From: Alicyclobacillus kakegawensis NBRC 103104 | Lineage (GTDB): Bacteria > Bacillota > Bacilli > Alicyclobacillales > Alicyclobacillaceae | Assembly (NCBI RefSeq): GCF_001552655.1 | Contig: NZ_BCRP01000001.1 | Span: 1 to 64,000, forward strand | Length of the DNA stretch: 64,000 nt | Direction: 5' to 3' | Shown: piece after piece, positions 1-64,000 of the stretch | Numbering within the stretch: the first letter of the stretch is position 1 | Layout of the letters: each line of letters opens with the position of its first letter | Notes under the pieces: model-generated | Database searches by the model: none | What the model was told of the DNA's origin: nothing | What the model saw: the letters and a program-made list of their open reading frames with translations, nothing else | Made by a program: the position numbers and the translations under genes

Positions 1-49
1 GAATACTATACTACGATTGCTGCGAGAGATCAAATGTAAATATAATCCA

Positions 50-970
50 TCAAAATTTCGCCGTATGCACCGGATTCCCCGCTGCCTCCGACCGGCGCGG
101 CCAACCCGGCCACTCGCTGATGCATATGCCCATCAGAATCAAAACGACCCCCACCCAGCGCAACCAATGCACCGGTTCCGCCAGAATGAGATGGGCCGAC
201 AGAACCGCGACAGGCAGTTCAATCGACGCGAGCACCCCGGCCATACGGCCGCCGGTGCGCGGCGTGGACACGAGCATCAACAGCATCGGGAGCACCTGGC
301 CGAACACGGCAATCAATCCTCCCCAAAGCCACAGCCCCCGGTTGGCCGATCCGTCCCACAGAAAGCTCGGCGGGAAAAGCGGCAGGATGACCAATCCGGA
401 GACGGTCACGGTGACGGCAGCCCTGGTGATGGGTGGCGTACTGGTGTCGACGTAGCTAGATAGGTACAGCGTCAGGGCGTAGAACAACCCCGACAACAGT
501 CCAAGCCCCACAGCCCACCCGGGCACAGCCGGTATCCGCTGGCCAAAGATGCCGACCGCCAGCACGGTACCGACGACTATCATCAGCATCCCAAGCCACT
601 TTTGCGCCTCCGGCAGGCGACGGGTCACCAACATGTCGATGACCAACACCATCCAGGCGAACTGGAACAGCATGATGATGCCCAAGGAAGCTGGCATCCG
701 CGTCAACGACAGGTAATAGCAAAAGCTCGTGCCTGCGCCGCACACGCCGAGAACAGCCAAAATCAGCCATTGAGACGCGGACATACGCAGGCGACGCGCC
801 TGCCAGATCCCCAGCGCCCACAGGATCAACGCGGCAAAGCCGTATTGAGCGTCAGTCATTTGCTGCGTTGACAACCCGTGGGCGTACCCGAGCTTCAGCA
901 AAGGAGACACGACGCCATAGCAACTGCCGGCCACCAACATCAAGACAGCAAACACCGCCCGCTGTGCCAA
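50..970 (-). CDS. EamA/DMT-family transporter
   Basis: A 306-residue, very hydrophobic protein with about ten predicted transmembrane segments arranged as two halves, which is the size and layout of EamA-domain (drug/metabolite transporter) permeases. The substrate cannot be told from sequence. The start is a TTG at 970, preceded at about 9 nt by GGGGAGG on the coding strand. It lies downstream of purD in the same orientation but is separated by about 220 nt that include a terminator-like hairpin, so co-transcription with the purine operon is doubtful. Family call is firm; role is unknown. Confidence 0.85.
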   Translation of the reverse strand: MAQRAVFAVLMLVAGSCYGVVSPLLKLGYAHGLSTQQMTDAQYGFAALILWALGIWQARRLRMSASQWLILAVLGVCGAGTSFCYYLSLTRMPASLGIIMLFQFAWMVLVIDMLVTRRLPEAQKWLGMLMIVVGTVLAVGIFGQRIPAVPGWAVGLGLLSGLFYALTLYLSSYVDTSTPPITRAAVTVTVSGLVILPLFPPSFLWDGSANRGLWLWGGLIAVFGQVLPMLLMLVSTPRTGGRMAGVLASIELPVAVLSAHLILAEPVHWLRWVGVVLILMGICISEWPGWPRRSEAAGNPVHTAKF

Positions 971-1026
971 CGCTCTCGACCTCCCCGACGTGCCTATGCG
1001 TCACTCCGCAACGCCTCCGCCACGCG

Positions 1027-1049
1027 AAAAGACCGGGCATTGCCCGGTC
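1027..1049 (-). terminator. Possible terminator of the pur operon
   Basis: On the minus strand a perfect 9-bp stem (GACCGGGCA / TGCCCGGTC, one-base loop) is followed by TTTTCG. It lies after the purD stop and before the EamA gene. The U-run is short, so termination may be partial. Confidence 0.5.
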
Positions 1050-1190
1050 CCACAAGGTGTAGGGAGATACCCTCCAGGGCTTTCGCTCTCCCACCAGCCC
1101 TTGTCTTTGTCCGCATCGGATCTCTGTCTGTCTGGCTGGCTCACTGCAAGCCATTCCCAGTATACCGCCCTTTTCCCCTCGGCGCCAACC

Positions 1191-2519
1191 CTACAACCCG
1201 TGCGCGATGTCGCGCCGCAGATACTTGCCGGCAAACGTGATGCCGTCGGTTCCGCCATAGGCCGTATCCCGCGCCTCGGAGAGGGTCTGTCCGACGCCTG
1301 TCACCGTCAGCACGCGGCCGCCCGCCGTCTTCAATCCCTCCGCCTCCCACGCGGTTCCGGCATGAAACACGATGCATCCCTCCGGTCCTCCCTGCGCCAA
1401 GCCCGGTCCTGGCACAGACACGGATGCGCCCAGCTTGGGGGCGAAGGAAATCACGTCCCCCTTGCGCGGCGAGTCCGGGTACCCGGCCGCGGCCAACACC
1501 ACACACACCGCGTGGTCCGGCCTCCAGGCCACCTTCACCTCCGCGAGGCGGCCTTCGCTGACCGCCCAAGCTATCTCCAACAAATCGGACGCCAAAAGCG
1601 GCAGGACCACTTCCGCCTCCGGATCGCCCAAACGAACGTTGAACTCCACCACCTGCGGCCCGTCGTCCGTCAGCATCAAGCCAACGTACAGCACACCGCG
1701 GTAAACGCTGCCCCGCTCCCGCAGCGCCGCCAGCGTGGGCCGGACAATGCGCCGCTCCACCTCCCCCGCCAGCGCCTGGCTGTCCGCGTCCGGCAGCGGC
1801 GCGTAGGCGCCCATGCCACCCGTGTTGGGTCCGGTGTCCCCTTCACCGATGCGCTTGTGATCCCGCGCCGGCAGCATGGGCACGACGGCGCTCTCGTCGA
1901 TGAAGAACATAAGCGACGCCTCGCGCCCAACCAAGAACGACTCAATCACCACGCGCCGGCCGGCCTCGCCGAAGCGGCCCGCCTGCATCATGCCGTCGAC
2001 GGCGCGGCACGCCTCCTCCACCGTCCCGGCCACCGTGACGCCCTTGCCGGCCGCCAGACCGTCCGCCTTGACAACAATGGGCGCCCCCTGCCGCCGGATG
2101 TACGCCTTCGCCGCCTCCGCGTCGGTGAACGTCCGGTGCGCCGCCGTCGGCACGCCGGCCTCCTCCATCAGCGCCTTGGCGAACGCCTTCGACGTTTCCA
2201 ACTGCGCCGCCGCCTTCGTCGGGCCAAAGGCGCGGACGCCCGCCTCGGTCAAGGCGTCGACCAACCCGACAGAGAGCGGTTGCTCCGGCCCCACCACCAC
2301 CAGCTGGATGCCCTGCGCGCGGCAAAACGATACCAAGCCGCCCACATCGTCCGCGCCCAGCGGCACACACTCCGCCACCTGGGCCAGTCCCGGGTTCCCC
2401 GGCGCCGCATACAGGCGCGGCGCCAGCGGGCTTTGCGCCAGCTTCCAAGCGATGGCGTGTTCGCGCGCGCCCGCGCCGACCACCAAGACCCGTGGCTGGT
2501 TTGGGATTTCGAGTGCCAT
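1191..2519 (-). CDS. purD: Phosphoribosylamine-glycine ligase (GAR synthetase)
   Basis: 442 residues in the ATP-grasp fold. It ligates glycine to phosphoribosylamine, step 2 of de novo purine synthesis. The N-terminus carries the family's VLVVGAGAREHAIAWKL nucleotide-fold signature. Other typical stretches are GPEQPLSVGLVDAL, IVVKADGLAAGKGV (ATP-grasp) and GDPEAEVVLPLL near the C-terminus. The ATG at 2519 is chosen because GAGGAGA stands just upstream and the protein then begins like other PurD proteins; the reading frame is open further upstream, but that part is shadow sequence of purH. It is the last purine gene, 13 nt after purH. Confidence 0.97.
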   Translation of the reverse strand: MALEIPNQPRVLVVGAGAREHAIAWKLAQSPLAPRLYAAPGNPGLAQVAECVPLGADDVGGLVSFCRAQGIQLVVVGPEQPLSVGLVDALTEAGVRAFGPTKAAAQLETSKAFAKALMEEAGVPTAAHRTFTDAEAAKAYIRRQGAPIVVKADGLAAGKGVTVAGTVEEACRAVDGMMQAGRFGEAGRRVVIESFLVGREASLMFFIDESAVVPMLPARDHKRIGEGDTGPNTGGMGAYAPLPDADSQALAGEVERRIVRPTLAALRERGSVYRGVLYVGLMLTDDGPQVVEFNVRLGDPEAEVVLPLLASDLLEIAWAVSEGRLAEVKVAWRPDHAVCVVLAAAGYPDSPRKGDVISFAPKLGASVSVPGPGLAQGGPEGCIVFHAGTAWEAEGLKTAGGRVLTVTGVGQTLSEARDTAYGGTDGITFAGKYLRRDIAHGL

Positions 2520-2532
2520 CTTGTCTCTCCTC

Positions 2533-4173
2533 TCAATGCAAGAAGTGGCGCCGGCCGGTGAACACCATGGCAATCCCGTGCTCGTCCGCCGCCTCGATGC
2601 TCTCTTTATCCTTGATCGATCCGCCCGGCTGCACGATGGCGGTGACGCCAGCCGCGGCGGCGGTGTCCACCGTGTCGCGCATCGGGAAGAACGCGTCCGA
2701 CGCCAGCACGCTGCCCGCTGCACGCGGTCCGGCCTGCTCGATGGCAAGCTTGGCGGCGCCGACGCGGTTCATCTGCCCAGCGCCAATCCCCAGCGTCATC
2801 ACCGAGTTAGCCAAGACAATCGCGTTTGACTTGACGAAGCGGACAATGCGCCAGCCAAACCGGAGGGCCCGCCACTCCTCCTCGGTCGGCTGGCGGCGCG
2901 TGACCACTCGCCACGCGTCCGCCCCCGCGTCGCCGATGTTGACCTCCTGTACCAAGAGACCACCCGAGACGCGGCGCAGCAGGTGATCCCCGGGCCGCCA
3001 AAGCGGCCTGGTCACATCAATCTCCAGCAGGCGCAGGTTCTTTTTCCGCCCCAGCCGCTCCCGCGCCTGCTCGCTGAAGCCGGGCGCCACGACGATCTCC
3101 AGGAACATCGACGCCAGCCTCTCCGCCAATTCGGCCTCGACGGCCCGGTTGAGGGCCACGATGCCGCCGAAGATGGAGACGGAATCCGCCTCGTAGGCGC
3201 GATCAAACGCCTCATTGAGCGTCGCGCCCAGGCCGACGCCGCACGGGTTCATGTGCTTGACCGCCACCGCCGCCGGCTGCCCCAGGTCGTCCAGGGCGCG
3301 CAGGATTTGCAGCGCGGCGTCCGCGTCCTGGATGTTGTTGTAGGACAGCTCCTTCCCCTGCAGCTGGCGCGCCCCGGCTATTGTCGCCGGACTGGCGTCC
3401 GCATCAGCATAGAAGTGCGCCCGTTGATGCGGGTTTTCCCCATAGCGCAGGGCCTGCTTGTGGACAAACGACACCTGATAAAGTGGCGGCCAAGGCGCGT
3501 CGGCGGGCGCACCCGCCGGTTGGTCAGGCCCCTGCTCCGCCAGCGGCCGCCCTTGCGGTTCGCCCTTTTGCTCGGAACGTCCGTCCCGCGTCGCGGCCGC
3601 CTCCAGGTAGGCGGCAATCGCCGCGTCGTAGGCTGCCGTTTCCGCGAACACCTTGGCCGCCAAACGCGCCCGTTCGGCTGCCGTCAGCTCCCGCCCGCTC
3701 GCGAGCGCTTCGCCCAGCCAGACGTAATCGGCCGGATCGACCACCGGCAGGCAGCCGCCGTGGTTCTTCGCGGCGGCGCGCAGGAGTGACGGTCCGCCGA
3801 TGTCAATCATCTCCACCGCCTCGGCAAACGTCACGTCCGGCCGCGCGACGGTCTCGCGGAACGGGTACAGGTTGACAACCACCACGTCAATCCGATCGAT
3901 GCCATGCTCGGCAATCGCCGCCATGTGGCTGGGGTCGTCGCGGCGCGCCAGCACACCGCCGTGGACGCGTGGGTGCAGGGTCTTCACGCGCCCTTCCAGC
4001 ATCTCCGGAAAACCGGTGTAATCCGACACCTCCGTCACCGCGAGGCCTGCCTCCCGCAGGTGGCGGGCCGTGCCCCCGGTCGAGAGGATGCCGAACCCGG
4101 CCGCGACCAGGCAGCGGCAGAAATCGGCGACGCCTTGCTTATCGAAAACGCTGACAAGAGCCCACTTGTTCAC
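2533..4173 (-). CDS. purH: Bifunctional AICAR transformylase / IMP cyclohydrolase
   Basis: Catalyses the last two steps to IMP. The N-terminal MGS-like cyclohydrolase domain shows STGGTARHL and [14 protein letters not shown]; the C-terminal transformylase domain shows [19 protein letters not shown] and the final lysine/serine-rich region. It is 546 residues, longer than the roughly 510 usual in Bacillus. The excess is a Gly/Pro/Ala/Gln-rich insert between the domains at about residues 195-230, just before the YGENPHQ motif. Two in-frame GTG codons (4179 and 4173) are possible; 4173 gives better spacing to AAAGGAAG and a 4-nt GTGA overlap with purN, matching the neighbouring junctions. Confidence 0.96.
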
Positions 4174-4841
4174 GTGCACGTCTTCCTTTCCCAGGTTTCT
4201 CCACGAAGCAGCCCGCGCACCGCCAGACTGATGGCCAGCGGGTACAACCCATGTTCGACCGCGTGGATGCGCGTCAGCAAATCCTCCTCGCTACTGCACT
4301 CCGGGATGGACACGCGCGCCTGCAGCAAAATCGGCCCCGTATCCACCCCCGAATCGACCAGGTGCACCGTCACCCCGGTCTCCCGCGCCCCCGCGGCCAG
4401 AGCGTCTTTCACCGCCTGACGGCCGGGGAAGTTCGGCAAGAGGGACGGGTGGATGTTGAGGATGCGATTCGCATACGCGCCCAGCAGCACGTCGCCCACC
4501 AGCCGCATGTACCCGGCGAGAGCCACCCATTCCACCTCATGCTGCCGCAAAAACGCCAGCACGTCCCGTTCAAACGCCGGCTTGTCCGGGTATTCGCGCG
4601 GGCGCCTGGCGAACACCGGCACTCCCGCCCGCTGCGCCCGCGACACCGCGCAGGCGTCCGGCTTGTCCGACACCACCGCCACCACCCGCGCCGGCCAGGC
4701 GGGGTTGCGCGCCGGTTCTTCGAGCAGCGCCTGCAGGTTGCTGCCGTTGCCCGAGGCGAAAACCGCCAGGCGCGCTCGATGGCCACCGACTGGCGTGGTG
4801 GGCGTCTTCTGGCCAACCTGTGACCATGCGCAGGGTTTCAC
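4170..4841 (-). CDS. purN: Phosphoribosylglycinamide formyltransferase
   Basis: 223 residues. Transfers a formyl group from 10-formyl-THF to GAR (step 3). Recognisable motifs are LAVFASGNGSNLQAL at the N-terminus, RILNIHPSLLPNFPG (catalytic Asn-His region) and VTVHLVDSGVDTGPIL with the catalytic Asp. The GTG at 4841 overlaps the purM stop as GTGA and is preceded by GGAGGGC; no ATG is available in the right place. Translation is probably coupled to purM upstream and purH downstream through 4-nt overlaps. Confidence 0.95.
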   Translation of the reverse strand: MKPCAWSQVGQKTPTTPVGGHRARLAVFASGNGSNLQALLEEPARNPAWPARVVAVVSDKPDACAVSRAQRAGVPVFARRPREYPDKPAFERDVLAFLRQHEVEWVALAGYMRLVGDVLLGAYANRILNIHPSLLPNFPGRQAVKDALAAGARETGVTVHLVDSGVDTGPILLQARVSIPECSSEEDLLTRIHAVEHGLYPLAISLAVRGLLRGETWERKTCT

Positions 4842-5926
4842 CGGCCGCCCTCCTTCACAAGCCGCGCATCCCCGCCGCCGGGGATGATGCGCCCAATCCG
4901 GTAGGCGCGCTCCCCGTGCTCGGCAAACCACCGCACCGCGCCATCAGCCTGCTCCTCCGGAACGACCAGCGTGTAGCCGACGCCCAGGTTCCAGACGCGG
5001 GCCGCCCGCGCCAAGTCCATACCGCTTTGCGCCAGCAACCAGGAGAAGACCGGCGGCACCGACCAGCGCCCCGGCCAGATCTCCGCGGTCAGGCCGTCCG
5101 GCAGCGAGCGCGGCACGTTCTCCACCAGTCCCCCGCCGGTGATGTGCGCCATAGCGCGGATATCCATTCCGTCGGCCAAAGCCGCCAACACTGGCCGCAC
5201 GTAAATGCGGGTGGGCCACAACAGTTCATCCGCCCAGGTCCAGGGGCGCTTGGCTGCTGTCGCGCCCAGGACCTGCGGGCCGCGGGCGGCCGCAAACGGC
5301 AGCGGATCCGCCAGATCGACGCCCACCTCGGCAATCAGCTTGCGCACCAGCGAATAGCCGTTGGAGTGCAGGCCATCGCTGGCCAATCCGATGAGGGCAT
5401 CGCCCGCCTGAACGCGGTGGCCGTCGATGATGTCCGGCTGGTTGGCCACCCCCACGGCGAATCCGGCCAGATCATATTCGCCGGGCGCGTACATCCCCGG
5501 CATCTCCGCCGTCTCGCCGCCCAACAGGGCGCAGCCAGCCGTCCGGCAGCCAACAGTGACGCCTGCCACCACCGCTTCCGCCACCTCCACGTCCAGTTTG
5601 CCTGTCGCCAGATAATCGAGAAAGAACAGCGGCTCGGCGCCCGAGGTGAGGATGTCGTTGACGCACATCGCCACACAGTCGATGCCAATGGTGCCGTGGC
5701 GTCCGGTGGCAAACGCCAGTTTCAGCTTTGTCCCCACGCCGTCGGCGCCCGAGAGCAGCACCGGTTGCGGAAAGCGGTTGACGTCGATGCGGAAGCCGCC
5801 GGAAAAGCCGCCGATGGCCGCCATCACCTCCGGCCGGCGCGTTTCTGCGGCCAGACGGGCATAGCGCCGCGCCGCTTCGTTGCCCGCCGCGATGTCGACC
5901 CCGGCCGCGCGGTACTCGTCGCTCAT
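4838..5926 (-). CDS. purM: Phosphoribosylformylglycinamidine cyclo-ligase (AIR synthetase)
   Basis: 362 residues in the PurM/PurL-like ATP-binding fold; closes the imidazole ring (step 5). Motifs include IGGFSGGF, SGADGVGTKLKLA, CVNDILTSGAEPLFFLDY and LLGGETAEMPGMY. The ATG at 5926 overlaps the purF stop by one base (TGATG) and lies 9 nt from GGAGGT; an in-frame GTG one codon upstream is an equally spaced alternative. Middle of the overlapping purine operon. Confidence 0.96.
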   Translation of the reverse strand: MSDEYRAAGVDIAAGNEAARRYARLAAETRRPEVMAAIGGFSGGFRIDVNRFPQPVLLSGADGVGTKLKLAFATGRHGTIGIDCVAMCVNDILTSGAEPLFFLDYLATGKLDVEVAEAVVAGVTVGCRTAGCALLGGETAEMPGMYAPGEYDLAGFAVGVANQPDIIDGHRVQAGDALIGLASDGLHSNGYSLVRKLIAEVGVDLADPLPFAAARGPQVLGATAAKRPWTWADELLWPTRIYVRPVLAALADGMDIRAMAHITGGGLVENVPRSLPDGLTAEIWPGRWSVPPVFSWLLAQSGMDLARAARVWNLGVGYTLVVPEEQADGAVRWFAEHGERAYRIGRIIPGGGDARLVKEGGR

Positions 5927-7356
5927 CACACCCCGACCTCCTGCTGGCTGACGTCGTACTGCTCCTTGCTGATAGGGTACACCTCGGTCGGATAGCGACC
6001 GGTGAAACAAGCGTTGCAAAACGGATAGGGCGCATCCTGAGGCACTCCAAACGCCTCCATCGTCTCCTCCACCGTCAGGAATTCGAGCGAATCCGCCCCA
6101 ATCTCGCGGCAGATCCCCTCCACAGAATGGTCCGCTGCAATCAGCTGGCCCTTCGAGGAAGTGTCGATGCCGTAGTGACAGGCGTGTTTGTATGGCGGGC
6201 TGGAGATGCGCACGTGCACCTCCGTCGCTCCCGCCTCGCGCAGCAGCTGCACCAGGCGGCGGCTGGTGGTGCCGCGGACAATCGAATCGTCAATCAGCAC
6301 CACCCGCCGTCCGTCCACCACCGAACGCACCGCGTTCAGCTTCAGCCGCACACCCAGGTCGCGCAGGGCCTGGGAGGGCTGGATGAACGTGCGCGCCACG
6401 TACTTGTTTTTCACCAGCCCCATCTCGAGCGGGACGCCGCTGGCCTCGGCAAACCCGGCCGCCGCCGAGACACTGGAGTCGGGCACGCCAATCACGATGT
6501 CGCCCGCCGCCGGGTGGCGCTCGGCCAGGATGCGGCCCAGCTTCTTGCGCACCGCGTGCACGTTCCAGCCGTCGATGTCGCTGTCCGGGCGCGCAAAATA
6601 GATATGCTCGAAGGTGCACATCGCCCGCCGCGTCGGCTGCGCCGGTGCAATGGCGGTCAGCCCGCCCGCGTCGATGACCAGCGTTTCCCCGGGCTCGACG
6701 TCGCGGACGAACTCGGCACCAATCGTCTCAAACGCGCACGACTCGGACGCCACCACGTACGCCTCGCCCAACCGGCCCAGAGCCAGGGGACGCAGGCCGT
6801 ACGGATCGCGCAGGGCGATGAGCCGCTCGTCGGTCAACAGCACAAACGCGTACCCGCCCTTGACCATGCTCACGCTGGTGCGCACCGCCTCAATCAGGTT
6901 GGTCTGCACGGAGCGGGCAATCAGGTGCGCCACCACCTCGGTGTCGCTGGTCGACTGAAACAGGCTCCCCTGGCGCTCCAGGAGCACGCGCAGGGCGGGC
7001 GCGTTGACCAGGTTGCCGTTGTGGGCCAACGCCAGACTGCCGCGGTGCGTGCGGAAGGTCAGCGGCTGCGCGTTCTCGAGCGTGTTCTGCCCAGCCGTCG
7101 AGTAGCGGACGTGGCCAATCGCCGCGTGGCCGCGCAGGCGCGCCAAGTCCTCGCACGTGAACACGTCGGAGACCAGGCCCAGGCCGCGGTGGTTGTACAT
7201 CCGTTCCCCGTCCACGCTAGCCATGCCGGCCGCCTCCTGGCCGCGGTGCTGCAGCGCAATCAGCGCCACGTGCGCGATCTGCGCCGCGCTGGGATGGCCA
7301 TAAATGCCAAAGACGCCGCACTCCTCATGGAGGCCATCTGTCCGTTCCAGCCTCAT
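5926..7356 (-). CDS. purF: Amidophosphoribosyltransferase
   Basis: 476 residues; commits PRPP to purine synthesis with glutamine as nitrogen donor. A short propeptide of about 12 residues precedes CGVFGIYG, so Cys13 is the expected N-terminal nucleophile after cleavage. Features of the iron-sulfur class are visible: Cys in MCTFEHIYFARP, Cys in HACHYGID and a CNAC motif near the C-terminus, as in B. subtilis PurF. The PRPP loop VVLIDDSIVRGTTSRR is intact. The ATG at 7356 overlaps the purL stop as TGATG. Confidence 0.97.
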   Translation of the reverse strand: MRLERTDGLHEECGVFGIYGHPSAAQIAHVALIALQHRGQEAAGMASVDGERMYNHRGLGLVSDVFTCEDLARLRGHAAIGHVRYSTAGQNTLENAQPLTFRTHRGSLALAHNGNLVNAPALRVLLERQGSLFQSTSDTEVVAHLIARSVQTNLIEAVRTSVSMVKGGYAFVLLTDERLIALRDPYGLRPLALGRLGEAYVVASESCAFETIGAEFVRDVEPGETLVIDAGGLTAIAPAQPTRRAMCTFEHIYFARPDSDIDGWNVHAVRKKLGRILAERHPAAGDIVIGVPDSSVSAAAGFAEASGVPLEMGLVKNKYVARTFIQPSQALRDLGVRLKLNAVRSVVDGRRVVLIDDSIVRGTTSRRLVQLLREAGATEVHVRISSPPYKHACHYGIDTSSKGQLIAADHSVEGICREIGADSLEFLTVEETMEAFGVPQDAPYPFCNACFTGRYPTEVYPISKEQYDVSQQEVGV

Positions 7357-9650
7357 CACGCATCCGCCTCCCCTCGCGCGCTGGGCGCCTGCATGGCCTG
7401 CGGCAGCGCGCCCTCGTAGGCGGCCTGGGCCGCCGCCAACGGCAGCGTCAACCAAACCCCGTCGTCGCCGCCGATGCTCACCGCGTCTCCGCCGGTTTTG
7501 CCGAGCACGAGCGCCGTTACACCTGCCTGCCCCGCCTCCTGGACGATGTCCTGTGCCGACGCACAGTCCACCTCGAGCAAAATCCGGCTCTGCGCCTCCG
7601 AGAACAACAGCCCGGCCCGCTGCAGGGCGTCTCGGGGCGTCACGGGCAGAGTCACCGTGGCGCCAACGCCGCCTGCGATGGCCATCTCCGTCAACGCCAC
7701 CGCCAGGCCGCCTTCCGAGACGTCGTGCGCGGAGCGGACACGGCCGGCCCGGATGAGGCTTCGCACCAAGTCCTGCACGCGCCGCTCCAGCGCCAAATCG
7801 AGGGGCGGGGCGTCGCCGGCCGGCTGGCCGGCCAGCAACTGCCAGAACAAGCTGCCGTCGAGCGCGGCGTCGATGGGACCGACGAGGATGACGGCGGAAT
7901 CGGCCGCGCGAAACGCCGCCTCGGTTACGCGCGTCAGGTCGTCAATCACGCCGATTGCGCCGACCACCGGCGTCGGGAAGATGTCCTGCCCCTGGCTCTC
8001 GTTGTAGAAGCTGACATTGCCGCTGACCACCGGCGTGTCGAGCGCCCGGCAGGCCTCAGCCATCCCCTCCACAGCGTCGATAAACTGGCGCATGACGGCA
8101 GGCTTTTCCGGGTTGCCGAAGTTCAGGCAATCGGTGATGGCGAGCGGTCTTGCGCCGCTGGCCACCAGGTTGCGGGCCGCCTCGGCCACGGCAATCGCCC
8201 CGCCCCGGCGCGGGTTGAGGTACACGTAGCGGCCGTTGCCGTCAGTGGCCAGCGCCACGGCGCGCGCCGCGCCCGGCAGGCGCAGCACCGCCGCGTCGCT
8301 GCCCGGCCCGACCTGCGTCGCCGTGCGCACGCTGGTGTCATACTGACGATACACCCAACGCTTGTCGGCGATCGAGGGGTGCGCGAGCAGAGCGAGCAGG
8401 TGCTGCGCCCAGGCATCTGCGTCCCCCGCCGGCAGATCAGGCTTGGCCACCGCCAAACCGGGTTTCGCGTACTTTGTGTCCGCCGGGCGGTCGTACACCG
8501 GCGCCTCGTCCACCAAAGCCGCCACCGGCACATCCGCCACCACCTCCCCGGCGAACCGAAGACGCAACCGACCGTCGCTGGTCACGCGCCCGATCTCCGC
8601 GACCTCCAGGCCCCACTTGCGCAAGATGGAAAACGCCAGCTCTTCCCGGCCCCTCTCCATGACCACCAGCATCCGCTCCTGCGATTCAGAGAGCATCATT
8701 TCGTACGGGGTCATGCCTTCCTCGCGCACCGGCACCAGGTCCAGGTTGAGCTCCAAACCGCCGCCGGCGCGCGCCGCCATTTCCGCCGAGGAGGAGGCCA
8801 GCCCGGCCGCGCCCATGTCCTGGATGCCGACCACCGCGCCCGTCGCAATGAGTTCCAGGCAGGCCTCCATCAGGAGCTTGCCGAGGAACGGATCGCCCAC
8901 TTGCACGGCGGAACGCTCCTTCTCCGTCGGGTCCTCGGCCGACGCGAAAGTGGCGCCATGGATGCCGTCGCGCCCCGTCCGCGCGCCGACCACAAACACC
9001 GGGTTGCCCACGCCGCGCGCCGCGCCCTTGGCCATCTTGTCGGCCTCCAACACGCCGACGCACATCGCGTTGACGAGCGGGTTATGACGGTAGCTTTCGT
9101 CAAACGCCGTCTCGCCGCCGACGGTCGGGATGCCGACACAATTGCCGTAACCGCCGATGCCGGCCACCACGTTGGCGAACAGATAGCGCGTGCGCTCGTC
9201 TGTCAAAGGGCCAAAGCGCAGGCTGTCGAGAAACGCAATCGGGCGCGCTCCCATCGTGAACACGTCGCGCAAAATCCCGCCGACACCAGTGGCCGCGCCC
9301 TGGTACGGCTCCACGGCCGAGGGGTGGTTGTGGCTCTCCATCTTGAACGCCACCGCCAGACCGCCGCCCACGTCGACGACGCCCGCGTTCTCACCCGGGC
9401 CTTGCAGGACCTGCGGACCGCTGGTCGGGAACTTGCGCAGGTGGATTTTCGAGCTTTTGTAGCTGCAGTGTTCCGACCATAACACGCCGAACAGACCTGC
9501 CTCGACGTAGTTGGGCAGACGCCCCAGCCGCTCGCAGACGCGCTCGTACTCGGCATCGGTCAAGCCGAGATCGAGGTACCGGCGCTGCTCCCTTATCTCC
9601 TCGGGCGCCGGCTGGCCGCTTGGTACGGCCGCCTTCGTCTTTACGCGCAC
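7356..9650 (-). CDS. purL: FGAM synthase large subunit (small-type PurL)
   Basis: 764 residues, the short Gram-positive form that needs PurS and PurQ as separate subunits; it makes formylglycinamidine ribonucleotide (step 4). Motifs include [46 protein letters not shown] and the duplicated AIRS-like ATP-binding domains ([21 protein letters not shown]). The GTG at 9650 lies one base after the purQ stop and about 10 nt from GGAAGG. Upstream codons in this frame overlap purQ and do not look like PurL. Confidence 0.96.
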
Positions 9651-9651
9651 C

Positions 9652-10365
9652 TCAGCCAAGCCTTCCCACTCCTTCCGCGGACGCCGCCAGTGACGCCCCC
9701 TGTTGTTCCACAAAGCGGTGCATGGACGTGAACATGCGGGCTCCGTCGGCCGAACGCATCCATTCGGCCACCGCCCGCTCCGGGTGCGGCATCAGGCCCA
9801 GAACGCGGCCGTTGGCCCCCAGCACACCGGCGATGTCCTGGGCCGATCCGTTTGGATTCTGCACATATCGAAAGGCGATTCGCTGTTCTCGCCGCAGCCG
9901 CGTCAGCGTCGCCGCGTCCGCATGGTAGCGCCCGTCGCGGTGGGCGATGGGGATGCGGATGCGCTCGCCGGCAGCGTAGTCGAGCGTGAACGGCGTCTTT
10001 GTGTTCTCCACCTGCAGTTCAGCCAGCTCACAGCAAAACTGCAGGTGATCATTGACGAGCAGTGCTCCGGGCAAAAGCCCCGCCTCAGTGAGCACCTGGA
10101 ACCCGTTGCAAATCCCCAGCACCAGGGCGCCACGCTGGACGGCCTCGCGGACACCGGCAACCGCCGGCGCAAAGCGGGCGATGGCGCCGCTGCGCAGGTA
10201 ATCGCCGTAAGAAAAGCCGCCGGGAAGGATGATGGCGTCGTACGCCGACAGATCGCGCTGGTCGTGCCAGACGAGGTCGACCGCGTCGCCGAGCACCCGG
10301 TCAATCGCCAGAGCCGCGTCCTCGTCGCAATTTGATCCGGGGAAGACGATGACCGCCCATCTCAT
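9652..10365 (-). CDS. purQ: FGAM synthase glutaminase subunit
   Basis: 237 residues, class-I glutamine amidotransferase. It starts with [16 protein letters not shown]. The nucleophile Cys is in [10 protein letters not shown], and the catalytic His/Glu are in LMPHPERAV. It supplies ammonia to PurL in the PurLSQ complex. The ATG at 10365 overlaps the purS stop by 4 nt (ATGA). Confidence 0.96.
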
Positions 10366-10622
10366 TGGGCTTCCTCCTCCACAAGCACGGCGTACGTCTC
10401 CATCACCGGATTGCACAGCAGCTCTTCACAGGCCCGGCGCACCTTCGCCTCCGCCTCGTCGCGATTGTCGGCCGCCACCGTCAACTCGATGGACTTGCCG
10501 ATGCGCACCTGCTCCACGCCCTCGTGGCCAAGGCTGGTGAGTGCCTGCAGCACCGCGTGCCCCTGCGGGTCGAACACGCTCGGCTTCAACCACACCCGAA
10601 CTGTCGCACGCCACTTCGTCAT
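10362..10622 (-). CDS. purS: FGAM synthase subunit PurS
   Basis: 86 residues, the normal PurS size. It contains the family pattern [19 protein letters not shown] followed by [11 protein letters not shown] and a C-terminal [11 protein letters not shown]. PurS dimers bridge PurQ and PurL for ammonia transfer. It is coupled by 4-nt ATGA overlaps to both purC (upstream) and purQ (downstream). Confidence 0.96.
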
Positions 10623-11341
10623 GCCTCTATCCCCTCTTCCACACGGCTTAATACTTCCCGGTAGGCCGCCTCAATGTCGCCCAGGTCACGGCGAAAGCGG
10701 TCTTTGTCCAGTTTCCTCTGCGTCTTCGCGTCCCAAAACCGGCAGGTGTCCGGCGAGATTTCATCCGCCAGGCGCAGCCTGCCCTCGGCGTCGACGCCGA
10801 ACTCCAGTTTGAAGTCGACCAGGGTGATGCCGATGCGGCGCAAAAAACCGCCCAGGATGTCGTTGACAAGCAGCGCCGTCTCCCGCATCTCATCGCGCTC
10901 GGCCGCCGGTGCGAGGCCCAACACCTCAATGTGATCATCGGTGACGAGCGGATCGCCCAGGGCGTCGTCTTTGTAATAGAATTCGACAATCGGGCGCGCG
11001 AGCGGCGTGCCCTCGACGACGCCGAGCCGCTTGGCCATGCTGCCCGCAGCCAGATTGCGCACCACCACTTCCAGCGGCACGATGCGCACAGCATGCACCA
11101 GCGTCTCGCGGTCGCTGAGCGGCTCGATGAGGTGCGTCAGCACACCGTGCTTGGCGAGCAGCCGCATGAACAGATTGGACAGTCGGTTGTTGACAACCCC
11201 CTTGCCGGCGATGGACCCGCGCTTCTGCCCGTTGAAGGCGGTCGCATCGTCCTTGTACTCGACGATGTACTGCTCAGGGTTGTCTGTGCGATAGACCTTT
11301 TTCGCCTTGCCTTCGTAGAGCAGTTCCCATTTGGCGGCCAT
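10619..11341 (-). CDS. purC: SAICAR synthetase
   Basis: 240 residues; ligates aspartate to CAIR (step 7). Typical stretches are [13 protein letters not shown] at the N-terminus, [25 protein letters not shown]-type sequence and [12 protein letters not shown]. The ATG at 11341 is preceded by GGGAGAGG. It is the first gene after the guanine riboswitch, so the riboswitch should control purC through purD. Confidence 0.97.
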
Positions 11342-11378
11342 GGTACCTCTCCCTCACTGTGGTATGTCGAAGGCCCGG

Positions 11379-11426
11379 AACGATAAACGGCCCGCTCCCC
11401 GACCTACGCGGGGAATGCGAGCCGTT
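11379..11426 (-). terminator. Riboswitch-controlled terminator before purC
   Basis: On the minus strand AACGGCTCGC pairs with GCGGGCCGTT around an inner CCCCG/CGGGG stem, followed by TATCGTT. The inner left arm (11401-11416) is also complementary to the 3' P1 strand of the upstream aptamer (11564-11578) over about 14 of 16 positions. That is the signature of a mutually exclusive antiterminator. The trailing U-run is imperfect. Confidence 0.6.
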
Positions 11427-11568
11427 GCTGGCTGGCGGCACCGAGGCGCGCAAACCGGCGCAAACCGCTGTGCGCCGGGTTGGCGCAGACCGTCTGCCTC
11501 GCCCGAGCCGGCAGCTGCCAGCTTGGCGCGGGCAAGCCGGCCAAAATGACGCCTGGTGCCCTGATTCC

Positions 11569-11638
11569 CCTCGTAGTCCGGACCTTTACGGGGTCCGGGT
11601 AGAAACTCTCAGGCCGTATCCCTGAGGATATACGAGAG
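11569..11638 (-). promoter_or_regulatory. Guanine riboswitch (purine aptamer) between purB and purC
   Basis: Read on the minus strand: P1 CTCGTA / TACGAG, the J1/2 and P2-L2 block ending in the TTTCTACC core, P3 stem CCGGACC / GGTCCGG with a CCGTAAA loop, and the closing GGACTACGAG. The pyrimidine that selects the ligand is C, as in guanine/hypoxanthine aptamers. A terminator and complementary antiterminator strand follow about 140 nt downstream. It should switch off purC-D when guanine is plentiful, leaving purB upstream unaffected. Confidence 0.92.
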
Positions 11639-11725
11639 TGACCCGTATTTGATTGTTGGCGCACGTTGTCTCTGCTTGTCAGGGCCACGGCTGTGCCGCA
11701 AACGCGCCGGGCGCGGAGGCGGCCG

Positions 11726-13018
11726 TCAGATGCCGAGGCGCGCGAGAATCTCGTCCACCCGGCGCAGGTGCCAGGCGGGATCGAAACACGCCTTGAGCTC
11801 CTCCTCGCTGAGCCGCTCCCGGACGAGCGGCGCCTCGCGGATGATGTCGTAGAACGGGCGCTCCTCTTCCCAGGCGCGCATGGCGGCTGGCTGCACGGTG
11901 TCATACGCCTCTTCGCGCGCGACACCCTTGTCAATCAAGGCGGTCAGCACGCGCTGGGAATACGTCAGACCGTGGGTACGCTCCATGTTCCGTTTCATGT
12001 TCTCCGGATAGACGCGCAGGTCCTTCAAGATGCGGTTCATCCGGTGCAGCAGGTAGTCGGTCAAAATCGTGGCATCCGGGAGGATGACGCGCTCGACCGA
12101 CGAGTGGCTGATGTCCCGTTCATGCCACAGCGGCACGTCCTCCAACGCCGGCACGACAAACCCGCGCAACACGCGCGCCAGCCCGCTTATCTGCTCGCAG
12201 CCCACCGGGTTGCGCTTGTGCGGCATCGCGGATGATCCTTTCTGCCCCTTGTAAAACGGCTCCTCAACCTCGCGGATCTCCGACTTCTGCAGGCCGCGGA
12301 TTTCGGTCGCAATCTTGTCCAGGGTGGTGCCGATGAGGCTGAGCGTGAAGATGAACTCGGCGTGCCGGTCTCGCTGCAGGGTCTGCGTGCTGATGGGCGC
12401 CGGCTTGAGCCCCAGGCGCTGGCAGACGTATCGTTCCACGAACGGATCGACATTGGCGTAGGTGCCGACCGCCCCGGAGATCTTGCCGTAGCGCATGCGC
12501 TCGGCGGCCGCTTCGAAGCGCTCCAAGTTCCTGTCCATCTCGGCGTACCAGAGCCCCGCTTTGAGGCCAAACGTGGTGGGTTCGGCGTGCACGCCGTGCG
12601 TGCGGCCCATCATGATGGTGTGGCGGTGCCGGTCGGCGAGAGTGCGCAGGGTCTCAAGGATGTCCTGCAGATCCGCCCGGATGATGGCAATCGCCTGCTG
12701 CAACTGCGCGGACAGGGCGGTATCGACGACGTCTGTCGAGGTCAGGCCGTAATGGACCCACTTGCGCTCCGGGCCCAGCGACTCGGACACAGCGCGCGTG
12801 AAGGCGACCACGTCGTGACGTGTGGTCTCCTCGATTTCCAGGACGCGCTCCACAGAGAACCGGGCCTTCTCACGAATCGCCGCCGCGTCTTCCTCAGGAA
12901 TGACCCCCAACTGGGCCCACGCCTCGCAGGCGAGGATTTCCACCTGCAACCACCAGTGGTACCGCTGTTCCAACGTCCAAAGCCTGCCCATCTCAGGGCG
13001 GGTATAGCGGTCAATCAC
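11726..13018 (-). CDS. purB: Adenylosuccinate lyase
   Basis: 430 residues, essentially the B. subtilis length. Splits SAICAR and adenylosuccinate, serving both IMP and AMP synthesis. It opens with [13 protein letters not shown] and carries the signature [12 protein letters not shown] with the catalytic Ser loop, plus [11 protein letters not shown]. The GTG at 13018 follows GGAGGAG by 7 nt; upstream in-frame residues do not resemble the family. It is the promoter-proximal gene of the pur cluster; purE and purK, which precede purB in B. subtilis, are absent here. Confidence 0.97.
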
Positions 13019-13042
13019 AGGATTGCTCCTCCTCCAGCCAGC

Positions 13043-13063
13043 GGTGGACGCCTCCCGTCCACC
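13043..13063 (-). repeat. Hairpin in the purB leader
   Basis: Perfect 8-bp inverted repeat GGTGGACG / CGTCCACC with a 5-nt loop, between the purB promoter and its ribosome binding site. There is no U-run, so it is more likely an mRNA stabiliser or regulatory stem than a terminator. Confidence 0.5.
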
Positions 13064-13076
13064 TGTATCCGTTGCC

Positions 13077-13105
13077 AGTGTAACCCCGGTCTGCTGGGGT
13101 GTCAA
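13077..13105 (-). promoter_or_regulatory. Sigma-A promoter of purB
   Basis: On the minus strand TTGACA (13105-13100), 17-nt spacer, TACACT (13082-13077). It lies about 60 nt upstream of the purB start. Confidence 0.8.
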
Positions 13106-13108
13106 CCA

Positions 13109-13153
13109 AAATCCGAACGATGAAAGAAATTATGCACAAGAATGTTCGTCCAT
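13109..13153. promoter_or_regulatory. PurR-like box pair upstream of purB
   Basis: AAATCCGAACGAT (13109-13121) matches the Bacillus PurBox consensus AWWWCCGAACWWT at all but one position. An inverted half-matching copy, AATGTTCGTCCAT, lies at 13141-13153. The pair sits directly upstream of the purB -35, the expected location, but the spacer is 19 bp rather than the 16-17 bp reported in Bacillus. It could also affect the divergent nitroreductase promoter. Confidence 0.5.
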
Positions 13154-13162
13154 CGGGGTGGT

Positions 13163-13191
13163 TTGGCTCCGTCCGCCACAGCGGGTATGAT
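13163..13191 (+). promoter_or_regulatory. Sigma-A promoter of the nitroreductase gene
   Basis: TTGGCT, 17-nt spacer, TATGAT, about 37 nt before the GTG start at 13228. Confidence 0.65.
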
Positions 13192-13227
13192 AAAGGGTGT
13201 GTTTCGTTACGAGGGAGGGATGCCCAA

Positions 13228-13851
13228 GTGAAACAGCTTGTCGAAGGACTCAAGGAACAGGTGGCCGCGCATCGCCAACCCAACTATGACGCGCCAGCTG
13301 TGTTTATCAACCGCTGGTCGCCCCGGGCGTTTGCCCCACGGCCGATTGATGAGGAAACGCTGTTCGCGGTGCTGGAGGCGGCCCGCTTTGCGCCTTCGGC
13401 CAACAACCTGCAGCCTTGGCGCTTCATCATAGCCCGTACGGATGTGGACAGAGACCTGTTTTGTCAGTTCATCAACGAAGGCAATGTGACCTGGTGCCAA
13501 AAAGCGCCGGTGCTCTTGCTGCTGGCTTCCCAGACCACGACGGAGGATGGCCGCAACAACCGGATGCACGCGTTTGATGCGGGCGCTGCCTGGGCCTCTT
13601 TGGCGCTGGCCGCTGAGATGAAGGGTCTGGCCGCGCACGCGATGGGCGGCTTTGACCGCGACAGGGCCCGCGAGTTGCTGGCCCTTCCGGACGGATTCGA
13701 GCCGCAGGTGGTGATTGCCCTCGGCTACCAGGGCGACGCCGCCGATTTGCCGCCCGCTTTGCAGGAGCGCGAGAAGCCAAACGGCCGTCGTCCGCTCGCC
13801 GAGACGGTGTTTGAGGGACGCTTCGGTCGCGCGGTCGATGGGCTGGTGTAA
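13228..13851 (+). CDS. Nitroreductase-family FMN oxidoreductase
   Basis: 207 residues with the nitroreductase signature: RWSPRAFAPRPIDEETL, then ARFAPSANNLQPWRF (FMN-binding Arg/Ser-Asn) and a C-terminal VVIALGYQGD. Members reduce quinones, nitro compounds or flavins with NAD(P)H; the physiological substrate is unknown. The GTG at 13228 is 8 nt from GAGGGAGGG; an ATG at 13220 is out of frame. It is divergent from purB across a shared regulatory region and appears to be a single-gene unit. Confidence 0.88.
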   Translation: MKQLVEGLKEQVAAHRQPNYDAPAVFINRWSPRAFAPRPIDEETLFAVLEAARFAPSANNLQPWRFIIARTDVDRDLFCQFINEGNVTWCQKAPVLLLLASQTTTEDGRNNRMHAFDAGAAWASLALAAEMKGLAAHAMGGFDRDRARELLALPDGFEPQVVIALGYQGDAADLPPALQEREKPNGRRPLAETVFEGRFGRAVDGLV

Positions 13852-13940
13852 TTGTACAATCGGCCGAACCGAGAGTAATTCTGGCGCTGCCTCATTGCGC
13901 TGGTTGTCATGTCCTATGACATGATCAGCACTGATGTTTG

Positions 13941-14009
13941 CATGGGCCCTCACCTCCCGCACGTAGGGGCCTGCGGACCGCGCTGCGGGTACCGGAGGTG
14001 AGTCCCATG
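13941..14009 (+). repeat. Long inverted repeat burying a ribosome binding site
   Basis: CATGGGCCCTCACCTCC (13941-13957) is complementary to GGAGGTGAGTCCCATG (13994-14009) except for one bulge/mismatch. The right arm contains a perfect GGAGGTGAG Shine-Dalgarno and the ATG of a small ORF. The 36-nt loop is GC-rich and has its own CCGCA/TGCGG pairing. A smaller hairpin (CATGTC/GACATG) lies just upstream at about 13908-13923. Confidence 0.7.
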
Positions 14010-14153
14010 GAGCGGAGATTTCTGCTTGAACTGACGATACCAGATAGCGCACCTGGTGTTGTTACAGCTCAAGGTGGAAGTGGTCTCCAAAAAGACCGAC
14101 AGCCAATCCCACTAAAGCTGGCCCGCCAAGGGATTGACTGCCCTTCGTTCTGA
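14007..14153 (+). CDS. Possible 48-residue ORF
   Basis: The ATG at 14007 follows GGAGGTGAG at ideal spacing and opens a 48-codon frame (MERRFLLELTIPDS at the start). The product is not recognised and has no membrane segment. The only strong argument for it is the ribosome binding site, which is itself buried in an inverted repeat. The remaining region 14154-14417 holds an imperfect CTGCCCG/CGGGCAG hairpin near 14190-14220 and nothing else I can assign. Confidence 0.3.
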   Translation: MERRFLLELTIPDSAPGVVTAQGGSGLQKDRQPIPLKLARQGIDCPSF

Positions 14154-14417
14154 TTCGGCCCGAGCGTTGGTGCTGCAGGCCCCGCCCTACTGCCCGTCAG
14201 ATATCGCCATGGCGGGCAGAATACATTTTGTGTTGCTTTCAGTTACATTATGCTTCAGCCATACCTGCATGTAAACCATTCATGGGCGCCGTCGCCATGG
14301 TCCAATCAATCGCAGCGCCGTGACCGTAAACGAATATCATAATTTTCATGCGCATAGGCGAAGAATCACGTCCATCCGCGCTAATCCAATCCGCTACGCG
14401 CGCATGCACCGCGATGC

Positions 14418-14615
14418 TCAGCGATGTTGAAAGACAACAATCGCGATAATGACCAGAATAAGGACGGCACCCAATACCTTCCCAAAAGGTGTGGCAAAAT
14501 TAATGGTGAAACCGAACCCCGTTGTTCGTTTGACAAAGGTTTTTCGATTCTCTGGGTCATAATGAACGATTCCGCGCAACCATCGTCGGCTCTTGCCTCG
14601 CTTGTCGTCCGCCAT
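14418..14615 (-). CDS. DUF5808 membrane protein
   Basis: 65 residues. A cytoplasmic N-terminus of the DUF5808 pattern (WLRGIVHYDPENRKTFVKR, then GFGFTINFATPFG) is followed by one C-terminal transmembrane helix (VLGAVLILVIIAIVVF). The function of the family is unknown. The ATG at 14615 is preceded by GAGGAGGGG at 5-6 nt. It stands alone between the nitroreductase and pbuG regions. Confidence 0.82.
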   Translation of the reverse strand: MADDKRGKSRRWLRGIVHYDPENRKTFVKRTTGFGFTINFATPFGKVLGAVLILVIIAIVVFQHR

Positions 14616-14898
14616 TCAGCCCCCTCCTCTGGCACCTTCGACAAGTTGTCTATCTTTCCAACATGACCCTTGCCCGAAACCTCCACTTGGGACACATGGT
14701 TTTATTTTTATATATGATATATAACTAATATTATATTTGGATCAAATCACTTTCAAGCCAGCAAGACAGTGGCTGATTTCGGTGTTATCCTGCAATAAAC
14801 CGCCTGATTCAGGAAATGCCGCGCGAAATTGCGGCTACCGTGTTCATGCCGAAACCAAGAAGTGGGTCCCACCAGCCACAACCATCCCAGAGACGCCG
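14616..14898. other. AT-rich intergenic stretch
   Basis: Holds an AT-rich block at about 14700-14745, likely promoter DNA for the DUF5808 gene (minus strand), although I could not assign a clear -35/-10 pair. The rest shows no gene I can support. Confidence 0.4.
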
Positions 14899-14945
14899 TT
14901 AAACACACACGGCCGCCCCATGGGCTATGCCCCCGGAGCGGCCGT
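14899..14945 (-). terminator. Terminator after the small TM gene / pbuG
   Basis: On the minus strand ACGGCCGC and GCGGCCGT form an 8-bp stem around about 21 nt, followed by GTGTGTTT. It lies just after the stop of the 14962-15117 gene and probably ends the guaA-pbuG transcription unit. Confidence 0.6.
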
Positions 14946-14961
14946 CCTTGTCCATAGCTGG

Positions 14962-15117
14962 TCAGGAATGGTACCGATCATCCGACTGCTGAAAACGAAT
15001 CCATGTCGTGACAATCCAGCCAATCACGCCGAAGACGACTACAGCCAGTGGAAAGCTGACCGCCCATCGCTCGGCCGCCGGCGTCTTCCCCCGCAGCATC
15101 CTGAATCCCCCCAACAT
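14962..15117 (-). CDS. Small single-pass membrane protein
   Basis: 51 residues from the ATG at 15117, or 45 from the ATG at 15099, which has the better ribosome binding site (GGGGGGATTCAGG). It has a basic N-terminus (LRGKTPAAERW), one transmembrane helix (AVSFPLAVVVFGVIGWIVT) and a polar tail. It is not recognised. It lies about 74 nt downstream of pbuG on the same strand and directly before a terminator, so it is likely the last gene of the guaA-pbuG unit. Confidence 0.65.
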   Translation of the reverse strand: MLGGFRMLRGKTPAAERWAVSFPLAVVVFGVIGWIVTTWIRFQQSDDRYHS

Positions 15118-15190
15118 CAACCCTCTCGCCTTCAGTATGAGCCGTGAAGGAGGATTGTATGAGGCACGCCGTCTAACCCTGCAAAGCGCC

Positions 15191-16558
15191 TCAGACGTAG
15201 AAAATATACCGCCACAAAGCGAGAATGACGATAATGATCATCAGCCAGTGGATGCGCGTATACTCTCTGCGCCGGAACAGCCACAGAATGCCGTTGATGA
15301 CGACAAACGCGGTAAAGCCGACGGCGATGCCGTTGGAGATGCTGTAGGTTAAGGGCATCGTGACGATGGTCAGGAAAGCCGGGATGGCGATGCCCATGTT
15401 CTCCCAGTCAATCTGCCGCACCGCCTGCATCATCAGCACACCGACAATCACCAGCGCCGGCGCGGTAGCCTGGGACGGGATGATGAGCGCAATCGGGGCG
15501 ATGAACAGCGAGAGCAAGAACAATACGCCGGTCGTCACCCCGGTCAAGCCGGTGCGGCCCCCTGCCGCGATGCCAGATCCGCTCTCGACAAACGCGGTGA
15601 TGGTGCTGGTGCCAAACAGCGCGCCCAGGCTGACGCCGGTGGCATCGACGAGCATGGCGCGGCCGAGCCGTCGCTCGCCCTCCTCACCTTCGAGCAGGCC
15701 CGCCTTGTTCGCGGTCCCGACCAAGGTGCCGAAGGTGTCAAACAACTCCACAAACGTGAACGTGAACAAGGCGCTGATGAGGCCGTAGTGAAACACCGAT
15801 GCCAAATCGAACGCAGCAAAGTTCATCTGCGAGAAGTCGGGCACCCAGGATGCTTTGCCGAGCCCCGACACGTCGGTCACGCCCATGGGGATGCCGATAA
15901 GGGTGGTGACCAGGATACCGATGATGATGGCGCCCGGCACGCGCAGGGCCATCAGCACCGCAATCAGGAGCAGGCCGATAAACGTCAGGTCTACGCCCGG
16001 ATCCCGCAAGGAGCCCAGCCCAGGCAGCCAATCGGAGTTGTTGATGAGCACGCCTGGATTGAACTTGCCCGGGGCCGCTCCGACAAACTGCATCGTCATG
16101 ATGCCGCCGTCCTTCAACCCGATGATGGTGATGAACAGACCGATACCGACCGTGATGGCCAGCTTCAGCGAATCGGGCACCGCCACCACCAGGAGCTGGC
16201 GGATCTTCGTGACCGTCAGGATGATGAACACAATGCCGGAGATGAACACGCAGCCAAGCGCCGTCTGCCAACTCATCTGGCCGCCGTGCGTCGCAGCCAC
16301 GGTGGCAAAGTAAGCGTTCAGACCCATGCCGGGGGCAAGGGCAATCGGATAATTGACAAAAAGGCCCATGAGCAGCGTGACAATGCCCGCCCCCAGCGCG
16401 GTCGCCAGGAACACCGCCTGCTCGTTCATCCCGGTGCTGCTTAAAATCTGCGGATTGACAAAAAGAATGTACGCCATCGTGACAAAGGTGGTGATACCCG
16501 CCACAATCTCGCGACCAACCGTGGTCTGGTGCTGCGTCAAGCGAAACAGAGTTTCCAT
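15191..16558 (-). CDS. pbuG: Hypoxanthine/guanine permease, NCS2 (AzgA/PbuG type)
   Basis: 455 residues, about 12-14 transmembrane segments. The N-terminus (LFRLTQHQTTVGREIVAGITTFVTMAYILFVNP, seen in parts) and LAPGMGLNAYFA are typical of the AzgA branch of purine permeases, as is FGTSTITAFVESGSGIAAGGRTGLTG in segment form. It imports hypoxanthine/guanine by proton symport. Of three in-frame ATGs I take 16558 because the protein then begins like its relatives; an ATG at 16567 overlaps the guaA stop. It follows guaA directly and should share its riboswitch control. Confidence 0.93.
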   Translation of the reverse strand: METLFRLTQHQTTVGREIVAGITTFVTMAYILFVNPQILSSTGMNEQAVFLATALGAGIVTLLMGLFVNYPIALAPGMGLNAYFATVAATHGGQMSWQTALGCVFISGIVFIILTVTKIRQLLVVAVPDSLKLAITVGIGLFITIIGLKDGGIMTMQFVGAAPGKFNPGVLINNSDWLPGLGSLRDPGVDLTFIGLLLIAVLMALRVPGAIIIGILVTTLIGIPMGVTDVSGLGKASWVPDFSQMNFAAFDLASVFHYGLISALFTFTFVELFDTFGTLVGTANKAGLLEGEEGERRLGRAMLVDATGVSLGALFGTSTITAFVESGSGIAAGGRTGLTGVTTGVLFLLSLFIAPIALIIPSQATAPALVIVGVLMMQAVRQIDWENMGIAIPAFLTIVTMPLTYSISNGIAVGFTAFVVINGILWLFRRREYTRIHWLMIIIVILALWRYIFYV

Positions 16559-16566
16559 ATCCCCCA

Positions 16567-18102
16567 TTACTCCCATTCAATCGTCGCCGGAGGCTTCGAT
16601 GTGATATCGTACACGATCCGGTTGATGCCCGGGACCTCGTTGACGATGCGCGTCGACACTCGCTCCAGCACATCGTAGGGCACGCGCGCCCAATCGGCCG
16701 TCATCCCCTCCTCGGAGACCACGGCACGAATCGCTATAGCGTTCGAGTAAGTGCGCTCATCCCCCATCACGCCGACACTCTGGATGTTGGTCAGGACGGC
16801 GAAGTACTGCCAAATCTCCTGGTCCAGCCCGGCCTTCGCCACTTCCTCGCGCAGGATTGCATCGGCCTCGCGCACCTTCGCGAGCTTCTCCTCCGTCACC
16901 TCGCCGAGGATGCGGATCGCCAACCCCGGGCCCGGGAACGGCTGCCGCCAGACCAGTTCCCTCGGCAGGCCCAGCGCCTCGCCGAGCGAGCGCACCTCAT
17001 CCTTGAACAGCTCGCGCAGCGGCTCAATCACCTCAAACTGCATATCCTCGGGCAAACCCCCGACGTTGTGGTGCGACTTGATGGTCTGCGCAGTCGCAGT
17101 CCCGCTCTCGATGACGTCGGTGTACAGCGTCCCCTGCGCCAGGTACGCAAACGGTCCCAACTCCTCGGACGCCGCCTCAAACACGCGGATGAACTCCTCG
17201 CCGATAATCTTGCGCTTGCGCTCCGGATCGGCCACACCTTGGAGGCGGCCGAGGAATCGATCCGCTGCGTCAATGCGCACCACGTCGACGCCGAGCCGGG
17301 CCTTGAGGCTGTCCATCACCGCGTCGCTCTCGCCCTTGCGCAGGAGACCGTGGTCGACAAATACCGCCGTCAGCTGGGATCCGATGGCGCGATGCATGAG
17401 CGCGGCGGTCACGGACGAATCGACCCCGCCGGATAGCGCGCAGAGCACCCGTTCCCGGCCCACCTGCTGGCGAATGCGGGAGACCGCCTCATCAACCAGC
17501 GAATCCATCGTCCAATCACCCCGGCAGCCGCAGACCTGGAACAGGAAGTTGGCAATGAGCTCCTGTCCGTGTTCGCTGTGCCGCACTTCGGGATGGTACT
17601 GTACCGCGTACAGGCGCCGGCTAGCGTCGCTCATCGCGGCAATGGTCCCGTCCGGCGTCACCGCGTCGGCAGAAAACCCAGCCGGAACCTCCACCACCGC
17701 GTCGCTGTGGCTCATCCAGACCGTCTGCTGTCGCGGCTGCCTGGCGAACAGTGGGTGGTCGGCCCTTGTCACCTCAAGGCTCGCCCGCCCATACTCTCGC
17801 ACATGGCCTCGCTCCACTTTGGCGCCGAAGTGCTTGGCCAACAACTGCATGCCGTAGCAAATGCCGAGCACCGGCACCCCCAGCTCGAAGATGGCCGCAT
17901 CCACATCCGGAGCCCCGGGCTGAAACACACTGTTGGGCCCGCCGCTAAAGACGATGCCCTTGAGGTTCCTGCGCCGGAGTTCCGCCGCCGGCGTGCTGTG
18001 CGGCACCAGTTCGGAGTAGACATGCTGCTCGCGAATGCGCCGGGCTATCAACTGGTTGTATTGGCTGCCGAAATCGAGCACCACCACAGTCTCGTGTTGC
18101 AA
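16567..18102 (-). CDS. guaA: GMP synthase (glutamine-hydrolysing)
   Basis: 511 residues: an N-terminal class-I amidotransferase ([17 protein letters not shown], nucleophile Cys in [10 protein letters not shown], His/Glu in [11 protein letters not shown]), the ATP-pyrophosphatase P-loop LSGGVDSSV and a C-terminal dimerisation domain ending in KPPATIEWE. Converts XMP to GMP. The start is a TTG at 18102 with a GGGGTGTGGGG-type site upstream; this aligns with the usual N-terminus and length (513 in B. subtilis). Transcription passes through a guanine riboswitch. Confidence 0.97.
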
Positions 18103-18258
18103 CGCCCCACACCCCTTTGTCCACCTAGTATTCAACCGAGCCGACCATTTGAATCGAAGCCGCTCTTTGTCCAAGGCCACATCCCTTCAAGGGATTGACT
18201 GCGTGGCCGTGAGCCGCGAAGCCACGGGCGCCGATTGGACAGACGGCCACCCATCGGA

Positions 18259-18340
18259 CAAAAAGAAAACCCCGCCACCTCACAAACCTGAACCGACGGA
18301 ACCTGTGCCATATGCTCCGCCTGATTGTGAGGCTGACGGG
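18259..18340 (-). terminator. Riboswitch terminator in the guaA leader
   Basis: On the minus strand CCCGTCAGCCTCACAA pairs with TTGTGAGGTGGCGGG across a long internal loop and is followed by GTTTTCTTTTT. It lies between the aptamer (18405-18473) and guaA, so it is the probable expression platform. Confidence 0.75.
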
Positions 18341-18404
18341 ACAAACAAGCCAAGCGGGTGCGCCAGCATGGCGGGCGCATCCGTACGGCGAGTTTACGCA
18401 TCGG

Positions 18405-18473
18405 CCTCGTAGTCGGACAATTTCCGGTTGTCCGGTAGAGACTGCCGAGCCCATTCCCGGCATTATACGAGAC
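18405..18473 (-). promoter_or_regulatory. Guanine riboswitch upstream of guaA-pbuG
   Basis: On the minus strand: P1 CTCGTA / TACGAG, the TCTCTACC core, P3 CCGGACAA / TTGTCCG, and the closing GTCCGACTACGAGG. The ligand-selecting base is C, indicating guanine. The same P1 and core as the purC aptamer make the two elements clear paralogues. Confidence 0.92.
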
Positions 18474-18494
18474 AGCAAGACGAACTCCGACACA

Positions 18495-18524
18495 ATTCTA
18501 CTCAATGGAATCGGATGAGGTCAA
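18495..18524 (-). promoter_or_regulatory. Sigma-A promoter of guaA
   Basis: On the minus strand TTGACC (18524-18519), 18-nt spacer, TAGAAT (18500-18495), about 25 nt before the aptamer. Confidence 0.65.
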
Positions 18525-18593
18525 TGATAGAATAAGCAGCTTCACGGACACGTACGTCAACGAAGGAGCGGGCATTGAAGGAGTGAGCATTGT

Positions 18594-19025
18594 TCAACCG
18601 ATTTTTCGGAAGGTGAGGCAGTATAAGCGCCCTCCGCAGATGTCCTTAAGCCGCACGTCCGCCACGTTGTCCGGCAGCAATTCGGCGATGGCTGCGCCGT
18701 TCACGGGCGCGCTTCTGCCGGAAAAATAGCGCCTCATCCAGGGAACCTTTCGGTATGCCTTCTCTCCGTTCCATTTGATGGCATGGTAGACCTTGTTCGC
18801 AAGGTTGTAAACCGGCGCGACGCGGTCGTACAATTCTTGGTACTTTTTGTTCAACCCGTGCACTTCTTCCGGCGCAAACGAGAAAATCCCGCCTGTTTGC
18901 CGGTATGATGCCTGGGAATTGCGGCTTCGCAATTGGAGGCTTCCATCGCCGCCGATAATGGGCTGCAGTGGCTCTTTCGTCAACGGATCGCACAGCAATT
19001 CCAGAATGGCATCCAGTTCTTCCGT
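18594..19025 (-). pseudogene. Decayed class-I methyltransferase gene, N-terminal part
   Basis: The frame reads EELDAILELLCDPLTKEPLQPI then QELYDRVAPVYNLANKVYHAI and NGEKAYRK, the N-terminal layout of a family of SAM-dependent methyltransferases with a leading Cys-containing segment. The expected GxGxG SAM-binding motif never appears; the frame drifts into unrelated sequence and stops. Where a start is expected, 8 nt after GGGGAGG, the codon is ACG (19025), as if an ATG had mutated. The first conventional start is a TTG at 18998 without a good ribosome binding site. It lies downstream of nagB. I read it as a pseudogene; a short functional protein is possible but less likely. Confidence 0.6.
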
Positions 19026-19087
19026 GTGTGTCGCCTCCCCTCTCCAAAGCTGGGCATTGACACAAAGAAATAAGCAGTCACGAAAAT

Positions 19088-19834
19088 CTACGAAGAGCGG
19101 GATAACGCCGCCTCGTCTGGGAGTGCAGCCCTGTCAGCGAAAATCGTAACATTTGGATGGAGTTGCAAAAAGGATGATGGTACCTGTTCGGTTACCGGCC
19201 CAAACAACGTTTTCCTTAAAATTTCACGCTTTCGTTCACCGGAAACGAGCAGTAAAATATGACGCGCCTGCAGCAGCACGTCCATCCCGGCCGTGATGCT
19301 TCTGCGTGGAACTTGCTCCTGTGAACCCCAATACCGCGCATTGCTTTTCAAGCTTTCGGGAGTAAGACTTACCACGCGCGTAGGAGCATCAGCTGCGGCT
19401 GGAGGCTCATTAAACCCAAGATGTCCATTCGGACCCAAACCTAGAACCGCCAAATCGAATCCGCCAATCCTCCTTACTGCCTCGTCATATTGACTACATA
19501 CAAGGTCCGTATCTGTCGCATCCTCTGGCAGACGGACAAAGCGGTCTGACGGGATTCCCCAAGGCTTGAGCACTGATCGGACTAGCCATCCTTCCAGTGA
19601 ACGCGGGTCGTCCAGAGACACGCCAAGATACCCGTCCAACTGGAAAAGAAGGAGTTGCGACGTATCCAGCTTTCCCGCCCGGATGTGCTCCGTCAACACT
19701 CGATACATCCCCATTGGTGTATCACCTGTCGCTAACACCACTGCGGAATCGGGCTTGCGGCTGACCGCCTCGATAAACAGTTGGGCAGCGCGCCGGCTTA
19801 ATTCCTGATAATCATTTGCCACATACAGGTGCAT
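19088..19834 (-). CDS. nagB: Glucosamine-6-phosphate deaminase-like protein
   Basis: 248 residues, the usual NagB length. Carries VLATGDTPMGMYR (phosphate loop), the LGLGPNGHLGFNEP active-site segment with catalytic His and Glu, and a C-terminal SFLQLHPNVTIFADRAAL. The general-base region reads FQLDGYLG instead of the usual LDEY: the Asp is kept but the Glu is replaced by Gly, so exact substrate or allostery may differ. The ATG at 19834 follows AAGGAGA. It is the last intact gene of the sugar operon, consistent with amino-sugar use. Confidence 0.82.
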   Translation of the reverse strand: MHLYVANDYQELSRRAAQLFIEAVSRKPDSAVVLATGDTPMGMYRVLTEHIRAGKLDTSQLLLFQLDGYLGVSLDDPRSLEGWLVRSVLKPWGIPSDRFVRLPEDATDTDLVCSQYDEAVRRIGGFDLAVLGLGPNGHLGFNEPPAAADAPTRVVSLTPESLKSNARYWGSQEQVPRRSITAGMDVLLQARHILLLVSGERKREILRKTLFGPVTEQVPSSFLQLHPNVTIFADRAALPDEAALSRSS

Positions 19835-19892
19835 AAAAGTCTCCTTAATTTGTATTGTAGAGATATTCCTCAAAACGACACCAGGTCAAGTT

Positions 19893-20999
19893 TTAGAATC
19901 TGGTTGTCGGATCCAGAGGGTTTGGGCGTTGCAATAAAGTGGACACTTCATAGTGCCTGCCTTCGTTTGAGGAAATGTGAATCCCGTGCATGATTTCCAG
20001 TACATGATACAGCAGGGCACTGTTCGCTCTGTGCTCTCGTCCGGTCCTCATGGCATCGACCATATCCGCCAATCCAATGCCTCGGCTGTTGTCCGTGTAT
20101 CCCTTGGTCACAGGTATCTCTCTCCAGTCCCCACTCCCTGGTTTCAGGAACACGGGACCGTCATACGTATTTGGATCCGGAACGGAAATCGTACCCCGCT
20201 CTCCATAGATCTCGATGTGCGGCAGCTTTGATCCCCAAACATCAAAACTTGTGATAATCGTCCCCACTGCCCCGTTTTCGAACTCCAACAATCCGGCAAC
20301 ATGCGTCGGAATGCTTACCGGGATCTTCACACCACTCATTGTCGTTCGCTCCCCAAAGGGAGTACTGGTACAGCCCGCGATTCTTTTCACCGGACCAATC
20401 AATGCGACCAGCGCGGTTAAGTAGTAAGGGCCCATGTCAAACATCGGACCGCCGCCTTCTTGATAAAAGAACGCGGGATTCGGATGCCAGTCTTCGGGTC
20501 CTCGGCCCACCATAAACGCGGTAGCTCCAATAGGCTTGCCAATCAGTCCGTCGTCAATGATTTGCCGGCAAGTTTGGAGTCCTCCGCCGAGGAACGTGTC
20601 GGGGGCACCACCCACCAACAGGCCTTTTGAGGCAGCCGCTTCTAGAATCCTTTTCCCATCCTCGAGAGAAACAGCCAGAGGCTTTTCAGTGTACACATGC
20701 TTACCCGCTTCAAGCGCGGCCATCGAAACCTGTGCGTGGGAGGTGGGAACTGTGAGATTCACTACGATTTGAACATCGGGATCGCTCAGCAACTCTTCGA
20801 CACTGCAGGCTTTCGGAATGTTAAACTCCTGCGCCTTTGCCCTGGCACGTTCTATGTCTATGTCCGCGCAGGCAACGACTTTCACGGACTTGAATGAATG
20901 GAAATTTTTTAAGTATATGCCACTAATATTTCCACACCCAATGATGCCCACTCCGACCCGTTCCACGTTGCTGATCACTTCCTCCGGTTGTTTTCTCAA
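19893..20999 (-). CDS. Gfo/Idh/MocA-family oxidoreductase
   Basis: 368 residues. An N-terminal Rossmann fold (VGVGIIGCGNISGIYLKN) is followed by the family's EKP signature (HVYTEKPLAVSLEDG) and a C-terminal substrate domain. Members oxidise or epimerise sugars and inositols with NAD(P). The context (GH4, ABC importer, NagB) suggests action on a released sugar; the reaction is unknown. The start is a TTG at 20999, 8 nt from AGGAAG; a GTG 14 codons further in is an alternative. Confidence 0.85.
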   Translation of the reverse strand: MRKQPEEVISNVERVGVGIIGCGNISGIYLKNFHSFKSVKVVACADIDIERARAKAQEFNIPKACSVEELLSDPDVQIVVNLTVPTSHAQVSMAALEAGKHVYTEKPLAVSLEDGKRILEAAASKGLLVGGAPDTFLGGGLQTCRQIIDDGLIGKPIGATAFMVGRGPEDWHPNPAFFYQEGGGPMFDMGPYYLTALVALIGPVKRIAGCTSTPFGERTTMSGVKIPVSIPTHVAGLLEFENGAVGTIITSFDVWGSKLPHIEIYGERGTISVPDPNTYDGPVFLKPGSGDWREIPVTKGYTDNSRGIGLADMVDAMRTGREHRANSALLYHVLEIMHGIHISSNEGRHYEVSTLLQRPNPLDPTTRF

Positions 21000-21017
21000 T
21001 GGATTATCTTCCTAAAA

Positions 21018-22019
21018 TCAAATCACTTTGGGCCCCGGGTTCCCTTGAACGGCATGACAGGCCGCCCAATGATTCTCTCCCACTTGTACGCGTTTCGGCG
21101 CCTCCTTCCGGCAGACGTCCATAGCCAGCGGACACCGCGGGTGAAAGCGACAGCCTGGCGGCAGTTGCGACAAATTGGGCGGCTCTCCTGGCGCCGTCTC
21201 CCCTTCCAACATTGTGTTGCGCTCCACGTCCGGTACCGCCGACAAGAGCAACTGCGTGTACGGGTGCGCGGGTGCCGATACCACGTCGTCCACAGGTCCG
21301 CCTTCGACCAACTCGCCCGCGTACATCACCAGCAAATCGTCGCCAATGTAGCGCGCGCTCGCCAGGTCGTGCGTGATGAACAAAAACGCCAGACCCCGCT
21401 CGCGCTGCAACTTGCGCATCAGGTTCAAGATGTCCATGCGAATCGACACGTCCAGCATCGACGTCGGCTCGTCGGCCAGGATCAGCTTCGGTTCGACAAT
21501 GAGCGCCCGCGCAATCACCACGCGCTGTCGCTGCCCGCCCGACAGTTCATGCGGGTATTTATCGATATAGTCACCCGCCGGCGTCAACCCCACTGATTCG
21601 AGCGTCTGCAATGCCCGCTCCCGCGCCTCGCTCGCCGTCCGGCATTTACGGTAGTTGAATAGCGGGCGGCTGAGGTGGTAACCGATGCTGTGCGACGAGT
21701 TCAGCGATCCGAACGGATCCTGAAAGATCATCTGCACTTCGCTGCGCAGCCTCAGCAACTCGCGACGGCGCAAGCGCCCCCCATAGCTGCTCCCGCCAAA
21801 CCGGATGGTGCCGCCTGTCGGCGTAAGCAGTCGGGCAATCAGCCGTACCACCGTCGACTTCCCGCAACCGCTCTCGCCCACGATTACCGTTGCCCGACCA
21901 TCAGAAACCGTGAACGACACGTCTGTGACGGCGTGCAGTTTGCGCGTCCGCAGCCCAGCACGCACTTCGAACGTCTTTTGCAAATGCTCAACTTCGAGCA
22001 GGGCAGGCGTCTCAGCCAC
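21018..22019 (-). CDS. Opp/Dpp-type ABC importer ATPase (OppF-like)
   Basis: 333 residues with Walker A GESGCGKST, signature LSGGQRQRV, Walker B LILADEPTSMLD and the C-terminal oligopeptide-transporter extension containing the Cys/Pro-rich GCRFHPRCPLAMDVCRKE, a motif associated with iron-sulfur binding in this subfamily. The GTG at 22019 overlaps the upstream ATPase stop (GTGGCTGA) and follows GAGGAAGG. Second ATPase of the importer. Confidence 0.92.
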   Translation of the reverse strand: MAETPALLEVEHLQKTFEVRAGLRTRKLHAVTDVSFTVSDGRATVIVGESGCGKSTVVRLIARLLTPTGGTIRFGGSSYGGRLRRRELLRLRSEVQMIFQDPFGSLNSSHSIGYHLSRPLFNYRKCRTASEARERALQTLESVGLTPAGDYIDKYPHELSGGQRQRVVIARALIVEPKLILADEPTSMLDVSIRMDILNLMRKLQRERGLAFLFITHDLASARYIGDDLLVMYAGELVEGGPVDDVVSAPAHPYTQLLLSAVPDVERNTMLEGETAPGEPPNLSQLPPGCRFHPRCPLAMDVCRKEAPKRVQVGENHWAACHAVQGNPGPKVI

Positions 22020-22977
22020 TCGTAACACCTTCCTCAAGCAGATGACAATGCGCCGCATGCGTCGCAGATAGGTTTGTCACTCTCGGCACCTCTGTCCGGC
22101 ACCGCTCCGTGACCAACGTGCAGCGCTCGTGAAACCTACAACCATTCGGCGGTGCCAGCATGCTCGGCGGGCTCCCGCCAATGCCAGTGAGCTCACGGCG
22201 CTCGAAAACCGACGGAAACGAGTTGAGCAGTCCCCGCGTATACGGGTGCCGGGGCGCCGTGCGAATCTCCTGGCAGGTCCCAATCTCCACCAGCCTACCG
22301 GCGTACATGATCGCAATCCGATCCGCAATGGACAGCAACAACGACATGTCATGCGTGATGAACAACACCGAAAACCCGAACTTCGCCTGCAGTTCCTTGA
22401 TCTTGCGGATCACCTGCTTTTGCACGACCACGTCGAGCGCCGTGGTTGGCTCGTCCATGACAATGAGGTCCGGTTGCAGCGCCAAAGCCATCGCAATCAT
22501 CACCCGCTGGCGCATGCCCCCGGATAATTCGTGTGGGAAACTGTGCACACGCCCAGGATCCACTTCCACGATGCTGAGGAGCTCCTCTGCTCGTTTCCAC
22601 GCTTCGCGCGTCTTCGTATTCGTGTGCGCTTGGATTGCATCCACAATCTGCTCACCGATTGTCAGCACTGGGTTTAAGGAACTCATCGCGCTTTGCGTCA
22701 CCAGCGATATCCGGCTCCAGCGGATCTTGCGCAGCTCTTCTTCTGACGCCCGCACGAGATCCTGTCCTTGGAACAGGATCCTACCTCCGCTGATCTCTCC
22801 GTTCTCCAACAGTCGCGTTAGCGCCATCGCCAATGTGCTCTTGCCGCAGCCCGATTCGCCAGCCAGTCCCAGGATCTCGCCTTCTTCAATCGTCATGTTT
22901 AGGCCTTCAATCACTTTGACGTCCACATCGCCAAAATACGTCACCGACAGGTCACAGATCTCACACAACACGCTCAC
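22012..22977 (-). CDS. Opp/Dpp-type ABC importer ATPase (OppD-like)
   Basis: 321 residues with Walker A GESGCGKST, LSGGMRQRVMIA and IVMDEPTTALD, and a C-terminal GCRFHERCTLVTERC segment like its partner. The GTG at 22977 follows AAGGAG. It sits between the permease and OppF-like genes in the usual order B-C-D-F. Confidence 0.92.
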   Translation of the reverse strand: MSVLCEICDLSVTYFGDVDVKVIEGLNMTIEEGEILGLAGESGCGKSTLAMALTRLLENGEISGGRILFQGQDLVRASEEELRKIRWSRISLVTQSAMSSLNPVLTIGEQIVDAIQAHTNTKTREAWKRAEELLSIVEVDPGRVHSFPHELSGGMRQRVMIAMALALQPDLIVMDEPTTALDVVVQKQVIRKIKELQAKFGFSVLFITHDMSLLLSIADRIAIMYAGRLVEIGTCQEIRTAPRHPYTRGLLNSFPSVFERRELTGIGGSPPSMLAPPNGCRFHERCTLVTERCRTEVPRVTNLSATHAAHCHLLEEGVTSG

Positions 22978-22983
22978 TGAGCG

Positions 22984-23958
22984 TCAACTCCTTTGTAAGC
23001 GTCGCCGCCTGCGTGACTGTGAACGGAGCTTCGGATTGGTGAGTTCATCCACCGCGTAGTTGAGCAGGGCCAGCCCCGCCCCGAACAGCGCGATTGCCAG
23101 TCCCGGCGGGACGAACCACCACCACGCGCCGCTGAGCAACGCACCCTCTGTGTCCGCCCAGTACAGCATCGTTCCCCAGTTCACCGCCTTCAGATCCCCA
23201 AGACCCAGAAACTGCAACCCCGATTCGGTCAGCACGGCGTAGATAATGCTAAACAGTAGATTCGCGAAGATAAGAGAGAACATGTTCGGCATGATTTCCC
23301 GAAACACGATGCTGAACATCGACTCCCCGCCCATCTTCGCCGACTCGACATACGGGAGACTGCGCATCGCCATGATCTGCGCGCGCAGCACCCGCGCCCC
23401 CCACGCCCAACCCGTCAGAATGATGACCATGACCATCGTGAAGTCCCCGGACTTCGGCAGTACGGCCGCCAGTACGATGACCAGCGGGAGCCCGGGGATG
23501 ATCAAAAACACATTCGTGACGAGCTGCAAGACCTCATCCATGAGCCCACCCACATAACCCGACACCATGCCAACCAGCATTGACAACACGGTCGTTCCAG
23601 CTCCAGCGATAATCGCCACCGACAGCGTCTCACGCGTCCCGAACACAAACTGGCTGAACACGTCTTGGCCGAGCGACGTGGTCCCGAGTGGATGCGCGCC
23701 GCTTGGCGCCTGTAATGGCAAAAATGATGTGGCATTCGGACTCAAGTGCGTCAACAGCGGAGCGATGATAGCGAGAACGATGAACAGCGTAATCAGGCTG
23801 GCACCCACTACCGCCTTTTTGTTCTGAAAGAAACGTCTGACCGTGCCAAGTAAGGGATTCTTACGCCTCCCCTGCGTGCGCGTACTCACATTGGTAAGGA
23901 CCGGTGATGCTTCCGGCTGCACGTTAGCCCCCTCCTGCACTGTAAGTTCCGTTTGCAT
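22984..23958 (-). CDS. Opp/Dpp-type ABC importer permease (OppC-like)
   Basis: 324 residues. A cytoplasmic N-terminus with about six transmembrane segments, HPLGTTSLGQDVFSQFVFGTR-type entry sequence (typical of DppC/OppC) and an EAA-like loop (YVESAKMGGESMFSIVFREIMPN, in part). The ATG at 23958 follows GAGGGG. It ends 6 nt before the OppD-like gene. Confidence 0.92.
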   Translation of the reverse strand: MQTELTVQEGANVQPEASPVLTNVSTRTQGRRKNPLLGTVRRFFQNKKAVVGASLITLFIVLAIIAPLLTHLSPNATSFLPLQAPSGAHPLGTTSLGQDVFSQFVFGTRETLSVAIIAGAGTTVLSMLVGMVSGYVGGLMDEVLQLVTNVFLIIPGLPLVIVLAAVLPKSGDFTMVMVIILTGWAWGARVLRAQIMAMRSLPYVESAKMGGESMFSIVFREIMPNMFSLIFANLLFSIIYAVLTESGLQFLGLGDLKAVNWGTMLYWADTEGALLSGAWWWFVPPGLAIALFGAGLALLNYAVDELTNPKLRSQSRRRRRLQRS

Positions 23959-23973
23959 GCGGATCCCCTCAGT

Positions 23974-24960
23974 CTATTGCGCACGTCTGGCCCGCGGATC
24001 CAGTCTCACGTACACCAGATCGGCCAGGAAGTTGGCAACCAGTACCCCAATCGCGATCAACAACAGCGCCCCCTGCATCATCGGGTAATCCTCGTTGCCT
24101 ACCGCCTGGAACAGCTCATATCCGAGCCCCGGATAGGAAAACACGATTTCGGTCAGAAGCGCGCCGCTCAAGATGAACCCTAGCGATAGCGCAAAGCTCG
24201 TGATATTGGGCAAGATAGCGTTACGTGCCGCGTATCTCAGCATCACGCGCGTATTGGCTAAGCCCTTGGCCTTGGCGACCTTCACATATTCTTCGGACAG
24301 CGTCGTGATCATGTTGTTGCGCATGCCGAGCAGCCAGCCGCCGATGGACGTGACGACGATGGTGAGGGCCGGTAAGATGGCGTGATACAGAATGTCAGGC
24401 AAATTGGCCCAACTCCATCCCATGACGGTGTCGCTGTAGGCATGGCCGATGGGAAACCACCGCAGCCGAAAGGCGAGAAAGTACAGGGCGACGAGGGCAA
24501 GCCAAAAGTAGGGAAACGCGCCTAACAGCGTGAACACCGTCGGTGCGACCGAATCGAGCACGGAGCCTCTGCGCCAAGCCGACACGATGCCGAGGAGTGT
24601 GCCGATGACAAAGCTGATAACGGTTGACGTGCCGAGCAGAAACAGCGTCCACGGCAGGGATTGCATCAGCACCTGTGTCACGGTCTCAGGGTAAAGACCA
24701 AACGAGTACCCAAGGTTCCCGTGAAATACCTGACCGATATACTGAAAGTACTGGGTCAAGATGCTCGTATGCTGGTCAAGGCCGAACAGTTGCGCGTACG
24801 AGGACAGGGCGTGCGGATTGATCTGGCCTTTAAACTTCGCAACTAGCACGAGCATGGGGTTGCCCGGCATCATGCGCGGCAGAGCGAAGTTGAGTGTGAT
24901 AGCAGCCCACAACGCCACGACGTAAAACACTATTTTTCGAACTAGGTATTTCAATGTCAC
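23974..24960 (-). CDS. Opp/Dpp-type ABC importer permease (OppB-like)
   Basis: 328 residues with the DppB/OppB architecture: N-terminal helix, LPRMMPGNPM, and a cytoplasmic loop EYVKVAKAKGLANTRVMLRYA with the EAA motif. About six transmembrane segments. The GTG at 24960 is preceded by AAGGA at 6 nt. Pairs with the OppC-like permease. Confidence 0.92.
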   Translation of the reverse strand: MTLKYLVRKIVFYVVALWAAITLNFALPRMMPGNPMLVLVAKFKGQINPHALSSYAQLFGLDQHTSILTQYFQYIGQVFHGNLGYSFGLYPETVTQVLMQSLPWTLFLLGTSTVISFVIGTLLGIVSAWRRGSVLDSVAPTVFTLLGAFPYFWLALVALYFLAFRLRWFPIGHAYSDTVMGWSWANLPDILYHAILPALTIVVTSIGGWLLGMRNNMITTLSEEYVKVAKAKGLANTRVMLRYAARNAILPNITSFALSLGFILSGALLTEIVFSYPGLGYELFQAVGNEDYPMMQGALLLIAIGVLVANFLADLVYVRLDPRARRAQ

Positions 24961-25052
24961 TCACAGTCCTTCGAAATGAAGTGAAATCAGGAATTGCCAT
25001 CACGTCTACCAGCAAGGCGCTAGGAGAAAAGCTCGCTCCTGCACGCTTCTCG

Positions 25053-26762
25053 TCACTTCTGATATACCTGTGAGAAGATGTACATTTGATCAATGGGACC
25101 AGCAAAAGTCGCGTACGGATTTTGCGCTGAAGGCCAACCGACCAGATTGGTGGTGTTGTACTCATCCCATGCCACGCCGTTGAGCAGCGGGATAACCGGC
25201 AGGTTAGTCGCGAAAATGTTCTCGAGTTTGTGCATGATCGCCTTCTGCTGAGCAGTCGAGAAGGTGAGAGGATACTCGTTCAAGAGTTGATCCGTCGTCT
25301 TGTCGCTCCAACGCTCGGTGTTGCTCATGGCTTGTTTGCCTATCGGAGCCGTGTACTTACTGTTCAGTAATTGGTTATACCCGATGTATGCCGGGCCCTG
25401 GTTCACCCAACCAAAGGTCAATTGGAAGTTGCCGTTTGCCATGAGGCTGTAGAGGGTGGAGGCGGACAGCGTTTTTACCTGCGTGTCGATACCAATCGCC
25501 CGCAGATTGCCCGCGATGACGCCAGCATCCGCAATCCAGTCTGTTACTCCAGATGCGACATCAATGGTCAACGAGACTGTATGTCCCTTTGGATCAACCA
25601 ACTTCCCGGCCTGATTCCAAGTGAACCCTGCCTGCTTTAAAATAGTCTTCGCCTTTTGGGGATTGTACGTCAGCGGATGCTTGTCCAGAATGGACTTATC
25701 CAGGTATTGCTGACTGGCCAGGTTATTCGGAAGCGCAACACTGTTACTTACCGGCTCATAACCGAACTCCCCAAGCCGTGCCACCTGTGAACGATTAATC
25801 GCAGCACTCAATGCCTGCCGGAAGGCAGTCAGATTAGTGGGATAAGCGGCATCGTTGGTCTCCAGCACGACCGAACCGATGGGCGAGAACCAGTCGTGGT
25901 AGTTAGCACTGTGGCTTAACAAGGTGGACTGTATACTCGTGATAAACTGAGCGCCCGCGTCGAATTTGCCCTGCGCCATGGCCATCGCTGCCGTGTTGTT
26001 GTCCAGGTACAGTGGAATGCGTACCTGCTGCACGTATGGCTCCGGCGCGTTCCAGTAATGTGGATTACGCTTGAATGTGATCAGCGACGACGTCACCGAC
26101 TGTACCAAAAATGGGCCTGTCGTGACAGGATTGCTGTCCTTGAATGTGACAGGGTTTTGCTTCGCCCAGATGTGCTCGGGCAAGATAGGCGTATCGTCGC
26201 CAATGTAATACCAGGCCGTGTTATTGACCGCCTTTAGGTTGATGATAACCTTGTACGGGCCTTTCGCCTTCACCGACTGGATCATCCCGCTGAGATTGTT
26301 CACGTCAATGCTGTGATGGCTGACGAGCATGTTCAGCGTGTACACGACGTCTTTCGAAGTAAACGGTACACCGTCAGACCACTTGACACCGGAACGCAGC
26401 GTCACCGTGATGGACTTATGATCTTTTGAATAGGAGAACGACGTCCCGAGTTTCGGAATTGTCTGCCCAGTGCTTTGATTGTAATAGAACAGCGGCTCAT
26501 ACACCCACATTATGCCACCCGACACAGGATTGGCAGGCGACCATGGGTTAAAATCATCGACAAAAGGACCGTTGGGGGCCCACACAAATGTAAGAGTCCC
26601 TCCTATCCGCCGAGATTGATCCGATGTAGAAGTCCCATTTGCCTGTTGAGATTGATTCGAAACCGGATTCATGCCACACCCGATGCTAGAAACGGCAAAA
26701 ACAGAACTTACTGCCATTGTCGCGAGTTTCGCAGCCACGCGCTTGCTATCCTTCGTCTTCAC
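25053..26762 (-). CDS. Substrate-binding lipoprotein of the Opp-type importer (SBP family 5)
   Basis: 569 residues. A signal peptide ends in a lipobox (SSIGC), then comes a Ser/Gln/Asn-rich linker and a family-5 extracellular solute-binding domain (LRSGVKWSDGVPFTSKDVVYTL; VTTGPFLV; C-terminal PVIPLLNG). This subfamily includes importers of plant-derived oligosaccharides as well as peptides. The GTG at 26762 follows AGGGGG by about 8 nt; codons upstream are not signal-peptide-like. Being next to GH4, ROK and NagB genes, a glycoside ligand is more likely than a peptide. Confidence 0.9.
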   Translation of the reverse strand: MKTKDSKRVAAKLATMAVSSVFAVSSIGCGMNPVSNQSQQANGTSTSDQSRRIGGTLTFVWAPNGPFVDDFNPWSPANPVSGGIMWVYEPLFYYNQSTGQTIPKLGTSFSYSKDHKSITVTLRSGVKWSDGVPFTSKDVVYTLNMLVSHHSIDVNNLSGMIQSVKAKGPYKVIINLKAVNNTAWYYIGDDTPILPEHIWAKQNPVTFKDSNPVTTGPFLVQSVTSSLITFKRNPHYWNAPEPYVQQVRIPLYLDNNTAAMAMAQGKFDAGAQFITSIQSTLLSHSANYHDWFSPIGSVVLETNDAAYPTNLTAFRQALSAAINRSQVARLGEFGYEPVSNSVALPNNLASQQYLDKSILDKHPLTYNPQKAKTILKQAGFTWNQAGKLVDPKGHTVSLTIDVASGVTDWIADAGVIAGNLRAIGIDTQVKTLSASTLYSLMANGNFQLTFGWVNQGPAYIGYNQLLNSKYTAPIGKQAMSNTERWSDKTTDQLLNEYPLTFSTAQQKAIMHKLENIFATNLPVIPLLNGVAWDEYNTTNLVGWPSAQNPYATFAGPIDQMYIFSQVYQK

Positions 26763-26826
26763 TTGAAAATCCCCCTGAATTCGTAATCCACTCTTTCGAC
26801 CGCATCTGTCGCACAATACCCAGGCA

Positions 26827-28107
26827 TCAAGAAAAACGCGGCAAATAGTCTTTGTGGACGGAAAGCAGCTCATCGAGCGTCTTCTCCGCGGCATCCATAC
26901 TGTCTACCACCGGATCAACCAAGAGCGCTTGCAGGGCTGCCTGGCGGTCACCCTTCACAGCAGCTTCCACTGCCAATCGCTGCACTGAGACCTGCATTTC
27001 GCAAAGCGCGGCGATGCCCGCCGGCAGACGGCCCATGGTAAGTCCCTGAATCCCAAAACCGCTTACGAGGGCTGGCACTTCTACCACTGCATCCCGCGGT
27101 AGGTTCTCGATACAGCCGTTGTTCGGGATATTCACCGCATGCACGTACTCGTTACGATTCTCCACGATGGCGCGGATAATGGTAAATGCCACCTCCCCAG
27201 ACGGTTTCGTCAACAGATCCCCCAAATCCCCTTCGCCTCTAGCCAGGGACTTCAGTCGCGTCCATAGCTGTTCGCGGTAGTCAGCCGCCCATTTAAAGTC
27301 ATAACCATGCAAACCTGTTTTCTCGTAGGCATACGATAGGTACTCACCGATGTGATCATCGCTCGGCGCTGGCCAATAACCGAAACGGCGGAACATCGCC
27401 CGGGTCAAGGGATCATGAGATTCTCCCAATTCAGCCTCCGCTTTGCGCAGGGCCGGGTACAGATCTTCACCTGTGTTCTTGTCGCGAATGTCGAGCAGCC
27501 ACAACAGGTGATTGACCCCTGCCGCTTTGACGTCGATGTCTTCACTCTTTCTACCTAACAACTCCGCTACCCGGTCACGCCCCATGTACACACCATGGCA
27601 AAGACCTACAGCTTTAATGCTTGTATACTTACTGACCGCCATGATGATACGACTCTCAGGATTCGAGAAATTGATCAGAAGCGCGTTCGGGCACAGCCGC
27701 TCCATATCCGCGCAAATGTCTAAAATCAGCGGTATGTTACGCAACGCATGCGATAGGCCGCCAGGGCCTCCATTTTCGCCGAGCACTTGCCGAATGCCGT
27801 ACTTGCGTGGAATTTCCCAATCTTTTTTCCAGAGTTCATCCCGTTTTACGGCGATCGAGATGATGACAAAGTCCGCCTCCGGCAGCGCCTCCTCTCGATT
27901 CGTCGTTGAGGAGATCTTGAGACCCGTTCCCGCTTCCTCATTCATCCGCTTTGCGAGTCTCGTCACGATGTCCAGGTTTTCCTCGTTCAAATCAACGAGG
28001 ACCAGTTCGCTGTCTTTCAACTCTTTCATTTGAATGGCGTCCCGCAGCGAACCCGGTCCAAAGGAAACGCTTCCAGCACCGATAATCACGATTTTTGAAG
28101 GCCTCAT
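26827..28107 (-). CDS. Glycoside hydrolase family 4 (NAD-, metal-dependent glycosidase)
   Basis: 426 residues. GH4 features: N-terminal dinucleotide fold ([16 protein letters not shown]), NFSNPESRI, the metal-binding Cys in GLCHGVY and the metal-binding His in [13 protein letters not shown]4 enzymes cleave alpha- or beta-glycosides by an NAD/Mn redox mechanism; members act on alpha-galactosides, alpha-glucuronides/galacturonides or 6-phospho-glycosides. With an ABC rather than PTS importer in the operon, a non-phosphorylated substrate is expected. The ATG at 28107 follows AAGGAG. Confidence 0.9.
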
Positions 28108-28142
28108 ATCGCTTCACTCCTTAGCGAATTCGAATTGGTGTC

Positions 28143-29336
28143 CTACAATAATTTCAGATACTCGCTCTCCATAAACACGGTTCCCGCCGCGCCGACGGCA
28201 CCTGCATCCTCGCCCAAACTGGCCAAGACGATTGGACACTCTATCGGCGACATTCTCGCCACCCCTTTGCGGAGCCTATCCATCAACATATCTTTTGCAC
28301 CAGCAACCCCACCTCCAATAATCACAACATCCGGATCGAGCAGTACTAAGACATTGCTCAGCGCCGCAGCCAGATACTCCGAAACCGTGTCAATGACGCG
28401 AACCGCCAGCTCATCCCCTGATCCCGCCGCCGCGAAGACATGCTCCGAAGTGACTGGTGAAAACGCCTGCAATACAGAGGACGGATACTCTCCAAGCAAC
28501 TTCCGGGCCATGTTGGCAATCCCAACGCCAGAAGCGAACGTCTCGAGAGAGCCATACTCGAGAAAGCGCACCTCTCTTTCCGATGAGTTGTCGAATATTT
28601 GAAAGTACCCAATTTCCCCTGCATACCCTCTGCTCCCTCGATACAGCTGATTGGCGATAATGATACCTGCGCCGATGCCCGTACCGATTGTGATCATGAT
28701 GGCGTTCGACGCATCCTTGGCGGCGCCACGCCATCTTTCACCAATCACGGCCATATTGGCATCGTTTTCAATAAGGATGGGATTGGGGAGAATACCTGCA
28801 ACCACATTCCTGACATCGAGTTCATCAATGGCGAGTCCAGGTGCATTGGTCAAAAGTCCCGTGTGCGGATCTACAAATCCTGGAACACCAATCCCCGTGC
28901 CTAGAATTCTGTCTGCGGGGATCTGTGTTTCCGAGACAAATGCGGTAGCTTCCGAAGCTATGTACTCCACGGCCGCCACACCACGATATAAGGTCGATAT
29001 CTTCTTCTTAGCCACGATGTCGCCGGCCAGATTTACTAACGAAAAAATAGTTTTTGTCCCCCCCACATCGATCCCGAGGGCGAACCTCGAATCTGGGACA
29101 AACTGTAGATGAATCGGACGCCTCCCTCCATGCGCGGTCGATTCACCGGTTCCAGCTTCCCGTATCATCCCTTCCGCCAGCAGCTCATCGACGATAATCG
29201 ATACGACGGAACGGCTCATATTCAATTTCTGTGCGAGATCCGCTCGTGAGATAGGAGAATTCTCCCTGATCAATTGCAAAATGGCGGAACGGTTAAATTT
29301 TCTTATGTCAGATAAAGTGCCCTTCTTCAGGTCCAC
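28143..29336 (-). CDS. ROK-family transcriptional repressor (NagC/XylR type)
   Basis: 397 residues. An N-terminal winged helix-turn-helix (ISRADLAQKLNMSRSVVSIIVDELL) is followed by a ROK sugar-kinase-like domain with ALGIDVGGTKT, LGTGIGVPGFVD, MITIGTGIGAG and CSGG-region sequence lacking the classical Cys cluster: the segment reads GSRGYAGEIGYFQI where ROK proteins often have a zinc-binding C-x-C-x4-C a little further on, and I see none. First gene of the sugar operon; probably autoregulates it by sensing the released sugar. The GTG at 29336 is 8 nt from GAGGAG. Confidence 0.9.
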   Translation of the reverse strand: MDLKKGTLSDIRKFNRSAILQLIRENSPISRADLAQKLNMSRSVVSIIVDELLAEGMIREAGTGESTAHGGRRPIHLQFVPDSRFALGIDVGGTKTIFSLVNLAGDIVAKKKISTLYRGVAAVEYIASEATAFVSETQIPADRILGTGIGVPGFVDPHTGLLTNAPGLAIDELDVRNVVAGILPNPILIENDANMAVIGERWRGAAKDASNAIMITIGTGIGAGIIIANQLYRGSRGYAGEIGYFQIFDNSSEREVRFLEYGSLETFASGVGIANMARKLLGEYPSSVLQAFSPVTSEHVFAAAGSGDELAVRVIDTVSEYLAAALSNVLVLLDPDVVIIGGGVAGAKDMLMDRLRKGVARMSPIECPIVLASLGEDAGAVGAAGTVFMESEYLKLL

Positions 29337-29359
29337 AACTATAACTCCTCGTTTGTTTG

Positions 29360-29433
29360 AACTAAGTTCGAACTAACTATAGCTGAATGATAGACGGTAC
29401 ATGATTCTTTGTCAACTCCAAATTTAAACTAAC
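29360..29433 (-). promoter_or_regulatory. Promoter of the sugar operon bracketed by two operator-like repeats
   Basis: On the minus strand TTGACA (29415-29410), 17-nt spacer, TATCAT (29392-29387). Two related sites flank it: GTTAGTTTAAATTTGGAGTT (29433-29414, overlapping the -35) and GTTAGTTCGAACTTAGTT (29377-29360, downstream of the -10). The second contains a perfect AGTTCGAACT palindrome. Their position suits repression by the adjacent ROK protein. Confidence 0.7.
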
Positions 29434-29487
29434 AATATTTATTGATATAGCGCATAAGTGCATACATATCTACCGATATCGCGCCAC

Positions 29488-29527
29488 CAAAAAAAGAAAG
29501 AGACACCCATAAATGGATGCCTCTTTC
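29488..29527 (-). terminator. Terminator of the small gene at 29.6-29.9 kb
   Basis: A stem GAAAGAGGC.../...GTCTCTTTC with an inner CCAT/ATGG, then T7-8 on the minus strand. It separates the small gene from the sugar operon promoter. The stem is A/T-flanked on both sides, so it may also work from the plus strand. Confidence 0.75.
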
Positions 29528-29590
29528 TTATATATGTTAGCACACAACAGGAATCGTTGTCGCTGCTCCGCACACGGATAAGTATGAGTT

Positions 29591-29887
29591 TTACCACCAC
29601 CAGGCCCACGGACCGAGCGCAGCGAGTGCGAGAAATGGGAAGAATAGAAATGGAAACCAGGCCTCTTGAACGTCCTCCATGGACTGAGACATGTTCTGTA
29701 GTATACCCGTGTCTTCCGTATTGACGCTTGTGGCAGCCGCGAGGCGGGTCGTTCCGCCACCCACCGGACGTACATAAATGCCATCATGGGTCACGGAATG
29801 GAGAATTCCATGGTGAGTTGCGCCGTCTTTCGTCCGGAAGACGACATGCTGTCCAATAAACCGCATGCAATGGGCACGTGTAATCAC
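29591..29887 (-). CDS. Small conserved-looking protein, spore-former type
   Basis: 98 residues. The first half looks like a small Sm/SH3-like beta-barrel (FIGQHVVFRTKDGATHHGIL, GIYVRPVGGG); the C-terminus is very hydrophobic and aromatic (WFPFLFFPFLALAALGPWAWWW, here in part). Similar short proteins with a barrel plus FFPF tail occur in Bacillales spore formers, but I cannot name the family with certainty. The GTG at 29887 follows GAGGGGGAAATT. Followed by its own terminator. Confidence 0.7.
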   Translation of the reverse strand: MITRAHCMRFIGQHVVFRTKDGATHHGILHSVTHDGIYVRPVGGGTTRLAAATSVNTEDTGILQNMSQSMEDVQEAWFPFLFFPFLALAALGPWAWWW

Positions 29888-30004
29888 AATTTCCCTCCCC
29901 CTTCATTGATAAACAGGCGCCCGTTAAGGTCTGTCCATCAACTCGTGTACTTTATGCGTAATCAGTTGGTCAGATTGGACATATGGATTGGCGCGGTTTT
30001 TCAA

Positions 30005-30127
30005 TTAGCACACGGAAGTCGTTGTTGCTCCTCCATACCCGTATCCGGGAACGAACAAGAAGAACAGAACGAAGATAATCAGGAACACCACGGCCCAACG
30101 GGTATAGACGCCAAAGACCCCGTACAT
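30005..30127 (-). CDS. 40-residue hydrophobic protein (YjcZ-like sporulation type)
   Basis: The ATG at 30127 follows GGGGGGGAGTTGA, a very strong ribosome binding site. The product has a short N-terminus (MYGVFGVYTRW), one membrane helix (AVVFLIIFVLFFLFV) and a Gly/Tyr-rich tail (PGYGYGGATTTSVC). The layout resembles the small YjcZ-type sporulation proteins of Bacillales, with the Gly/Tyr segment at the C- instead of the N-terminus. Together with the gene at 29.6-29.9 kb it suggests a small sporulation-associated pair. Confidence 0.65.
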   Translation of the reverse strand: MYGVFGVYTRWAVVFLIIFVLFFLFVPGYGYGGATTTSVC

Positions 30128-30250
30128 TCAACTCCCCCCCTCCGTCGGTCGATACATTTAATGTTTTGGGGATCATCATGTTAAAGGATATCTGTCCTAG
30201 AAAATCGGCCCTTTTTCACACCCTTACCCCATCGTTCCACACGGGAGAGA

Positions 30251-31624
30251 TTAGTTACGCTGGCGTATGAACCACGGTTTCAGCGCGTACAGGACCAGCA
30301 GCACCGCAACACTGACCAAGCTGAGGACGAGCTGCGATCGATCCGTTGGGTGAAAGGCCATCGACACCATCACCACCACCATGCCCAGTATGCAGACGTA
30401 AGTCAGGTACGGATACGCCCACATGCGGACCCGCAACTGCTCCGCCGCCTCTTGCTCCAACTGCCGGCGCATGCGAAGTTCCGACACGGCAATCAACAGG
30501 TAGATGAACAATCCGACCGCGCCGGACGAGTTGAGCAGAAACATAAAAACGTGTTGTGGCGAGACGTAGTCCATGATGACAGACAGGTAACCGACCACCG
30601 TGCAAGTCAAGATGGCCCGCATCGGCACGCCGCGGCGATTGAGTCTAAGCAGGCCTCGCGGCGCGTTACCCTGGTGTGCCAGGGCAAACAGCATCCGGGA
30701 CGCCGTGTACAGACCTGAATTCAGGCAGGATAAGACAGCCGTCACCACGACCAGGTTCATGATGGTCGTCGCTCCCGGAATACCAAGCACATTTAACGCA
30801 CTGACGTACGGGTTCATCATCGCTTTCGAATCGTTCCACGGCAGGATTGTAACGACGAGGAAGATGGACAGGACGTAAAACACGAGCACACGCCAGATTA
30901 CCGAGTTCGTGGCTCTCGCGACTGCCCGGCTTGGCTCGGCCGATTCAGCCGCCGCGATAGTGACAATCTCAGACCCAAAGAAGGAGAAGATGAGCGTCGT
31001 CACACTCGCAAACAACGCGAGCACCCCGAACGGCGCGACCCCCCCGTGCGCCGTGAGATTTGAGAAATTCAGCCTGGCATGCGGCCACAGTCCGAGCACA
31101 TACAGCGAACCCAGGATGATAAACACGGTGATGGCCCCGACCTTGATGGAAGCAAACCAGTATTCAAATTCGCCGTACGCACGGACCGAGAAGACGTTCG
31201 TCGCCGTCAACAACACCAGCAGAATGAGTGACAGCAACCACAGTGGCACTTGCGGGAGCAGCCAGTTGTGCAACGTCAGCGCACCAGCAGTGGCCTCCAC
31301 CGCCACGACTATTACCCAAAAGTACCAGTATAACCAACCTATCAGAAAACCGGCCCAATCTCCGATTGCGATCCGTCCGTACTCCGCAAACGATCCCACG
31401 GACGGATGCGCCACTGCCATCTCCCCCAGCATGCGCATGATCAGGATGACCAAAACGCCGGCAAGCGCATAGGAGAAAACAGCAGCCGGCCCAGTCGATT
31501 GGATGACAGCCCCACTGCCGACAAACAACCCCGCGCCGATGACGCCGCCCAGCGAGATCATGGTCATATGACGCATTCGCAACGCTTTGTGCAAGGATTC
31601 CTGCTGTGTTTTCTGCTCCTGCAT
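30251..31624 (-). CDS. Amino acid permease, APC superfamily (AAT family, GabP/AroP-like)
   Basis: 457 residues, 12 predicted transmembrane segments. The N-terminus has the AAT signature LRMRHMTMISLGGVIGAGLFVGSG; FSFFGSEIVTIAAAES and RRGVPMRAIL are also typical. It is a proton-coupled amino acid importer; the substrate (for example GABA, aromatic or branched amino acids) cannot be decided. The ATG at 31624 follows GGAGG at 8 nt. Divergent from the binding protein at 31.9 kb. Confidence 0.9.
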   Translation of the reverse strand: MQEQKTQQESLHKALRMRHMTMISLGGVIGAGLFVGSGAVIQSTGPAAVFSYALAGVLVILIMRMLGEMAVAHPSVGSFAEYGRIAIGDWAGFLIGWLYWYFWVIVVAVEATAGALTLHNWLLPQVPLWLLSLILLVLLTATNVFSVRAYGEFEYWFASIKVGAITVFIILGSLYVLGLWPHARLNFSNLTAHGGVAPFGVLALFASVTTLIFSFFGSEIVTIAAAESAEPSRAVARATNSVIWRVLVFYVLSIFLVVTILPWNDSKAMMNPYVSALNVLGIPGATTIMNLVVVTAVLSCLNSGLYTASRMLFALAHQGNAPRGLLRLNRRGVPMRAILTCTVVGYLSVIMDYVSPQHVFMFLLNSSGAVGLFIYLLIAVSELRMRRQLEQEAAEQLRVRMWAYPYLTYVCILGMVVVMVSMAFHPTDRSQLVLSLVSVAVLLVLYALKPWFIRQRN

Positions 31625-31723
31625 TGAGATTTCCTCCGGTGATTAAGGTGAAAAGCGCCCGACGCAGACAAACGGCCCCTCCGCCCGTCCAGGCATATCA
31701 TGGTCATTGCGAGGGGCATCAAT

Positions 31724-31749
31724 ACACTCACGCGTCACACTCACGCGTC
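31724..31749. repeat. 13-bp perfect tandem repeat between divergent transport genes
   Basis: ACACTCACGCGTC occurs twice head to tail; each unit contains the ACGCGT palindrome. It lies in the promoter region between the permease and the binding-protein gene, so it may be a regulator site. An extended -10 (TGT-TATACT, 31843-31851) for the plus-strand gene lies about 100 nt further on. Confidence 0.6.
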
Positions 31750-31886
31750 GGCCCGCAGGTGCCCGTTCGCATGTACCCTGCCCAACCGGAGGAACTGTAT
31801 CCGAGCATTATTTCTGGGTCTACCATATACCACTAAACCCCGTGTTATACTGTGACATAAATCCATAAGAATAAGAGGTGCAACCT

Positions 31887-33560
31887 GTGAGCACGCTGAA
31901 GAAGACCGCTGTTCTCCTCCTATCGATACCAACTTTGGCAGCCGCCCTGACAGGGTGCGGAGCCACATCGCAACCCATATCCACCCATTCGACTTCGACA
32001 GGCAATCATCCCACCGAAGGCGGCGCGATTGAGATTGACAGCACCGCCGCCCCGCATCAATTGGATCCAGCCAAAGCGTTTGACGGGGTCTCGGAAGAGG
32101 TCGTTTTGGAACTGTACGACCAGCTGGTGACATACAAGGGCTCGACATCTACCATTGTGCCATCCGTGGCGGAGCGATGGACCGTTAGCCCAGACGGAAA
32201 GACCTATACATTTTATCTTCGCAAGGGCATCCGCTTCTGGAACGGAGACAAACTCACAGCGCAATCATTCATTGATGAGTTTGAGCGTGTCCTAAATCCG
32301 AAAGTGAATTCTCCTGTGGAAGGTTTTATCGATCCGATTGTTGTCGGATCCTCCGCGTATCACAAGGGAAAAGCAAAGACGGTTAAGGGCCTGGAGGCTC
32401 CGGATCCGTACACCTTGGTGATTCACCTGACCCAGCCGGAACCGTTCTTCCTGCAAATCCTGGCCATGCCCACATTTTCCGCCGTGGACAGTAAGTACAT
32501 TCAATCTGTAGGCGAGAATGCGTTCGATTCCACGTCGCCAATGGGAACCGGCCCGTTTAAGCTACGTCAAATCTCGTCCAACCAAGTGGTGCTGACGAAG
32601 AACCGAAATTATTGGAAGAAAGACCAGTACGGGAACCGCCTGCCGTATCTCGATAAGGTGACAATCAATGTGAACCCGAACGCTCAACTGGATGCCATTA
32701 ATTTCCAAAATGGCACGACCGCACTGATGGGGCAACTGACGGACGGGATCCCTTCCTCGTCTTACGCAAGCTTCATGAGCAATCCCAAATTGCGGAAAGA
32801 TATCGTCCGGACGGTCCGCAATGCAACCTTTTACCTAGGGTTGAACACCCACATGGCACCATTGAACAACGTGAAGGTGCGCCAGGCCATTGAGTACGCA
32901 ATTAACAAGAAGAAGATTGTCCAACTCATTGGAGGACGGGGGCTAATCGCCAACCAACCGCTCCCCCCAGGCATCCAAGGATACCTGCAACATCTGCCGT
33001 CGGAAGTAAACTATACATACGACCCGCCCAAGGCAAAGCAATTACTGAAGGAAGCGGGATACCCGAAAGGGGTTACCATCACCCTGTACACGTACGAAGA
33101 CCCAGACATGGTGAAGATCCTGCAAAGCATCCAATATGACCTGTCCCGGGTAGGCATCCGATCCAAAGTCAAGTCCTTGGCCCTCGGAGCTTACATGGAC
33201 TTGAACACGAACGGCAAGACGCAAGCGTTCCTGACCGACTGGGGACAGGACTATCCAGACCCGTCGGACTTCCTGAACTCTCTGTTCAACACGAACCAGC
33301 AGCCACAGAACAACTCGACGCTCTACTCCAATGCGTCAGTAGATCAGTGGCTGAACAAAGCGCAGACCGACACGAATACGTCGGAGCGCATGGAGCTATA
33401 CAAGAAGGTCACTATTCAGGTCATGAAAGATGCACCCATCGTCCCTCTGTATTACTCGGTCCGGACAGATGCCGTGCAGCCTTGGGTGCACGGCTACTAT
33501 GTGAGTCCATCCTTACGGGATCCTTTGCAGTATCTTTGGGTTGATTCAAAGCACAAGTAA
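31887..33560 (+). CDS. Orphan oligopeptide-type substrate-binding lipoprotein (SBP family 5)
   Basis: 557 residues. Signal peptide with lipobox ALTGC, then a family-5 binding domain (LDPAKAFDGVSEEVVLELYD; FYLRKGIRFWNGDKLTAQSF; MGTGPFKL; C-terminal APIVPLYY). No permease or ATPase genes adjoin it, so it either serves a transporter encoded elsewhere or acts as a sensor or chaperone-like binding protein. Of two in-frame GTGs, 31887 is chosen for its spacing to AAGAGG. It is only distantly similar to the sugar-operon binding protein at 25.1-26.8 kb. Confidence 0.88.
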   Translation: MSTLKKTAVLLLSIPTLAAALTGCGATSQPISTHSTSTGNHPTEGGAIEIDSTAAPHQLDPAKAFDGVSEEVVLELYDQLVTYKGSTSTIVPSVAERWTVSPDGKTYTFYLRKGIRFWNGDKLTAQSFIDEFERVLNPKVNSPVEGFIDPIVVGSSAYHKGKAKTVKGLEAPDPYTLVIHLTQPEPFFLQILAMPTFSAVDSKYIQSVGENAFDSTSPMGTGPFKLRQISSNQVVLTKNRNYWKKDQYGNRLPYLDKVTINVNPNAQLDAINFQNGTTALMGQLTDGIPSSSYASFMSNPKLRKDIVRTVRNATFYLGLNTHMAPLNNVKVRQAIEYAINKKKIVQLIGGRGLIANQPLPPGIQGYLQHLPSEVNYTYDPPKAKQLLKEAGYPKGVTITLYTYEDPDMVKILQSIQYDLSRVGIRSKVKSLALGAYMDLNTNGKTQAFLTDWGQDYPDPSDFLNSLFNTNQQPQNNSTLYSNASVDQWLNKAQTDTNTSERMELYKKVTIQVMKDAPIVPLYYSVRTDAVQPWVHGYYVSPSLRDPLQYLWVDSKHK

Positions 33561-33594
33561 AACTTCGTCAGACCCATGGAGTCATATTGTGTTG

Positions 33595-33660
33595 ACAGCC
33601 ACCAAACGCCGTCGAATCCAGCTGAAACATACGCTGGATTCGGATGCCGGTGGTGGCTGT
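33595..33660. terminator. Long hairpin between convergent genes
   Basis: ACAGCCACCA (33595-33604) pairs with TGGTGGCTGT (33651-33660), and the inner CGAATCCAGC (33613-33622) with GCTGGATTCG (33633-33642). It lies between the convergent binding-protein gene and acoC. No clear U-run follows on either strand, so a bidirectional terminator is likely but not proven. Confidence 0.55.
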
Positions 33661-33764
33661 ACAACTGTTTGTTGTGGGCAAGTGACCGGGGTCTCTCGCT
33701 TCCTACTTGCCCCAATCAACTCCACGCAGGTCTCTGCAGCCGACTCCAACCAGCCGATGCACCG

Positions 33765-35129
33765 TTATACAAGCATTCTTATCGGATCTTCCAAGTATTT
33801 CTTCACACTCCTGAGAAACCCAGACGCCGGTGCACCGTCCAACGCACGATGGTCAAACGTGAAACTCAGTGGCAGCAAGGCACGCGGCTGCCATTCACCA
33901 CTGACATACTTGGCGCTGTCCTGCACCGCGCCGACACCAAGGATGCCAATCTCTGGCGGATTGAGGATTGGCGTGAAGAATTCGACGCCATACCCGCCGA
34001 GATTCGTGACGGTGAATGTCGATCCCCCCGTTTCCGCGGACTCAAGCTTGCCGGAGCGGGCCCGGCGGCTGACGGACTTGATGGCCTTGGCCAACTGGAT
34101 GAACGACATCTTGCCAGCGTCACGAACCACGGGCACCAACAGGCCAGCATCGAGCGCCACTGCGACGCCGAGGTGGACAACTGGATATGGATGAATCCCT
34201 TCTTCCGTGATGTGGCCGTTGACGGCGGGATGATCCATCAACGCCAGCACCGCAGCGCGCGCGACGAGATCGGTCAGTGTACACTTCACGTCATACCTAT
34301 CGCGCACCCAATCCGCGTGCTTATTCAACAGAGCAACCGCGTCCGTCACATCTGCGGTCATTGTAATGGTCAACTGTGCTGACTGGTGCAAGCTCTGCAT
34401 CATTCGCGTGGCGATGGCACGACGCATGGCCGTCATCGGAAGCACAGCGGACTTCGCTTCCGCGCGTGGAGCAGGTGGGTGCCCCACCGCGTCGCCGTCG
34501 ATACCCAACCCGATTGCCGTTTTCGTATCAACAAAACGTTCTTGAGCGACACGTTCGTGTGGCGATCCGCCCGTCCCCAATACCGCTGCAGCCGATGAAC
34601 GGCCTTTGTCCTTATTGGCTGCCGCTCGTTCGACGTCCTCCTTCGTAATCCGTCCACCAGGTCCGGTTCCCGCAACCTGGCGGATGTCAACACCCAAGTC
34701 CCGCGCCAGCTTCCGTGCCGCCGGTGAGGCCTTCCGGGGCTGATTGACAGGGTGTGAAGGGCTTGGATCCTCTGCGAAGTGGAGATCCCTCATATCCGCC
34801 CTCAAGACTGAGACGGCTGACCCTGAACCTGCCGAAGACGCCATGCCGGTGGCACCTCGAGCATCGCCCGCCCCGACTGCTACACGCTCTCTGACTTGAC
34901 CGACGTACCCAATCACCGTACCGCAGGGGACGACGCCTTCATCCGGGACCAAGATGTCCAGCAGCACGCCGTCTTCCGGTGCTTCCACCTCATATTCAAT
35001 CTTTTCCGACCGGATTTCGACCAAGCATTCTCCCTTTTGCACAGGATCGCCGACTTGCTTTCGCCACGCGACCACGGTCCCTTCTTCCATTCCCATGCCC
35101 AATTTGGGCATGATGACTTCTACGGACAC
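33765..35129 (-). CDS. acoC: Dihydrolipoamide acyltransferase (E2) of an acetoin/2-oxoacid dehydrogenase
   Basis: 454 residues. An N-terminal lipoyl domain (IMPKLGMGMEEGTVVAW, lipoyl-lysine in SEKIEYEVEAP), an Ala/Gly linker, a peripheral-subunit-binding domain (ASPAARKLARDLGVDIRQV) and a C-terminal catalytic domain with the DHRALDG active-site motif. The E1 genes upstream are of acetoin type, hence acoC, but other branched 2-oxoacid complexes share this design. GTG start at 35129 after GGAGGG. No E3 (dihydrolipoamide dehydrogenase) gene follows; the shared cellular E3 is presumably used. Confidence 0.88.
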   Translation of the reverse strand: MSVEVIMPKLGMGMEEGTVVAWRKQVGDPVQKGECLVEIRSEKIEYEVEAPEDGVLLDILVPDEGVVPCGTVIGYVGQVRERVAVGAGDARGATGMASSAGSGSAVSVLRADMRDLHFAEDPSPSHPVNQPRKASPAARKLARDLGVDIRQVAGTGPGGRITKEDVERAAANKDKGRSSAAAVLGTGGSPHERVAQERFVDTKTAIGLGIDGDAVGHPPAPRAEAKSAVLPMTAMRRAIATRMMQSLHQSAQLTITMTADVTDAVALLNKHADWVRDRYDVKCTLTDLVARAAVLALMDHPAVNGHITEEGIHPYPVVHLGVAVALDAGLLVPVVRDAGKMSFIQLAKAIKSVSRRARSGKLESAETGGSTFTVTNLGGYGVEFFTPILNPPEIGILGVGAVQDSAKYVSGEWQPRALLPLSFTFDHRALDGAPASGFLRSVKKYLEDPIRMLV

Positions 35130-35193
35130 CCTGCATCCCTCCTTCCGAAACCTGTTGAGACGGCGAGGCGCTCAATGACCGACCCTTGAACCC

Positions 35194-36234
35194 TCACGAC
35201 ACTGCCGCAGCGATGGAACTGTCCCCAAGGAGCTCGGCGACGGTCTGGATAACCTTTGTCGGCGTCGGCAGGTACAAGTCTTCGAGAATAGGCGAGAAGG
35301 GTACCGGTGTATGGGGACCGGTAAGCCGCTTGATGGGAGCGTCTAGGCTGTCAAACCCTTTATCGGCGACCAGCGCTGCGATATCCGCCGCCACGCCGCA
35401 GCGAGCGGTGGCTTCATCAATCACAACGAGGCGGTTCGTCTTGGCGACGGACGCGAGGATGGTGTCCTCGTCGAGCGGGGATAGGCTGCGCGGATCGACG
35501 ACTTCCACGTCGATGCCCTGCGCGGCCAAGGTGTCTGCGGCGGCCAAGGCGGTGTGCACCTGTTTGCCAATGGCGACGATGGTCAGGTCCCGCCCTTCGC
35601 GTTTGACGTCCGCCTTGCCGAGTGGAATCCGGTAGTCCCCTTCCGGCACTTCCCCCTTGACGTTGTAGAGGGTCTTGTCCTCGAAGAACACGACCGGATC
35701 GTTGTCGGCGATGGACGTGAGCAAGAGCCCCTTGGCGTCGGCGGGCGTCGATGGCACCACCACCTTGAGGCCTGGAATGTGCGTGAACAGTGCGTATAGA
35801 CTCTGCGAGTGCTGGGCGGCCGCGCGGAATCCGGCGCCGTGCATGGTGCGGATGGTCAACGGCACTTCGGCTTTGCCGCCGAACATGTAGCGGAGCTTGG
35901 CCGCCTGGTTCATCAACTGATCCAGGCAGCTGCCGATGAAGTCGTTGAACATCAGCTCAGCCACCGGCCGAAGTCCCGTCGCAGCCGCCCCCACCGCAGC
36001 GCCGATGTATCCCGCCTCACTGATGGGCGTATCCAGTACCCTGTCTCGGCCGAACCGCTGCACCAGTCCCTTGGTCACCCCGAGGACTCCTCCCCACGCC
36101 TCGTTATCCTGCAGGTGATCCACCTGGGCTCCGCCCGCCACATCTTCTCCCATGAGAATCACGTTTTCATCCGCCGCCATGGCGATGGTCAGCGCTTCGT
36201 TGACGGCTTCGGAAAAACTGATGGATCGCGCCAT
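35194..36234 (-). CDS. acoB: Acetoin/2-oxoacid dehydrogenase E1 component, beta subunit
   Basis: 346 residues. Transketolase-type pyrimidine domain (SFSEAVNEALTIAMAADENVILMGEDV; TPISEAGYIGAAVGAA) and C-terminal domain (VEVVDPRSLSPLDEDTI; FSPILEDLYLPT). Forms the thiamine-diphosphate E1 heterotetramer with the alpha subunit. The ATG at 36234 follows GGAGGG; an ATG seven codons upstream lacks a site. Middle gene of the cluster. Confidence 0.9.
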   Translation of the reverse strand: MARSISFSEAVNEALTIAMAADENVILMGEDVAGGAQVDHLQDNEAWGGVLGVTKGLVQRFGRDRVLDTPISEAGYIGAAVGAAATGLRPVAELMFNDFIGSCLDQLMNQAAKLRYMFGGKAEVPLTIRTMHGAGFRAAAQHSQSLYALFTHIPGLKVVVPSTPADAKGLLLTSIADNDPVVFFEDKTLYNVKGEVPEGDYRIPLGKADVKREGRDLTIVAIGKQVHTALAAADTLAAQGIDVEVVDPRSLSPLDEDTILASVAKTNRLVVIDEATARCGVAADIAALVADKGFDSLDAPIKRLTGPHTPVPFSPILEDLYLPTPTKVIQTVAELLGDSSIAAAVS

Positions 36235-36266
36235 AGGAATCCCTCCATCCTTCAATCAATCATCAA

Positions 36267-37259
36267 TCAATATGAGACATAGACGTCGTCGAACAGATCT
36301 GCTGGCGACGGGAGCGGGCTCTCTTCCGCGAACTGAATCGCCTGCTCGACGGCCGCGCGGGCCTCTTCTTCGATGCGAGACAAGTCCTCCCCGGTCGCAA
36401 TCCCACCGTCCAGCAGGTAGCTACGAAAGCGCACAATGGCATCCAGTTCTTCCAGGTGGCGCTTGCGCTCCTCCTTGGCTTTGTACGTCTGGGCATCGCC
36501 CTCGAAGTGGCCGTAGTTCCGGTAGGTGATGCACTCAATGAGCGTCGGGCCCTCGCCACTTCTCGCCCGTCGCACCGCCTCTTCCGCCGCCTGATAGACC
36601 GCGACGACGTCCTTGCCGTCGACGACCAGGCCCGGAATGGCATACGCCGCCGCTCTGTCTGCGATGCGTTGGCAACTGGATGCGTACGTGAAGGGGGTGG
36701 CTTCGGCGTACCCGTTGTTCTCTGCCACAAAGATGACGGGAAGTTTCCAGATGGCCGCCAGGTTCAATCCCTCGTGGAAGGTACCTTGGTTGTTGGCCCC
36801 GTCCCCGAAAAAGCAGACGGCGACCTGGTTGGTCCCCCTGCGCTTGGCGGTCAATGCCGCCCCGCAGGCAAGCGGAAACCCACCGCCGACGATGCCGTTT
36901 GCCCCTAACATCCCTTTGGTCAGATCGGCAATGTGCATCGATCCGCCCTTGCCCTTGCACAACCCGGTGGCCTTGCCGTAGATCTCGGCCATCATGCCAT
37001 CGAGATTGCACCCTTTGGCGATGCAGTGACCATGTCCCCGGTGCGTGCTTGTGATGCTGTCCGCCTCCGACAGGTGCGCGCAGACGCCAACCGCGACCGC
37101 CTCCTCGCCGGCATACAGATGAACAAAGCCGGGCAGTTTGCCTTTGGCGAACAGGTCGTGCACCGCATCCTCGAACCGGCGAATCTCGACCATCTTGCGA
37201 TACATCCAGAGTGCCTTTTCGTGCGTCAGCACGGGTTTCGCCGTTTGCACCATACTCAT
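36267..37259 (-). CDS. acoA: Acetoin/2-oxoacid dehydrogenase E1 component, alpha subunit
   Basis: 330 residues. The TPP-binding motif is GDGANNQGTFHEGLNLAAIW...ENN; other E1-alpha marks are HRGHGHCIAKG and GKGGSMHIAD. The short length and absence of an extended N-terminus fit the acetoin dehydrogenase branch. ATG at 37259 after AAGGAGGAGAAGG. First gene of the operon, preceded by a -24/-12 promoter, a cre-like site and the acoR gene, all consistent with acetoin catabolism. Confidence 0.9.
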   Translation of the reverse strand: MSMVQTAKPVLTHEKALWMYRKMVEIRRFEDAVHDLFAKGKLPGFVHLYAGEEAVAVGVCAHLSEADSITSTHRGHGHCIAKGCNLDGMMAEIYGKATGLCKGKGGSMHIADLTKGMLGANGIVGGGFPLACGAALTAKRRGTNQVAVCFFGDGANNQGTFHEGLNLAAIWKLPVIFVAENNGYAEATPFTYASSCQRIADRAAAYAIPGLVVDGKDVVAVYQAAEEAVRRARSGEGPTLIECITYRNYGHFEGDAQTYKAKEERKRHLEELDAIVRFRSYLLDGGIATGEDLSRIEEEARAAVEQAIQFAEESPLPSPADLFDDVYVSY

Positions 37260-37322
37260 AGTTCCTTCTCCTCCTTGGTGATGTCCGATTGGCTGGTCAT
37301 TCACCGTGATGCACCGCCTTGC

Positions 37323-37336
37323 TGAAAGCGCTTCCC
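37323..37336. promoter_or_regulatory. cre-like catabolite-repression site
   Basis: TGAAAGCGCTTCCC matches the first ten or more positions of the CcpA cre consensus TGAAARCGCTTWCA. It lies between the sigma-54 promoter and acoA, where a bound CcpA would block elongation. Confidence 0.55.
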
Positions 37337-37357
37337 ATCCTGCTGCCTTATTTATTC

Positions 37358-37374
37358 AGCAAAGTTTATGCCAA
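37358..37374 (-). promoter_or_regulatory. Sigma-54 (-24/-12) promoter of acoABC
   Basis: On the minus strand TTGGCATAAACTTTGCT: GG and GC are 10 nt apart, the exact spacing of the consensus TTGGCACNNNNNTTGCW. It lies about 100 nt upstream of acoA, next to a gene for an AcoR-type activator. Confidence 0.85.
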
Positions 37375-37440
37375 TGCCGAGTGAAGCCGACTTCCCGCTC
37401 CACAAAGGCCACAACGAGTGCCGCCGAGTCTGTACCGACA

Positions 37441-37494
37441 GAAAAAACGAGACAAGATGAGACGTCCGTCCCACTTTGTCTCGTTTTGTCTCAT
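37441..37494 (-). terminator. acoR terminator overlapping likely activator sites
   Basis: On the minus strand ACGAGACAA pairs with TTGTCTCGT, followed by TTTTTTCTG. The same segment contains the half-site GAGACAA/TTGTCTC four times (GAGACA..., ACGAGACA..., ...TCTCATC, TTGTCTC), about 75-120 bp upstream of the -24/-12 promoter, a typical distance for enhancer-like sites of sigma-54 activators. It may do both jobs. Confidence 0.65.
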
Positions 37495-37504
37495 TCCATC
37501 TCAA

Positions 37505-39376
37505 TCATAGGCCAAACTTCCGCATCCTGCGATAAAACGTGCTGCGTGGCATGTTCAACAGCCATGCGGCCTTGGTGACATTGCCTCCCGACTGCTCGAG
37601 GGCGCGCATCATGGCCGTTTTCTGGACGCGCTGACGGTACGACAGCCCTTCTTCCTCTCGCTCTACGATTGGCTTGCGATCCGCCCGTACGATGCCGTCC
37701 TGCCCCACGTCTCGGAGGAATGGAGGCAAATGAGCAACATGGGGAACTCCGGATCCAGCCCGGATGCGAATTTGTTCCAGGACGTTCAACAACTCCCGGA
37801 CGTTTCCCGGCCAATCGTACGCTGTCAATCGCTGCAGGATTTCCTCCGGCATCTTGACCGACCAGTCGTGGCGCCTGCAGTAGTACCGGACCAGCTGAGG
37901 AATGTCTTCCTTTCGGTCCCGCAGGGGTGGAACGGTCAGGGGGTACACGCAGATGCGGTAATAGAGGTCCTCGCGGAACCGGCCCGCCTTGACCAGGTCC
38001 CAGAGGTTCCGATTGCTCGCGCTGACCACCCGGAAGTCGACGCGCTCTGGCTTGGTCCCGCCTATCGGTGTGACCTCCCGTTCCTGCAACGCCCGCAGCA
38101 GGGCCACCTGCAGGGTATGGGGCATTGCCTCCACCTCATCGAGGAACAGCGTTCCCCCGTGCGCCTGCGCCAGTTTGCCCTTGTAACCCCCTTTGCGCGC
38201 TCCAGTGAACGCCCCCTCCACGTAACCGAACAGTTCACTCTCAATCAGGTTGTCCGGCACAGCCCCGCAGTTCACTGCGACAAACGGCCCCCGGCGCCGC
38301 TGACTGTTGTCATGGATGGCTCGGGCGATAAGCTCCTTCCCCGTACCACTCTCCCCCGAGATGTAGACGGGCGCATCCGTCTCGGCCACCCGGCGAACAT
38401 CAAGAAGGACTGCGGCAAACGCTTCACTCTTTCCCGTCTCGCCTGCAAAGCGGAATTCATCCCGGGAAAAGGCCCGCCGACTGGCCTCTGCGTTCGGTAA
38501 AACGCTTACACGGTAACCGATAGGGTTTTCCCCATTCGCTCTTCCTGAAGCGTATATGGGTTCGCTGTGCCGAACGACAAAGCCTTCATTCAACAATTCA
38601 TCCAGAGGAACGCGGAACCAGTGCCAACCGATGACCTCCAGGTCTGGACTCATGTGCACAATGCGCCGGCGCGCATCCGTCACCACCGTTCGCGTGACCG
38701 CGGATTTCACCAGCAGTCGGCGGGATTTCTCAAGGAGTTCGGAGAGAATCTCCTGTTCCCGCACTCGCCACTCCTGTTCAATGGCGTATGCGGTGAGCGT
38801 CACCTGAGCGAGGGTGTCCAGCTTAGCGCTCTCGGCCGATCCGGATACGTCGATGACACCCAACAGCTGCCCGTCCGTATCGTGAATCGGAGCGGCCGTG
38901 CAACTCCAGTCCTGCGACGCCACGGCATAATGTTCGGGACCCACCAGTATTATCGGGTGCCCGACGATGAGCGCCGTGCCAATGGCGTTCGTGCCCACTT
39001 CGCTCTCCGTCCAGCGCACTCCTTCGACGAAATTGATCTCACGCGCCTTTGCCAGAATGCCTCCGTCTCCCACCACCGATAACACGTATCCATCCGCATC
39101 AATCAACAGGACCATCACATCGGCACCACGGAGGGTCCCATAAAGCGACCGGAGATGCGGGGCGGCCACGCTCTGCAACGCGGCGGCCTGCTGTTTCCTT
39201 TTAAGCAGCGCCTCCCCCGTCAAGATTTTCCGCCCTCGCCCGTCGTATGGGTTCACCCCACTCTGCCGACACCTCATCCAAGACTCCGCGATGCTCTTGC
39301 TGACCCGGTATGAATCCAATACACCTTCTTCGACAAATCGCCTCCAGATGCGCTTCGACAAGAATGGGCCGCTCAC
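37505..39376 (-). CDS. acoR: Sigma-54-dependent activator, AcoR type
   Basis: 623 residues. An N-terminal GAF-type sensor region (VLLIDADGYVLSVVGD; WTESEVGTNAIGTAL, as in acetoin regulators) is followed by a central AAA+ domain with Walker A GESGTGKE, the sigma-54 contact loop GAFTGA, Walker B GTLFLDEVEAM and DWPGNVRELLN. The C-terminal Fis-type HTH is GGNVTKAAWLLNMPRSTFYRRM. It should activate the adjacent acoABC promoter in response to acetoin. GTG start at 39376 after GGGTGGGG. Confidence 0.92.
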   Translation of the reverse strand: MSGPFLSKRIWRRFVEEGVLDSYRVSKSIAESWMRCRQSGVNPYDGRGRKILTGEALLKRKQQAAALQSVAAPHLRSLYGTLRGADVMVLLIDADGYVLSVVGDGGILAKAREINFVEGVRWTESEVGTNAIGTALIVGHPIILVGPEHYAVASQDWSCTAAPIHDTDGQLLGVIDVSGSAESAKLDTLAQVTLTAYAIEQEWRVREQEILSELLEKSRRLLVKSAVTRTVVTDARRRIVHMSPDLEVIGWHWFRVPLDELLNEGFVVRHSEPIYASGRANGENPIGYRVSVLPNAEASRRAFSRDEFRFAGETGKSEAFAAVLLDVRRVAETDAPVYISGESGTGKELIARAIHDNSQRRRGPFVAVNCGAVPDNLIESELFGYVEGAFTGARKGGYKGKLAQAHGGTLFLDEVEAMPHTLQVALLRALQEREVTPIGGTKPERVDFRVVSASNRNLWDLVKAGRFREDLYYRICVYPLTVPPLRDRKEDIPQLVRYYCRRHDWSVKMPEEILQRLTAYDWPGNVRELLNVLEQIRIRAGSGVPHVAHLPPFLRDVGQDGIVRADRKPIVEREEEGLSYRQRVQKTAMMRALEQSGGNVTKAAWLLNMPRSTFYRRMRKFGL

Positions 39377-39536
39377 ACTTCATCCCCACCCTCGTGTTTC
39401 AGACGTCCCCTGCTCAACGAGACACGAAGGATAAAGTCACACCCAGAAGTTTGCTCATGATCATAACTATTCGGTAAAAACCACGTGCATCCTCCACGGC
39501 GTCCAATAAGAAATCGCCTGTGCCAAGGATGCTGGT

Positions 39537-39680
39537 TCAAAAACTGCTTTCCTCGTTCTTCAGTCTCAACCATGCAGCAAACACGCAGCATAGTACGAAG
39601 GAACCACCTCCCACAATAAATCCAAGGGAAGGATCCGAATGCTTAATTTTAGAGACAACATCCCTGAATGATCTCCGCAT
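39537..39680 (-). CDS. 47-residue membrane peptide coupled to mntH
   Basis: The ATG at 39680 overlaps the mntH stop by one base (TGATG), and the frame runs 47 codons. Basic N-terminus (MRRSFRDVVSKIKHSD), one transmembrane helix (LGFIVGGGSFVLCCVFAAWL) and a charged tail. Not recognised. The ribosome binding site is weak, so translation would depend on coupling to mntH. The rest of 39377-39536 shows nothing I can assign. Confidence 0.45.
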   Translation of the reverse strand: MRRSFRDVVSKIKHSDPSLGFIVGGGSFVLCCVFAAWLRLKNEESSF

Positions 39681-40981
39681 CAGAACGGTAACGAGCCGCC
39701 AAATGACAGGTACAGAAGCAGAACATTTAGAGTCAGAATGACGATGGCGCAGAGTGTTGCGGTGAGGGTTACAATTCGCTTGTTGACGAGAACCCCCATG
39801 ATATCGCGTCGTCTTGTGAAATAAATCAGAGAAATGATTGGCATTGGTAACACCAAGCTTAGAACGACTTGGCTGATGACCAGCGTCTGGGTGGGGTCAA
39901 TGCCGAGTGCAACGATGATCACTGTCGGTACCATCGTCAGCACGCGCCTGAGCCACAACGGGATGGTGAAGCCGACAAAGCCTTGCATGATAACCTGCCC
40001 TGCCATCGTGCCAACTGCTGAACTGGAGATACCGGAAGCCAAAAGCGAAATCAGAAACACGGCCGCGGAAGCTGGACCAAGGAGCGGAGTCAGAGTTTGA
40101 TAAGCGGAAGGTATATCCGCAATTTGGGTTTGACCTGAGCCATGAAATGCGGAAGCAGCCATGAACATCATGGACAGGTTAATCAGCCCCGCAAGACTCA
40201 TTGCAATCACGACTTCTTTTGTGTGGAATCGGAAGATGCTGCGTTTTTCTGCGTCATTTCGGGGGACCACGCGGCTTTGCGTCAGGCTTGAATGCAAATA
40301 AACCGCATGCGGCATGACGGTTGCACCAATGACACCTACACACAACAAAACTGCGTCACTGTTTCCCAGCCAGGGAACAACGCTGTGATACACAATTTGG
40401 CTGAATTGCGGTTTCGCGAGTACCGTTTCAACGACATAGCAGGCGGCAATAACCGATACAAAGGCTGCGATGAACTTCTCTAACGGTCGAAAACCCAAAC
40501 GCTCAAGAGCGAGCAGGAGATAAGTTGTCAACCCTGTCAGGAACGTTGCGACCAGCATGGGAATGTGAAACAACAGATTTAATCCGAGGGTTGCGCCGAG
40601 GAATTCGGCAATATCCGTTGCCATCGCAGCTGCTTCAGAGAATATCCACATAGTGTAAGACAACCATCTGGGACAATAAGCGCGGCACATTTCCGGAAGG
40701 TTCTTGCCCGTCGCAATCCCCAACTTGGCGGACATGTTCTGGATTAACATCGCCATCAAGTTCGCTAAGACCACAATCCACAGCAGCTTGTATCCGAATT
40801 CGGAGCCACTTTGAATGTTAGTTGCGTAATTCCCTGGGTCCATATACGCGATTGAAGCGATGAATGCGGGGCCAAGGAATGGCAACAGGGCACGGAATCC
40901 CTTTCTCTGCTGAGAGATTGACGCACGTGCGGCCATGAGGGCTTTACTCTGCTTCCGCAACTGTAACGACGGTGTACTCAC
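39680..40981 (-). CDS. mntH: Manganese transporter, NRAMP family
   Basis: 433 residues, 11 or so transmembrane segments. The metal-binding DPGN motif in helix 1 (IAYMDPGNYATN) and the MPHAVYLHSSL motif in helix 6 are intact, as expected for a proton-coupled Mn(II)/Fe(II) importer. GTG codons at 40993, 40990 and 40981 are possible starts; 40981 is preferred for spacing from AAAGG. Three MntR-like repeats lie upstream, supporting the manganese assignment. Confidence 0.92.
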   Translation of the reverse strand: MSTPSLQLRKQSKALMAARASISQQRKGFRALLPFLGPAFIASIAYMDPGNYATNIQSGSEFGYKLLWIVVLANLMAMLIQNMSAKLGIATGKNLPEMCRAYCPRWLSYTMWIFSEAAAMATDIAEFLGATLGLNLLFHIPMLVATFLTGLTTYLLLALERLGFRPLEKFIAAFVSVIAACYVVETVLAKPQFSQIVYHSVVPWLGNSDAVLLCVGVIGATVMPHAVYLHSSLTQSRVVPRNDAEKRSIFRFHTKEVVIAMSLAGLINLSMMFMAASAFHGSGQTQIADIPSAYQTLTPLLGPASAAVFLISLLASGISSSAVGTMAGQVIMQGFVGFTIPLWLRRVLTMVPTVIIVALGIDPTQTLVISQVVLSLVLPMPIISLIYFTRRRDIMGVLVNKRIVTLTATLCAIVILTLNVLLLYLSFGGSLPF

Positions 40982-41006
40982 CGTTGACACCACCTTTCGT
41001 GATATT

Positions 41007-41160
41007 GCATGTTTCCCCTTCTAGAAAAAAGTTTCTTCAGAGCAACAATTTTAGCCAAAGGAAACTTCGACGTCGTTATTATACACCCGCACGGGACTAA
41101 AGTTGCATGTGACTAAAAAAATTTCTTCTAAGAAATACTTTTGGTTAGGGGAAACATTTG
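41007..41160. promoter_or_regulatory. mntH control region with three MntR-like boxes
   Basis: Three sites share the core AGGGGAAACAT / AAAGGAAACTT: TTCTAGAAGGGGAAACATGC on the minus strand (about 41007-41026), TTTTAGCCAAAGGAAACTT on the plus strand (41049-41067) and TTTTGGTTAGGGGAAACATT on the plus strand (41139-41158). They resemble Bacillus MntR operators. A minus-strand TATAAT at about 41080 lies between them. The remainder of 41161-41303 shows no gene. Confidence 0.55.
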
Positions 41161-41303
41161 CGCAGACCTCTTGCCGCACCTGGGGTACTCGGCCACTCTA
41201 TACCGCGGATTCGTAGTTAGAATGGCGGAGGAGATAAAACCACTGGAAAGATACAATCGTATCCTGCACATTTCCGTTTGCAGCATGAGGCCTTGGCCCC
41301 GTG

Positions 41304-43724
41304 CTACCGCTTTTCTACTTTCCCGCCGGCGATGCCGCGGGGGCGAAGCAAGGCGAAACCGGGAATCCTGAGGCGGAAAAGCCGCCGGCGCCGCCGCGCT
41401 CTCTGCCGGTAGCTGGCTGTCAACCAACGCTGCCAAATCTGCCGCGCGGCCGCTAGCTCCTCCGCTGTCGGGGTAATGCCGCCGTACCAATAAGCCTCGG
41501 CCAGGCGCAGCAGGAGGTGGCTGTCTTCGCTCGGGATCTGGCAGCGCTCAGCCTCATCCGCCAGGTCGCGCAAAGTGCGCTGGTGCCACCCGCTCACGCG
41601 GCCGCTCTCCGCCGGGTGCACAGACAAAGAGCGAATCAAGACACGCATCGCCGGGGTAAAGCCGGCCAAGGGCGCCGACTTGGGCCAACGCCACAACCGC
41701 CATGCCAGCAGCAAACGCCGATGCAGGACGACCATCAGCGCGACGACGAGAGCTGCCAGGCCCATCAGCACGTCGTTGGCCCACCACGGCCAGGTCAGCG
41801 ACAAGCCGCCTCCGCCACTCCCAGCCGTTTGCGGGGTATCGGCCTGCGCCGGCGCGGTGGGCTGCTTCGGGGCCGGCACCGGCAATTGGGGACTGGTCTG
41901 GCCACTGGTCTTCGCCGGCGTGACCTTCGGCGGAGCAAACGGCATTGTGAAACCGGGCGTCGGATCAAACGGGATCCACCCGGCTCGCGGGAAATACACC
42001 TCCACCCAGGAGTGCGCGTCGTCGTTGCGGACGATGTAGCGCTCATCCTTGCCCGTGTAGGAGGTATCGAGGTCGCCGCTGGCAAACCCGGTGACAAACC
42101 GCGTCGGGATGCCGATGGTGCGCAGCATCACGGCCAAGGCGGAGGCAAAGTTGTTGCAATAGCCACGGTGCGTGTCGAAAAGGAACTGATCCACGTAGTC
42201 GGTGTGCGGCCCGGGCACGGGAATGTCGTCCGTTTGGTAGACGTAGTTGTCCTGCAGGTAGCTGATAATCCGCTCAACCAATTGATACTCGCGCGTCTCG
42301 CCGTGGACCACCGCCCGCGTCAGCTGTGCCACGCGCGGCGGCAGGTCCCGTGGGATCTGCAGGCCCTCCACGCGCACCGACGTCGGCCACATCTGCACAC
42401 GTTGACTCACATCCCTGGGCAACGGCGGCAATTTTTTCAGCGCCGCCGTGGGATCCACCAATTCCAGGCTGATCACACGATACGTGTTCCCTTTGTGGTC
42501 CCAGGGGCCCAGCACCGTCCCGTCGTCCGCATCGGCCGCCTCAAACGCGGCCCGTTCGCCCCGGCTGCCCGAATTCACCCGCACTGTCTGATACGCGCCG
42601 AACACCACCCCCGCGTGAAACGTTCCGGACAGAATGTGCACCGTCTGCTGCACAGAACGGTCAGGAAGCGAATGGGAGAACGACGCGTCCGGCTGCAAAG
42701 GCACGCCCCCGTCCTCATCAAGCGGTTGCAAGGAATTCTCCCCCTTCTCCCATCCCTTCCCTGTATACACGTACAGCACCTGGCCGCGCAGGTAGGACGG
42801 ATAGGGAGCGACAACGGAGAGCACAGGGTCGTCGTTCAACACGAACGATCCGCCCAGGTGCGAGCTGTCAGTCTGATACCCGATGACCTTGGGCGTGTCC
42901 CCTCCCGCTCCCTGCCCGCTGGGTTTGATGCGCTGAAACGGGTTGGCCCAAGCGGCGTCCGGTTTCGGCAACACCAGCGCCACCAGGGTCACGACCGCCG
43001 TCACCACGGCAAGCGGCACCATCCCCCCAAGGCCCCTCGCGGGCCTGTCCGACCGCCGGAGCCATGGCTGAGCCGAAGATTGGGCAGACGCTGAGCGCCC
43101 TGGGATGTCATGCGACCTGGAAAGGTGTTGTCGGCCAGCGCGGACCGGGGGATGACCCGTAGGGGGGCGGATTAACGAAGGCACAGTGCCTAAGCCGCCC
43201 ACGAACAGCGCCAGCACGCAGAGCGCGACCAGGGCGCCGTCCGGGTGAACGCTCGTGTTGCCGTCAATCACGGCCAGTACGCACACACCGAGCGCGTTGT
43301 ACAGCCACCACAGGCGCGGGCGCTTGGCCGCGTAAGCGACGAGCCAGTAGAGAATGGCCAGCGTCCACAGGAAGGCGTGGGTGACGAGCGGATCGGCCGC
43401 GGGTCGACCGGCCAGCCGGGCGCGCAGCTGCACCAGGTCGGCGTGCAGCAGCCACGCCATGCCGGCCGTCAGTGTGTGTGCGGGGCTGAAATAGTGGACC
43501 ATGTACCAGGTCGACGCCAACAGAGCCGTCAACGGGCGAATGGTCTTCCACGGCAGGCATTGGGCAAGAACCAGGGCGGCCAGGATCGGGTACAGCGTGG
43601 GCTGTCCCTGCAACAGGTGCAGCTGTGTAAACGGCGGCAGGAATAGCTCCAACCAGACCCCGGCCGCCACTGCCCGCAGGATATGAAGGCCATCCGCCAT
43701 CACCCGTTCAAACGCCGTGCGCAC
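41304..43724 (-). CDS. Transglutaminase-like membrane protein (TgpA type)
   Basis: 806 residues. N-terminal half with about six transmembrane helices, an extracellular segment with a transglutaminase-like core (catalytic Cys in [16 protein letters not shown], His in [11 protein letters not shown], Asp in [10 protein letters not shown]), then another helix and a cytoplasmic DUF4129-like tail. Members cleave or modify peptides at the cell surface, usually with MoxR and DUF58 partners, as here. The GTG at 43724 is 8 nt from GGAGG and overlaps the DUF58 gene by 17 nt; an ATG at 43700 is possible. Confidence 0.88.
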
Positions 43725-44943
43725 GCCCCACACCTCCCCGCCCCAACCGCTCCAAGGCGTCCGGCGACGCCAACAGGTGCACGCTCACCCCGGCTTGCCG
43801 CAGCAGACGCAGTGCGCGCTGGAAGGATGCATCCAGCGTCGGCTGGGCGAGCGGGACAAACCACTCTACCGACACCCGGCCGACCAGCTCGCCCGCGGCC
43901 ACTGCCGACTCGGGGTCCAAGGCTGGGGAGATGACCACCATCGCAGTGCCGGTCAGCGAGGTACGACCGATATGACGCAAGCCCTGGGCGAACGGAGTGT
44001 CTCCGCCCGGGTTGGCGCGCGCCAAGGCATCCAGGCAATGCCGGTAGTGCGCTTCATCCAGACCCTTGCTGCTGGTGTCCAGGCTGGCGCCGCAGAGAAC
44101 CCAGGCAAACGAGCGCCGCATGTCGTAGGTGTGTTTAACAAGGGAGGCGGCGATTGTCATCGCCAACTCGAACTGGAGGGAAGCGGCGTCCGGGTAGCTG
44201 CCCCGGGTTGCGTCGATGCAAAACAGGATCTCGTCGCTGACGTGCCGCTCGAACTCCTTGGCCTGCAGGATGCCACGCCGAGCGCTGGCACGCCAGTGAA
44301 TGCGGCTGAAGCGGTCTCCCGGCGTATAGTCGCGCACCCCCAACACGGTGGTGGAGTCTTCACTGCGCTGCCGCGTGGCCTCGCGCAGGCCCAGCGTCTC
44401 CGGCCGCAGGGATTGCCAGCCGCGGACGGGAACTGCCTTTGGATAGACCACGACCTCCGTCTGACCGGCCAGCAAGCGGTGCCTGTGCACGAGGCCAAAC
44501 AGGTCCACCGAACGGACGACAGCCGGGCCGATGATATAACAGCCGCGCGTGAGCCCAGACACTTCATAGCGGAAGGTGAAACGTCGCGTCCACAACGGCA
44601 CAAAGCGGCGCTCGGCGCCGGCGGCAGACCACCAGCGGCCAGGAAGCTGGTCGGCCACCGCCAGCCAGACGAACGGCCAGGCGGGGCTTCCGGTTTGCAC
44701 AGTCAGCTCGACGGACAGCGTCTGGCCGGCAGCGAGACGAGTTGCGTGCACCCGGCGGGACACCGACAACCCGCGCAGCGACAGCCCCCAGGTCCCCAAC
44801 TCGTACAGGGCGAGCAAGATGCACACATAGAGCAGGAACCACGGGAAAAACCCACCCTGCACGCGGGCAAACACAAACAGGCCGACCAAAGCCGCCAGGG
44901 CAGAGCCACCCACCGCTGCGTGCCGCCAGGGGATGCGAATCAT
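43708..44943 (-). CDS. DUF58 (vWA-like) membrane protein
   Basis: 411 residues. Two N-terminal helices, then a DUF58 core with the family motif [30 protein letters not shown] followed by an integrin-like fold ([12 protein letters not shown]). Works with MoxR AAA+ ATPases in assembly or activation of envelope enzymes. The ATG at 44943 overlaps the MoxR stop by 4 nt. Confidence 0.9.
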
Positions 44944-45926
44944 CGCCAGGTTGCCCCTTTCGGCATCGGCACAGGTACGCTGTCCACCAGATCCAGGATG
45001 AGAGGTTGCGCCTGCACTCCCGACAACCGTGCGTCCGGGGTCAGCAGGATGCGGTGCTCCAACACGTATGGCGCCAGGTAGCGGATGTCGTCCGGCACCA
45101 CAAACGTGCGCCCGGACAGCAGCGCCAGCGCCTGCGCTGCCTTGAAGAGGGCCAGGCTGGCGCGCGGGCTGGCACCCAGGTAGACGCTGTCGTGGGCGCG
45201 CGTGGCCTGGACGATGCGGACCAGGTACTCCCGTAATGCCGTCTCCACGTACACGTCCGCGCGCTGCCGCCGCCACTCCAAGACATCGTCCGGCCCAGCG
45301 ATGGGCTCCAACTGGTCAATGGGGTTTTGCTTCTGTTGGCGATCCAGAATCGCCATCTCGTCGGCCAGGCTCGGATACCCCATGGACAGCTTCAGCAGAA
45401 ACCGATCCAGTTGAGCTTCGGGCAGGGGAAACGTGCCTTCGAAGTCAATCGGGTTTTCCGTGGCCAGGACGAAAAACGGCTGCGGCAGTTCATGCCGCTG
45501 CCCGTCCGCCGACACCCCCTGCTCCTCCATCGCCTCCAACAGCGCCGATTGAGTCTTCGGGGAAGTGCGGTTGATCTCGTCCGCCAAGACCACCTGACCA
45601 AAGATGGGGCCGGGACGAAATTCGAACTCTTGCGTTTTTTGGTTGTAAATGGAGGTCCCAGTGACATCGGAAGGCAGCAGATCGGGGGTGAACTGGATCC
45701 TCCGAAATTCGCAGCCGAGGGTGCGGGCGACCGCCCGCACCAAGACGGTCTTCCCGACACCTGGGACGTCTTCTATCAGGCAATGGCCCCCCGCCAAGAG
45801 CGAGACAAGCACCAGGCGGACGACCTCTTCTTTTCCCACAACAGCTTTGGAGATGTTTTCGTATAAGGGTAGAAAGACCGGGTTCCATTCGAACGTATCG
45901 GTGGTCTGGGCGTACGGTTTCGCCAA
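44940..45926 (-). CDS. MoxR-family AAA+ ATPase
   Basis: 328 residues. Walker A EDVPGVGKT, Walker B VLADEINRTSPKTQSALLEAMEE, sensor region FFVLATENPIDFEGTFPLPEAQLDRF and a C-terminal lid (LGASPRASLALFKAAQALA). Chaperone-like ATPase acting with the DUF58 protein. The start is a TTG at 45926 after GGAGGGACACAC. First gene of the triad. Confidence 0.93.
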   Translation of the reverse strand: MAKPYAQTTDTFEWNPVFLPLYENISKAVVGKEEVVRLVLVSLLAGGHCLIEDVPGVGKTVLVRAVARTLGCEFRRIQFTPDLLPSDVTGTSIYNQKTQEFEFRPGPIFGQVVLADEINRTSPKTQSALLEAMEEQGVSADGQRHELPQPFFVLATENPIDFEGTFPLPEAQLDRFLLKLSMGYPSLADEMAILDRQQKQNPIDQLEPIAGPDDVLEWRRQRADVYVETALREYLVRIVQATRAHDSVYLGASPRASLALFKAAQALALLSGRTFVVPDDIRYLAPYVLEHRILLTPDARLSGVQAQPLILDLVDSVPVPMPKGATWR

Positions 45927-46031
45927 GTGTGTCCCTCCATCCCCATATTCCTAGCATCAGGATACTATATGTGGATATGAATGGACAGATGGCACAAGAC
46001 GGCCCCGGTTGGCGCCCAGACGTCTTCCGAA

Positions 46032-47318
46032 TCACGGGTGCACGTAGTTCAGCGGATTGGTCGGGACGGGCAAGCCGTTGCTGCCGACCAGATTCGTGGC
46101 CACCTCGAAGTGCAGGTGCGGGCCGGTGGATTCGCCCTCGTCGCCGATGCTCGCAATCTGCTGGCCAGCGTGCACCGTCTGCCCAGGCGACACAAGAATC
46201 GACGAAGCCGTCATGTGGCCGTAGATCTCGTACAGATTGGGCGCCGACTGGACCACCACCCAGTTGCCGTATCCGCTCGCCGGACCCGCGTAACACACAG
46301 TGCCGCCGGTGGCCGCGACAATCGGCGCGCCGTACGCACCAGGGATGTCGATTCCCGGGTGAAATTCCTGTTGTCCGTTCAGCGTGCGATAGCCGTAACC
46401 GGAGCTGATGCTGTGACAACTGGGCACAGGCCAAACCCAGCCGGAGGCCTGCGGAGCGGACGTCGCAGGCGCGGATGTGGAAGAATGGCCGGATGCGCCC
46501 GTCGGCGCCATCTGGGTGGTCGGCGGGGTGGACGACCGCGATGCCGCCTGTTCCTGCGCCTTCCGCTCTGCCTCCTCCTTCCGCTTTTGTTCCGCCTCCA
46601 TCTTCTCAATCGTGGCAGTGATGACGGCCAGCGCCGACTGCTCGTCCTCTAGGTCTTTCTGCGCCGACACTTTGGAAGTGTGTACCTGCTGGAGGAGCTT
46701 TTGCTCCTGCGCCTCCTTGGCCTTCTGCTCCTGCTGTTTTTCCAGCAAGGCTTTGTAGACTCGCTGCTGCGCTGATTGCTGCGCGCGCAGGTCTTCATTC
46801 TGGGACTTCAGTTCTTCTTGCCGGTCTTGAATTTGCGCCATCATCCGCTGGTTTTCCTCCGCAATCCCGGAGAGCAACTGGAGACGGCTGATGAGTTCGG
46901 AGAAGCTGGTGGATTGAAACAGCACGCTCAAATAACTGGTGTGGTCGGTCTCGTACATCACCTGTACGCGTTCTTTCAGCTGCTGGTATTGTTGTTTCAA
47001 CTGCTTCTTGGTTTCGCCGATTTGACTCTGAAGCTCTTCTATCTGCTGATTCCGCTCCGCAAGGTCCTGCTGGAGACCCGCGATGTTCTGATGGAGTGAA
47101 GACAGCTGCTGCTCCACCTGGGCCAATTGCGCCCGAATGGCTCGCTCCTTGGCCGACAGCTTGGCAATCCTGGCCTTTGTATCCTGCTGTTTCTGGCTTA
47201 ATCCGGCCGCTTTTTCCTTGGCGGCGGACAGGTCATCCGCTTGCACCACAGCCGGCCCGAGCAAAGCCGTCGTAAGGGCAGCCGCGGCCCACATCGACAG
47301 GTATCTGCTGGGCGCCAT
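46032..47318 (-). CDS. Secreted M23 peptidase with coiled-coil domain (EnvC-like)
   Basis: 428 residues. Signal peptide (ending near VVQA), a long Gln/Glu/Lys-rich coiled coil (about residues 30-250), a Ser/Thr/Pro/Ala linker and a C-terminal M23 domain with zinc ligands in HPGIDIP and GPHLHFEV. It is likely a peptidoglycan hydrolase or activator in cell separation. The ATG at 47318 follows AAGGGTGGG. It stands alone between the MoxR unit and groEL. Confidence 0.9.
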   Translation of the reverse strand: MAPSRYLSMWAAAALTTALLGPAVVQADDLSAAKEKAAGLSQKQQDTKARIAKLSAKERAIRAQLAQVEQQLSSLHQNIAGLQQDLAERNQQIEELQSQIGETKKQLKQQYQQLKERVQVMYETDHTSYLSVLFQSTSFSELISRLQLLSGIAEENQRMMAQIQDRQEELKSQNEDLRAQQSAQQRVYKALLEKQQEQKAKEAQEQKLLQQVHTSKVSAQKDLEDEQSALAVITATIEKMEAEQKRKEEAERKAQEQAASRSSTPPTTQMAPTGASGHSSTSAPATSAPQASGWVWPVPSCHSISSGYGYRTLNGQQEFHPGIDIPGAYGAPIVAATGGTVCYAGPASGYGNWVVVQSAPNLYEIYGHMTASSILVSPGQTVHAGQQIASIGDEGESTGPHLHFEVATNLVGSNGLPVPTNPLNYVHP

Positions 47319-47433
47319 CGCCGCGTTCCCACCCTTCAGTCTAACTTGCCAGCGGACTGGCTGACGTTCCAATGACTTGGATCGACACGCCTGTCTTTAG
47401 TTCGACGTGAATGGGTGGAATCCTGCCCGGTTC

Positions 47434-47479
47434 AAAAGGAAAAGCGCCCAAGCGCGGACAAACCTCCACGCTTGGGCGC
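47434..47479 (-). terminator. groESL terminator
   Basis: On the minus strand GCGCCCAAGCG pairs perfectly with CGCTTGGGCGC (11 bp) and is followed by TTTTCCTTTT, about 50 nt after the groEL stop. Confidence 0.9.
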
Positions 47480-47529
47480 TTCGCCGGGGCGGCGGGCGCC
47501 GCCCTGGAAAACCTCGGTGGACCCGAGGA

Positions 47530-49173
<1,644 letters not shown>

Positions 49174-49198
49174 CTATGTAGGTGTCAGCCACAGCCGC

Positions 49199-49483
49199 TT
49201 ACTTCTGTACGACAGCCAGGATGTCGCTCTCACGCAGGATGAGCAGTTCTTCGTTATCCACCTTGACTTCGGTGCCGGCGTACTTGGAGTAAATGACGCG
49301 GTCACCGACTTTAACTTCCAGCTCAACCCGCTTCCCGTCTTCGACACGGCCCGGGCCGACGGCGATGATTTCGCCCTCCTGGGGCTTCTCCTTGGCGGTG
49401 TCGGGCAGCACGATGCCGCTCGCGGTCTTCTCTTCCCGCTCCAGCGGGCGCACCACGACGCGATCTGCGAGTGGTTGAAGCAT
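49199..49483 (-). CDS. groES: Co-chaperonin GroES
   Basis: 94 residues. [36 protein letters not shown] is the GroES pattern including the mobile loop (SGIVLPD); [23 protein letters not shown] follows. ATG at 49483 with GAGGAGGG upstream. First gene of the operon. Confidence 0.98.
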
Positions 49484-49568
49484 GTAAAACCCTCCTCGAT
49501 AGTGTCATGAAGGATGCTGCGACCGGCATCCCGCTGTGGACGAGTCGGCAGACGGGCCGGCCACATTA

Positions 49569-49595
49569 TTAGCACTCAAGACCCACGAGTGCTAA
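49569..49595. promoter_or_regulatory. CIRCE element (HrcA operator)
   Basis: TTAGCACTC, 9-nt spacer, GAGTGCTAA: a perfect match to the CIRCE consensus, between the promoter and groES. Implies HrcA repression of groESL. Confidence 0.97.
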
Positions 49596-49606
49596 CGCCA
49601 CTGATT

Positions 49607-49635
49607 ATATTAAAGGGTCTTCACGGGGATTGCAA
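49607..49635 (-). promoter_or_regulatory. Sigma-A promoter of groESL
   Basis: On the minus strand TTGCAA (49635-49630), 17-nt spacer, TAATAT (49612-49607), immediately upstream of CIRCE. Confidence 0.7.
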
Positions 49636-49671
49636 GCGAGGAACAAGCCGCGGACATCCGTATTCGGGTCC

Positions 49672-50532
49672 CTACTCGCGCAGGTACGGCTCCACCTTCT
49701 CGATCATTTCCTGCAGCGTTTTAGCCGTGTCGGCATACAATTGCTTGGCCTCTGCGCTTTGCGTCTGCAGCGAGAACAACTCGATATCCGCCTGCATCTT
49801 TTTCAGGTTGGCCAGCACAAGCGGCTTTTCCTTGACCTGCGGCTGGGCGACCGAGTCGTGGTAAAGGTCCACCACCAGATTGCCGGCCGAGTCGAACTGG
49901 GCCACTGCCACATCACTGAAGTTGTTGGCGCCCTGTTTGCGGATCTCCGCCAGCAGCCAGTCTTTGCTGTAGCCCATGTGGTGCAGGGTTTTCTCCAGCA
50001 CTTTCCCGTTGCGAATGACCATCTGGGGCAACGCCTGCGGCGACTTGACCATGCCGATGTCGCGCGGGGTCAATGGGTTGAGGTCGGGCTTTTTCATGAC
50101 GCTCACCTTGCCGTTGTTCTCGAAGACGGCATATTCCACGTCCGACACGTCGAAGATGTCCTTTTCCCGCAACAGCAACAGCATCTCCTCCTGGGAGAGG
50201 TTGCTGCGTTTGAGGTTCTGTTCCTGCACCTGCCCGTTTTGAATCAAAACCAGCGGCTTGCCGTCCAACAGCACACCCAGCTTGTACCATTTGCGTTGAA
50301 CCACGGCGAGGAGAATCGTCAGCACCGTCCAGACGACGAGGCTGATCACGGCGTGTTCAATCTTGGTGTCGTCCAAAGAGAAACTCGCCGCGATGTTGCC
50401 GATGGTGATACCTGCGACATAATCGAAAAACGTCAGTTGCGCAATTTGGCGTTTGCCCATGAGGCGGGCGAGAAGGAACAGGACGACGAACGCAACGATG
50501 GATTGGGCGGCGACTTCAACAACCTGCGGCAT
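49672..50532 (-). CDS. DUF421 membrane protein (YetF/YcaP type)
   Basis: 286 residues. Three N-terminal transmembrane helices, then the DUF421 cytoplasmic core (RKWYKLGVLLDGKPLVLIQNGQV in part; LNPLTPRDIGM; LPQMVIRNGKV). A C-terminal Gln/Lys-rich helix (MQADIELFSLQTQSAEAKQL) is likely a coiled coil. Family members are found in spore formers; the function is not established. ATG at 50532 after GGGGGAGAG. Confidence 0.88.
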   Translation of the reverse strand: MPQVVEVAAQSIVAFVVLFLLARLMGKRQIAQLTFFDYVAGITIGNIAASFSLDDTKIEHAVISLVVWTVLTILLAVVQRKWYKLGVLLDGKPLVLIQNGQVQEQNLKRSNLSQEEMLLLLREKDIFDVSDVEYAVFENNGKVSVMKKPDLNPLTPRDIGMVKSPQALPQMVIRNGKVLEKTLHHMGYSKDWLLAEIRKQGANNFSDVAVAQFDSAGNLVVDLYHDSVAQPQVKEKPLVLANLKKMQADIELFSLQTQSAEAKQLYADTAKTLQEMIEKVEPYLRE

Positions 50533-50634
50533 GGCTCTCCCCCGTACGCGGACAAATTTCGCTGATAGTGTGTCCGAGCGCGGAGGAAAAGATGAGGCCA
50601 CACCCGTTTTCAGCATGCCCGCGCGGCGCGCCCG

Positions 50635-51375
50635 TTACGGCAACACGTGCTCGGCCGCCCCGGCGCGCCGGGCCTTGCGGCGCTCCACCAGCCGCGAGAG
50701 CAGAATGCTGGCCTCGTACAGCGCAATCATCGGCAGCACCACCGACAGATGGGAAACCAACTCCGGCGGACTGATGAGCACGCCGATGACCGAACAGACA
50801 AAGTAAGCGTACCGGCGGATGCGGCGCAGGAACCGGGGACCAATGACGCCGATGCGGGTGAGGAACACGACCACAATCGGCAGTTCGAAAATGAACCCAA
50901 AAGGCAGACAGATGTCGGTGACAAAACCGAAATACGCCTGGGCCCGAAGCTGCACATTGAAATTGGCCTCGCTCAGGTGCACAAGGAAATGGAATATAGT
51001 GGGGAAAATCAAAAACCACGCGAACAGTACCCCGAGCACAAACATGATGAGCGCCGCCGGCAACAGACGCAGAGTGTACCGTCTTTCTGTGGGCGTGAGC
51101 CCTGGGGCGACAAACCGCCAAATGTGGTACAGCGCAAACGGCAGCGTCAACCCGACGGCGACGAGAATGCTGATGAGGAAGTAGACCGTGATCACCTCGC
51201 CCGGCGAGATGACCATCAGCCGCAGCCCCGCCTCAGCCACCGGCCGGGTGAGGTAACGATAAATATAGGAAACGAATGTCAGGCTGGCCGCAAACATCAC
51301 GGCCAGGGTGACCAAGATGTAGATTAGGCGCCTGCGCAGGTCGGCCAGGTGTTCGACAAACGTCATCTTTTGCAA
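50635..51375 (-). CDS. tatC: Sec-independent protein translocase TatC
   Basis: 246 residues, six transmembrane helices. TatC motifs: FVEHLADLRRRLIY at the N-terminus, WRFVAPGLTPTERRY in the first loop and FGFIFELPIVVVFL. Core receptor of the twin-arginine export pathway. TTG start at 51375, 8 nt after TGGAGG. It follows tatA by 63 nt, the Bacillus tatAy-tatCy order. Confidence 0.96.
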   Translation of the reverse strand: MQKMTFVEHLADLRRRLIYILVTLAVMFAASLTFVSYIYRYLTRPVAEAGLRLMVISPGEVITVYFLISILVAVGLTLPFALYHIWRFVAPGLTPTERRYTLRLLPAALIMFVLGVLFAWFLIFPTIFHFLVHLSEANFNVQLRAQAYFGFVTDICLPFGFIFELPIVVVFLTRIGVIGPRFLRRIRRYAYFVCSVIGVLISPPELVSHLSVVLPMIALYEASILLSRLVERRKARRAGAAEHVLP

Positions 51376-51438
51376 GGTGGAAGCCTCCAGGGCTCGTACT
51401 CTCGCCGTCGTGACACACCGTTCACCGCACCCTTCCGA

Positions 51439-51750
51439 CTATGGGCGCGGCTGCTTGCCCCCGCCAGCGTCGGGCGTCTCGTCTTCCAACTCCTGAAGTT
51501 CTATCGGCTCAACATTCCCTGCCGCGCCATGGGCCTCCCCGTCCTTGCTGAACGCGGACGGATTGCCCTTGCCCCTTTCCTCTCCCTTGCCTTCCTGAAA
51601 CCCTTCCGCGAGGCCGCTGGTGGCGTTGCGAAACTCGCGCAGCGAACGCCCAAAGGCGCGGCCAATTTCCGGCAGTTTGCTGGGGCCGAATATGAGCAAA
51701 AGGGCGACCAGGATGATGACCAGCCCCGACCAACCGATGTTGGACAGCAT
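51439..51750 (-). CDS. tatA: Sec-independent protein translocase TatA
   Basis: 103 residues. One N-terminal helix ([22 protein letters not shown]) and the TatA hinge and amphipathic helix ([15 protein letters not shown]), then a Gly/Glu/Lys-rich tail longer than in B. subtilis. Forms the export channel with TatC. ATG at 51750 after AGGTGAG. Confidence 0.95.
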
Positions 51751-51917
51751 ACCGTCTCACCTCCGAGCGCCCGAAGCGCCCGACTTGTGCCCAAGACTCC
51801 ATCAGGGACGCCACTCACCCCCATCATACACGGGCGGCAGAAGCCCAGCAAGGCGAAGCGAGGCTCGTCCGGCGCAGGCTGGCTCGCGCACAAACGCCGC
51901 AGGGGAGGGCGAGACTG

Positions 51918-52949
51918 TTAGCGGGAGGACATGCCCTGGCTTGGCGATCTCGATAGCCCATGCCGCGCCATTTTCCGCAGCAGTGTGGAGTGGCTCAGCC
52001 CCAGCGCCGCCGCAGCCTGCCGGATGCTGGCCGTGGAAGCTAAAGCCTCCATCACAATCTGTCTTTCAGCCGCGGCCATTGCCTCCTGAAAAGAGCGCAC
52101 ACCCCCACCGCCGACCCGCTGGCTGGCCGTGGTAGGCGCCGGGTTGCCAGCGCCCGCTACCGCTCCTCGGGCCATCTTGGGCTCCGCGGCCGTGGCGGTT
52201 GACGGCAACACGGCCGCCACGTCTTCCGCGTCAATCCGCTCGCCATCCATGGTCACGCAGAGCCTCTCCATGACGTTGCGCAACTCGCGGACGTTCCCGG
52301 GCCACGGGTACGCCACCAGGAGACGCTCCGCCGCTCGCGACAGCCGCCGGACCAGGCCATAGGCTTGACAGAATTCCTCCAGGAACGCGTGGCAGAGCGG
52401 CACAATGTCGGCCGGGCGATGCCTCAAGGGCGGCACCCGCAGGTGCACCACCTGCAGCCGGTAGTACAGGTCTTCGCGAAACCGCCCCTGCTCGACCAAC
52501 GCCCGCAGGTCTCGATTGGTGCAGGCCAGCACCCGCACGTCCACCGCCTTCGACCAACTCCCGCCTACCCGGCGAATCTCCCGCTCCTGCAAGACGCGCA
52601 GGAGCTTCGCCTGGATGGCCGGCGACAGCTCACCGACCTCGTCCAGCAACAGGGTGCCCTGATTGGCCATTTCAAACAGACCAGCATGGCCCTCGCGTTT
52701 GGCGCCCGTGAAGGCTCCCCGTTCATACCCGAACAACTCCGATTCAAACAGTTGCTCCGGAATCGACGCACAGTTCACCTTGACGAAAGGCTGGTTCCGC
52801 CGCGCACTGTGCTCGTGCAGGTAGTCCGCCAGCACTTCCTTGCCGCTCCCGGTTTCCCCCTCAATCAAGAGGGTGGTCGGAAACGAGGCCACTTTGCGCG
52901 CGAGTTTCAGCAACGCGCGCATCTGTTCACTCTCCGCGACCGGCTCCAT
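51918..52949 (-). CDS. Sigma-54 activator without sensor domain
   Basis: 343 residues. The AAA+ domain begins almost at residue 1: Walker A GETGSGKE, FESELFGYERGAFTGA, Walker B GTLLLDEVGELS, second region of homology YPWPGNVRELRNVMERL, and a Fis-type HTH at the C-terminus (IRQAAAALGLSHSTLLRKMARHGL). No PAS, GAF or receiver domain is present, so control must come from expression level, a partner protein or a ligand to the AAA+ core. ATG 52949 or GTG 52958. Divergent from the amine cluster whose -24/-12 promoter it likely serves. Confidence 0.9.
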   Translation of the reverse strand: MEPVAESEQMRALLKLARKVASFPTTLLIEGETGSGKEVLADYLHEHSARRNQPFVKVNCASIPEQLFESELFGYERGAFTGAKREGHAGLFEMANQGTLLLDEVGELSPAIQAKLLRVLQEREIRRVGGSWSKAVDVRVLACTNRDLRALVEQGRFREDLYYRLQVVHLRVPPLRHRPADIVPLCHAFLEEFCQAYGLVRRLSRAAERLLVAYPWPGNVRELRNVMERLCVTMDGERIDAEDVAAVLPSTATAAEPKMARGAVAGAGNPAPTTASQRVGGGGVRSFQEAMAAAERQIVMEALASTASIRQAAAALGLSHSTLLRKMARHGLSRSPSQGMSSR

Positions 52950-53022
52950 CCCTTGCACGCCCCTTCCTGTACGCAGTGTGCCGCTCCGAGCGGCGCCGGG
53001 CTGTGTGCTGTCCCTGCCACCC

Positions 53023-53038
53023 GGTGCACTATTGCACC
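53023..53038. promoter_or_regulatory. Palindrome likely bound by the sigma-54 activator
   Basis: GGTGCACTATTGCACC is a perfect 6-4-6 inverted repeat about 130 bp upstream of the -24/-12 promoter and about 75 bp upstream of the activator start. Position and symmetry suit an upstream activating site. No second copy was noticed nearby. Confidence 0.6.
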
Positions 53039-53166
53039 ATTCCCGCCGCTGGTGAACCACTTGCCCTGAACTATCGCATAACCGACACGGTTTGTAAATG
53101 CCCGTCTTTGTTCCGAAATCCACTTGTCCGCAGCATTAGGCCCCGGATTCACCGTTGTCGGGAACA

Positions 53167-53184
53167 CTGGCACGAAATTTGCTA
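53167..53184 (+). promoter_or_regulatory. Sigma-54 (-24/-12) promoter of the amine/amide cluster
   Basis: CTGGCACGAAATTTGCTA matches YTGGCACGNNNNTTGCW at every position, with exact spacing. It lies about 75 nt before the GS-like gene. Confidence 0.92.
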
Positions 53185-53259
53185 ATCAAGTCTCCACATC
53201 ACGGAGACCTGTCGAACTTCACGGCAGGCCCCGGTCTTTTCGACAGGAGGTGAACAGAC

Positions 53260-54621
53260 ATGCGGCCGACAGAGCCAGCCACGTCGGAGGAATGGCGCAA
53301 CCATGTGCACGCGCTGGTGCGCGAGCATCAGATCCAGGCTGTCCGCGTGTGCGTGCAGGACCTGGCCAATGTGGCGCGCGCCCGTTACGTATCGACGCGC
53401 CACTTTCTCGAACAGTTGGAGGCCGACCAACTGTCCTTCCCGTCGGCGTTGTTCGGCTTGCCCGCCTCGTCACGCCTGGTGTCCGGCCCGGAGGGGACCT
53501 CGTTTCCCGCCGGCTTCCCCAGTTGGCCGCTGCGGGCAGACCTGAGCACGTTTTCGGTGCTCCCCTATGCGCCGGGCGTCGCCCGGGTGATCGCCGACAT
53601 CTACAACCCTGACGGCCTTCCCCTGCCGCATGCCCCGCGCGAGGTGCTCCGCCGCGCGCTCAAGCGCCTGGCGGAACGGGGGTGGCGGCTGTGCGGGTCC
53701 TACGAGTACGAGTTTTACCTGCTGCGCCGGACGGACGACGGATGGGCGCCGGCATGGAGCGGTCTGCAGTGTTTCTCCGAGACCGTGCAAGCACAGCTGG
53801 AGCCTGTGCTGCTGGACATCCTGCAGACGCTGCAGGAACTGGGGGCCGGCCCCGAGGTGGCCAACACCGAGTACGGGTCGGGCCAGTTCGAGGTTTCCAA
53901 CGCCCCCTTCTGGGATATCGAAATTGCCGACATGGCCTTCTACTACCGCACCAGTATCCGGGAAGTGGCGGCCAAACACGGGTACCTGGCCACATTCATG
54001 AGCAAGCCTCGAGCCGGCATGAGCGGAAGTGGTGCACATTTGCACCACAGCCTTCACGACGCGAATGGAACCAACCTGTTTTACGACGAGAAAGCACCGG
54101 ACGGGTTGTCTGCCATCTGCCGTTGGTTCATGGCCGGACAACTCGATCACGCTTCCTCCATCGCGGCCGTGACCTGCGCAACAATCAACGCGTTCAAGCG
54201 GCTGCGCGCCCATTCCTTCGCCCCAACCCGTGCTTGCTGGGGGTATGAACACCGTGGCGCGATGATCCGTGTGCCCCGGGCGCGCGGCGAACAGACCCGG
54301 TTGGAAAACCGCGTGCCAGGCGCGGACGCCGATCCGTACCTCACCCTCGCCGTCATCCTGGCCGCCGGCCTGGATGGCATAGATCGAAAGTTGGAGCCGC
54401 CCCCGCCCGTGCGGGCGGATCCCTACGAGTCGCCGGATTTGCCGCAGCTCCCCCGCACCTTCGAACAGGGGCTGCAGGTGCTGCGTACCGATGCATGGCT
54501 GCGCGAAGTGTTGGGCGATGCTACCGTAGACATGCTGATTTCGCTGCGTGAGGCAGACTACGAATCGTTCCTGGATTCCATCACCGATTGGGAGTGGCAG
54601 ACGTACCAAGACGTGTTTTGA
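53260..54621 (+). CDS. Glutamine synthetase-like gamma-glutamyl-amine ligase (PuuA/GlnA-type)
   Basis: 453 residues. Active-site residues of the glutamine synthetase fold are all present: SYEYEFYLL (metal Glu pair), NTEYGSGQFEVS, GSGAHLHHSL (His), RGEQTRLENRVPGADADPYL (Arg and Glu). The N-terminal beta-grasp domain is short and the usual adenylylation loop is not evident, as in PuuA-like enzymes that gamma-glutamylate polyamines, ethanolamine or other amines instead of ammonia. ATG 53260 follows GGAGGTGAACAG. Under a sigma-54 promoter, it is not the housekeeping nitrogen enzyme. Confidence 0.85.
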   Translation: MRPTEPATSEEWRNHVHALVREHQIQAVRVCVQDLANVARARYVSTRHFLEQLEADQLSFPSALFGLPASSRLVSGPEGTSFPAGFPSWPLRADLSTFSVLPYAPGVARVIADIYNPDGLPLPHAPREVLRRALKRLAERGWRLCGSYEYEFYLLRRTDDGWAPAWSGLQCFSETVQAQLEPVLLDILQTLQELGAGPEVANTEYGSGQFEVSNAPFWDIEIADMAFYYRTSIREVAAKHGYLATFMSKPRAGMSGSGAHLHHSLHDANGTNLFYDEKAPDGLSAICRWFMAGQLDHASSIAAVTCATINAFKRLRAHSFAPTRACWGYEHRGAMIRVPRARGEQTRLENRVPGADADPYLTLAVILAAGLDGIDRKLEPPPPVRADPYESPDLPQLPRTFEQGLQVLRTDAWLREVLGDATVDMLISLREADYESFLDSITDWEWQTYQDVF

Positions 54622-54634
54622 AGGGAGGCACCTT

Positions 54635-56014
54635 ATGAACTCGCATCAACAGGGAACGGACGATACATTTCCATCTGTGGAACAATACGGATACAAGCAG
54701 GAATTGAAGCGGTCCCTGTCGTTTTGGGATTTGGTCGTCTACGGTCTCATCTTCATGGTCCCCATCGCACCCATGGGCATCTACGGACAGGTCGTGCAGA
54801 CCGCGAACGGAATGGTGGTATTCGCCTACTTCATCGGACTTGTCGGCATGATTTTTACCGCCTACAGCTACGCGCGAATGTCGGAAGCGTTCCCCGTCTC
54901 TGGATCGGCGTACGCCTATGTGCAGCGGGGTTGGAACCCGTACATCGGCTTTTTTGCCGGCTGGATGATCCTGCTCGACTACATCCTGATTCCTTCGCTT
55001 TTATACCTGGTCTCCGCATCCTGGCTGGGCGAGCTGGTCCCGGGTGTCCCCACCTGGGTCTGGATTGTCGTGTTTGTCGCCATCAACACCGTCATCAACG
55101 TGCTCGGCATCCAGCTCACCAGCCGCGCCAATTGGGTGATATTGGTCTTCGAGCTGATCACCTTCGCTTTGTTCTGCATCATGGCGTTTGTCTATGTGGC
55201 GAGCGGCCAAGGCCACACCGCCTTCACGGCCGCCCCCGTCCTCAGGCCGCACGCGTTTAGCTGGAGCATGGTGGGCGCCGCCACATCCATCGCCGTGCTG
55301 AGTTTTCTGGGCTTTGACGGCATCAGCACGCTGTCCGAAGAGACCCGCGGCGGGCGACGCACGGTGGGCCGCGCCACGGTGACGGCCTTGGTCGTGGTTG
55401 CGGTACTGTTCATGTTGCTGACCTACCTGGCCGCCTCCGCGTATCCCGACTTCAGGCACTTTCCAGATCCGGATGTCGCCTTTTACTTTGTCGCCGAACG
55501 CGTCGGGGGCACTTGGCTGAAGGTCTTATGCTTGGTGGCGACGGTCATTGCCTGGGGCATCGCCAACGCGCTGGCTGCCCAAGCCGCCATCTCTCGGCTG
55601 CTCTTCAGCATGGGCCGCGACCGCGTTCTGCCTAGCTTTCTCGCGAAAGTCCACCCGCGCTACCAGACGCCGTACACGTCGACCTTGCTGGTGGCCGTGG
55701 TGTCGATTGCGGTCAGTGTCTCCAGCTCCATCGGCCAGCTCAGCTCACTGGTCAACTTCGGCGCTCTGACCACCTTCCTGCTGCTCAATCTGACCGTGGT
55801 GATCTATCATTTCATCAAGAGCCGATCTGGACGCTGGTTTGCCCACCTGGTCATGCCGCTGCTCGGGTTTGCCGTGCTGCTGTACGTGTGGCTCAACTTC
55901 GACCGCTTTACGCTGCGCCTCGGCGCCACGTGGGCCATTGTGGGGCTCATCGTGCTGGCCATCAGCAGTCGCGGTTTTCGCCGGGCGCCCCAGGCGATGC
56001 GGCTGGAAGAATAG
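54635..56014 (+). CDS. APC-superfamily amine/amino acid permease (PuuP-like)
   Basis: 459 residues, 12 predicted transmembrane segments. SFWDLVVYGLIFMVPIAPMGIYGQ at the N-terminus and FLGFDGISTLSEETRGGRRTVGRA resemble the APC branch that includes putrescine importers. It starts 13 nt after the GS-like gene with ATG 54635 behind AAGGGAGG, so the two are co-expressed and the permease probably brings in the ligase substrate. Confidence 0.87.
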   Translation: MNSHQQGTDDTFPSVEQYGYKQELKRSLSFWDLVVYGLIFMVPIAPMGIYGQVVQTANGMVVFAYFIGLVGMIFTAYSYARMSEAFPVSGSAYAYVQRGWNPYIGFFAGWMILLDYILIPSLLYLVSASWLGELVPGVPTWVWIVVFVAINTVINVLGIQLTSRANWVILVFELITFALFCIMAFVYVASGQGHTAFTAAPVLRPHAFSWSMVGAATSIAVLSFLGFDGISTLSEETRGGRRTVGRATVTALVVVAVLFMLLTYLAASAYPDFRHFPDPDVAFYFVAERVGGTWLKVLCLVATVIAWGIANALAAQAAISRLLFSMGRDRVLPSFLAKVHPRYQTPYTSTLLVAVVSIAVSVSSSIGQLSSLVNFGALTTFLLLNLTVVIYHFIKSRSGRWFAHLVMPLLGFAVLLYVWLNFDRFTLRLGATWAIVGLIVLAISSRGFRRAPQAMRLEE

Positions 56015-56090
56015 ACTTTCTCTCTTCGCCCGTGCCGGGTGCGCCCGGCGCGGCGCAGGATACACCCGACCATACGGAGGAGGATGCCCC

Positions 56091-56996
56091 GTGACAACCC
56101 GCTTGTCCAACGCACACCTGATTTACGCCATGGCTCCAGACAACCCGCCGGCGTTGCGGGTGGCGAATGGGGAGACTGTGGAAATCGCGACCTGCGATTG
56201 CTTTGAGAACCAGATCACCGACGAACACCAAGACTTCGGGACCCTCGATTGGGAGCGCATCAATCCCGCCACCGGCCCCATCTACGTGGAAGGAGCCGAG
56301 CCCGGGGACTTGTTGGTGGTGCACATCCAGGATATTCGCCTCGCGGAGCGCGGCGTGATGACCACCGGCCCCGACCTGGGGGTGTTTGGCGACGAACTCT
56401 ATTCCAACGTCATCCGCATGATCCCCATCCTCGACGGCAAGGCTGTCTTTTCCGACCGCGTGCAGTTGCCCCTGCGCCCGATGATTGGCGTCATTGGCAC
56501 AGCTCCCGCCGAAGGCCGAGTGGCCTGCGGGACCCCGGGAGATCACGGCGGCAACATGGACTGCACCCGCATCACCACGGGTGCTCGCCTGATTCTCCCG
56601 GTCAATGTTCCTGGCGCCCTGTTGGCGCTGGGCGACCTGCACGCCGCGATGGGCGACGGCGAGGTGGCCGTGTGCGGCGTCGAGATTGCGGGAACGGTGC
56701 AGGTTAAGCTGCATGTGCTCAAGGAACGCCCGTGGCCGGTGCCGATGATCGTGGATGACGAGGCCGTGATGACGATTGCGTCAGCCGAACTGCTCGACGA
56801 CGCATCGACGCTGGCGACCAAGCGCATGGTGTACTGGCTGGCGCAAGAGTTCTCCCTCGACTTGGCGGAGGCGGCGCTTTTGCTCAGTGCGACCGGGCAA
56901 CTGCGCGTCTGTCAAGTGGTCGATCCGCTCAAAACGGCCCGCATGGAGGTACCGCGCTCCGCACTGGAATGCCTGGGATTCACATTCCCGTATTGA
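56091..56996 (+). CDS. Acetamidase/formamidase family protein
   Basis: 301 residues, the normal FmdA/AmdA length. Typical stretches: NPATGPIYVEGAEPGDLLVVHI, GTPGDHGGNMDC and PVNVPGALLALGDLHAAMGDGEV. Members hydrolyse short amides such as formamide or acetamide. GTG 56091 is preceded by GGAGGAGG. Third gene of the sigma-54 unit, 76 nt after the permease. In context it could release ammonia or an acid from an amide made or imported by the first two genes; substrate unknown. Confidence 0.88.
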   Translation: MTTRLSNAHLIYAMAPDNPPALRVANGETVEIATCDCFENQITDEHQDFGTLDWERINPATGPIYVEGAEPGDLLVVHIQDIRLAERGVMTTGPDLGVFGDELYSNVIRMIPILDGKAVFSDRVQLPLRPMIGVIGTAPAEGRVACGTPGDHGGNMDCTRITTGARLILPVNVPGALLALGDLHAAMGDGEVAVCGVEIAGTVQVKLHVLKERPWPVPMIVDDEAVMTIASAELLDDASTLATKRMVYWLAQEFSLDLAEAALLLSATGQLRVCQVVDPLKTARMEVPRSALECLGFTFPY

Positions 56997-57035
56997 TGTT
57001 CACCGCTGATCCGCACGATTGCTCATTCCCCATCC

Positions 57036-57055
57036 AGGCGCCCTTGTGGGCGCCT
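57036..57055 (+). terminator. Hairpin after the formamidase gene
   Basis: AGGCGCCC, TTGT loop, GGGCGCCT: a perfect 8-bp stem about 40 nt after the stop codon. No U-run follows, so it is a probable but weak terminator. Confidence 0.5.
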
Positions 57056-57180
57056 GTGCCTCAGGGACACGGACAGACCGGCGCGTGGAGTTGTTTGGCT
57101 TCATAGTTCAACCGCTTATGGACTTTAAAAGTTGAATCGGGAAATAGTGAAACCGCCGGTGTCACAGCCCTTCCTGTGCG

Positions 57181-57232
57181 TTGACAATAATGATACAACT
57201 TTGTTGACAATATTATTGTTCGTATGTATTAT
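57181..57232 (+). promoter_or_regulatory. AT-rich promoter of the cupin cluster with a repeated -35 block
   Basis: TTGACA (57204-57209), 17-nt spacer, TATTAT (57227-57232). TTGACAATAATGATACAA at 57181 is repeated in altered form as TTGACAATATTATTG at 57204, giving a 23-bp direct-repeat-like pair that may be an operator. The AT content is sharply above the flanking genes. Confidence 0.7.
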
Positions 57233-57284
57233 TATCATTACTCTAAATAGAAAAATAATAGTGCAATGAAGGAGGAAGACTAGT

Positions 57285-57836
57285 ATGTCCGGAACGCCCA
57301 ATCCGAAGGTAACAACACCCTCGGCCGCTTACTCATCCGCTTACAAGATCATTGATATTCCCGAGCCCTATAAGCATGTTATCGACCGCCACAGTGTCCC
57401 CGGAAAATTTGTCAATTCGCAGGAGAGCCCATGGGTGCCGTTCGGTGAAAACGCTTCCATCCGGCACCTTGCCTTCGATGTGCGCAACAACATTGCCAGC
57501 AACATTCTTTGGATTAAGTCCGGGGGAGTAATCGGCACCCATAAACACAGGGGGACCGTCGTCATGGTGTGCCTGGAAGGCAGTTGCCGGTATCTCGAAT
57601 ATGATTGGGTGGCACATCCCGGAGATTTTATCTATGAAACACCGGGACTTTCCCATACGCTCGTCAGTGACGATCCGAATGGCGTCAAGCTGTTTGGCTG
57701 GCTTCAGGGACCCATCGAGTTTTACGACGAGAACGCCAATTTCTTAGAGACGGTCGATGTCTGGTGGTATATCCACCACTACGAAACCTACTGCCGCGAG
57801 CACGGTATCCCGATCAACCCGCAAATGTATCTCTGA
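57285..57836 (+). CDS. Cupin dioxygenase-like protein (dihydroxyacetophenone dioxygenase type)
   Basis: 183 residues with a single cupin barrel. Metal ligands are in the first motif (GGVIGTHKHRGTVVMVCLEG: His-x-His, then Glu) and the second (FIYETPGLSHTL: His). The layout and length resemble the 2,4'-dihydroxyacetophenone dioxygenase and acetylacetone dioxygenase-like group, Fe(II) enzymes that cleave C-C bonds next to carbonyls. ATG 57285 follows GAAGGAGGAAG. The substrate is not determined; ring or ketone cleavage is inference. Confidence 0.78.
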   Translation: MSGTPNPKVTTPSAAYSSAYKIIDIPEPYKHVIDRHSVPGKFVNSQESPWVPFGENASIRHLAFDVRNNIASNILWIKSGGVIGTHKHRGTVVMVCLEGSCRYLEYDWVAHPGDFIYETPGLSHTLVSDDPNGVKLFGWLQGPIEFYDENANFLETVDVWWYIHHYETYCREHGIPINPQMYL

Positions 57837-58013
57837 TTGGCCAGAACGGTAGCTTCTCCGGTTTATGAATTCGGTTTCAGACCACAAGAACCTCATTTTC
57901 ATTTCATCCGTTCGGGGCTCTCTCCGGGAGGGTGATGCGAACAACGGCCTCTGCAATCCCCTATCCCCTCTCGGGGAGAGAGAAACTGGGCGGTGCAGAG
58001 AGGTGGATTGACT

Positions 58014-59282
58014 TTGCACGTCATAAGACGGCTGTGGTCGTATGAAAACGCTGTCCTGGCAATTCTGTCACTCGGCTGGGGGTTTCTCTTTCTCGAGAGA
58101 CTGGACATCAATTACTTAATGCCCTTTATGGTCAAGGACCTTCATCTGTCCAACGCCCAGGTCGGATTCATCGCGGCTGGTTTTTCATTGACATGGTCGT
58201 TGTCGGGCTATTTCGGAGGGTATGTTGGAGATCTCTTGGGGAAACGCAAGCTGCTCCTCATCATTTGTGTCCTGGCCTTCTCCTTTTTTTCCTTCATCAC
58301 GGGTCTCGCTACAGGCTTTCTTCTCTTGGTCGTGTTCCGAATGGTGATGGGATTGCTGGAAGGACCATTCTTTCCGCTCGGAAGCTCTATACTCCTTGCG
58401 GAATCCACATATTCCCGTCGCGGATTCAATTTAGGGTTTCTCCAAAATTTTTCTTCCAACATATTGGGCGGCATGCTCGGGCCCATCATTATTGTGGCGC
58501 TGGCCACAGCGTTCGGCTGGCGATACACGTTCTTCTTCACCGTCATCCCAGGCATTCTCGTAGCCATCCTTATGTGGCTATTCTTAAGGGAGCCGAACCT
58601 GCTGGCCGACGATTCGCTGGATGCGACGTCGAACGGTAAACAGTCCACGGAGCCAAAGATCAAGCCATGGGTTGTGTTTAAATATCGTAATATTGTGCTG
58701 TGCATGATTATTTCGGTCTGCCTGATCCCCTGGTACACATTGTTGTTCACATATGCTCCACTCTATTTGACACAGGTGCGAGGAATGCCTCCCAACATCA
58801 TGAGCTATGTCATGTCAATAGTCGGCATCAGTGCGGCCGTCTGGGGTTTTGTTGTGCCGACTCTGTCGGACCGGTGGGGCAGGAAGCCGATGATGATTCT
58901 GTTTTGTTTGATCTCCAGCCTGGGACCGTTGTCCATCCTGTATCTGCATGGTCCGCTCTGGCTGCTTATGGTGGTTGTTTTCATTGGATGCGCTGGCCCT
59001 GGACCGATGGCACTCTATATGTCGGTCATTCCCGCAGAGACGGTACCGAGGAGAAATGTTGGAGCAGCGATTGGACTGGCGATGGCCACGGGGGAATTTA
59101 TCGGCGGCGTCGGGATTGTCTCCGCTGGCGGCGTGATGGCGAACCACTTTGGCCTCGTGGCACCCCTGTTGATGTCCACAGGATTCGCGTTGATGGCCAT
59201 GCTCGTCTCCTTCTTCCTCACCGAAACGGCACCGAGACTGCGCGCCAGAATGGAAGTCACAGCGGACGCATTGGTCAACTAA
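58014..59282 (+). CDS. MFS transporter (organic acid/aromatic acid type)
   Basis: 422 residues, 12 predicted transmembrane segments. MFS marks: GYVGDLLGKRKLLL (loop 2-3 motif A) and PTLSDRWGRKPMMIL (loop 8-9). The N-terminus (LERLDINYLMPFMVKDLHLS) resembles the anion:cation symporter group that carries hexuronates and aromatic acids. The start is a TTG at 58014, 7 nt after AGAGGTGG; a GTG at 57993 is possible. Between cupin and MFS lies a CTCTCTCC/GGGGAGAGAG hairpin (about 57919-57983). Likely imports the cupin substrate. Confidence 0.85.
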   Translation: MHVIRRLWSYENAVLAILSLGWGFLFLERLDINYLMPFMVKDLHLSNAQVGFIAAGFSLTWSLSGYFGGYVGDLLGKRKLLLIICVLAFSFFSFITGLATGFLLLVVFRMVMGLLEGPFFPLGSSILLAESTYSRRGFNLGFLQNFSSNILGGMLGPIIIVALATAFGWRYTFFFTVIPGILVAILMWLFLREPNLLADDSLDATSNGKQSTEPKIKPWVVFKYRNIVLCMIISVCLIPWYTLLFTYAPLYLTQVRGMPPNIMSYVMSIVGISAAVWGFVVPTLSDRWGRKPMMILFCLISSLGPLSILYLHGPLWLLMVVVFIGCAGPGPMALYMSVIPAETVPRRNVGAAIGLAMATGEFIGGVGIVSAGGVMANHFGLVAPLLMSTGFALMAMLVSFFLTETAPRLRARMEVTADALVN

Positions 59283-59303
59283 ATCTAAGGAAGGAGCGCC
59301 CAT

Positions 59304-59879
59304 ATGAATCGCTTTGAAGAAGAGATCTATCATTGTACGGACGTGATCACGAAGCTCATCGAGACAACCGAGAATCCGTTACATCGTGCCATCCTCAAGA
59401 ACTACCGCAGGCACATTCACTTGGAAGGTGCGGGGTTGTTTGACGACATCGTGGCGCCCGACATGATGACCGAGGAACCGGTTTATCGCATCAATTGGGG
59501 GAAGCCGAGTGTGATTCGCGGCAAACAAGGCGTCATTGACTTCTATCGGTCCGTAAAAGATGCCGTGATGTGGAATACGGACGACCGGATTGCGGTTGCA
59601 GACTGGGGTTTGTGCGACGAACTCACGTTTAATTTTCTCGTCACAGGCAGGGACCTGACGGAATTGGGAATCGACGTGGAGGACAAAGAAGCCGTTTATC
59701 ACTATCGCACTCGTCAGGCTTTCGTTTGGCCATATGACAAACATGCGAGACTGCAAGGGGAGCACCTCTATGTCGATGCGACCAGCGTTCATGTCGAAAA
59801 GGTCGATCCGGAAGAGGTCATCACCCCGGCTCGAGCAAGAGAAATTCACCTGGAAATCCTCGAAACATTAGAGAAGTGA
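59304..59879 (+). CDS. Unidentified protein, possibly NTF2/SnoaL-like
   Basis: 191 residues, soluble. N-terminal helices (ITKLIETTENPLHRAILKNYRRHIHLEGAG, in part) precede mixed alpha/beta sequence with EEPVYRINWGKPSVIRGKQGVIDFY, reminiscent of NTF2-like folds used by SnoaL-type hydratases and decarboxylases; this is a resemblance, not an identification. ATG 59304 follows AAGGAAGGAG, 22 nt after the MFS gene, so it belongs to the cupin operon and probably acts on the same compound. Confidence 0.6.
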   Translation: MNRFEEEIYHCTDVITKLIETTENPLHRAILKNYRRHIHLEGAGLFDDIVAPDMMTEEPVYRINWGKPSVIRGKQGVIDFYRSVKDAVMWNTDDRIAVADWGLCDELTFNFLVTGRDLTELGIDVEDKEAVYHYRTRQAFVWPYDKHARLQGEHLYVDATSVHVEKVDPEEVITPARAREIHLEILETLEK

Positions 59880-59940
59880 CCGTCCAGAGTGGCGGCAATG
59901 GAATCCTTTGCATCGACTTCACGCTTCCATAAGATGCGGC

Positions 59941-59969
59941 AAGACGCGGCCAAACTCGGGCCGCGTCTT
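59941..59969. terminator. Bidirectional terminator between convergent genes
   Basis: AAGACGCGGCC and GGCCGCGTCTT form a perfect 11-bp stem with a 7-nt loop, between the convergent 59304-59879 gene and the MoeA-like gene. U-runs are weak on both strands. Confidence 0.7.
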
Positions 59970-59977
59970 CACTTCCG

Positions 59978-60967
59978 TTATGCGTTCAACCAGCCGCCCA
60001 CACCGAGCCGGGCAATGTCGTCCTCGGTGATGCGCACGCCGGCGAGCACCCGCGGCAGGAGCACGTCGAACGCCGTCTTCGCGTCGTGGATGACCGCGCC
60101 GGGCAGGCCAAAGACAGCCGTCTGTCCACGGTACCCCAACATCGTCATGGAACCGGGCAACAGCGGCATGCCGTAGCGCACAACTATGTCCACCGCCCGG
60201 CGGATGGCGCCCGGCGAGCGGTCGTCCGGATCGACCGACATGCCCCCGGTCACACAGACGATGCTGGCGCCGCCCTGGCATGCCTCGACAATGGCCGCCG
60301 CAATCGCCTCCACCTCGTCACCAGGAAACACCTGGCTTATCACCTCGACGCCAAAGCGGGCGAACTTCTCGCGCAAAACCGGACCCGACCTGTCGGCGAC
60401 ACGGCCGCTTTGAATCTCGGTGCCGGTGGTGACGATGGCCGCCCGGTGCGGCTGGTACGGGAGCACGTCGATGACTTTCCTGTCGGCGACGGCCGCCGCG
60501 AGCGCCTCCACCCGTTCCACTTTCGCCCGCTCTACCAGCAACGGGATGGGCCGCACCGCGCCAATCGATTCCCCTTCGGCTACATCGACCAAGGGCGTGC
60601 GGGTGATGACCGCGATGTCGGGGATTTTGTTCATCTCGGTGACCGTCTCCACATTCACCCACAAAAGGCCCCGCGTTGCGGCGTACATCGTCACTTTACC
60701 CTCGTGCACCTCGCTCAACCGCACCCCGGGACCGGTCACCGCCTGCGCCATGCGCAGCGCCCCTTCGTTCTCATGCAGCTCATTGTCATCTGGCTCCAGC
60801 ACATAAATGTGGCGCTTGCCCATGTCCAGCAGCCTGGGGATGTCTTCCTCGCGGATGACGTGCCCCAGCTTGAACGCGACGCCCTTGAACTGCCCGGGGA
60901 TAATCTGCGTCAGGTCGTGTGCCAGCACCATGCCGACAGCCTGCTCGACTGGTACCTCCCGCTTCAT
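59978..60967 (-). CDS. Molybdopterin-binding protein (MoeA/MoaB-like domain)
   Basis: 329 residues. The C-terminal half carries the molybdopterin-binding fold (AAIVTTGTEIQSGRVADRSGPVLREKF, then SIVCVTGGMSVDPDDRSPGAIR). The N-terminal half is shorter than in full MoeA. It may act in cofactor insertion or in delivering molybdopterin to a specific enzyme; no molybdoenzyme gene is in the window. ATG 60967 overlaps the MobA-like stop (ATGA) and follows GGAGGTGG. Confidence 0.85.
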   Translation of the reverse strand: MKREVPVEQAVGMVLAHDLTQIIPGQFKGVAFKLGHVIREEDIPRLLDMGKRHIYVLEPDDNELHENEGALRMAQAVTGPGVRLSEVHEGKVTMYAATRGLLWVNVETVTEMNKIPDIAVITRTPLVDVAEGESIGAVRPIPLLVERAKVERVEALAAAVADRKVIDVLPYQPHRAAIVTTGTEIQSGRVADRSGPVLREKFARFGVEVISQVFPGDEVEAIAAAIVEACQGGASIVCVTGGMSVDPDDRSPGAIRRAVDIVVRYGMPLLPGSMTMLGYRGQTAVFGLPGAVIHDAKTAFDVLLPRVLAGVRITEDDIARLGVGGWLNA

Positions 60968-61728
60968 GTGACTCCACCTCCACGCCTCGTTGTGTACTCT
61001 CGCCAAGCTGACAAATCCGCCGGGGTGTGCAGCGGCCGCGTCCACCAAGACGGCCAGCCTTGCGCATCCGCGTCCACGCCGGCCAGGCGCAGACCGGCCA
61101 GCGCCCGCATCAGCCGCGTCTCCCCGCTTGCCGCCGCCGCCCGCCAAATCCGGCCCACGGCCGCACAGTAACACCCAAGGAGCGGCTGCCAACGCCCCTC
61201 TCGTATCACCAGCACCGCATCGCACGCGCGTTTCTCCGACAACACCTGGTAGCGCTTCCACAGAACCTCCAACACGCGCGGCGCCAAGCCCGGCAGATCC
61301 CCCGCCAAAACGAACACCGCATCCTCGACCGCCAGCGTCCCCCCTCCGCAGAGTGCGGCGCCGCAAGGTCCGGCGGCTACCGCGGGACGGACGCCGGGCG
61401 CCGCCCCAGTCGATGCGGCCCCTGGGCCTTCCTCCCCCTCCAGCTGCGGCCACACAGCCGCCAGGGCGGGGAGCGGTCCTTGCTGTGGACGCGCATCGAG
61501 GTGCACGCGGACGTCGGCCAGCCCAGCCAAACGCGCCTGCCGGATGACCGCCGGCACGTCCGCCCCAGGCGCCGCCAGCACCACCACCTCGCGTGCCAAC
61601 GGGCGCACCGCCGCCAACACCGCCCCCAGCACCGTGAGCTGACTTCCCGGCCGCCAGGGCAGCGCCAGTTTGTCCGCTCCCATCCGGCGGCTGGCTCCGC
61701 CTGCTAAGATGAGCGCGCGCGGTTGCAT
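60964..61728 (-). CDS. MobA/MocA-like molybdenum cofactor nucleotidyltransferase
   Basis: 254 residues. The N-terminal ALILAGGASRRMGADKLALPWRPGS is the NTP-transferase signature, and VFVLAGDLPGL holds the metal-binding Asp. The middle contains a low-complexity Gly/Ala/Pro insertion (about residues 95-130). The pair with the MoeA-like gene suggests MPT-cytosine or guanine dinucleotide formation. ATG 61728 lies inside the upstream gene (25-nt overlap). Confidence 0.85.
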   Translation of the reverse strand: MQPRALILAGGASRRMGADKLALPWRPGSQLTVLGAVLAAVRPLAREVVVLAAPGADVPAVIRQARLAGLADVRVHLDARPQQGPLPALAAVWPQLEGEEGPGAASTGAAPGVRPAVAAGPCGAALCGGGTLAVEDAVFVLAGDLPGLAPRVLEVLWKRYQVLSEKRACDAVLVIREGRWQPLLGCYCAAVGRIWRAAAASGETRLMRALAGLRLAGVDADAQGWPSWWTRPLHTPADLSAWREYTTRRGGGVT

Positions 61729-62330
61729 CGCACAACCCCATCCTCCGTAACCAGGATATCGACAGGCTGGTCGAACGGATCGACCGGCCAGGCGGCCGAC
61801 GCCGTCACCTGCACGGAAAACGCGACACCGACACGCAGCGCGCGCACGCCCGGCTGGGCCAGGTAGGTGTCGTAATAGCCGCCGCCGTAGCCCAGGCGGT
61901 AACCCGATTGCGTGTAGGCCACAGCGGGAATGACCAGGACCGACAACTCCGCCGGCGGCGCCACCGGCGCCTCTGCTGGCGGTTCCAAAATATGAAACGC
62001 TCCGGGCGTGAGTTCCCGCTCGTGGGCCACGCGACGGAACGTCATCCGGCGCGGCCCTTCCACGCGCGGATAGGCGACGAGACCACCTCGTTCACGCCAG
62101 GCTGCCGCCACGGGGGATACGTCCGGCTCCCCGCGCATGGCGGCGAAAAAACCGGCCGTGCCCACGCCTTGCTGAATGGGCCGCATCTCTGCCATCACGC
62201 CAGCCAGGCGCTCCTGGATGGCGCGTGCCGCGCGCGCACGCTCGTCCGCGGGCAGGGCCCGCCGCAATTGCAGGAAGCGTTGCCGGGCCGCCGCCTTGTC
62301 CGACTGCATCGGAGTTTGCGCCGTCTGCAT
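61704..62330 (-). CDS. 5-formyltetrahydrofolate cyclo-ligase
   Basis: 208 residues. The C-terminal motif GYRLGYGGGYYDTYLA (ATP and folate loop) and the N-terminal KAAARQRFLQLRRAL are typical of the YgfA/FTHFS-ligase family. Converts 5-formyl-THF to methenyl-THF, feeding the one-carbon pool used by PurN and PurH. ATG 62330 with GGGGTG upstream; an ATG at 62309 has no site. Overlaps the MobA-like gene. Confidence 0.92.
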   Translation of the reverse strand: MQTAQTPMQSDKAAARQRFLQLRRALPADERARAARAIQERLAGVMAEMRPIQQGVGTAGFFAAMRGEPDVSPVAAAWRERGGLVAYPRVEGPRRMTFRRVAHERELTPGAFHILEPPAEAPVAPPAELSVLVIPAVAYTQSGYRLGYGGGYYDTYLAQPGVRALRVGVAFSVQVTASAAWPVDPFDQPVDILVTEDGVVRCNRARSS

Positions 62331-62483
62331 CCCTTTTCACCCCGCAGAGCTTGTGCATCCATTGTACCGCAAACCAGGTTCGCCTTGTCCGGCCGCACGA
62401 AAATTGGTTAAGTAGAAGGGAACGCCGGCTGCGTGCCCGCGTTGCGGCGGCGCGCCGGCGAGACCAAAGGTGGGAGCGCAACG

Positions 62484-64000
62484 ATGATTGTCCTGCAGGC
62501 GAATCAAATCGAAAAACAATACGACGGTCACCCTGTGTTGCGGGGAGCCAATCTCGTCCTGCAAGAGCGGGACAGGGTGGCTTTGATTGGCAAAAACGGC
62601 GCCGGCAAGACCACCTTGCTCCGCATTCTCGTCGGCCTGGAGCCGTGCGACGCCGGCAGCGTCAGCCTCGGCCGCGGGGTCTCCATCGGCTATGTCGCGC
62701 AATATGTGGAGGCGGACGACAGGCAGACGGTGTTTGACTTTGTCGCCGGCGCCTTCGCCGGGCTGCGGCAGCTGGAAGCCGAGATGCGGGCGGCGGAAGC
62801 GCAAATGGCCGATCCGTCCGTCTACGCGGACCCGCTGCGCCTGGAGGCTGTGAGCCAGCGCTACGCGCGCCTGCAACAGGAATTTGAGGAAGCGGGCGGG
62901 TACGCGGTAGAGGCGCGGGTGCGCCGGGTGCTGGACGGCCTGGCGTTTCCCGCCGCGATGCACACCCAGAGCGTGCAGAGCCTGAGCGGCGGACAGAAGA
63001 CGAGGCTGTCGCTGGCGCGGCTGTTGGCCACGGAGCCGGACATCCTTGTGCTCGACGAACCGACCAACTACCTCGATACGGAGCGCTTGTCCTGGCTCGA
63101 ATCGTACCTGGCCGGGTACCCCGGCGCGGTGATCGTGGTCTCGCATGATCGCTACTTTCTGGACCAGGTGGCCACCGTCACGTATGAACTGGCGGACGGC
63201 CGCACGACACGGTACATAGGGAACTACTCCCGCTACATGGAGCAGCGGGCGGAATGGATGGAACAGGCGCAGAAGCGGTACGACGCCCAGCAGCAGGAGA
63301 TTGCCCGCATGGAGGCGTTCATCCAGAAGAACATCGCCCGTGCGTCCACGACCAGACGGGCGCAGAGCCGACGCAAGCTTCTGGAACGGATGGAACGGCT
63401 GGAACCGCCGCGAGCCGACGACAGGCGGATGGGGCTGCGGTTTTCGGCGGCCCGCGCGAGTGGGCGCGATGTGCTGAGGTTGGAGGATGTGGTGGTGGGG
63501 TTTCCGGATCGGCCCCTGGCGGGGCCCATTAACTTGCACCTGCTGCGCGGGCAGCGCCTGGCCATCATCGGCCCCAACGGAATCGGCAAGTCGACGCTGC
63601 TGAAAACCCTCGTCGGGCAAGCCCAGCCGTTGGCGGGGCGCATCCACTGGGGACAGCATGTCCACATCGGGTACTACGACCAGGAGCAAGAAAACTTGGA
63701 CGAGAGCAAAACCGTCTTGGCGCAGATTCACGACGAGTTTCCCAGCCTCGACCTGACCAGCGTGCGCACTGCGTTGGGGAGGTTTCTGTTCCGCGGCGAA
63801 GACGTCCAGCTGCCGGTCGCCGGACTCAGCGGCGGTGAGCGCAGCCGGCTTGCCCTGTGCCGGTTGATGCTGCGTCGGCCCAACGTGCTGGTGTTGGATG
63901 AACCGACCAACCACCTCGACCTGGACAGCCGGGAAGCCCTCGAGGATGCCTTGGCTGACTATGACGGCACGATTCTCTTCGTTTCGCACGACCGTTACTT
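62484..64000 (+). CDS. ABC-F family ATPase (partial, runs off the window)
   Basis: The first 505 residues are seen. Two ABC domains: Walker A GKNGAGKTT and GPNGIGKST, signatures LSGGQKTRLSLARLL and LSGGERSRLALCRLM, and Walker B LVLDEPTNYLD and LVLDEPTNHLD. A charged linker helix lies between them (about residues 255-305). No membrane segments. ABC-F proteins act on the ribosome; the position next to the tat and groESL region matches B. subtilis ydiF. ATG 62484 follows GGTGGGAG. The C-terminus is missing because the window ends. Confidence 0.92.
   Translation, partial: MIVLQANQIEKQYDGHPVLRGANLVLQERDRVALIGKNGAGKTTLLRILVGLEPCDAGSVSLGRGVSIGYVAQYVEADDRQTVFDFVAGAFAGLRQLEAEMRAAEAQMADPSVYADPLRLEAVSQRYARLQQEFEEAGGYAVEARVRRVLDGLAFPAAMHTQSVQSLSGGQKTRLSLARLLATEPDILVLDEPTNYLDTERLSWLESYLAGYPGAVIVVSHDRYFLDQVATVTYELADGRTTRYIGNYSRYMEQRAEWMEQAQKRYDAQQQEIARMEAFIQKNIARASTTRRAQSRRKLLERMERLEPPRADDRRMGLRFSAARASGRDVLRLEDVVVGFPDRPLAGPINLHLLRGQRLAIIGPNGIGKSTLLKTLVGQAQPLAGRIHWGQHVHIGYYDQEQENLDESKTVLAQIHDEFPSLDLTSVRTALGRFLFRGEDVQLPVAGLSGGERSRLALCRLMLRRPNVLVLDEPTNHLDLDSREALEDALADYDGTILFVSHDRY

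Follow-up and report, generated by a model that had tools for sequence, protein, structure and literature searches.

A guanine-type riboswitch between purB and purC in Alicyclobacillus kakegawensis, with a proposed role in mid-operon attenuation

In Bacillus subtilis, the pur operon is preceded by a promoter whose -35 element has a PurBox-type operator immediately upstream, and then by a guanine aptamer and a terminator, with the riboswitch lying between the promoter and purE (PMC8789054, PMC10912719). The PurBoxes themselves contain a CGAA/TTCG core, adopt an inverted arrangement and are located upstream of the -35 element (PMC8789054). In the guanine–PRPP tandems, a guanine aptamer is followed by intervening RNA and then by a pur terminator, and the two aptamers are only 5–7 nt apart (Sherlock et al. 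2018, PMC5912903).

We analyzed a 64,000-nucleotide stretch of the Alicyclobacillus kakegawensis NBRC 103104 genome (the window), following up an earlier reading of its sequence (the original prediction). Its pur locus has regulatory parts that follow one another as in the B. subtilis operon – a putative PurBox-type operator, a promoter, a guanine-type aptamer and a predicted terminator hairpin – but their placement relative to the genes differs. Instead of the usual operon-leader order of promoter, riboswitch and first gene, purB intervenes between the promoter and the riboswitch, and purE and purK are found elsewhere.

Gene order and the purB–purC aptamer

The locus is encoded on the minus strand in the order promoter, purB, aptamer, terminator and purC-S-Q-L-F-M-N-H-D. 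The purB gene (11726–13018) encodes adenylosuccinate lyase, with matches to PF00206 and PF10397. Its start is likely the GTG at 13018, which follows GGAGGAGG and is where homologue alignments begin; the TTG at 13105, which is the longest-ORF start for purB in the ORF list, coincides with the -35 hexamer TTGACA. The first gene past the switch is purC (10619–11341, PF01259), with a Shine-Dalgarno sequence, GAGGGAGAGG, at 11355–11346. The remaining genes, purS-Q-L-F-M-N-H-D, occupy 1191–10622 and were assigned from open reading frames, gene order and homologues, with approximate start positions.

Between the end of purB (11726) and the start of purC (11341) lies a guanine-type purine aptamer at 11554–11655, with a core that runs from P1 to P1 at about 11638–11568. 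The RF00167 covariance model matched the aptamer end to end (11655–11554 on the minus strand, model positions 1–102) and scored 82.7 bits, where the gathering threshold is 37. The original prediction had placed an aptamer between purB and purC rather than ahead of the whole operon and had suggested an Rfam purine scan; this full-length match, taken with the Pfam matches of purB and purC, bears it out. The RNA has the three-way P1/P2/P3 junction of RF00167 members, and its P2 and P3 helices covary across 35 Alicyclobacillaceae aptamers. The aptamer is an ordinary member of this RNA family.

A C, rather than a U, at the base-pairing position of a purine aptamer specifies guanine. Consistent with this specificity, we identified a guanine-class GACUA core with a C at the specificity position, and CCGGACUACGAG is common to all three species of the genus. 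From these residues we infer that the ligand is guanine.

The 3.42 Mb genome carries two further purine aptamers. One, scoring 73.3 bits, is guanine-type and lies within the window at 18490–18390 on the minus strand, where it precedes guaA and a gene for an NCS2-type purine permease. The other is located on a different contig (L049, about 4001–4102; G000:C12:79901–80002), ahead of xpt- and pbuX-like genes. The terminator of this xpt/pbuX-side aptamer follows after about 208 nt, a second example of a long gap within this genus.

Antiterminator pairing, terminator and spacer

The claim that the 3' strand of P1 is complementary to the inner left arm of a terminator before purC proved correct to the base. 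GACUACGAGGGGAAU (11578–11564) pairs with AUUCCCCGCGUAGGUC (11416–11401), with exactly one A–G mismatch and one bulged G. The 5' half of the putative antiterminator is the P1 3' strand with its extension (11564–11578, minus strand), and the 3' half is the inner left arm and loop of the terminator (11401–11416, minus strand), which is invariant in the three species. When all 127,964 18-nt segments of the window, taken from both strands, were compared, only 41 paired with the P1 strand as strongly; accidental complementarity within a given terminator arm is therefore improbable (roughly 1% if about 40 positions are allowed for).

Across the three species, the P1 3' strand and the terminator left arm are 89–100% conserved. 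Relative to the window, the other two species show identities of 100% and 97% in the aptamer core, of 100% and 95% in the linker that leads to the left arm, and of 100% in the left arm itself. Because both halves are nearly invariant, these three genomes of one genus offer almost no covariation for the antiterminator. Other Alicyclobacillaceae aptamers have different P1 extensions, each of which also matches its own terminator.

Folding of both states, another suggestion of the original prediction, yielded the proposed switch in truncated transcripts of all three species. A transcript that stops short of the terminator's right arm folds as the antiterminator, while one that extends to the terminator end folds as P1 plus terminator. 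In minimum-energy folds the antiterminator was favored by 6–9 kcal/mol once the left arm had just been made, and P1 plus terminator was favored by 2–6 kcal/mol after completion of the right arm; in 3/3 species the flip occurred only with the right arm complete or nearly so. The pairing and the predicted folds thus make the P1 3' strand and the terminator mutually exclusive through the antiterminator.

When longer downstream sequence was included, the free fold could drift back to the antiterminator via a second hairpin, GUCGGGG.GCGGGCC / GGGCCUUCGAC (11366–11403, minus strand). This alternative hairpin is predicted in the antiterminator state of all three species and may sequester the right arm of the terminator in transcripts that read through. 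The partner of the right arm in this hairpin is a CGGGCCYUCGACA element that follows the terminator and is kept in the three species.

The predicted terminator (11379–11426, minus strand) comprises a strong hairpin and a weak U-tract (UUUAUCGUU), with a stem at about 11426–11386 and a predicted free energy of about -28 to -29 kcal/mol. Its T-score is 4.05, and those of its counterparts in the other two species are 3.21 and 3.79; riboswitch terminators of the Alicyclobacillaceae have a mean of 4.94 (range 2.86–5.96), and most have a stronger U-tract. The tail is U-richer than random – 0.4–2.6% of random 15-mers score equally high – and a simple terminator scan omitted the hairpin. RNAalifold, run on the three sequences together, gave a consensus that lacked the outer terminator stem, although each sequence folds the stem singly. 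The tail, TTTATCGTT, is the weakest link, and leaky termination is quite possible.

The end of P1 and the terminator left arm are separated by 152–188 nt in the three species. The original prediction considered its gap of about 140 nt unusually long, but such a length is ordinary within the Alicyclobacillaceae, where aptamer-to-terminator gaps range from about 43 to 217 nt (about 43–110 nt in related pur leaders and about 208–217 nt in the genus's xpt leaders). In each species the spacer folds as one closed domain of about 124–159 nt, with z-scores of -4.1, -3.7 and -4.5 relative to shuffled sequence. The domain of the window, GGCACC...GGUGCC (11437–11560, minus strand), is 49% and 36% identical to its counterparts – a divergent sequence with a kept structure. 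Its closing helix, GGCACC/GGUGCC (GGUGUC in one species), has pair probabilities near 1. The domain begins 3–4 nt past the antiterminator 5' half and ends 19–20 nt before the 3' half, and the effective distance between the halves should therefore be short. We read the gap as a closed folded domain that would join the antiterminator halves, not as bare distance.

Two other identities for the gap were considered and rejected. A mobile or repeated element does not fit a sequence with just one copy in the genome that carries it and none found in the other two genomes. A second aptamer does not fit either, as the gap has no Rfam match to one and its sequence is unconserved; the genus shares with the guanine–PRPP tandems a guanine aptamer, intervening RNA and a pur terminator but differs from them in having no Rfam match to a PRPP (ykkC-type) aptamer in the gap.

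Promoter position and proposed two-tier control

A sigma-A type promoter, TTGACA-17-TACACT (10/12 consensus), lies ahead of purB at 13077–13105 on the minus strand, and its hexamers and spacing are identical in the two other species (genomes G001 and G002). Just upstream is an inverted CGAAC/GTTCG pair, GGACGAACATT ... TCGTTCGGATTTT (13109–13153, minus strand) – a PurBox-like sequence and putative PurR operator that is kept in G001 and G002. Most Alicyclobacillaceae genomes carry a PurBox-like pair and a promoter in front of either purE or purB. Since the pair stands at the purB promoter and a gene for a PurR-type protein (PF09182) is present in the genome, purB is probably under PurR control.

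No second recognizable promoter was found between purB and the aptamer. In a consensus scan, which an atypical promoter inside purB could escape, the best match within 150 nt of P1 was 7/12 in each of the three species. This is a background level, as 28.9% of random 155-nt windows reach at least 8. In all three species, the 150 nt upstream of P1 also showed no PurBox, and the purB–aptamer interval contained nothing that resembled a terminator. The sole recognizable operon promoter is upstream of purB, which would place purB between the promoter and the riboswitch.

We consider it very likely that the locus carries a guanine OFF riboswitch that acts by transcription attenuation in mid-operon, under two-tier control by PurR and guanine. 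Transcription would start upstream of purB, where PurR probably represses it, pass through purB and then reach the aptamer. Without guanine, the terminator left arm would capture the P1 3' strand, with the spacer fold bringing the two halves together, and RNA polymerase would continue into purC-purD. With guanine, P1 would be held, the terminator would form and transcription would stop ahead of purC. PurR would govern the whole unit and guanine would govern purC-purD only.

PurB has a double role, acting in IMP synthesis and in the synthesis of AMP from IMP. Because of this double role, the arrangement may keep purB available for AMP synthesis from IMP when guanine is plentiful. The split control put forward in the original prediction is supported, with one qualification. 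With a promoter ahead of purB, none detectable between purB and the aptamer, and folds that are predicted to switch, purB would escape the guanine switch, but it probably stays under PurR control.

A different reading makes the aptamer the leader of a separate purC-D transcript that starts from an undetected promoter in the end of purB, with purB as its own unit. This is the usual solution elsewhere: three aptamers that likewise lie inside a purine gene cluster – L172 (Epulonipiscium MAG, purK-purE-aptamer-purC, aptamer at 3683–3784), L187 (Thermotalea) and L153 (Clostridiales PH28) – have PurBox- and promoter-like sequence directly upstream, judged by eye, and look like leaders of separate transcripts. 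The purB–purC aptamer differs from them in all three species, having no PurBox and a background-level promoter match where the leaders of relatives mostly reach 9–10, and the PurBox-promoter of the operon stands ahead of purB. We therefore regard a separate purC-D transcript as unlikely. We also doubt a reading in which the hairpin is an inefficient terminator and the switch mainly affects how purC is translated or how stable the mRNA is, even though the poor U-tract and the conserved downstream element, with its potential to pair with the terminator's right arm, would suit such a role. Predicted accessibility of the Shine-Dalgarno sequence is about equal in the two states (0.32/0.31, 0.43/0.50 and 0.36/0.31 in the three species), and for lack of a clear difference we rejected translational control via the purC Shine-Dalgarno. 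The hairpin, at about -28 kcal/mol and with its U-enriched tail, is moreover placed where related riboswitches carry a terminator.

It is very improbable that the element is a relic, with an aptamer or platform left unresponsive when purB moved. Such a relic would account for a placement unique to the genus among the surveyed genomes and for the weak terminator tail, but the divergence within the locus points the other way: the aptamer core (97–100%) and the left arm (100%) are conserved relative to the spacer (36–49%), which indicates selection on the parts of the switch. In the attenuation reading that we favor, the mechanism itself is the textbook one. The variant features are its site behind the first gene without a promoter of its own and its structured, sequence-free spacer.

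Relatives of the riboswitch and possible rewiring of the operon

Purine aptamers are present in all 41 Alicyclobacillaceae genomes examined (16 genera). In most of these genomes an aptamer lies ahead of guaA; aptamers also lie ahead of purE in genera g2 and g3 and ahead of purB in genus g16. In a neighboring family of the same order, 0/16 genomes (G025–G040) have a purine riboswitch.

The original prediction had recommended comparing the purB–purC junction in related genomes, and we found the purB-aptamer-purC layout kept in 3/3 species of the window's genus (g1). This placement was found in no other of the 41 family genomes and at none of 80 named purC loci from a genome collection composed mostly of Firmicutes; a purine aptamer lies within 4 kb ahead of purC at four of these 80 loci. 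The genome survey was non-exhaustive. In the literature searched, whose coverage was partial, we found no description of a purB-riboswitch-purC arrangement.

The purE-leader riboswitches of g2 and g3 and the purB-leader riboswitch of g16 belong to the same aptamer subtype as the g1 aptamer. They differ from it in preceding the first gene and in having terminators about 43–110 nt away, most with stronger U-tracts. Over 67 nt, the g1 core shares 88–93% identity with the g2 and g3 aptamers that precede purE; with guaA and xpt aptamers it shares no more than 78%, in gap-free comparisons by which cores with indels are not fairly scored. The purE-leader aptamers mostly lie directly behind a PurBox-promoter similar to that of g1, which is seen in g3 and in one g2 genome; the g3 sequence (GTTCGGATTTTGGTTGAC...) is close to the g1 purB promoter.

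In g1, purE and purK lie elsewhere in the genome, and a search of the 600 nt preceding them revealed no PurBox pair. The simplest reading of these sequence comparisons is that purEK departed and that purB took up a place between the promoter and its riboswitch. The PurB and PurC trees are too poorly resolved to separate vertical retention from aptamer transfer.

We lean slightly toward viewing the locus as an evolutionary rewiring, in which the bifunctional purB gene, placed between promoter and riboswitch, would be exempt from end-product attenuation while keeping its repressor, and in which a sequence-free, structure-conserved spacer would bridge the antiterminator. The locus would then represent a natural case of selective exemption, where one gene moved across a riboswitch alters which steps are under end-product control. 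The sister genera with the ancestral-looking order provide a comparison set. An aptamer and a terminator may work together over a long sequence distance when the RNA between them closes into a fold, a point of relevance to searches that aim to recognize expression platforms. Because purB acts in both IMP and AMP synthesis, gene order alone could uncouple the guanine and adenine branches.

Follow-up and report, generated by a model that had tools for sequence, protein, structure and literature searches.

A shortened cupin-transporter gene block in Alicyclobacillus kakegawensis and its possible role in the catabolism of phenolic side chains

Three plus-strand genes of Alicyclobacillus kakegawensis NBRC 103104, encoding a cupin, an MFS transporter and a third protein, form, by their content and order, a shortened copy of a conserved four-gene block. 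They lie in a stretch of 64,000 nucleotides (contig NZ_BCRP01000001.1, positions 1 to 64,000), referred to here as the window. The gene content, the conservation of the metal ligands, the predicted fold of the third protein, the conservation of the block and the complementary losses at two loci have direct support. Our preferred reading, which we hold tentatively and place slightly below an even chance, is that the trio would belong to a catabolic block acting on the side chains of plant-derived phenolics, which are probably methoxylated, with the dehydrogenase coming from a second locus, on contig C8 of the same genome.

Gene order, conservation and setting of the block

The original prediction described three plus-strand genes without an adjacent regulator, and both statements agree with what we found: three open reading frames are present (Table 1), and no regulator gene adjoins the trio on either side, the upstream neighbors being an FmdA/AmdA amidase, an amino-acid permease and a glutamine-synthetase-like gene and the downstream ones convergent molybdopterin genes. 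In comparison with relatives, the mini-pathway proposed for the three genes proved incomplete. Two genomes, which we take to be A. acidoterrestris (G298) and A. suci (G200), have a cupin gene, an MFS gene, a Zn alcohol dehydrogenase gene and the third gene in this order; the window holds three of these four genes, and the dehydrogenase is absent between 59282 and 59304. The orthologues are 85 to 86% (cupin), 79% (MFS) and 84 to 88% (third protein) identical between the window and these relatives. Cupin, MFS and third gene occur together in 3 of 299 genomes of the class (the window's own, G200 and G298), and gene order, whose comparison had been proposed as a check, is conserved in two genomes other than the window's. 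On the 3' side of the third gene, both relatives continue with IclR, CoA-transferase III, HMGL-like, MFS, PrpD and PrpB genes, joined in A. suci by an SDR (family searches covered the G298 proteins and the G200 SDR, and the remaining G200 genes were assigned by similarity and order).

The MFS gene and the third gene, 21 nt apart, likely share one operon. Read-through from the cupin gene may occur across a gap of ~0.17 kb that holds a predicted hairpin, possibly an attenuator or a processing site; 8 of 200 shuffles were equally good, and the hairpin was not seen in the cupin-MFS gaps of the two relatives (z +1.9 and +1.5). From the earlier idea of a single common promoter, we retain the near-consensus site before the cupin and the likely MFS-third gene operon, but the hairpin leaves co-transcription of the whole trio hypothetical.

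Table 1. Features of the locus, in window coordinates
Feature	Position	Strand	Basis
Segment absent from the amidase-moeA site in two genomes of the genus	57069..59941 (G048), 56997-59978 (G190)		Similarity breaks
Exact direct repeat of GTTGACAATA, copies 23 bp apart	57180-57189 and 57203-57212	+	Exact match
Promoter-like TTGACA-17-TATTAT	57204..57232	+	11/12 consensus bases; consensus match only
Cupin of 183 aa, candidate Fe(II) dioxygenase related to DAD (2,4'-dihydroxyacetophenone dioxygenase)	57285..57836	+	Cupin_7, PDB 4p9g match, residue map, tree
Predicted hairpin in cupin-MFS gap	57908..57996, inner stem 57918-57980	+	-51 kcal/mol, z -1.9
MFS transporter, probable importer	58011..59282	+	PF07690; start uncertain (ORF from 57993); orthologues 79%
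Junction where relatives have Zn alcohol dehydrogenase (~1.06 kb)	59283..59303	+	21 bases, no dehydrogenase trace left
Predicted NTF2/SnoaL-fold protein, 191 aa, without Pfam match	59304..59879	+	AlphaFold2 model, Foldseek, VIA-align

The duplicated block claimed upstream of the cupin is present as two exact copies of GTTGACAATA, and the -35 element of the promoter-like site lies inside the second copy. Sites of the promoter type numbered 3, against 2.2 expected in shuffles. The duplication is unusual but not extraordinary: among 2000 dinucleotide-shuffled versions of the 170 bp upstream, 21 held a direct repeat of such length, as did 27 of 751 segments of this size taken across the window, and the exact spaced pair has a single occurrence in the 3.42-Mb genome. 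We ruled out a conserved operator, as the repeat was not found 5' of the cupin gene in A. acidoterrestris or A. suci; the only word common to all three cupin upstream regions is the 8-mer TGTCACAG. The GC content is 35% in the upstream stretch and 51% in the whole block, against 62% in the left flank and 68% in the right, and GC3 is 0.61 to 0.65 in the three block genes versus 0.78 to 0.83 in five neighbors. The promoter does deviate in composition, as had been claimed, but other low-GC stretches occur in the window (at about 17.6 to 22 kb, 23 to 35 kb and 38 to 42 kb).

Two same-genus genomes have no counterpart of the block between the amidase gene and moeA. The spacing of these genes is about a dozen bases in A. 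shizuokensis (G190) and about 14 kb in G048, and window similarity to the latter is lost after 57068 and returns at 59942. The surroundings of the block also differ among the window, A. acidoterrestris and A. suci. These differing surroundings and the low GC make it plausible that the block moved into place, with loss in the sister species as a possible alternative. Relative to the A. acidoterrestris group, MoeA (61 to 62% identity) and FmdA (71%) of the window contrast with the block proteins (79 to 88%). We nevertheless do not claim recent transfer from that group, since a cupin paralogue common to both groups is equally similar between them (85 to 86% vs 85.5 to 86%) and synonymous sites are close to saturated (dS at least 1.7, or not computable, relative to A. 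acidoterrestris and A. suci). We also rejected an insertion with terminal repeats, the longest shared word being 7 bases. The acquisition hinted at earlier may have taken place, though not recently, and the relatives do not share the promoter repeat. An older exchange between phyla is suggested by the cupin's place among proteobacterial sequences.

The three encoded proteins

The best Pfam match of the cupin is the ChrR cupin-like domain (Cupin_7, 38 bits, cut-off 27), and its best match among solved structures is DAD (PDB 4p9g, E 2.3e-20), to which it is ~32% identical over 142 aligned positions. A residue map equates the DAD iron ligands His76, His78 and His114 with His86, His88 and His124 of the cupin, and these three metal ligands are kept across all close cupin relatives aligned (G285, G020 and G276, which are distant or misplaced and have gaps at the His positions, are excluded from statements on close relatives, and G127 and further weak matches were omitted from the alignment). 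Tyr93 and Glu108, invariant in DADs, correspond to Tyr103 and Glu118, and DAD Phe43 is kept. Likening the cupin to C-C cleaving Fe(II) dioxygenases, as the original prediction did, is in line with this relationship and with the intact predicted three-His site; a cupin lacking metal binding, an outcome that would have spoken against the original prediction, was not what we found. The pocket is altered: Trp61, Asp63 and Phe129 of DAD are replaced by Ala71, Asn73 and Gly138 in the window cupin. In the DAD report, Trp61 and Asp63 form the modeled binding site of the phenol OH, and Phe129 is modeled as stacking on the ring (PMC4219425), so that the replacements mean the substrate of the cupin may not be a 4-hydroxyphenyl ketone.

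In a midpoint-rooted tree of 24 short sequences, DAD pairs with an N. humi protein (support 1.0, 67% identity), and the window cupin falls in a separate clade, where it and its two Alicyclobacillus orthologues group with Sphingobium, Novosphingobium and Halomonas proteins (61 to 66%). Bacillota paralogues, including one from the window's own genome at 48% identity, stand apart from it. The cupin was matched in 22 of 299 class genomes, mostly at 25 to 36% identity. Judged from its residues and relatives, it probably acts like a DAD-type C-C cleaving dioxygenase, and we do not class it as a DAD.

The second protein belongs clearly to the MFS family (PF07690, MFS_1, 178 bits, cut-off 33), with an uncertain true start at about 58008 to 58014. 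It reached no NCBIfam cut-off: the best model was TIGR00893, a D-galactonate transporter (108 bits, cut-off 395), and the aromatic acid/H+ symport model TIGR00895 gave 65.7 bits, below its cut-off of 418.6. The family assignment of the original prediction is secure, but import of an acid is weakly indicated.

At E ≤ 1 the third protein matched none of the Pfam families; it had no meaningful NCBIfam match either, and a profile search of PDB sequences returned nothing relevant; kinase and endoglucanase matches at E 0.5 were set aside as chance. Its AlphaFold2 model (five sequences, pLDDT 82.5, pTM 0.80, residues 52 to 64 poorly modeled) has a ketosteroid isomerase as best Foldseek match (E 2.0e-5). 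VIA-align placed it on 3i0y (Z 12.3, 130 aligned, rmsd 2.8) and on SalBIII (Z 12.1, 129 aligned, rmsd 2.5), and many NTF2/SnoaL members gave Z of about 11 to 12.5 over 116 to 144 residues. The predicted fold is that of the NTF2/SnoaL/ketosteroid isomerase proteins, which replaces the unknown fold class assumed before.

Relatives of the third protein are few. Homologues were found in 7 of 299 class genomes, including the window's own, with fragments only in three of the seven; a phylum-wide sample yielded a match in 1 of 398, the own genome alone, and no relative was found among viral contigs. A scan of named genomes gave four loci (A. suci, A. shizuokensis, a Rubrobacteraceae MAG and a Bacillota MAG), and 5 of 72,556 plasmids carry a homologue (four from Rhodococcus, one from Salipiger; 25 to 36% identity when the five were aligned), with no Pfam match at E ≤ 0.01 in the three Rhodococcus proteins scanned. 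The third gene was seen beside the cupin gene in three Alicyclobacillus genomes, and no such pairing was found outside them. In the Rubrobacteraceae MAG, a 72% relative lies directly 3' of a LigM vanillate/3-O-methylgallate O-demethylase gene (594.7 bits to the LigM model, cut-off 580).

A second locus and the proposed route

Contig C8 of the same genome carries a divergent XylR_N/V4R/PucR-type regulator, a cupin paralogue and a dehydrogenase that is 62% identical to that of the A. acidoterrestris block and is the only match in the genome at E ≤ 1e-60. The gap between its cupin and dehydrogenase genes retains an MFS remnant (residues 377 to 406, 30 residues, 57% identity, E 4.5e-4). The corresponding locus in A. 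shizuokensis keeps a whole MFS gene (75%); the same-genus locus on contig C23 is complete, with regulator, cupin, MFS (75%) and dehydrogenase. The Pfam label of XylR_N is activator of aromatic catabolism, and an 86% relative of the C8 regulator in A. shizuokensis scores 149 bits to the phenol-regulator model MobR, under cut-off. Since the window locus is without the dehydrogenase and C8 has only a remnant of the MFS gene, the two loci lack different genes and are complementary, although eight MFS proteins of the window type in this genome (E ≤ 1e-40) mean that the complementarity is not strict for the transporter. This pattern suggests that the two loci may work together.

Other gene neighborhoods point to aromatic substrates. 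After the closest proteobacterial cupin found (66%, Sphingobium TomTYG72) come genes for a SnoaL_4 protein, an IclR regulator and an O-demethylase-like member of the GcvT family, with folate genes (metF, purU, folD) and a gene carrying the annotation vanA nearby; profile comparison gave no support for relating the SnoaL_4 protein to the third protein, an analogy at most. O-demethylase-type genes beside this cupin relative and beside the actinobacterial third-gene relative point to side-chain cleavage of lignin-type aromatics. In one study of Novosphingobium MBES04, lignin and a lignin model dimer most strongly induced a cluster headed by a DAD-like gene, with a phenylpropanone as effector (PMC10866074).

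The conserved but incomplete catabolic block is real; what it does, with each chemical step, the class of substrate and the cross-regulation, we infer as follows. The MFS protein would import an aromatic compound, a side-chain alcohol of which the Zn dehydrogenase, supplied here from C8, would oxidize to a ketone. The NTF2-like protein might carry out a lyase, dehydration or isomerization step on the side chain or on a ring-derived intermediate. The cupin would bind an alpha-hydroxyketone (or diketone) on Fe(II) and use O2 to break a C-C bond; the products would be an aromatic acid together with a short one, for instance formate. The C8 regulator may control both loci.

Against an aromatic substrate stands the fact that the best-scoring MFS and dehydrogenase models are of sugar-acid and polyol/threonine types. 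The block could instead degrade an aliphatic or sugar-derived hydroxyketone or a sugar acid, imported by the MFS protein, converted to a keto compound by the dehydrogenase and cleaved by the cupin. The D-galactonate model of the transporter fits this picture, as do the best models of the block dehydrogenase (inosose, 247 bits, and threonine dehydrogenase, 207 bits, both under cut-off) and the loss of the aromatic-binding Trp/Asp and Phe129 of DAD, but XylR_N/V4R-type regulators adjoin the cupin in Alicyclobacillaceae, Halomonas and Pseudosulfitobacter, and O-demethylase genes lie near relatives of both the cupin and the third gene; we consider it unlikely. It is also improbable, to a similar degree, that the locus is a decaying relic whose remaining genes became functionless once dehydrogenase and regulator were lost. 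The dehydrogenase is missing and the C8 copy is damaged too, three other genomes of the family hold third-gene remnants (one with an in-frame stop), and the third gene of A. shizuokensis stands alone. Yet all three window frames are intact, the promoter is near-consensus, and dN is 0.08 to 0.15 against near-saturated dS (A. acidoterrestris, A. suci), a ratio that mostly reflects the time before any recent loss. That the cupin is a metal-dependent isomerase, lyase or ChrR-like sensor would agree with its best Pfam match and with weak ChrR matches in the PDB; the match to DAD is far stronger (E 2e-20 vs 0.08), and the three His, Tyr93 and Glu108 are all kept, which makes this reading very unlikely.

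Side-chain catabolism of phenolic compounds is the reading we retain. A bolder form of it, to which we give little credence, would have the third gene found a new NTF2-fold lyase/isomerase family, paired with a non-DAD cupin clade in a so far uncharacterized cleavage route for lignin-type side chains in heat- and acid-loving bacteria; here the route would survive only through the combined genes of two damaged loci, which lie on different contigs and answer to a single aromatic-sensing regulator. The full block appears to be present in A. suci and in the juice spoiler A. acidoterrestris, whose taint is described as guaiacol formed from vanillin-type aromatics (PMC9713406). A cupin clade with the iron site of DAD but an altered pocket and a predicted NTF2-fold protein of unnamed family offer two enzyme candidates for direct substrate tests, and if the two loci do cooperate, they would clearly exemplify a pathway sustained by copies that each miss a different step.

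Comparison with known systems

Our search, judged by partial information on the sources, found no description of a cupin-MFS-dehydrogenase-NTF2 block. The nearest system is that of A. acidoterrestris and A. suci, with orthologous cupin, MFS and third protein in the window's order; theirs keeps the alcohol dehydrogenase, is followed by IclR and further genes and differs in the promoter region. DAD of Alcaligenes sp. 4HAP, an enzyme defined by an O2-dependent cleavage that yields 4-hydroxybenzoate and formate, shares with the window cupin the fold (by homology), the three metal His and the equivalents of Tyr93, Glu108 and Phe43, but the low identity, the three pocket replacements and the position in another clade set them apart.

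For the third protein, formaldehyde release and tautomerization are two candidate chemistries, drawn by analogy. The gamma-formaldehyde lyases LdpA and PcfL belong to the NTF2 superfamily and release formaldehyde from lignin dimers, according to two reports (PMC12997858, PMC11323797). The likeness is one of predicted fold rather than of an established sequence match, and it extends to aromatic-catabolism settings for both, whereas the sphingomonad partners are described as lignostilbene dioxygenases, not cupins (PMC12997858). MgaD of Pseudomonas sp. NGC7, an NTF2-family member of a methoxy-aromatic operon, is presented as a putative tautomerase of syringate catabolism that matches SnoaL (pfam13577) (PMC12314914); the window protein, in contrast, matches no such family.

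The original prediction saw a route unlike known operons, and here the comparison points the other way: a cupin with dehydrogenases, an importer and an XylR_N-type sensor is found in several phyla. In Halomonas PA16-9 and Pseudosulfitobacter, an XylR_N-type regulator stands beside a cupin (60 to 61% identical to that of the window), an SDR, a Zn dehydrogenase and an importer, which is of the MFS type in Halomonas and of the ABC type in Pseudosulfitobacter. These clusters differ from the window in having the SDR and the adjacent regulator and no match to the third gene, and they share with the Alicyclobacillus block the cupin, the Zn dehydrogenase and an importer.

Variation between the amidase gene and moeA

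The interval between the amidase gene and moeA is a variable site: it is empty in Alicyclobacillus shizuokensis (G190), holds the cupin-MFS-third gene trio in the window, and carries about 14 kb of other genes in the same-genus genome G048. By eye, the G048 genes look like an aldehyde dehydrogenase, a sigma-54 activator, and a permease. The window also contains long lower-GC stretches (about 0.51 to 0.56 in parts), and the GC of the trio is similar.

Coordinates of the features discussed
Genome	Coordinates	Feature
Window	17600-35000	Lower-GC stretches
G048	L075 (G048:C6:44600-58700)	Amidase-moeA interval
A. acidoterrestris, A. suci	L037:307-7114	Genes adjoining the block
A. suci	L046:7557-7640	Hairpin
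Sphingobium TomTYG72	L055:9998-16934	Cupin neighborhood
Novosphingobium humi	L056:9298-10528	Adjacent cupins

The third gene and the block in relatives

Three more genomes of the family (L040 in G103, L041 in G158, and L042 in G048) have the third gene only as broken remnants, one with an in-frame TAA and the others reduced to C-terminal pieces, which indicates that the gene decays repeatedly. In A. shizuokensis (L039/L050), the third gene stands alone without the block, and several kilobases away lie genes resembling, by eye, a multicomponent phenol hydroxylase, as well as an XylR_N/V4R protein.

The block itself, in which a Zn alcohol dehydrogenase joins the trio, is adjoined in A. acidoterrestris and A. 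suci by IclR, CoA-transferase III, HMGL-like, MFS, PrpD, and PrpB genes, possibly a route for a methyl-branched acid. Immediately 3' of the A. suci cupin paralogue is a strong hairpin, probably a terminator, with a z of −4.95 that none of 200 shuffles equaled.

Cupin neighborhoods in Sphingobium and Novosphingobium

One Sphingobium stretch combines the cupin with a SnoaL_4 protein, IclR, a GcvT-family O-demethylase-like gene, metF, purU, and folD, which would fit a cupin step that supplies folate metabolism with formate or C1 units. In N. humi, a window-clade cupin directly follows a cupin resembling 2,4'-dihydroxyacetophenone dioxygenase (67% to PDB 4p9g), and another window-clade cupin lies about 3.5 kb further along.
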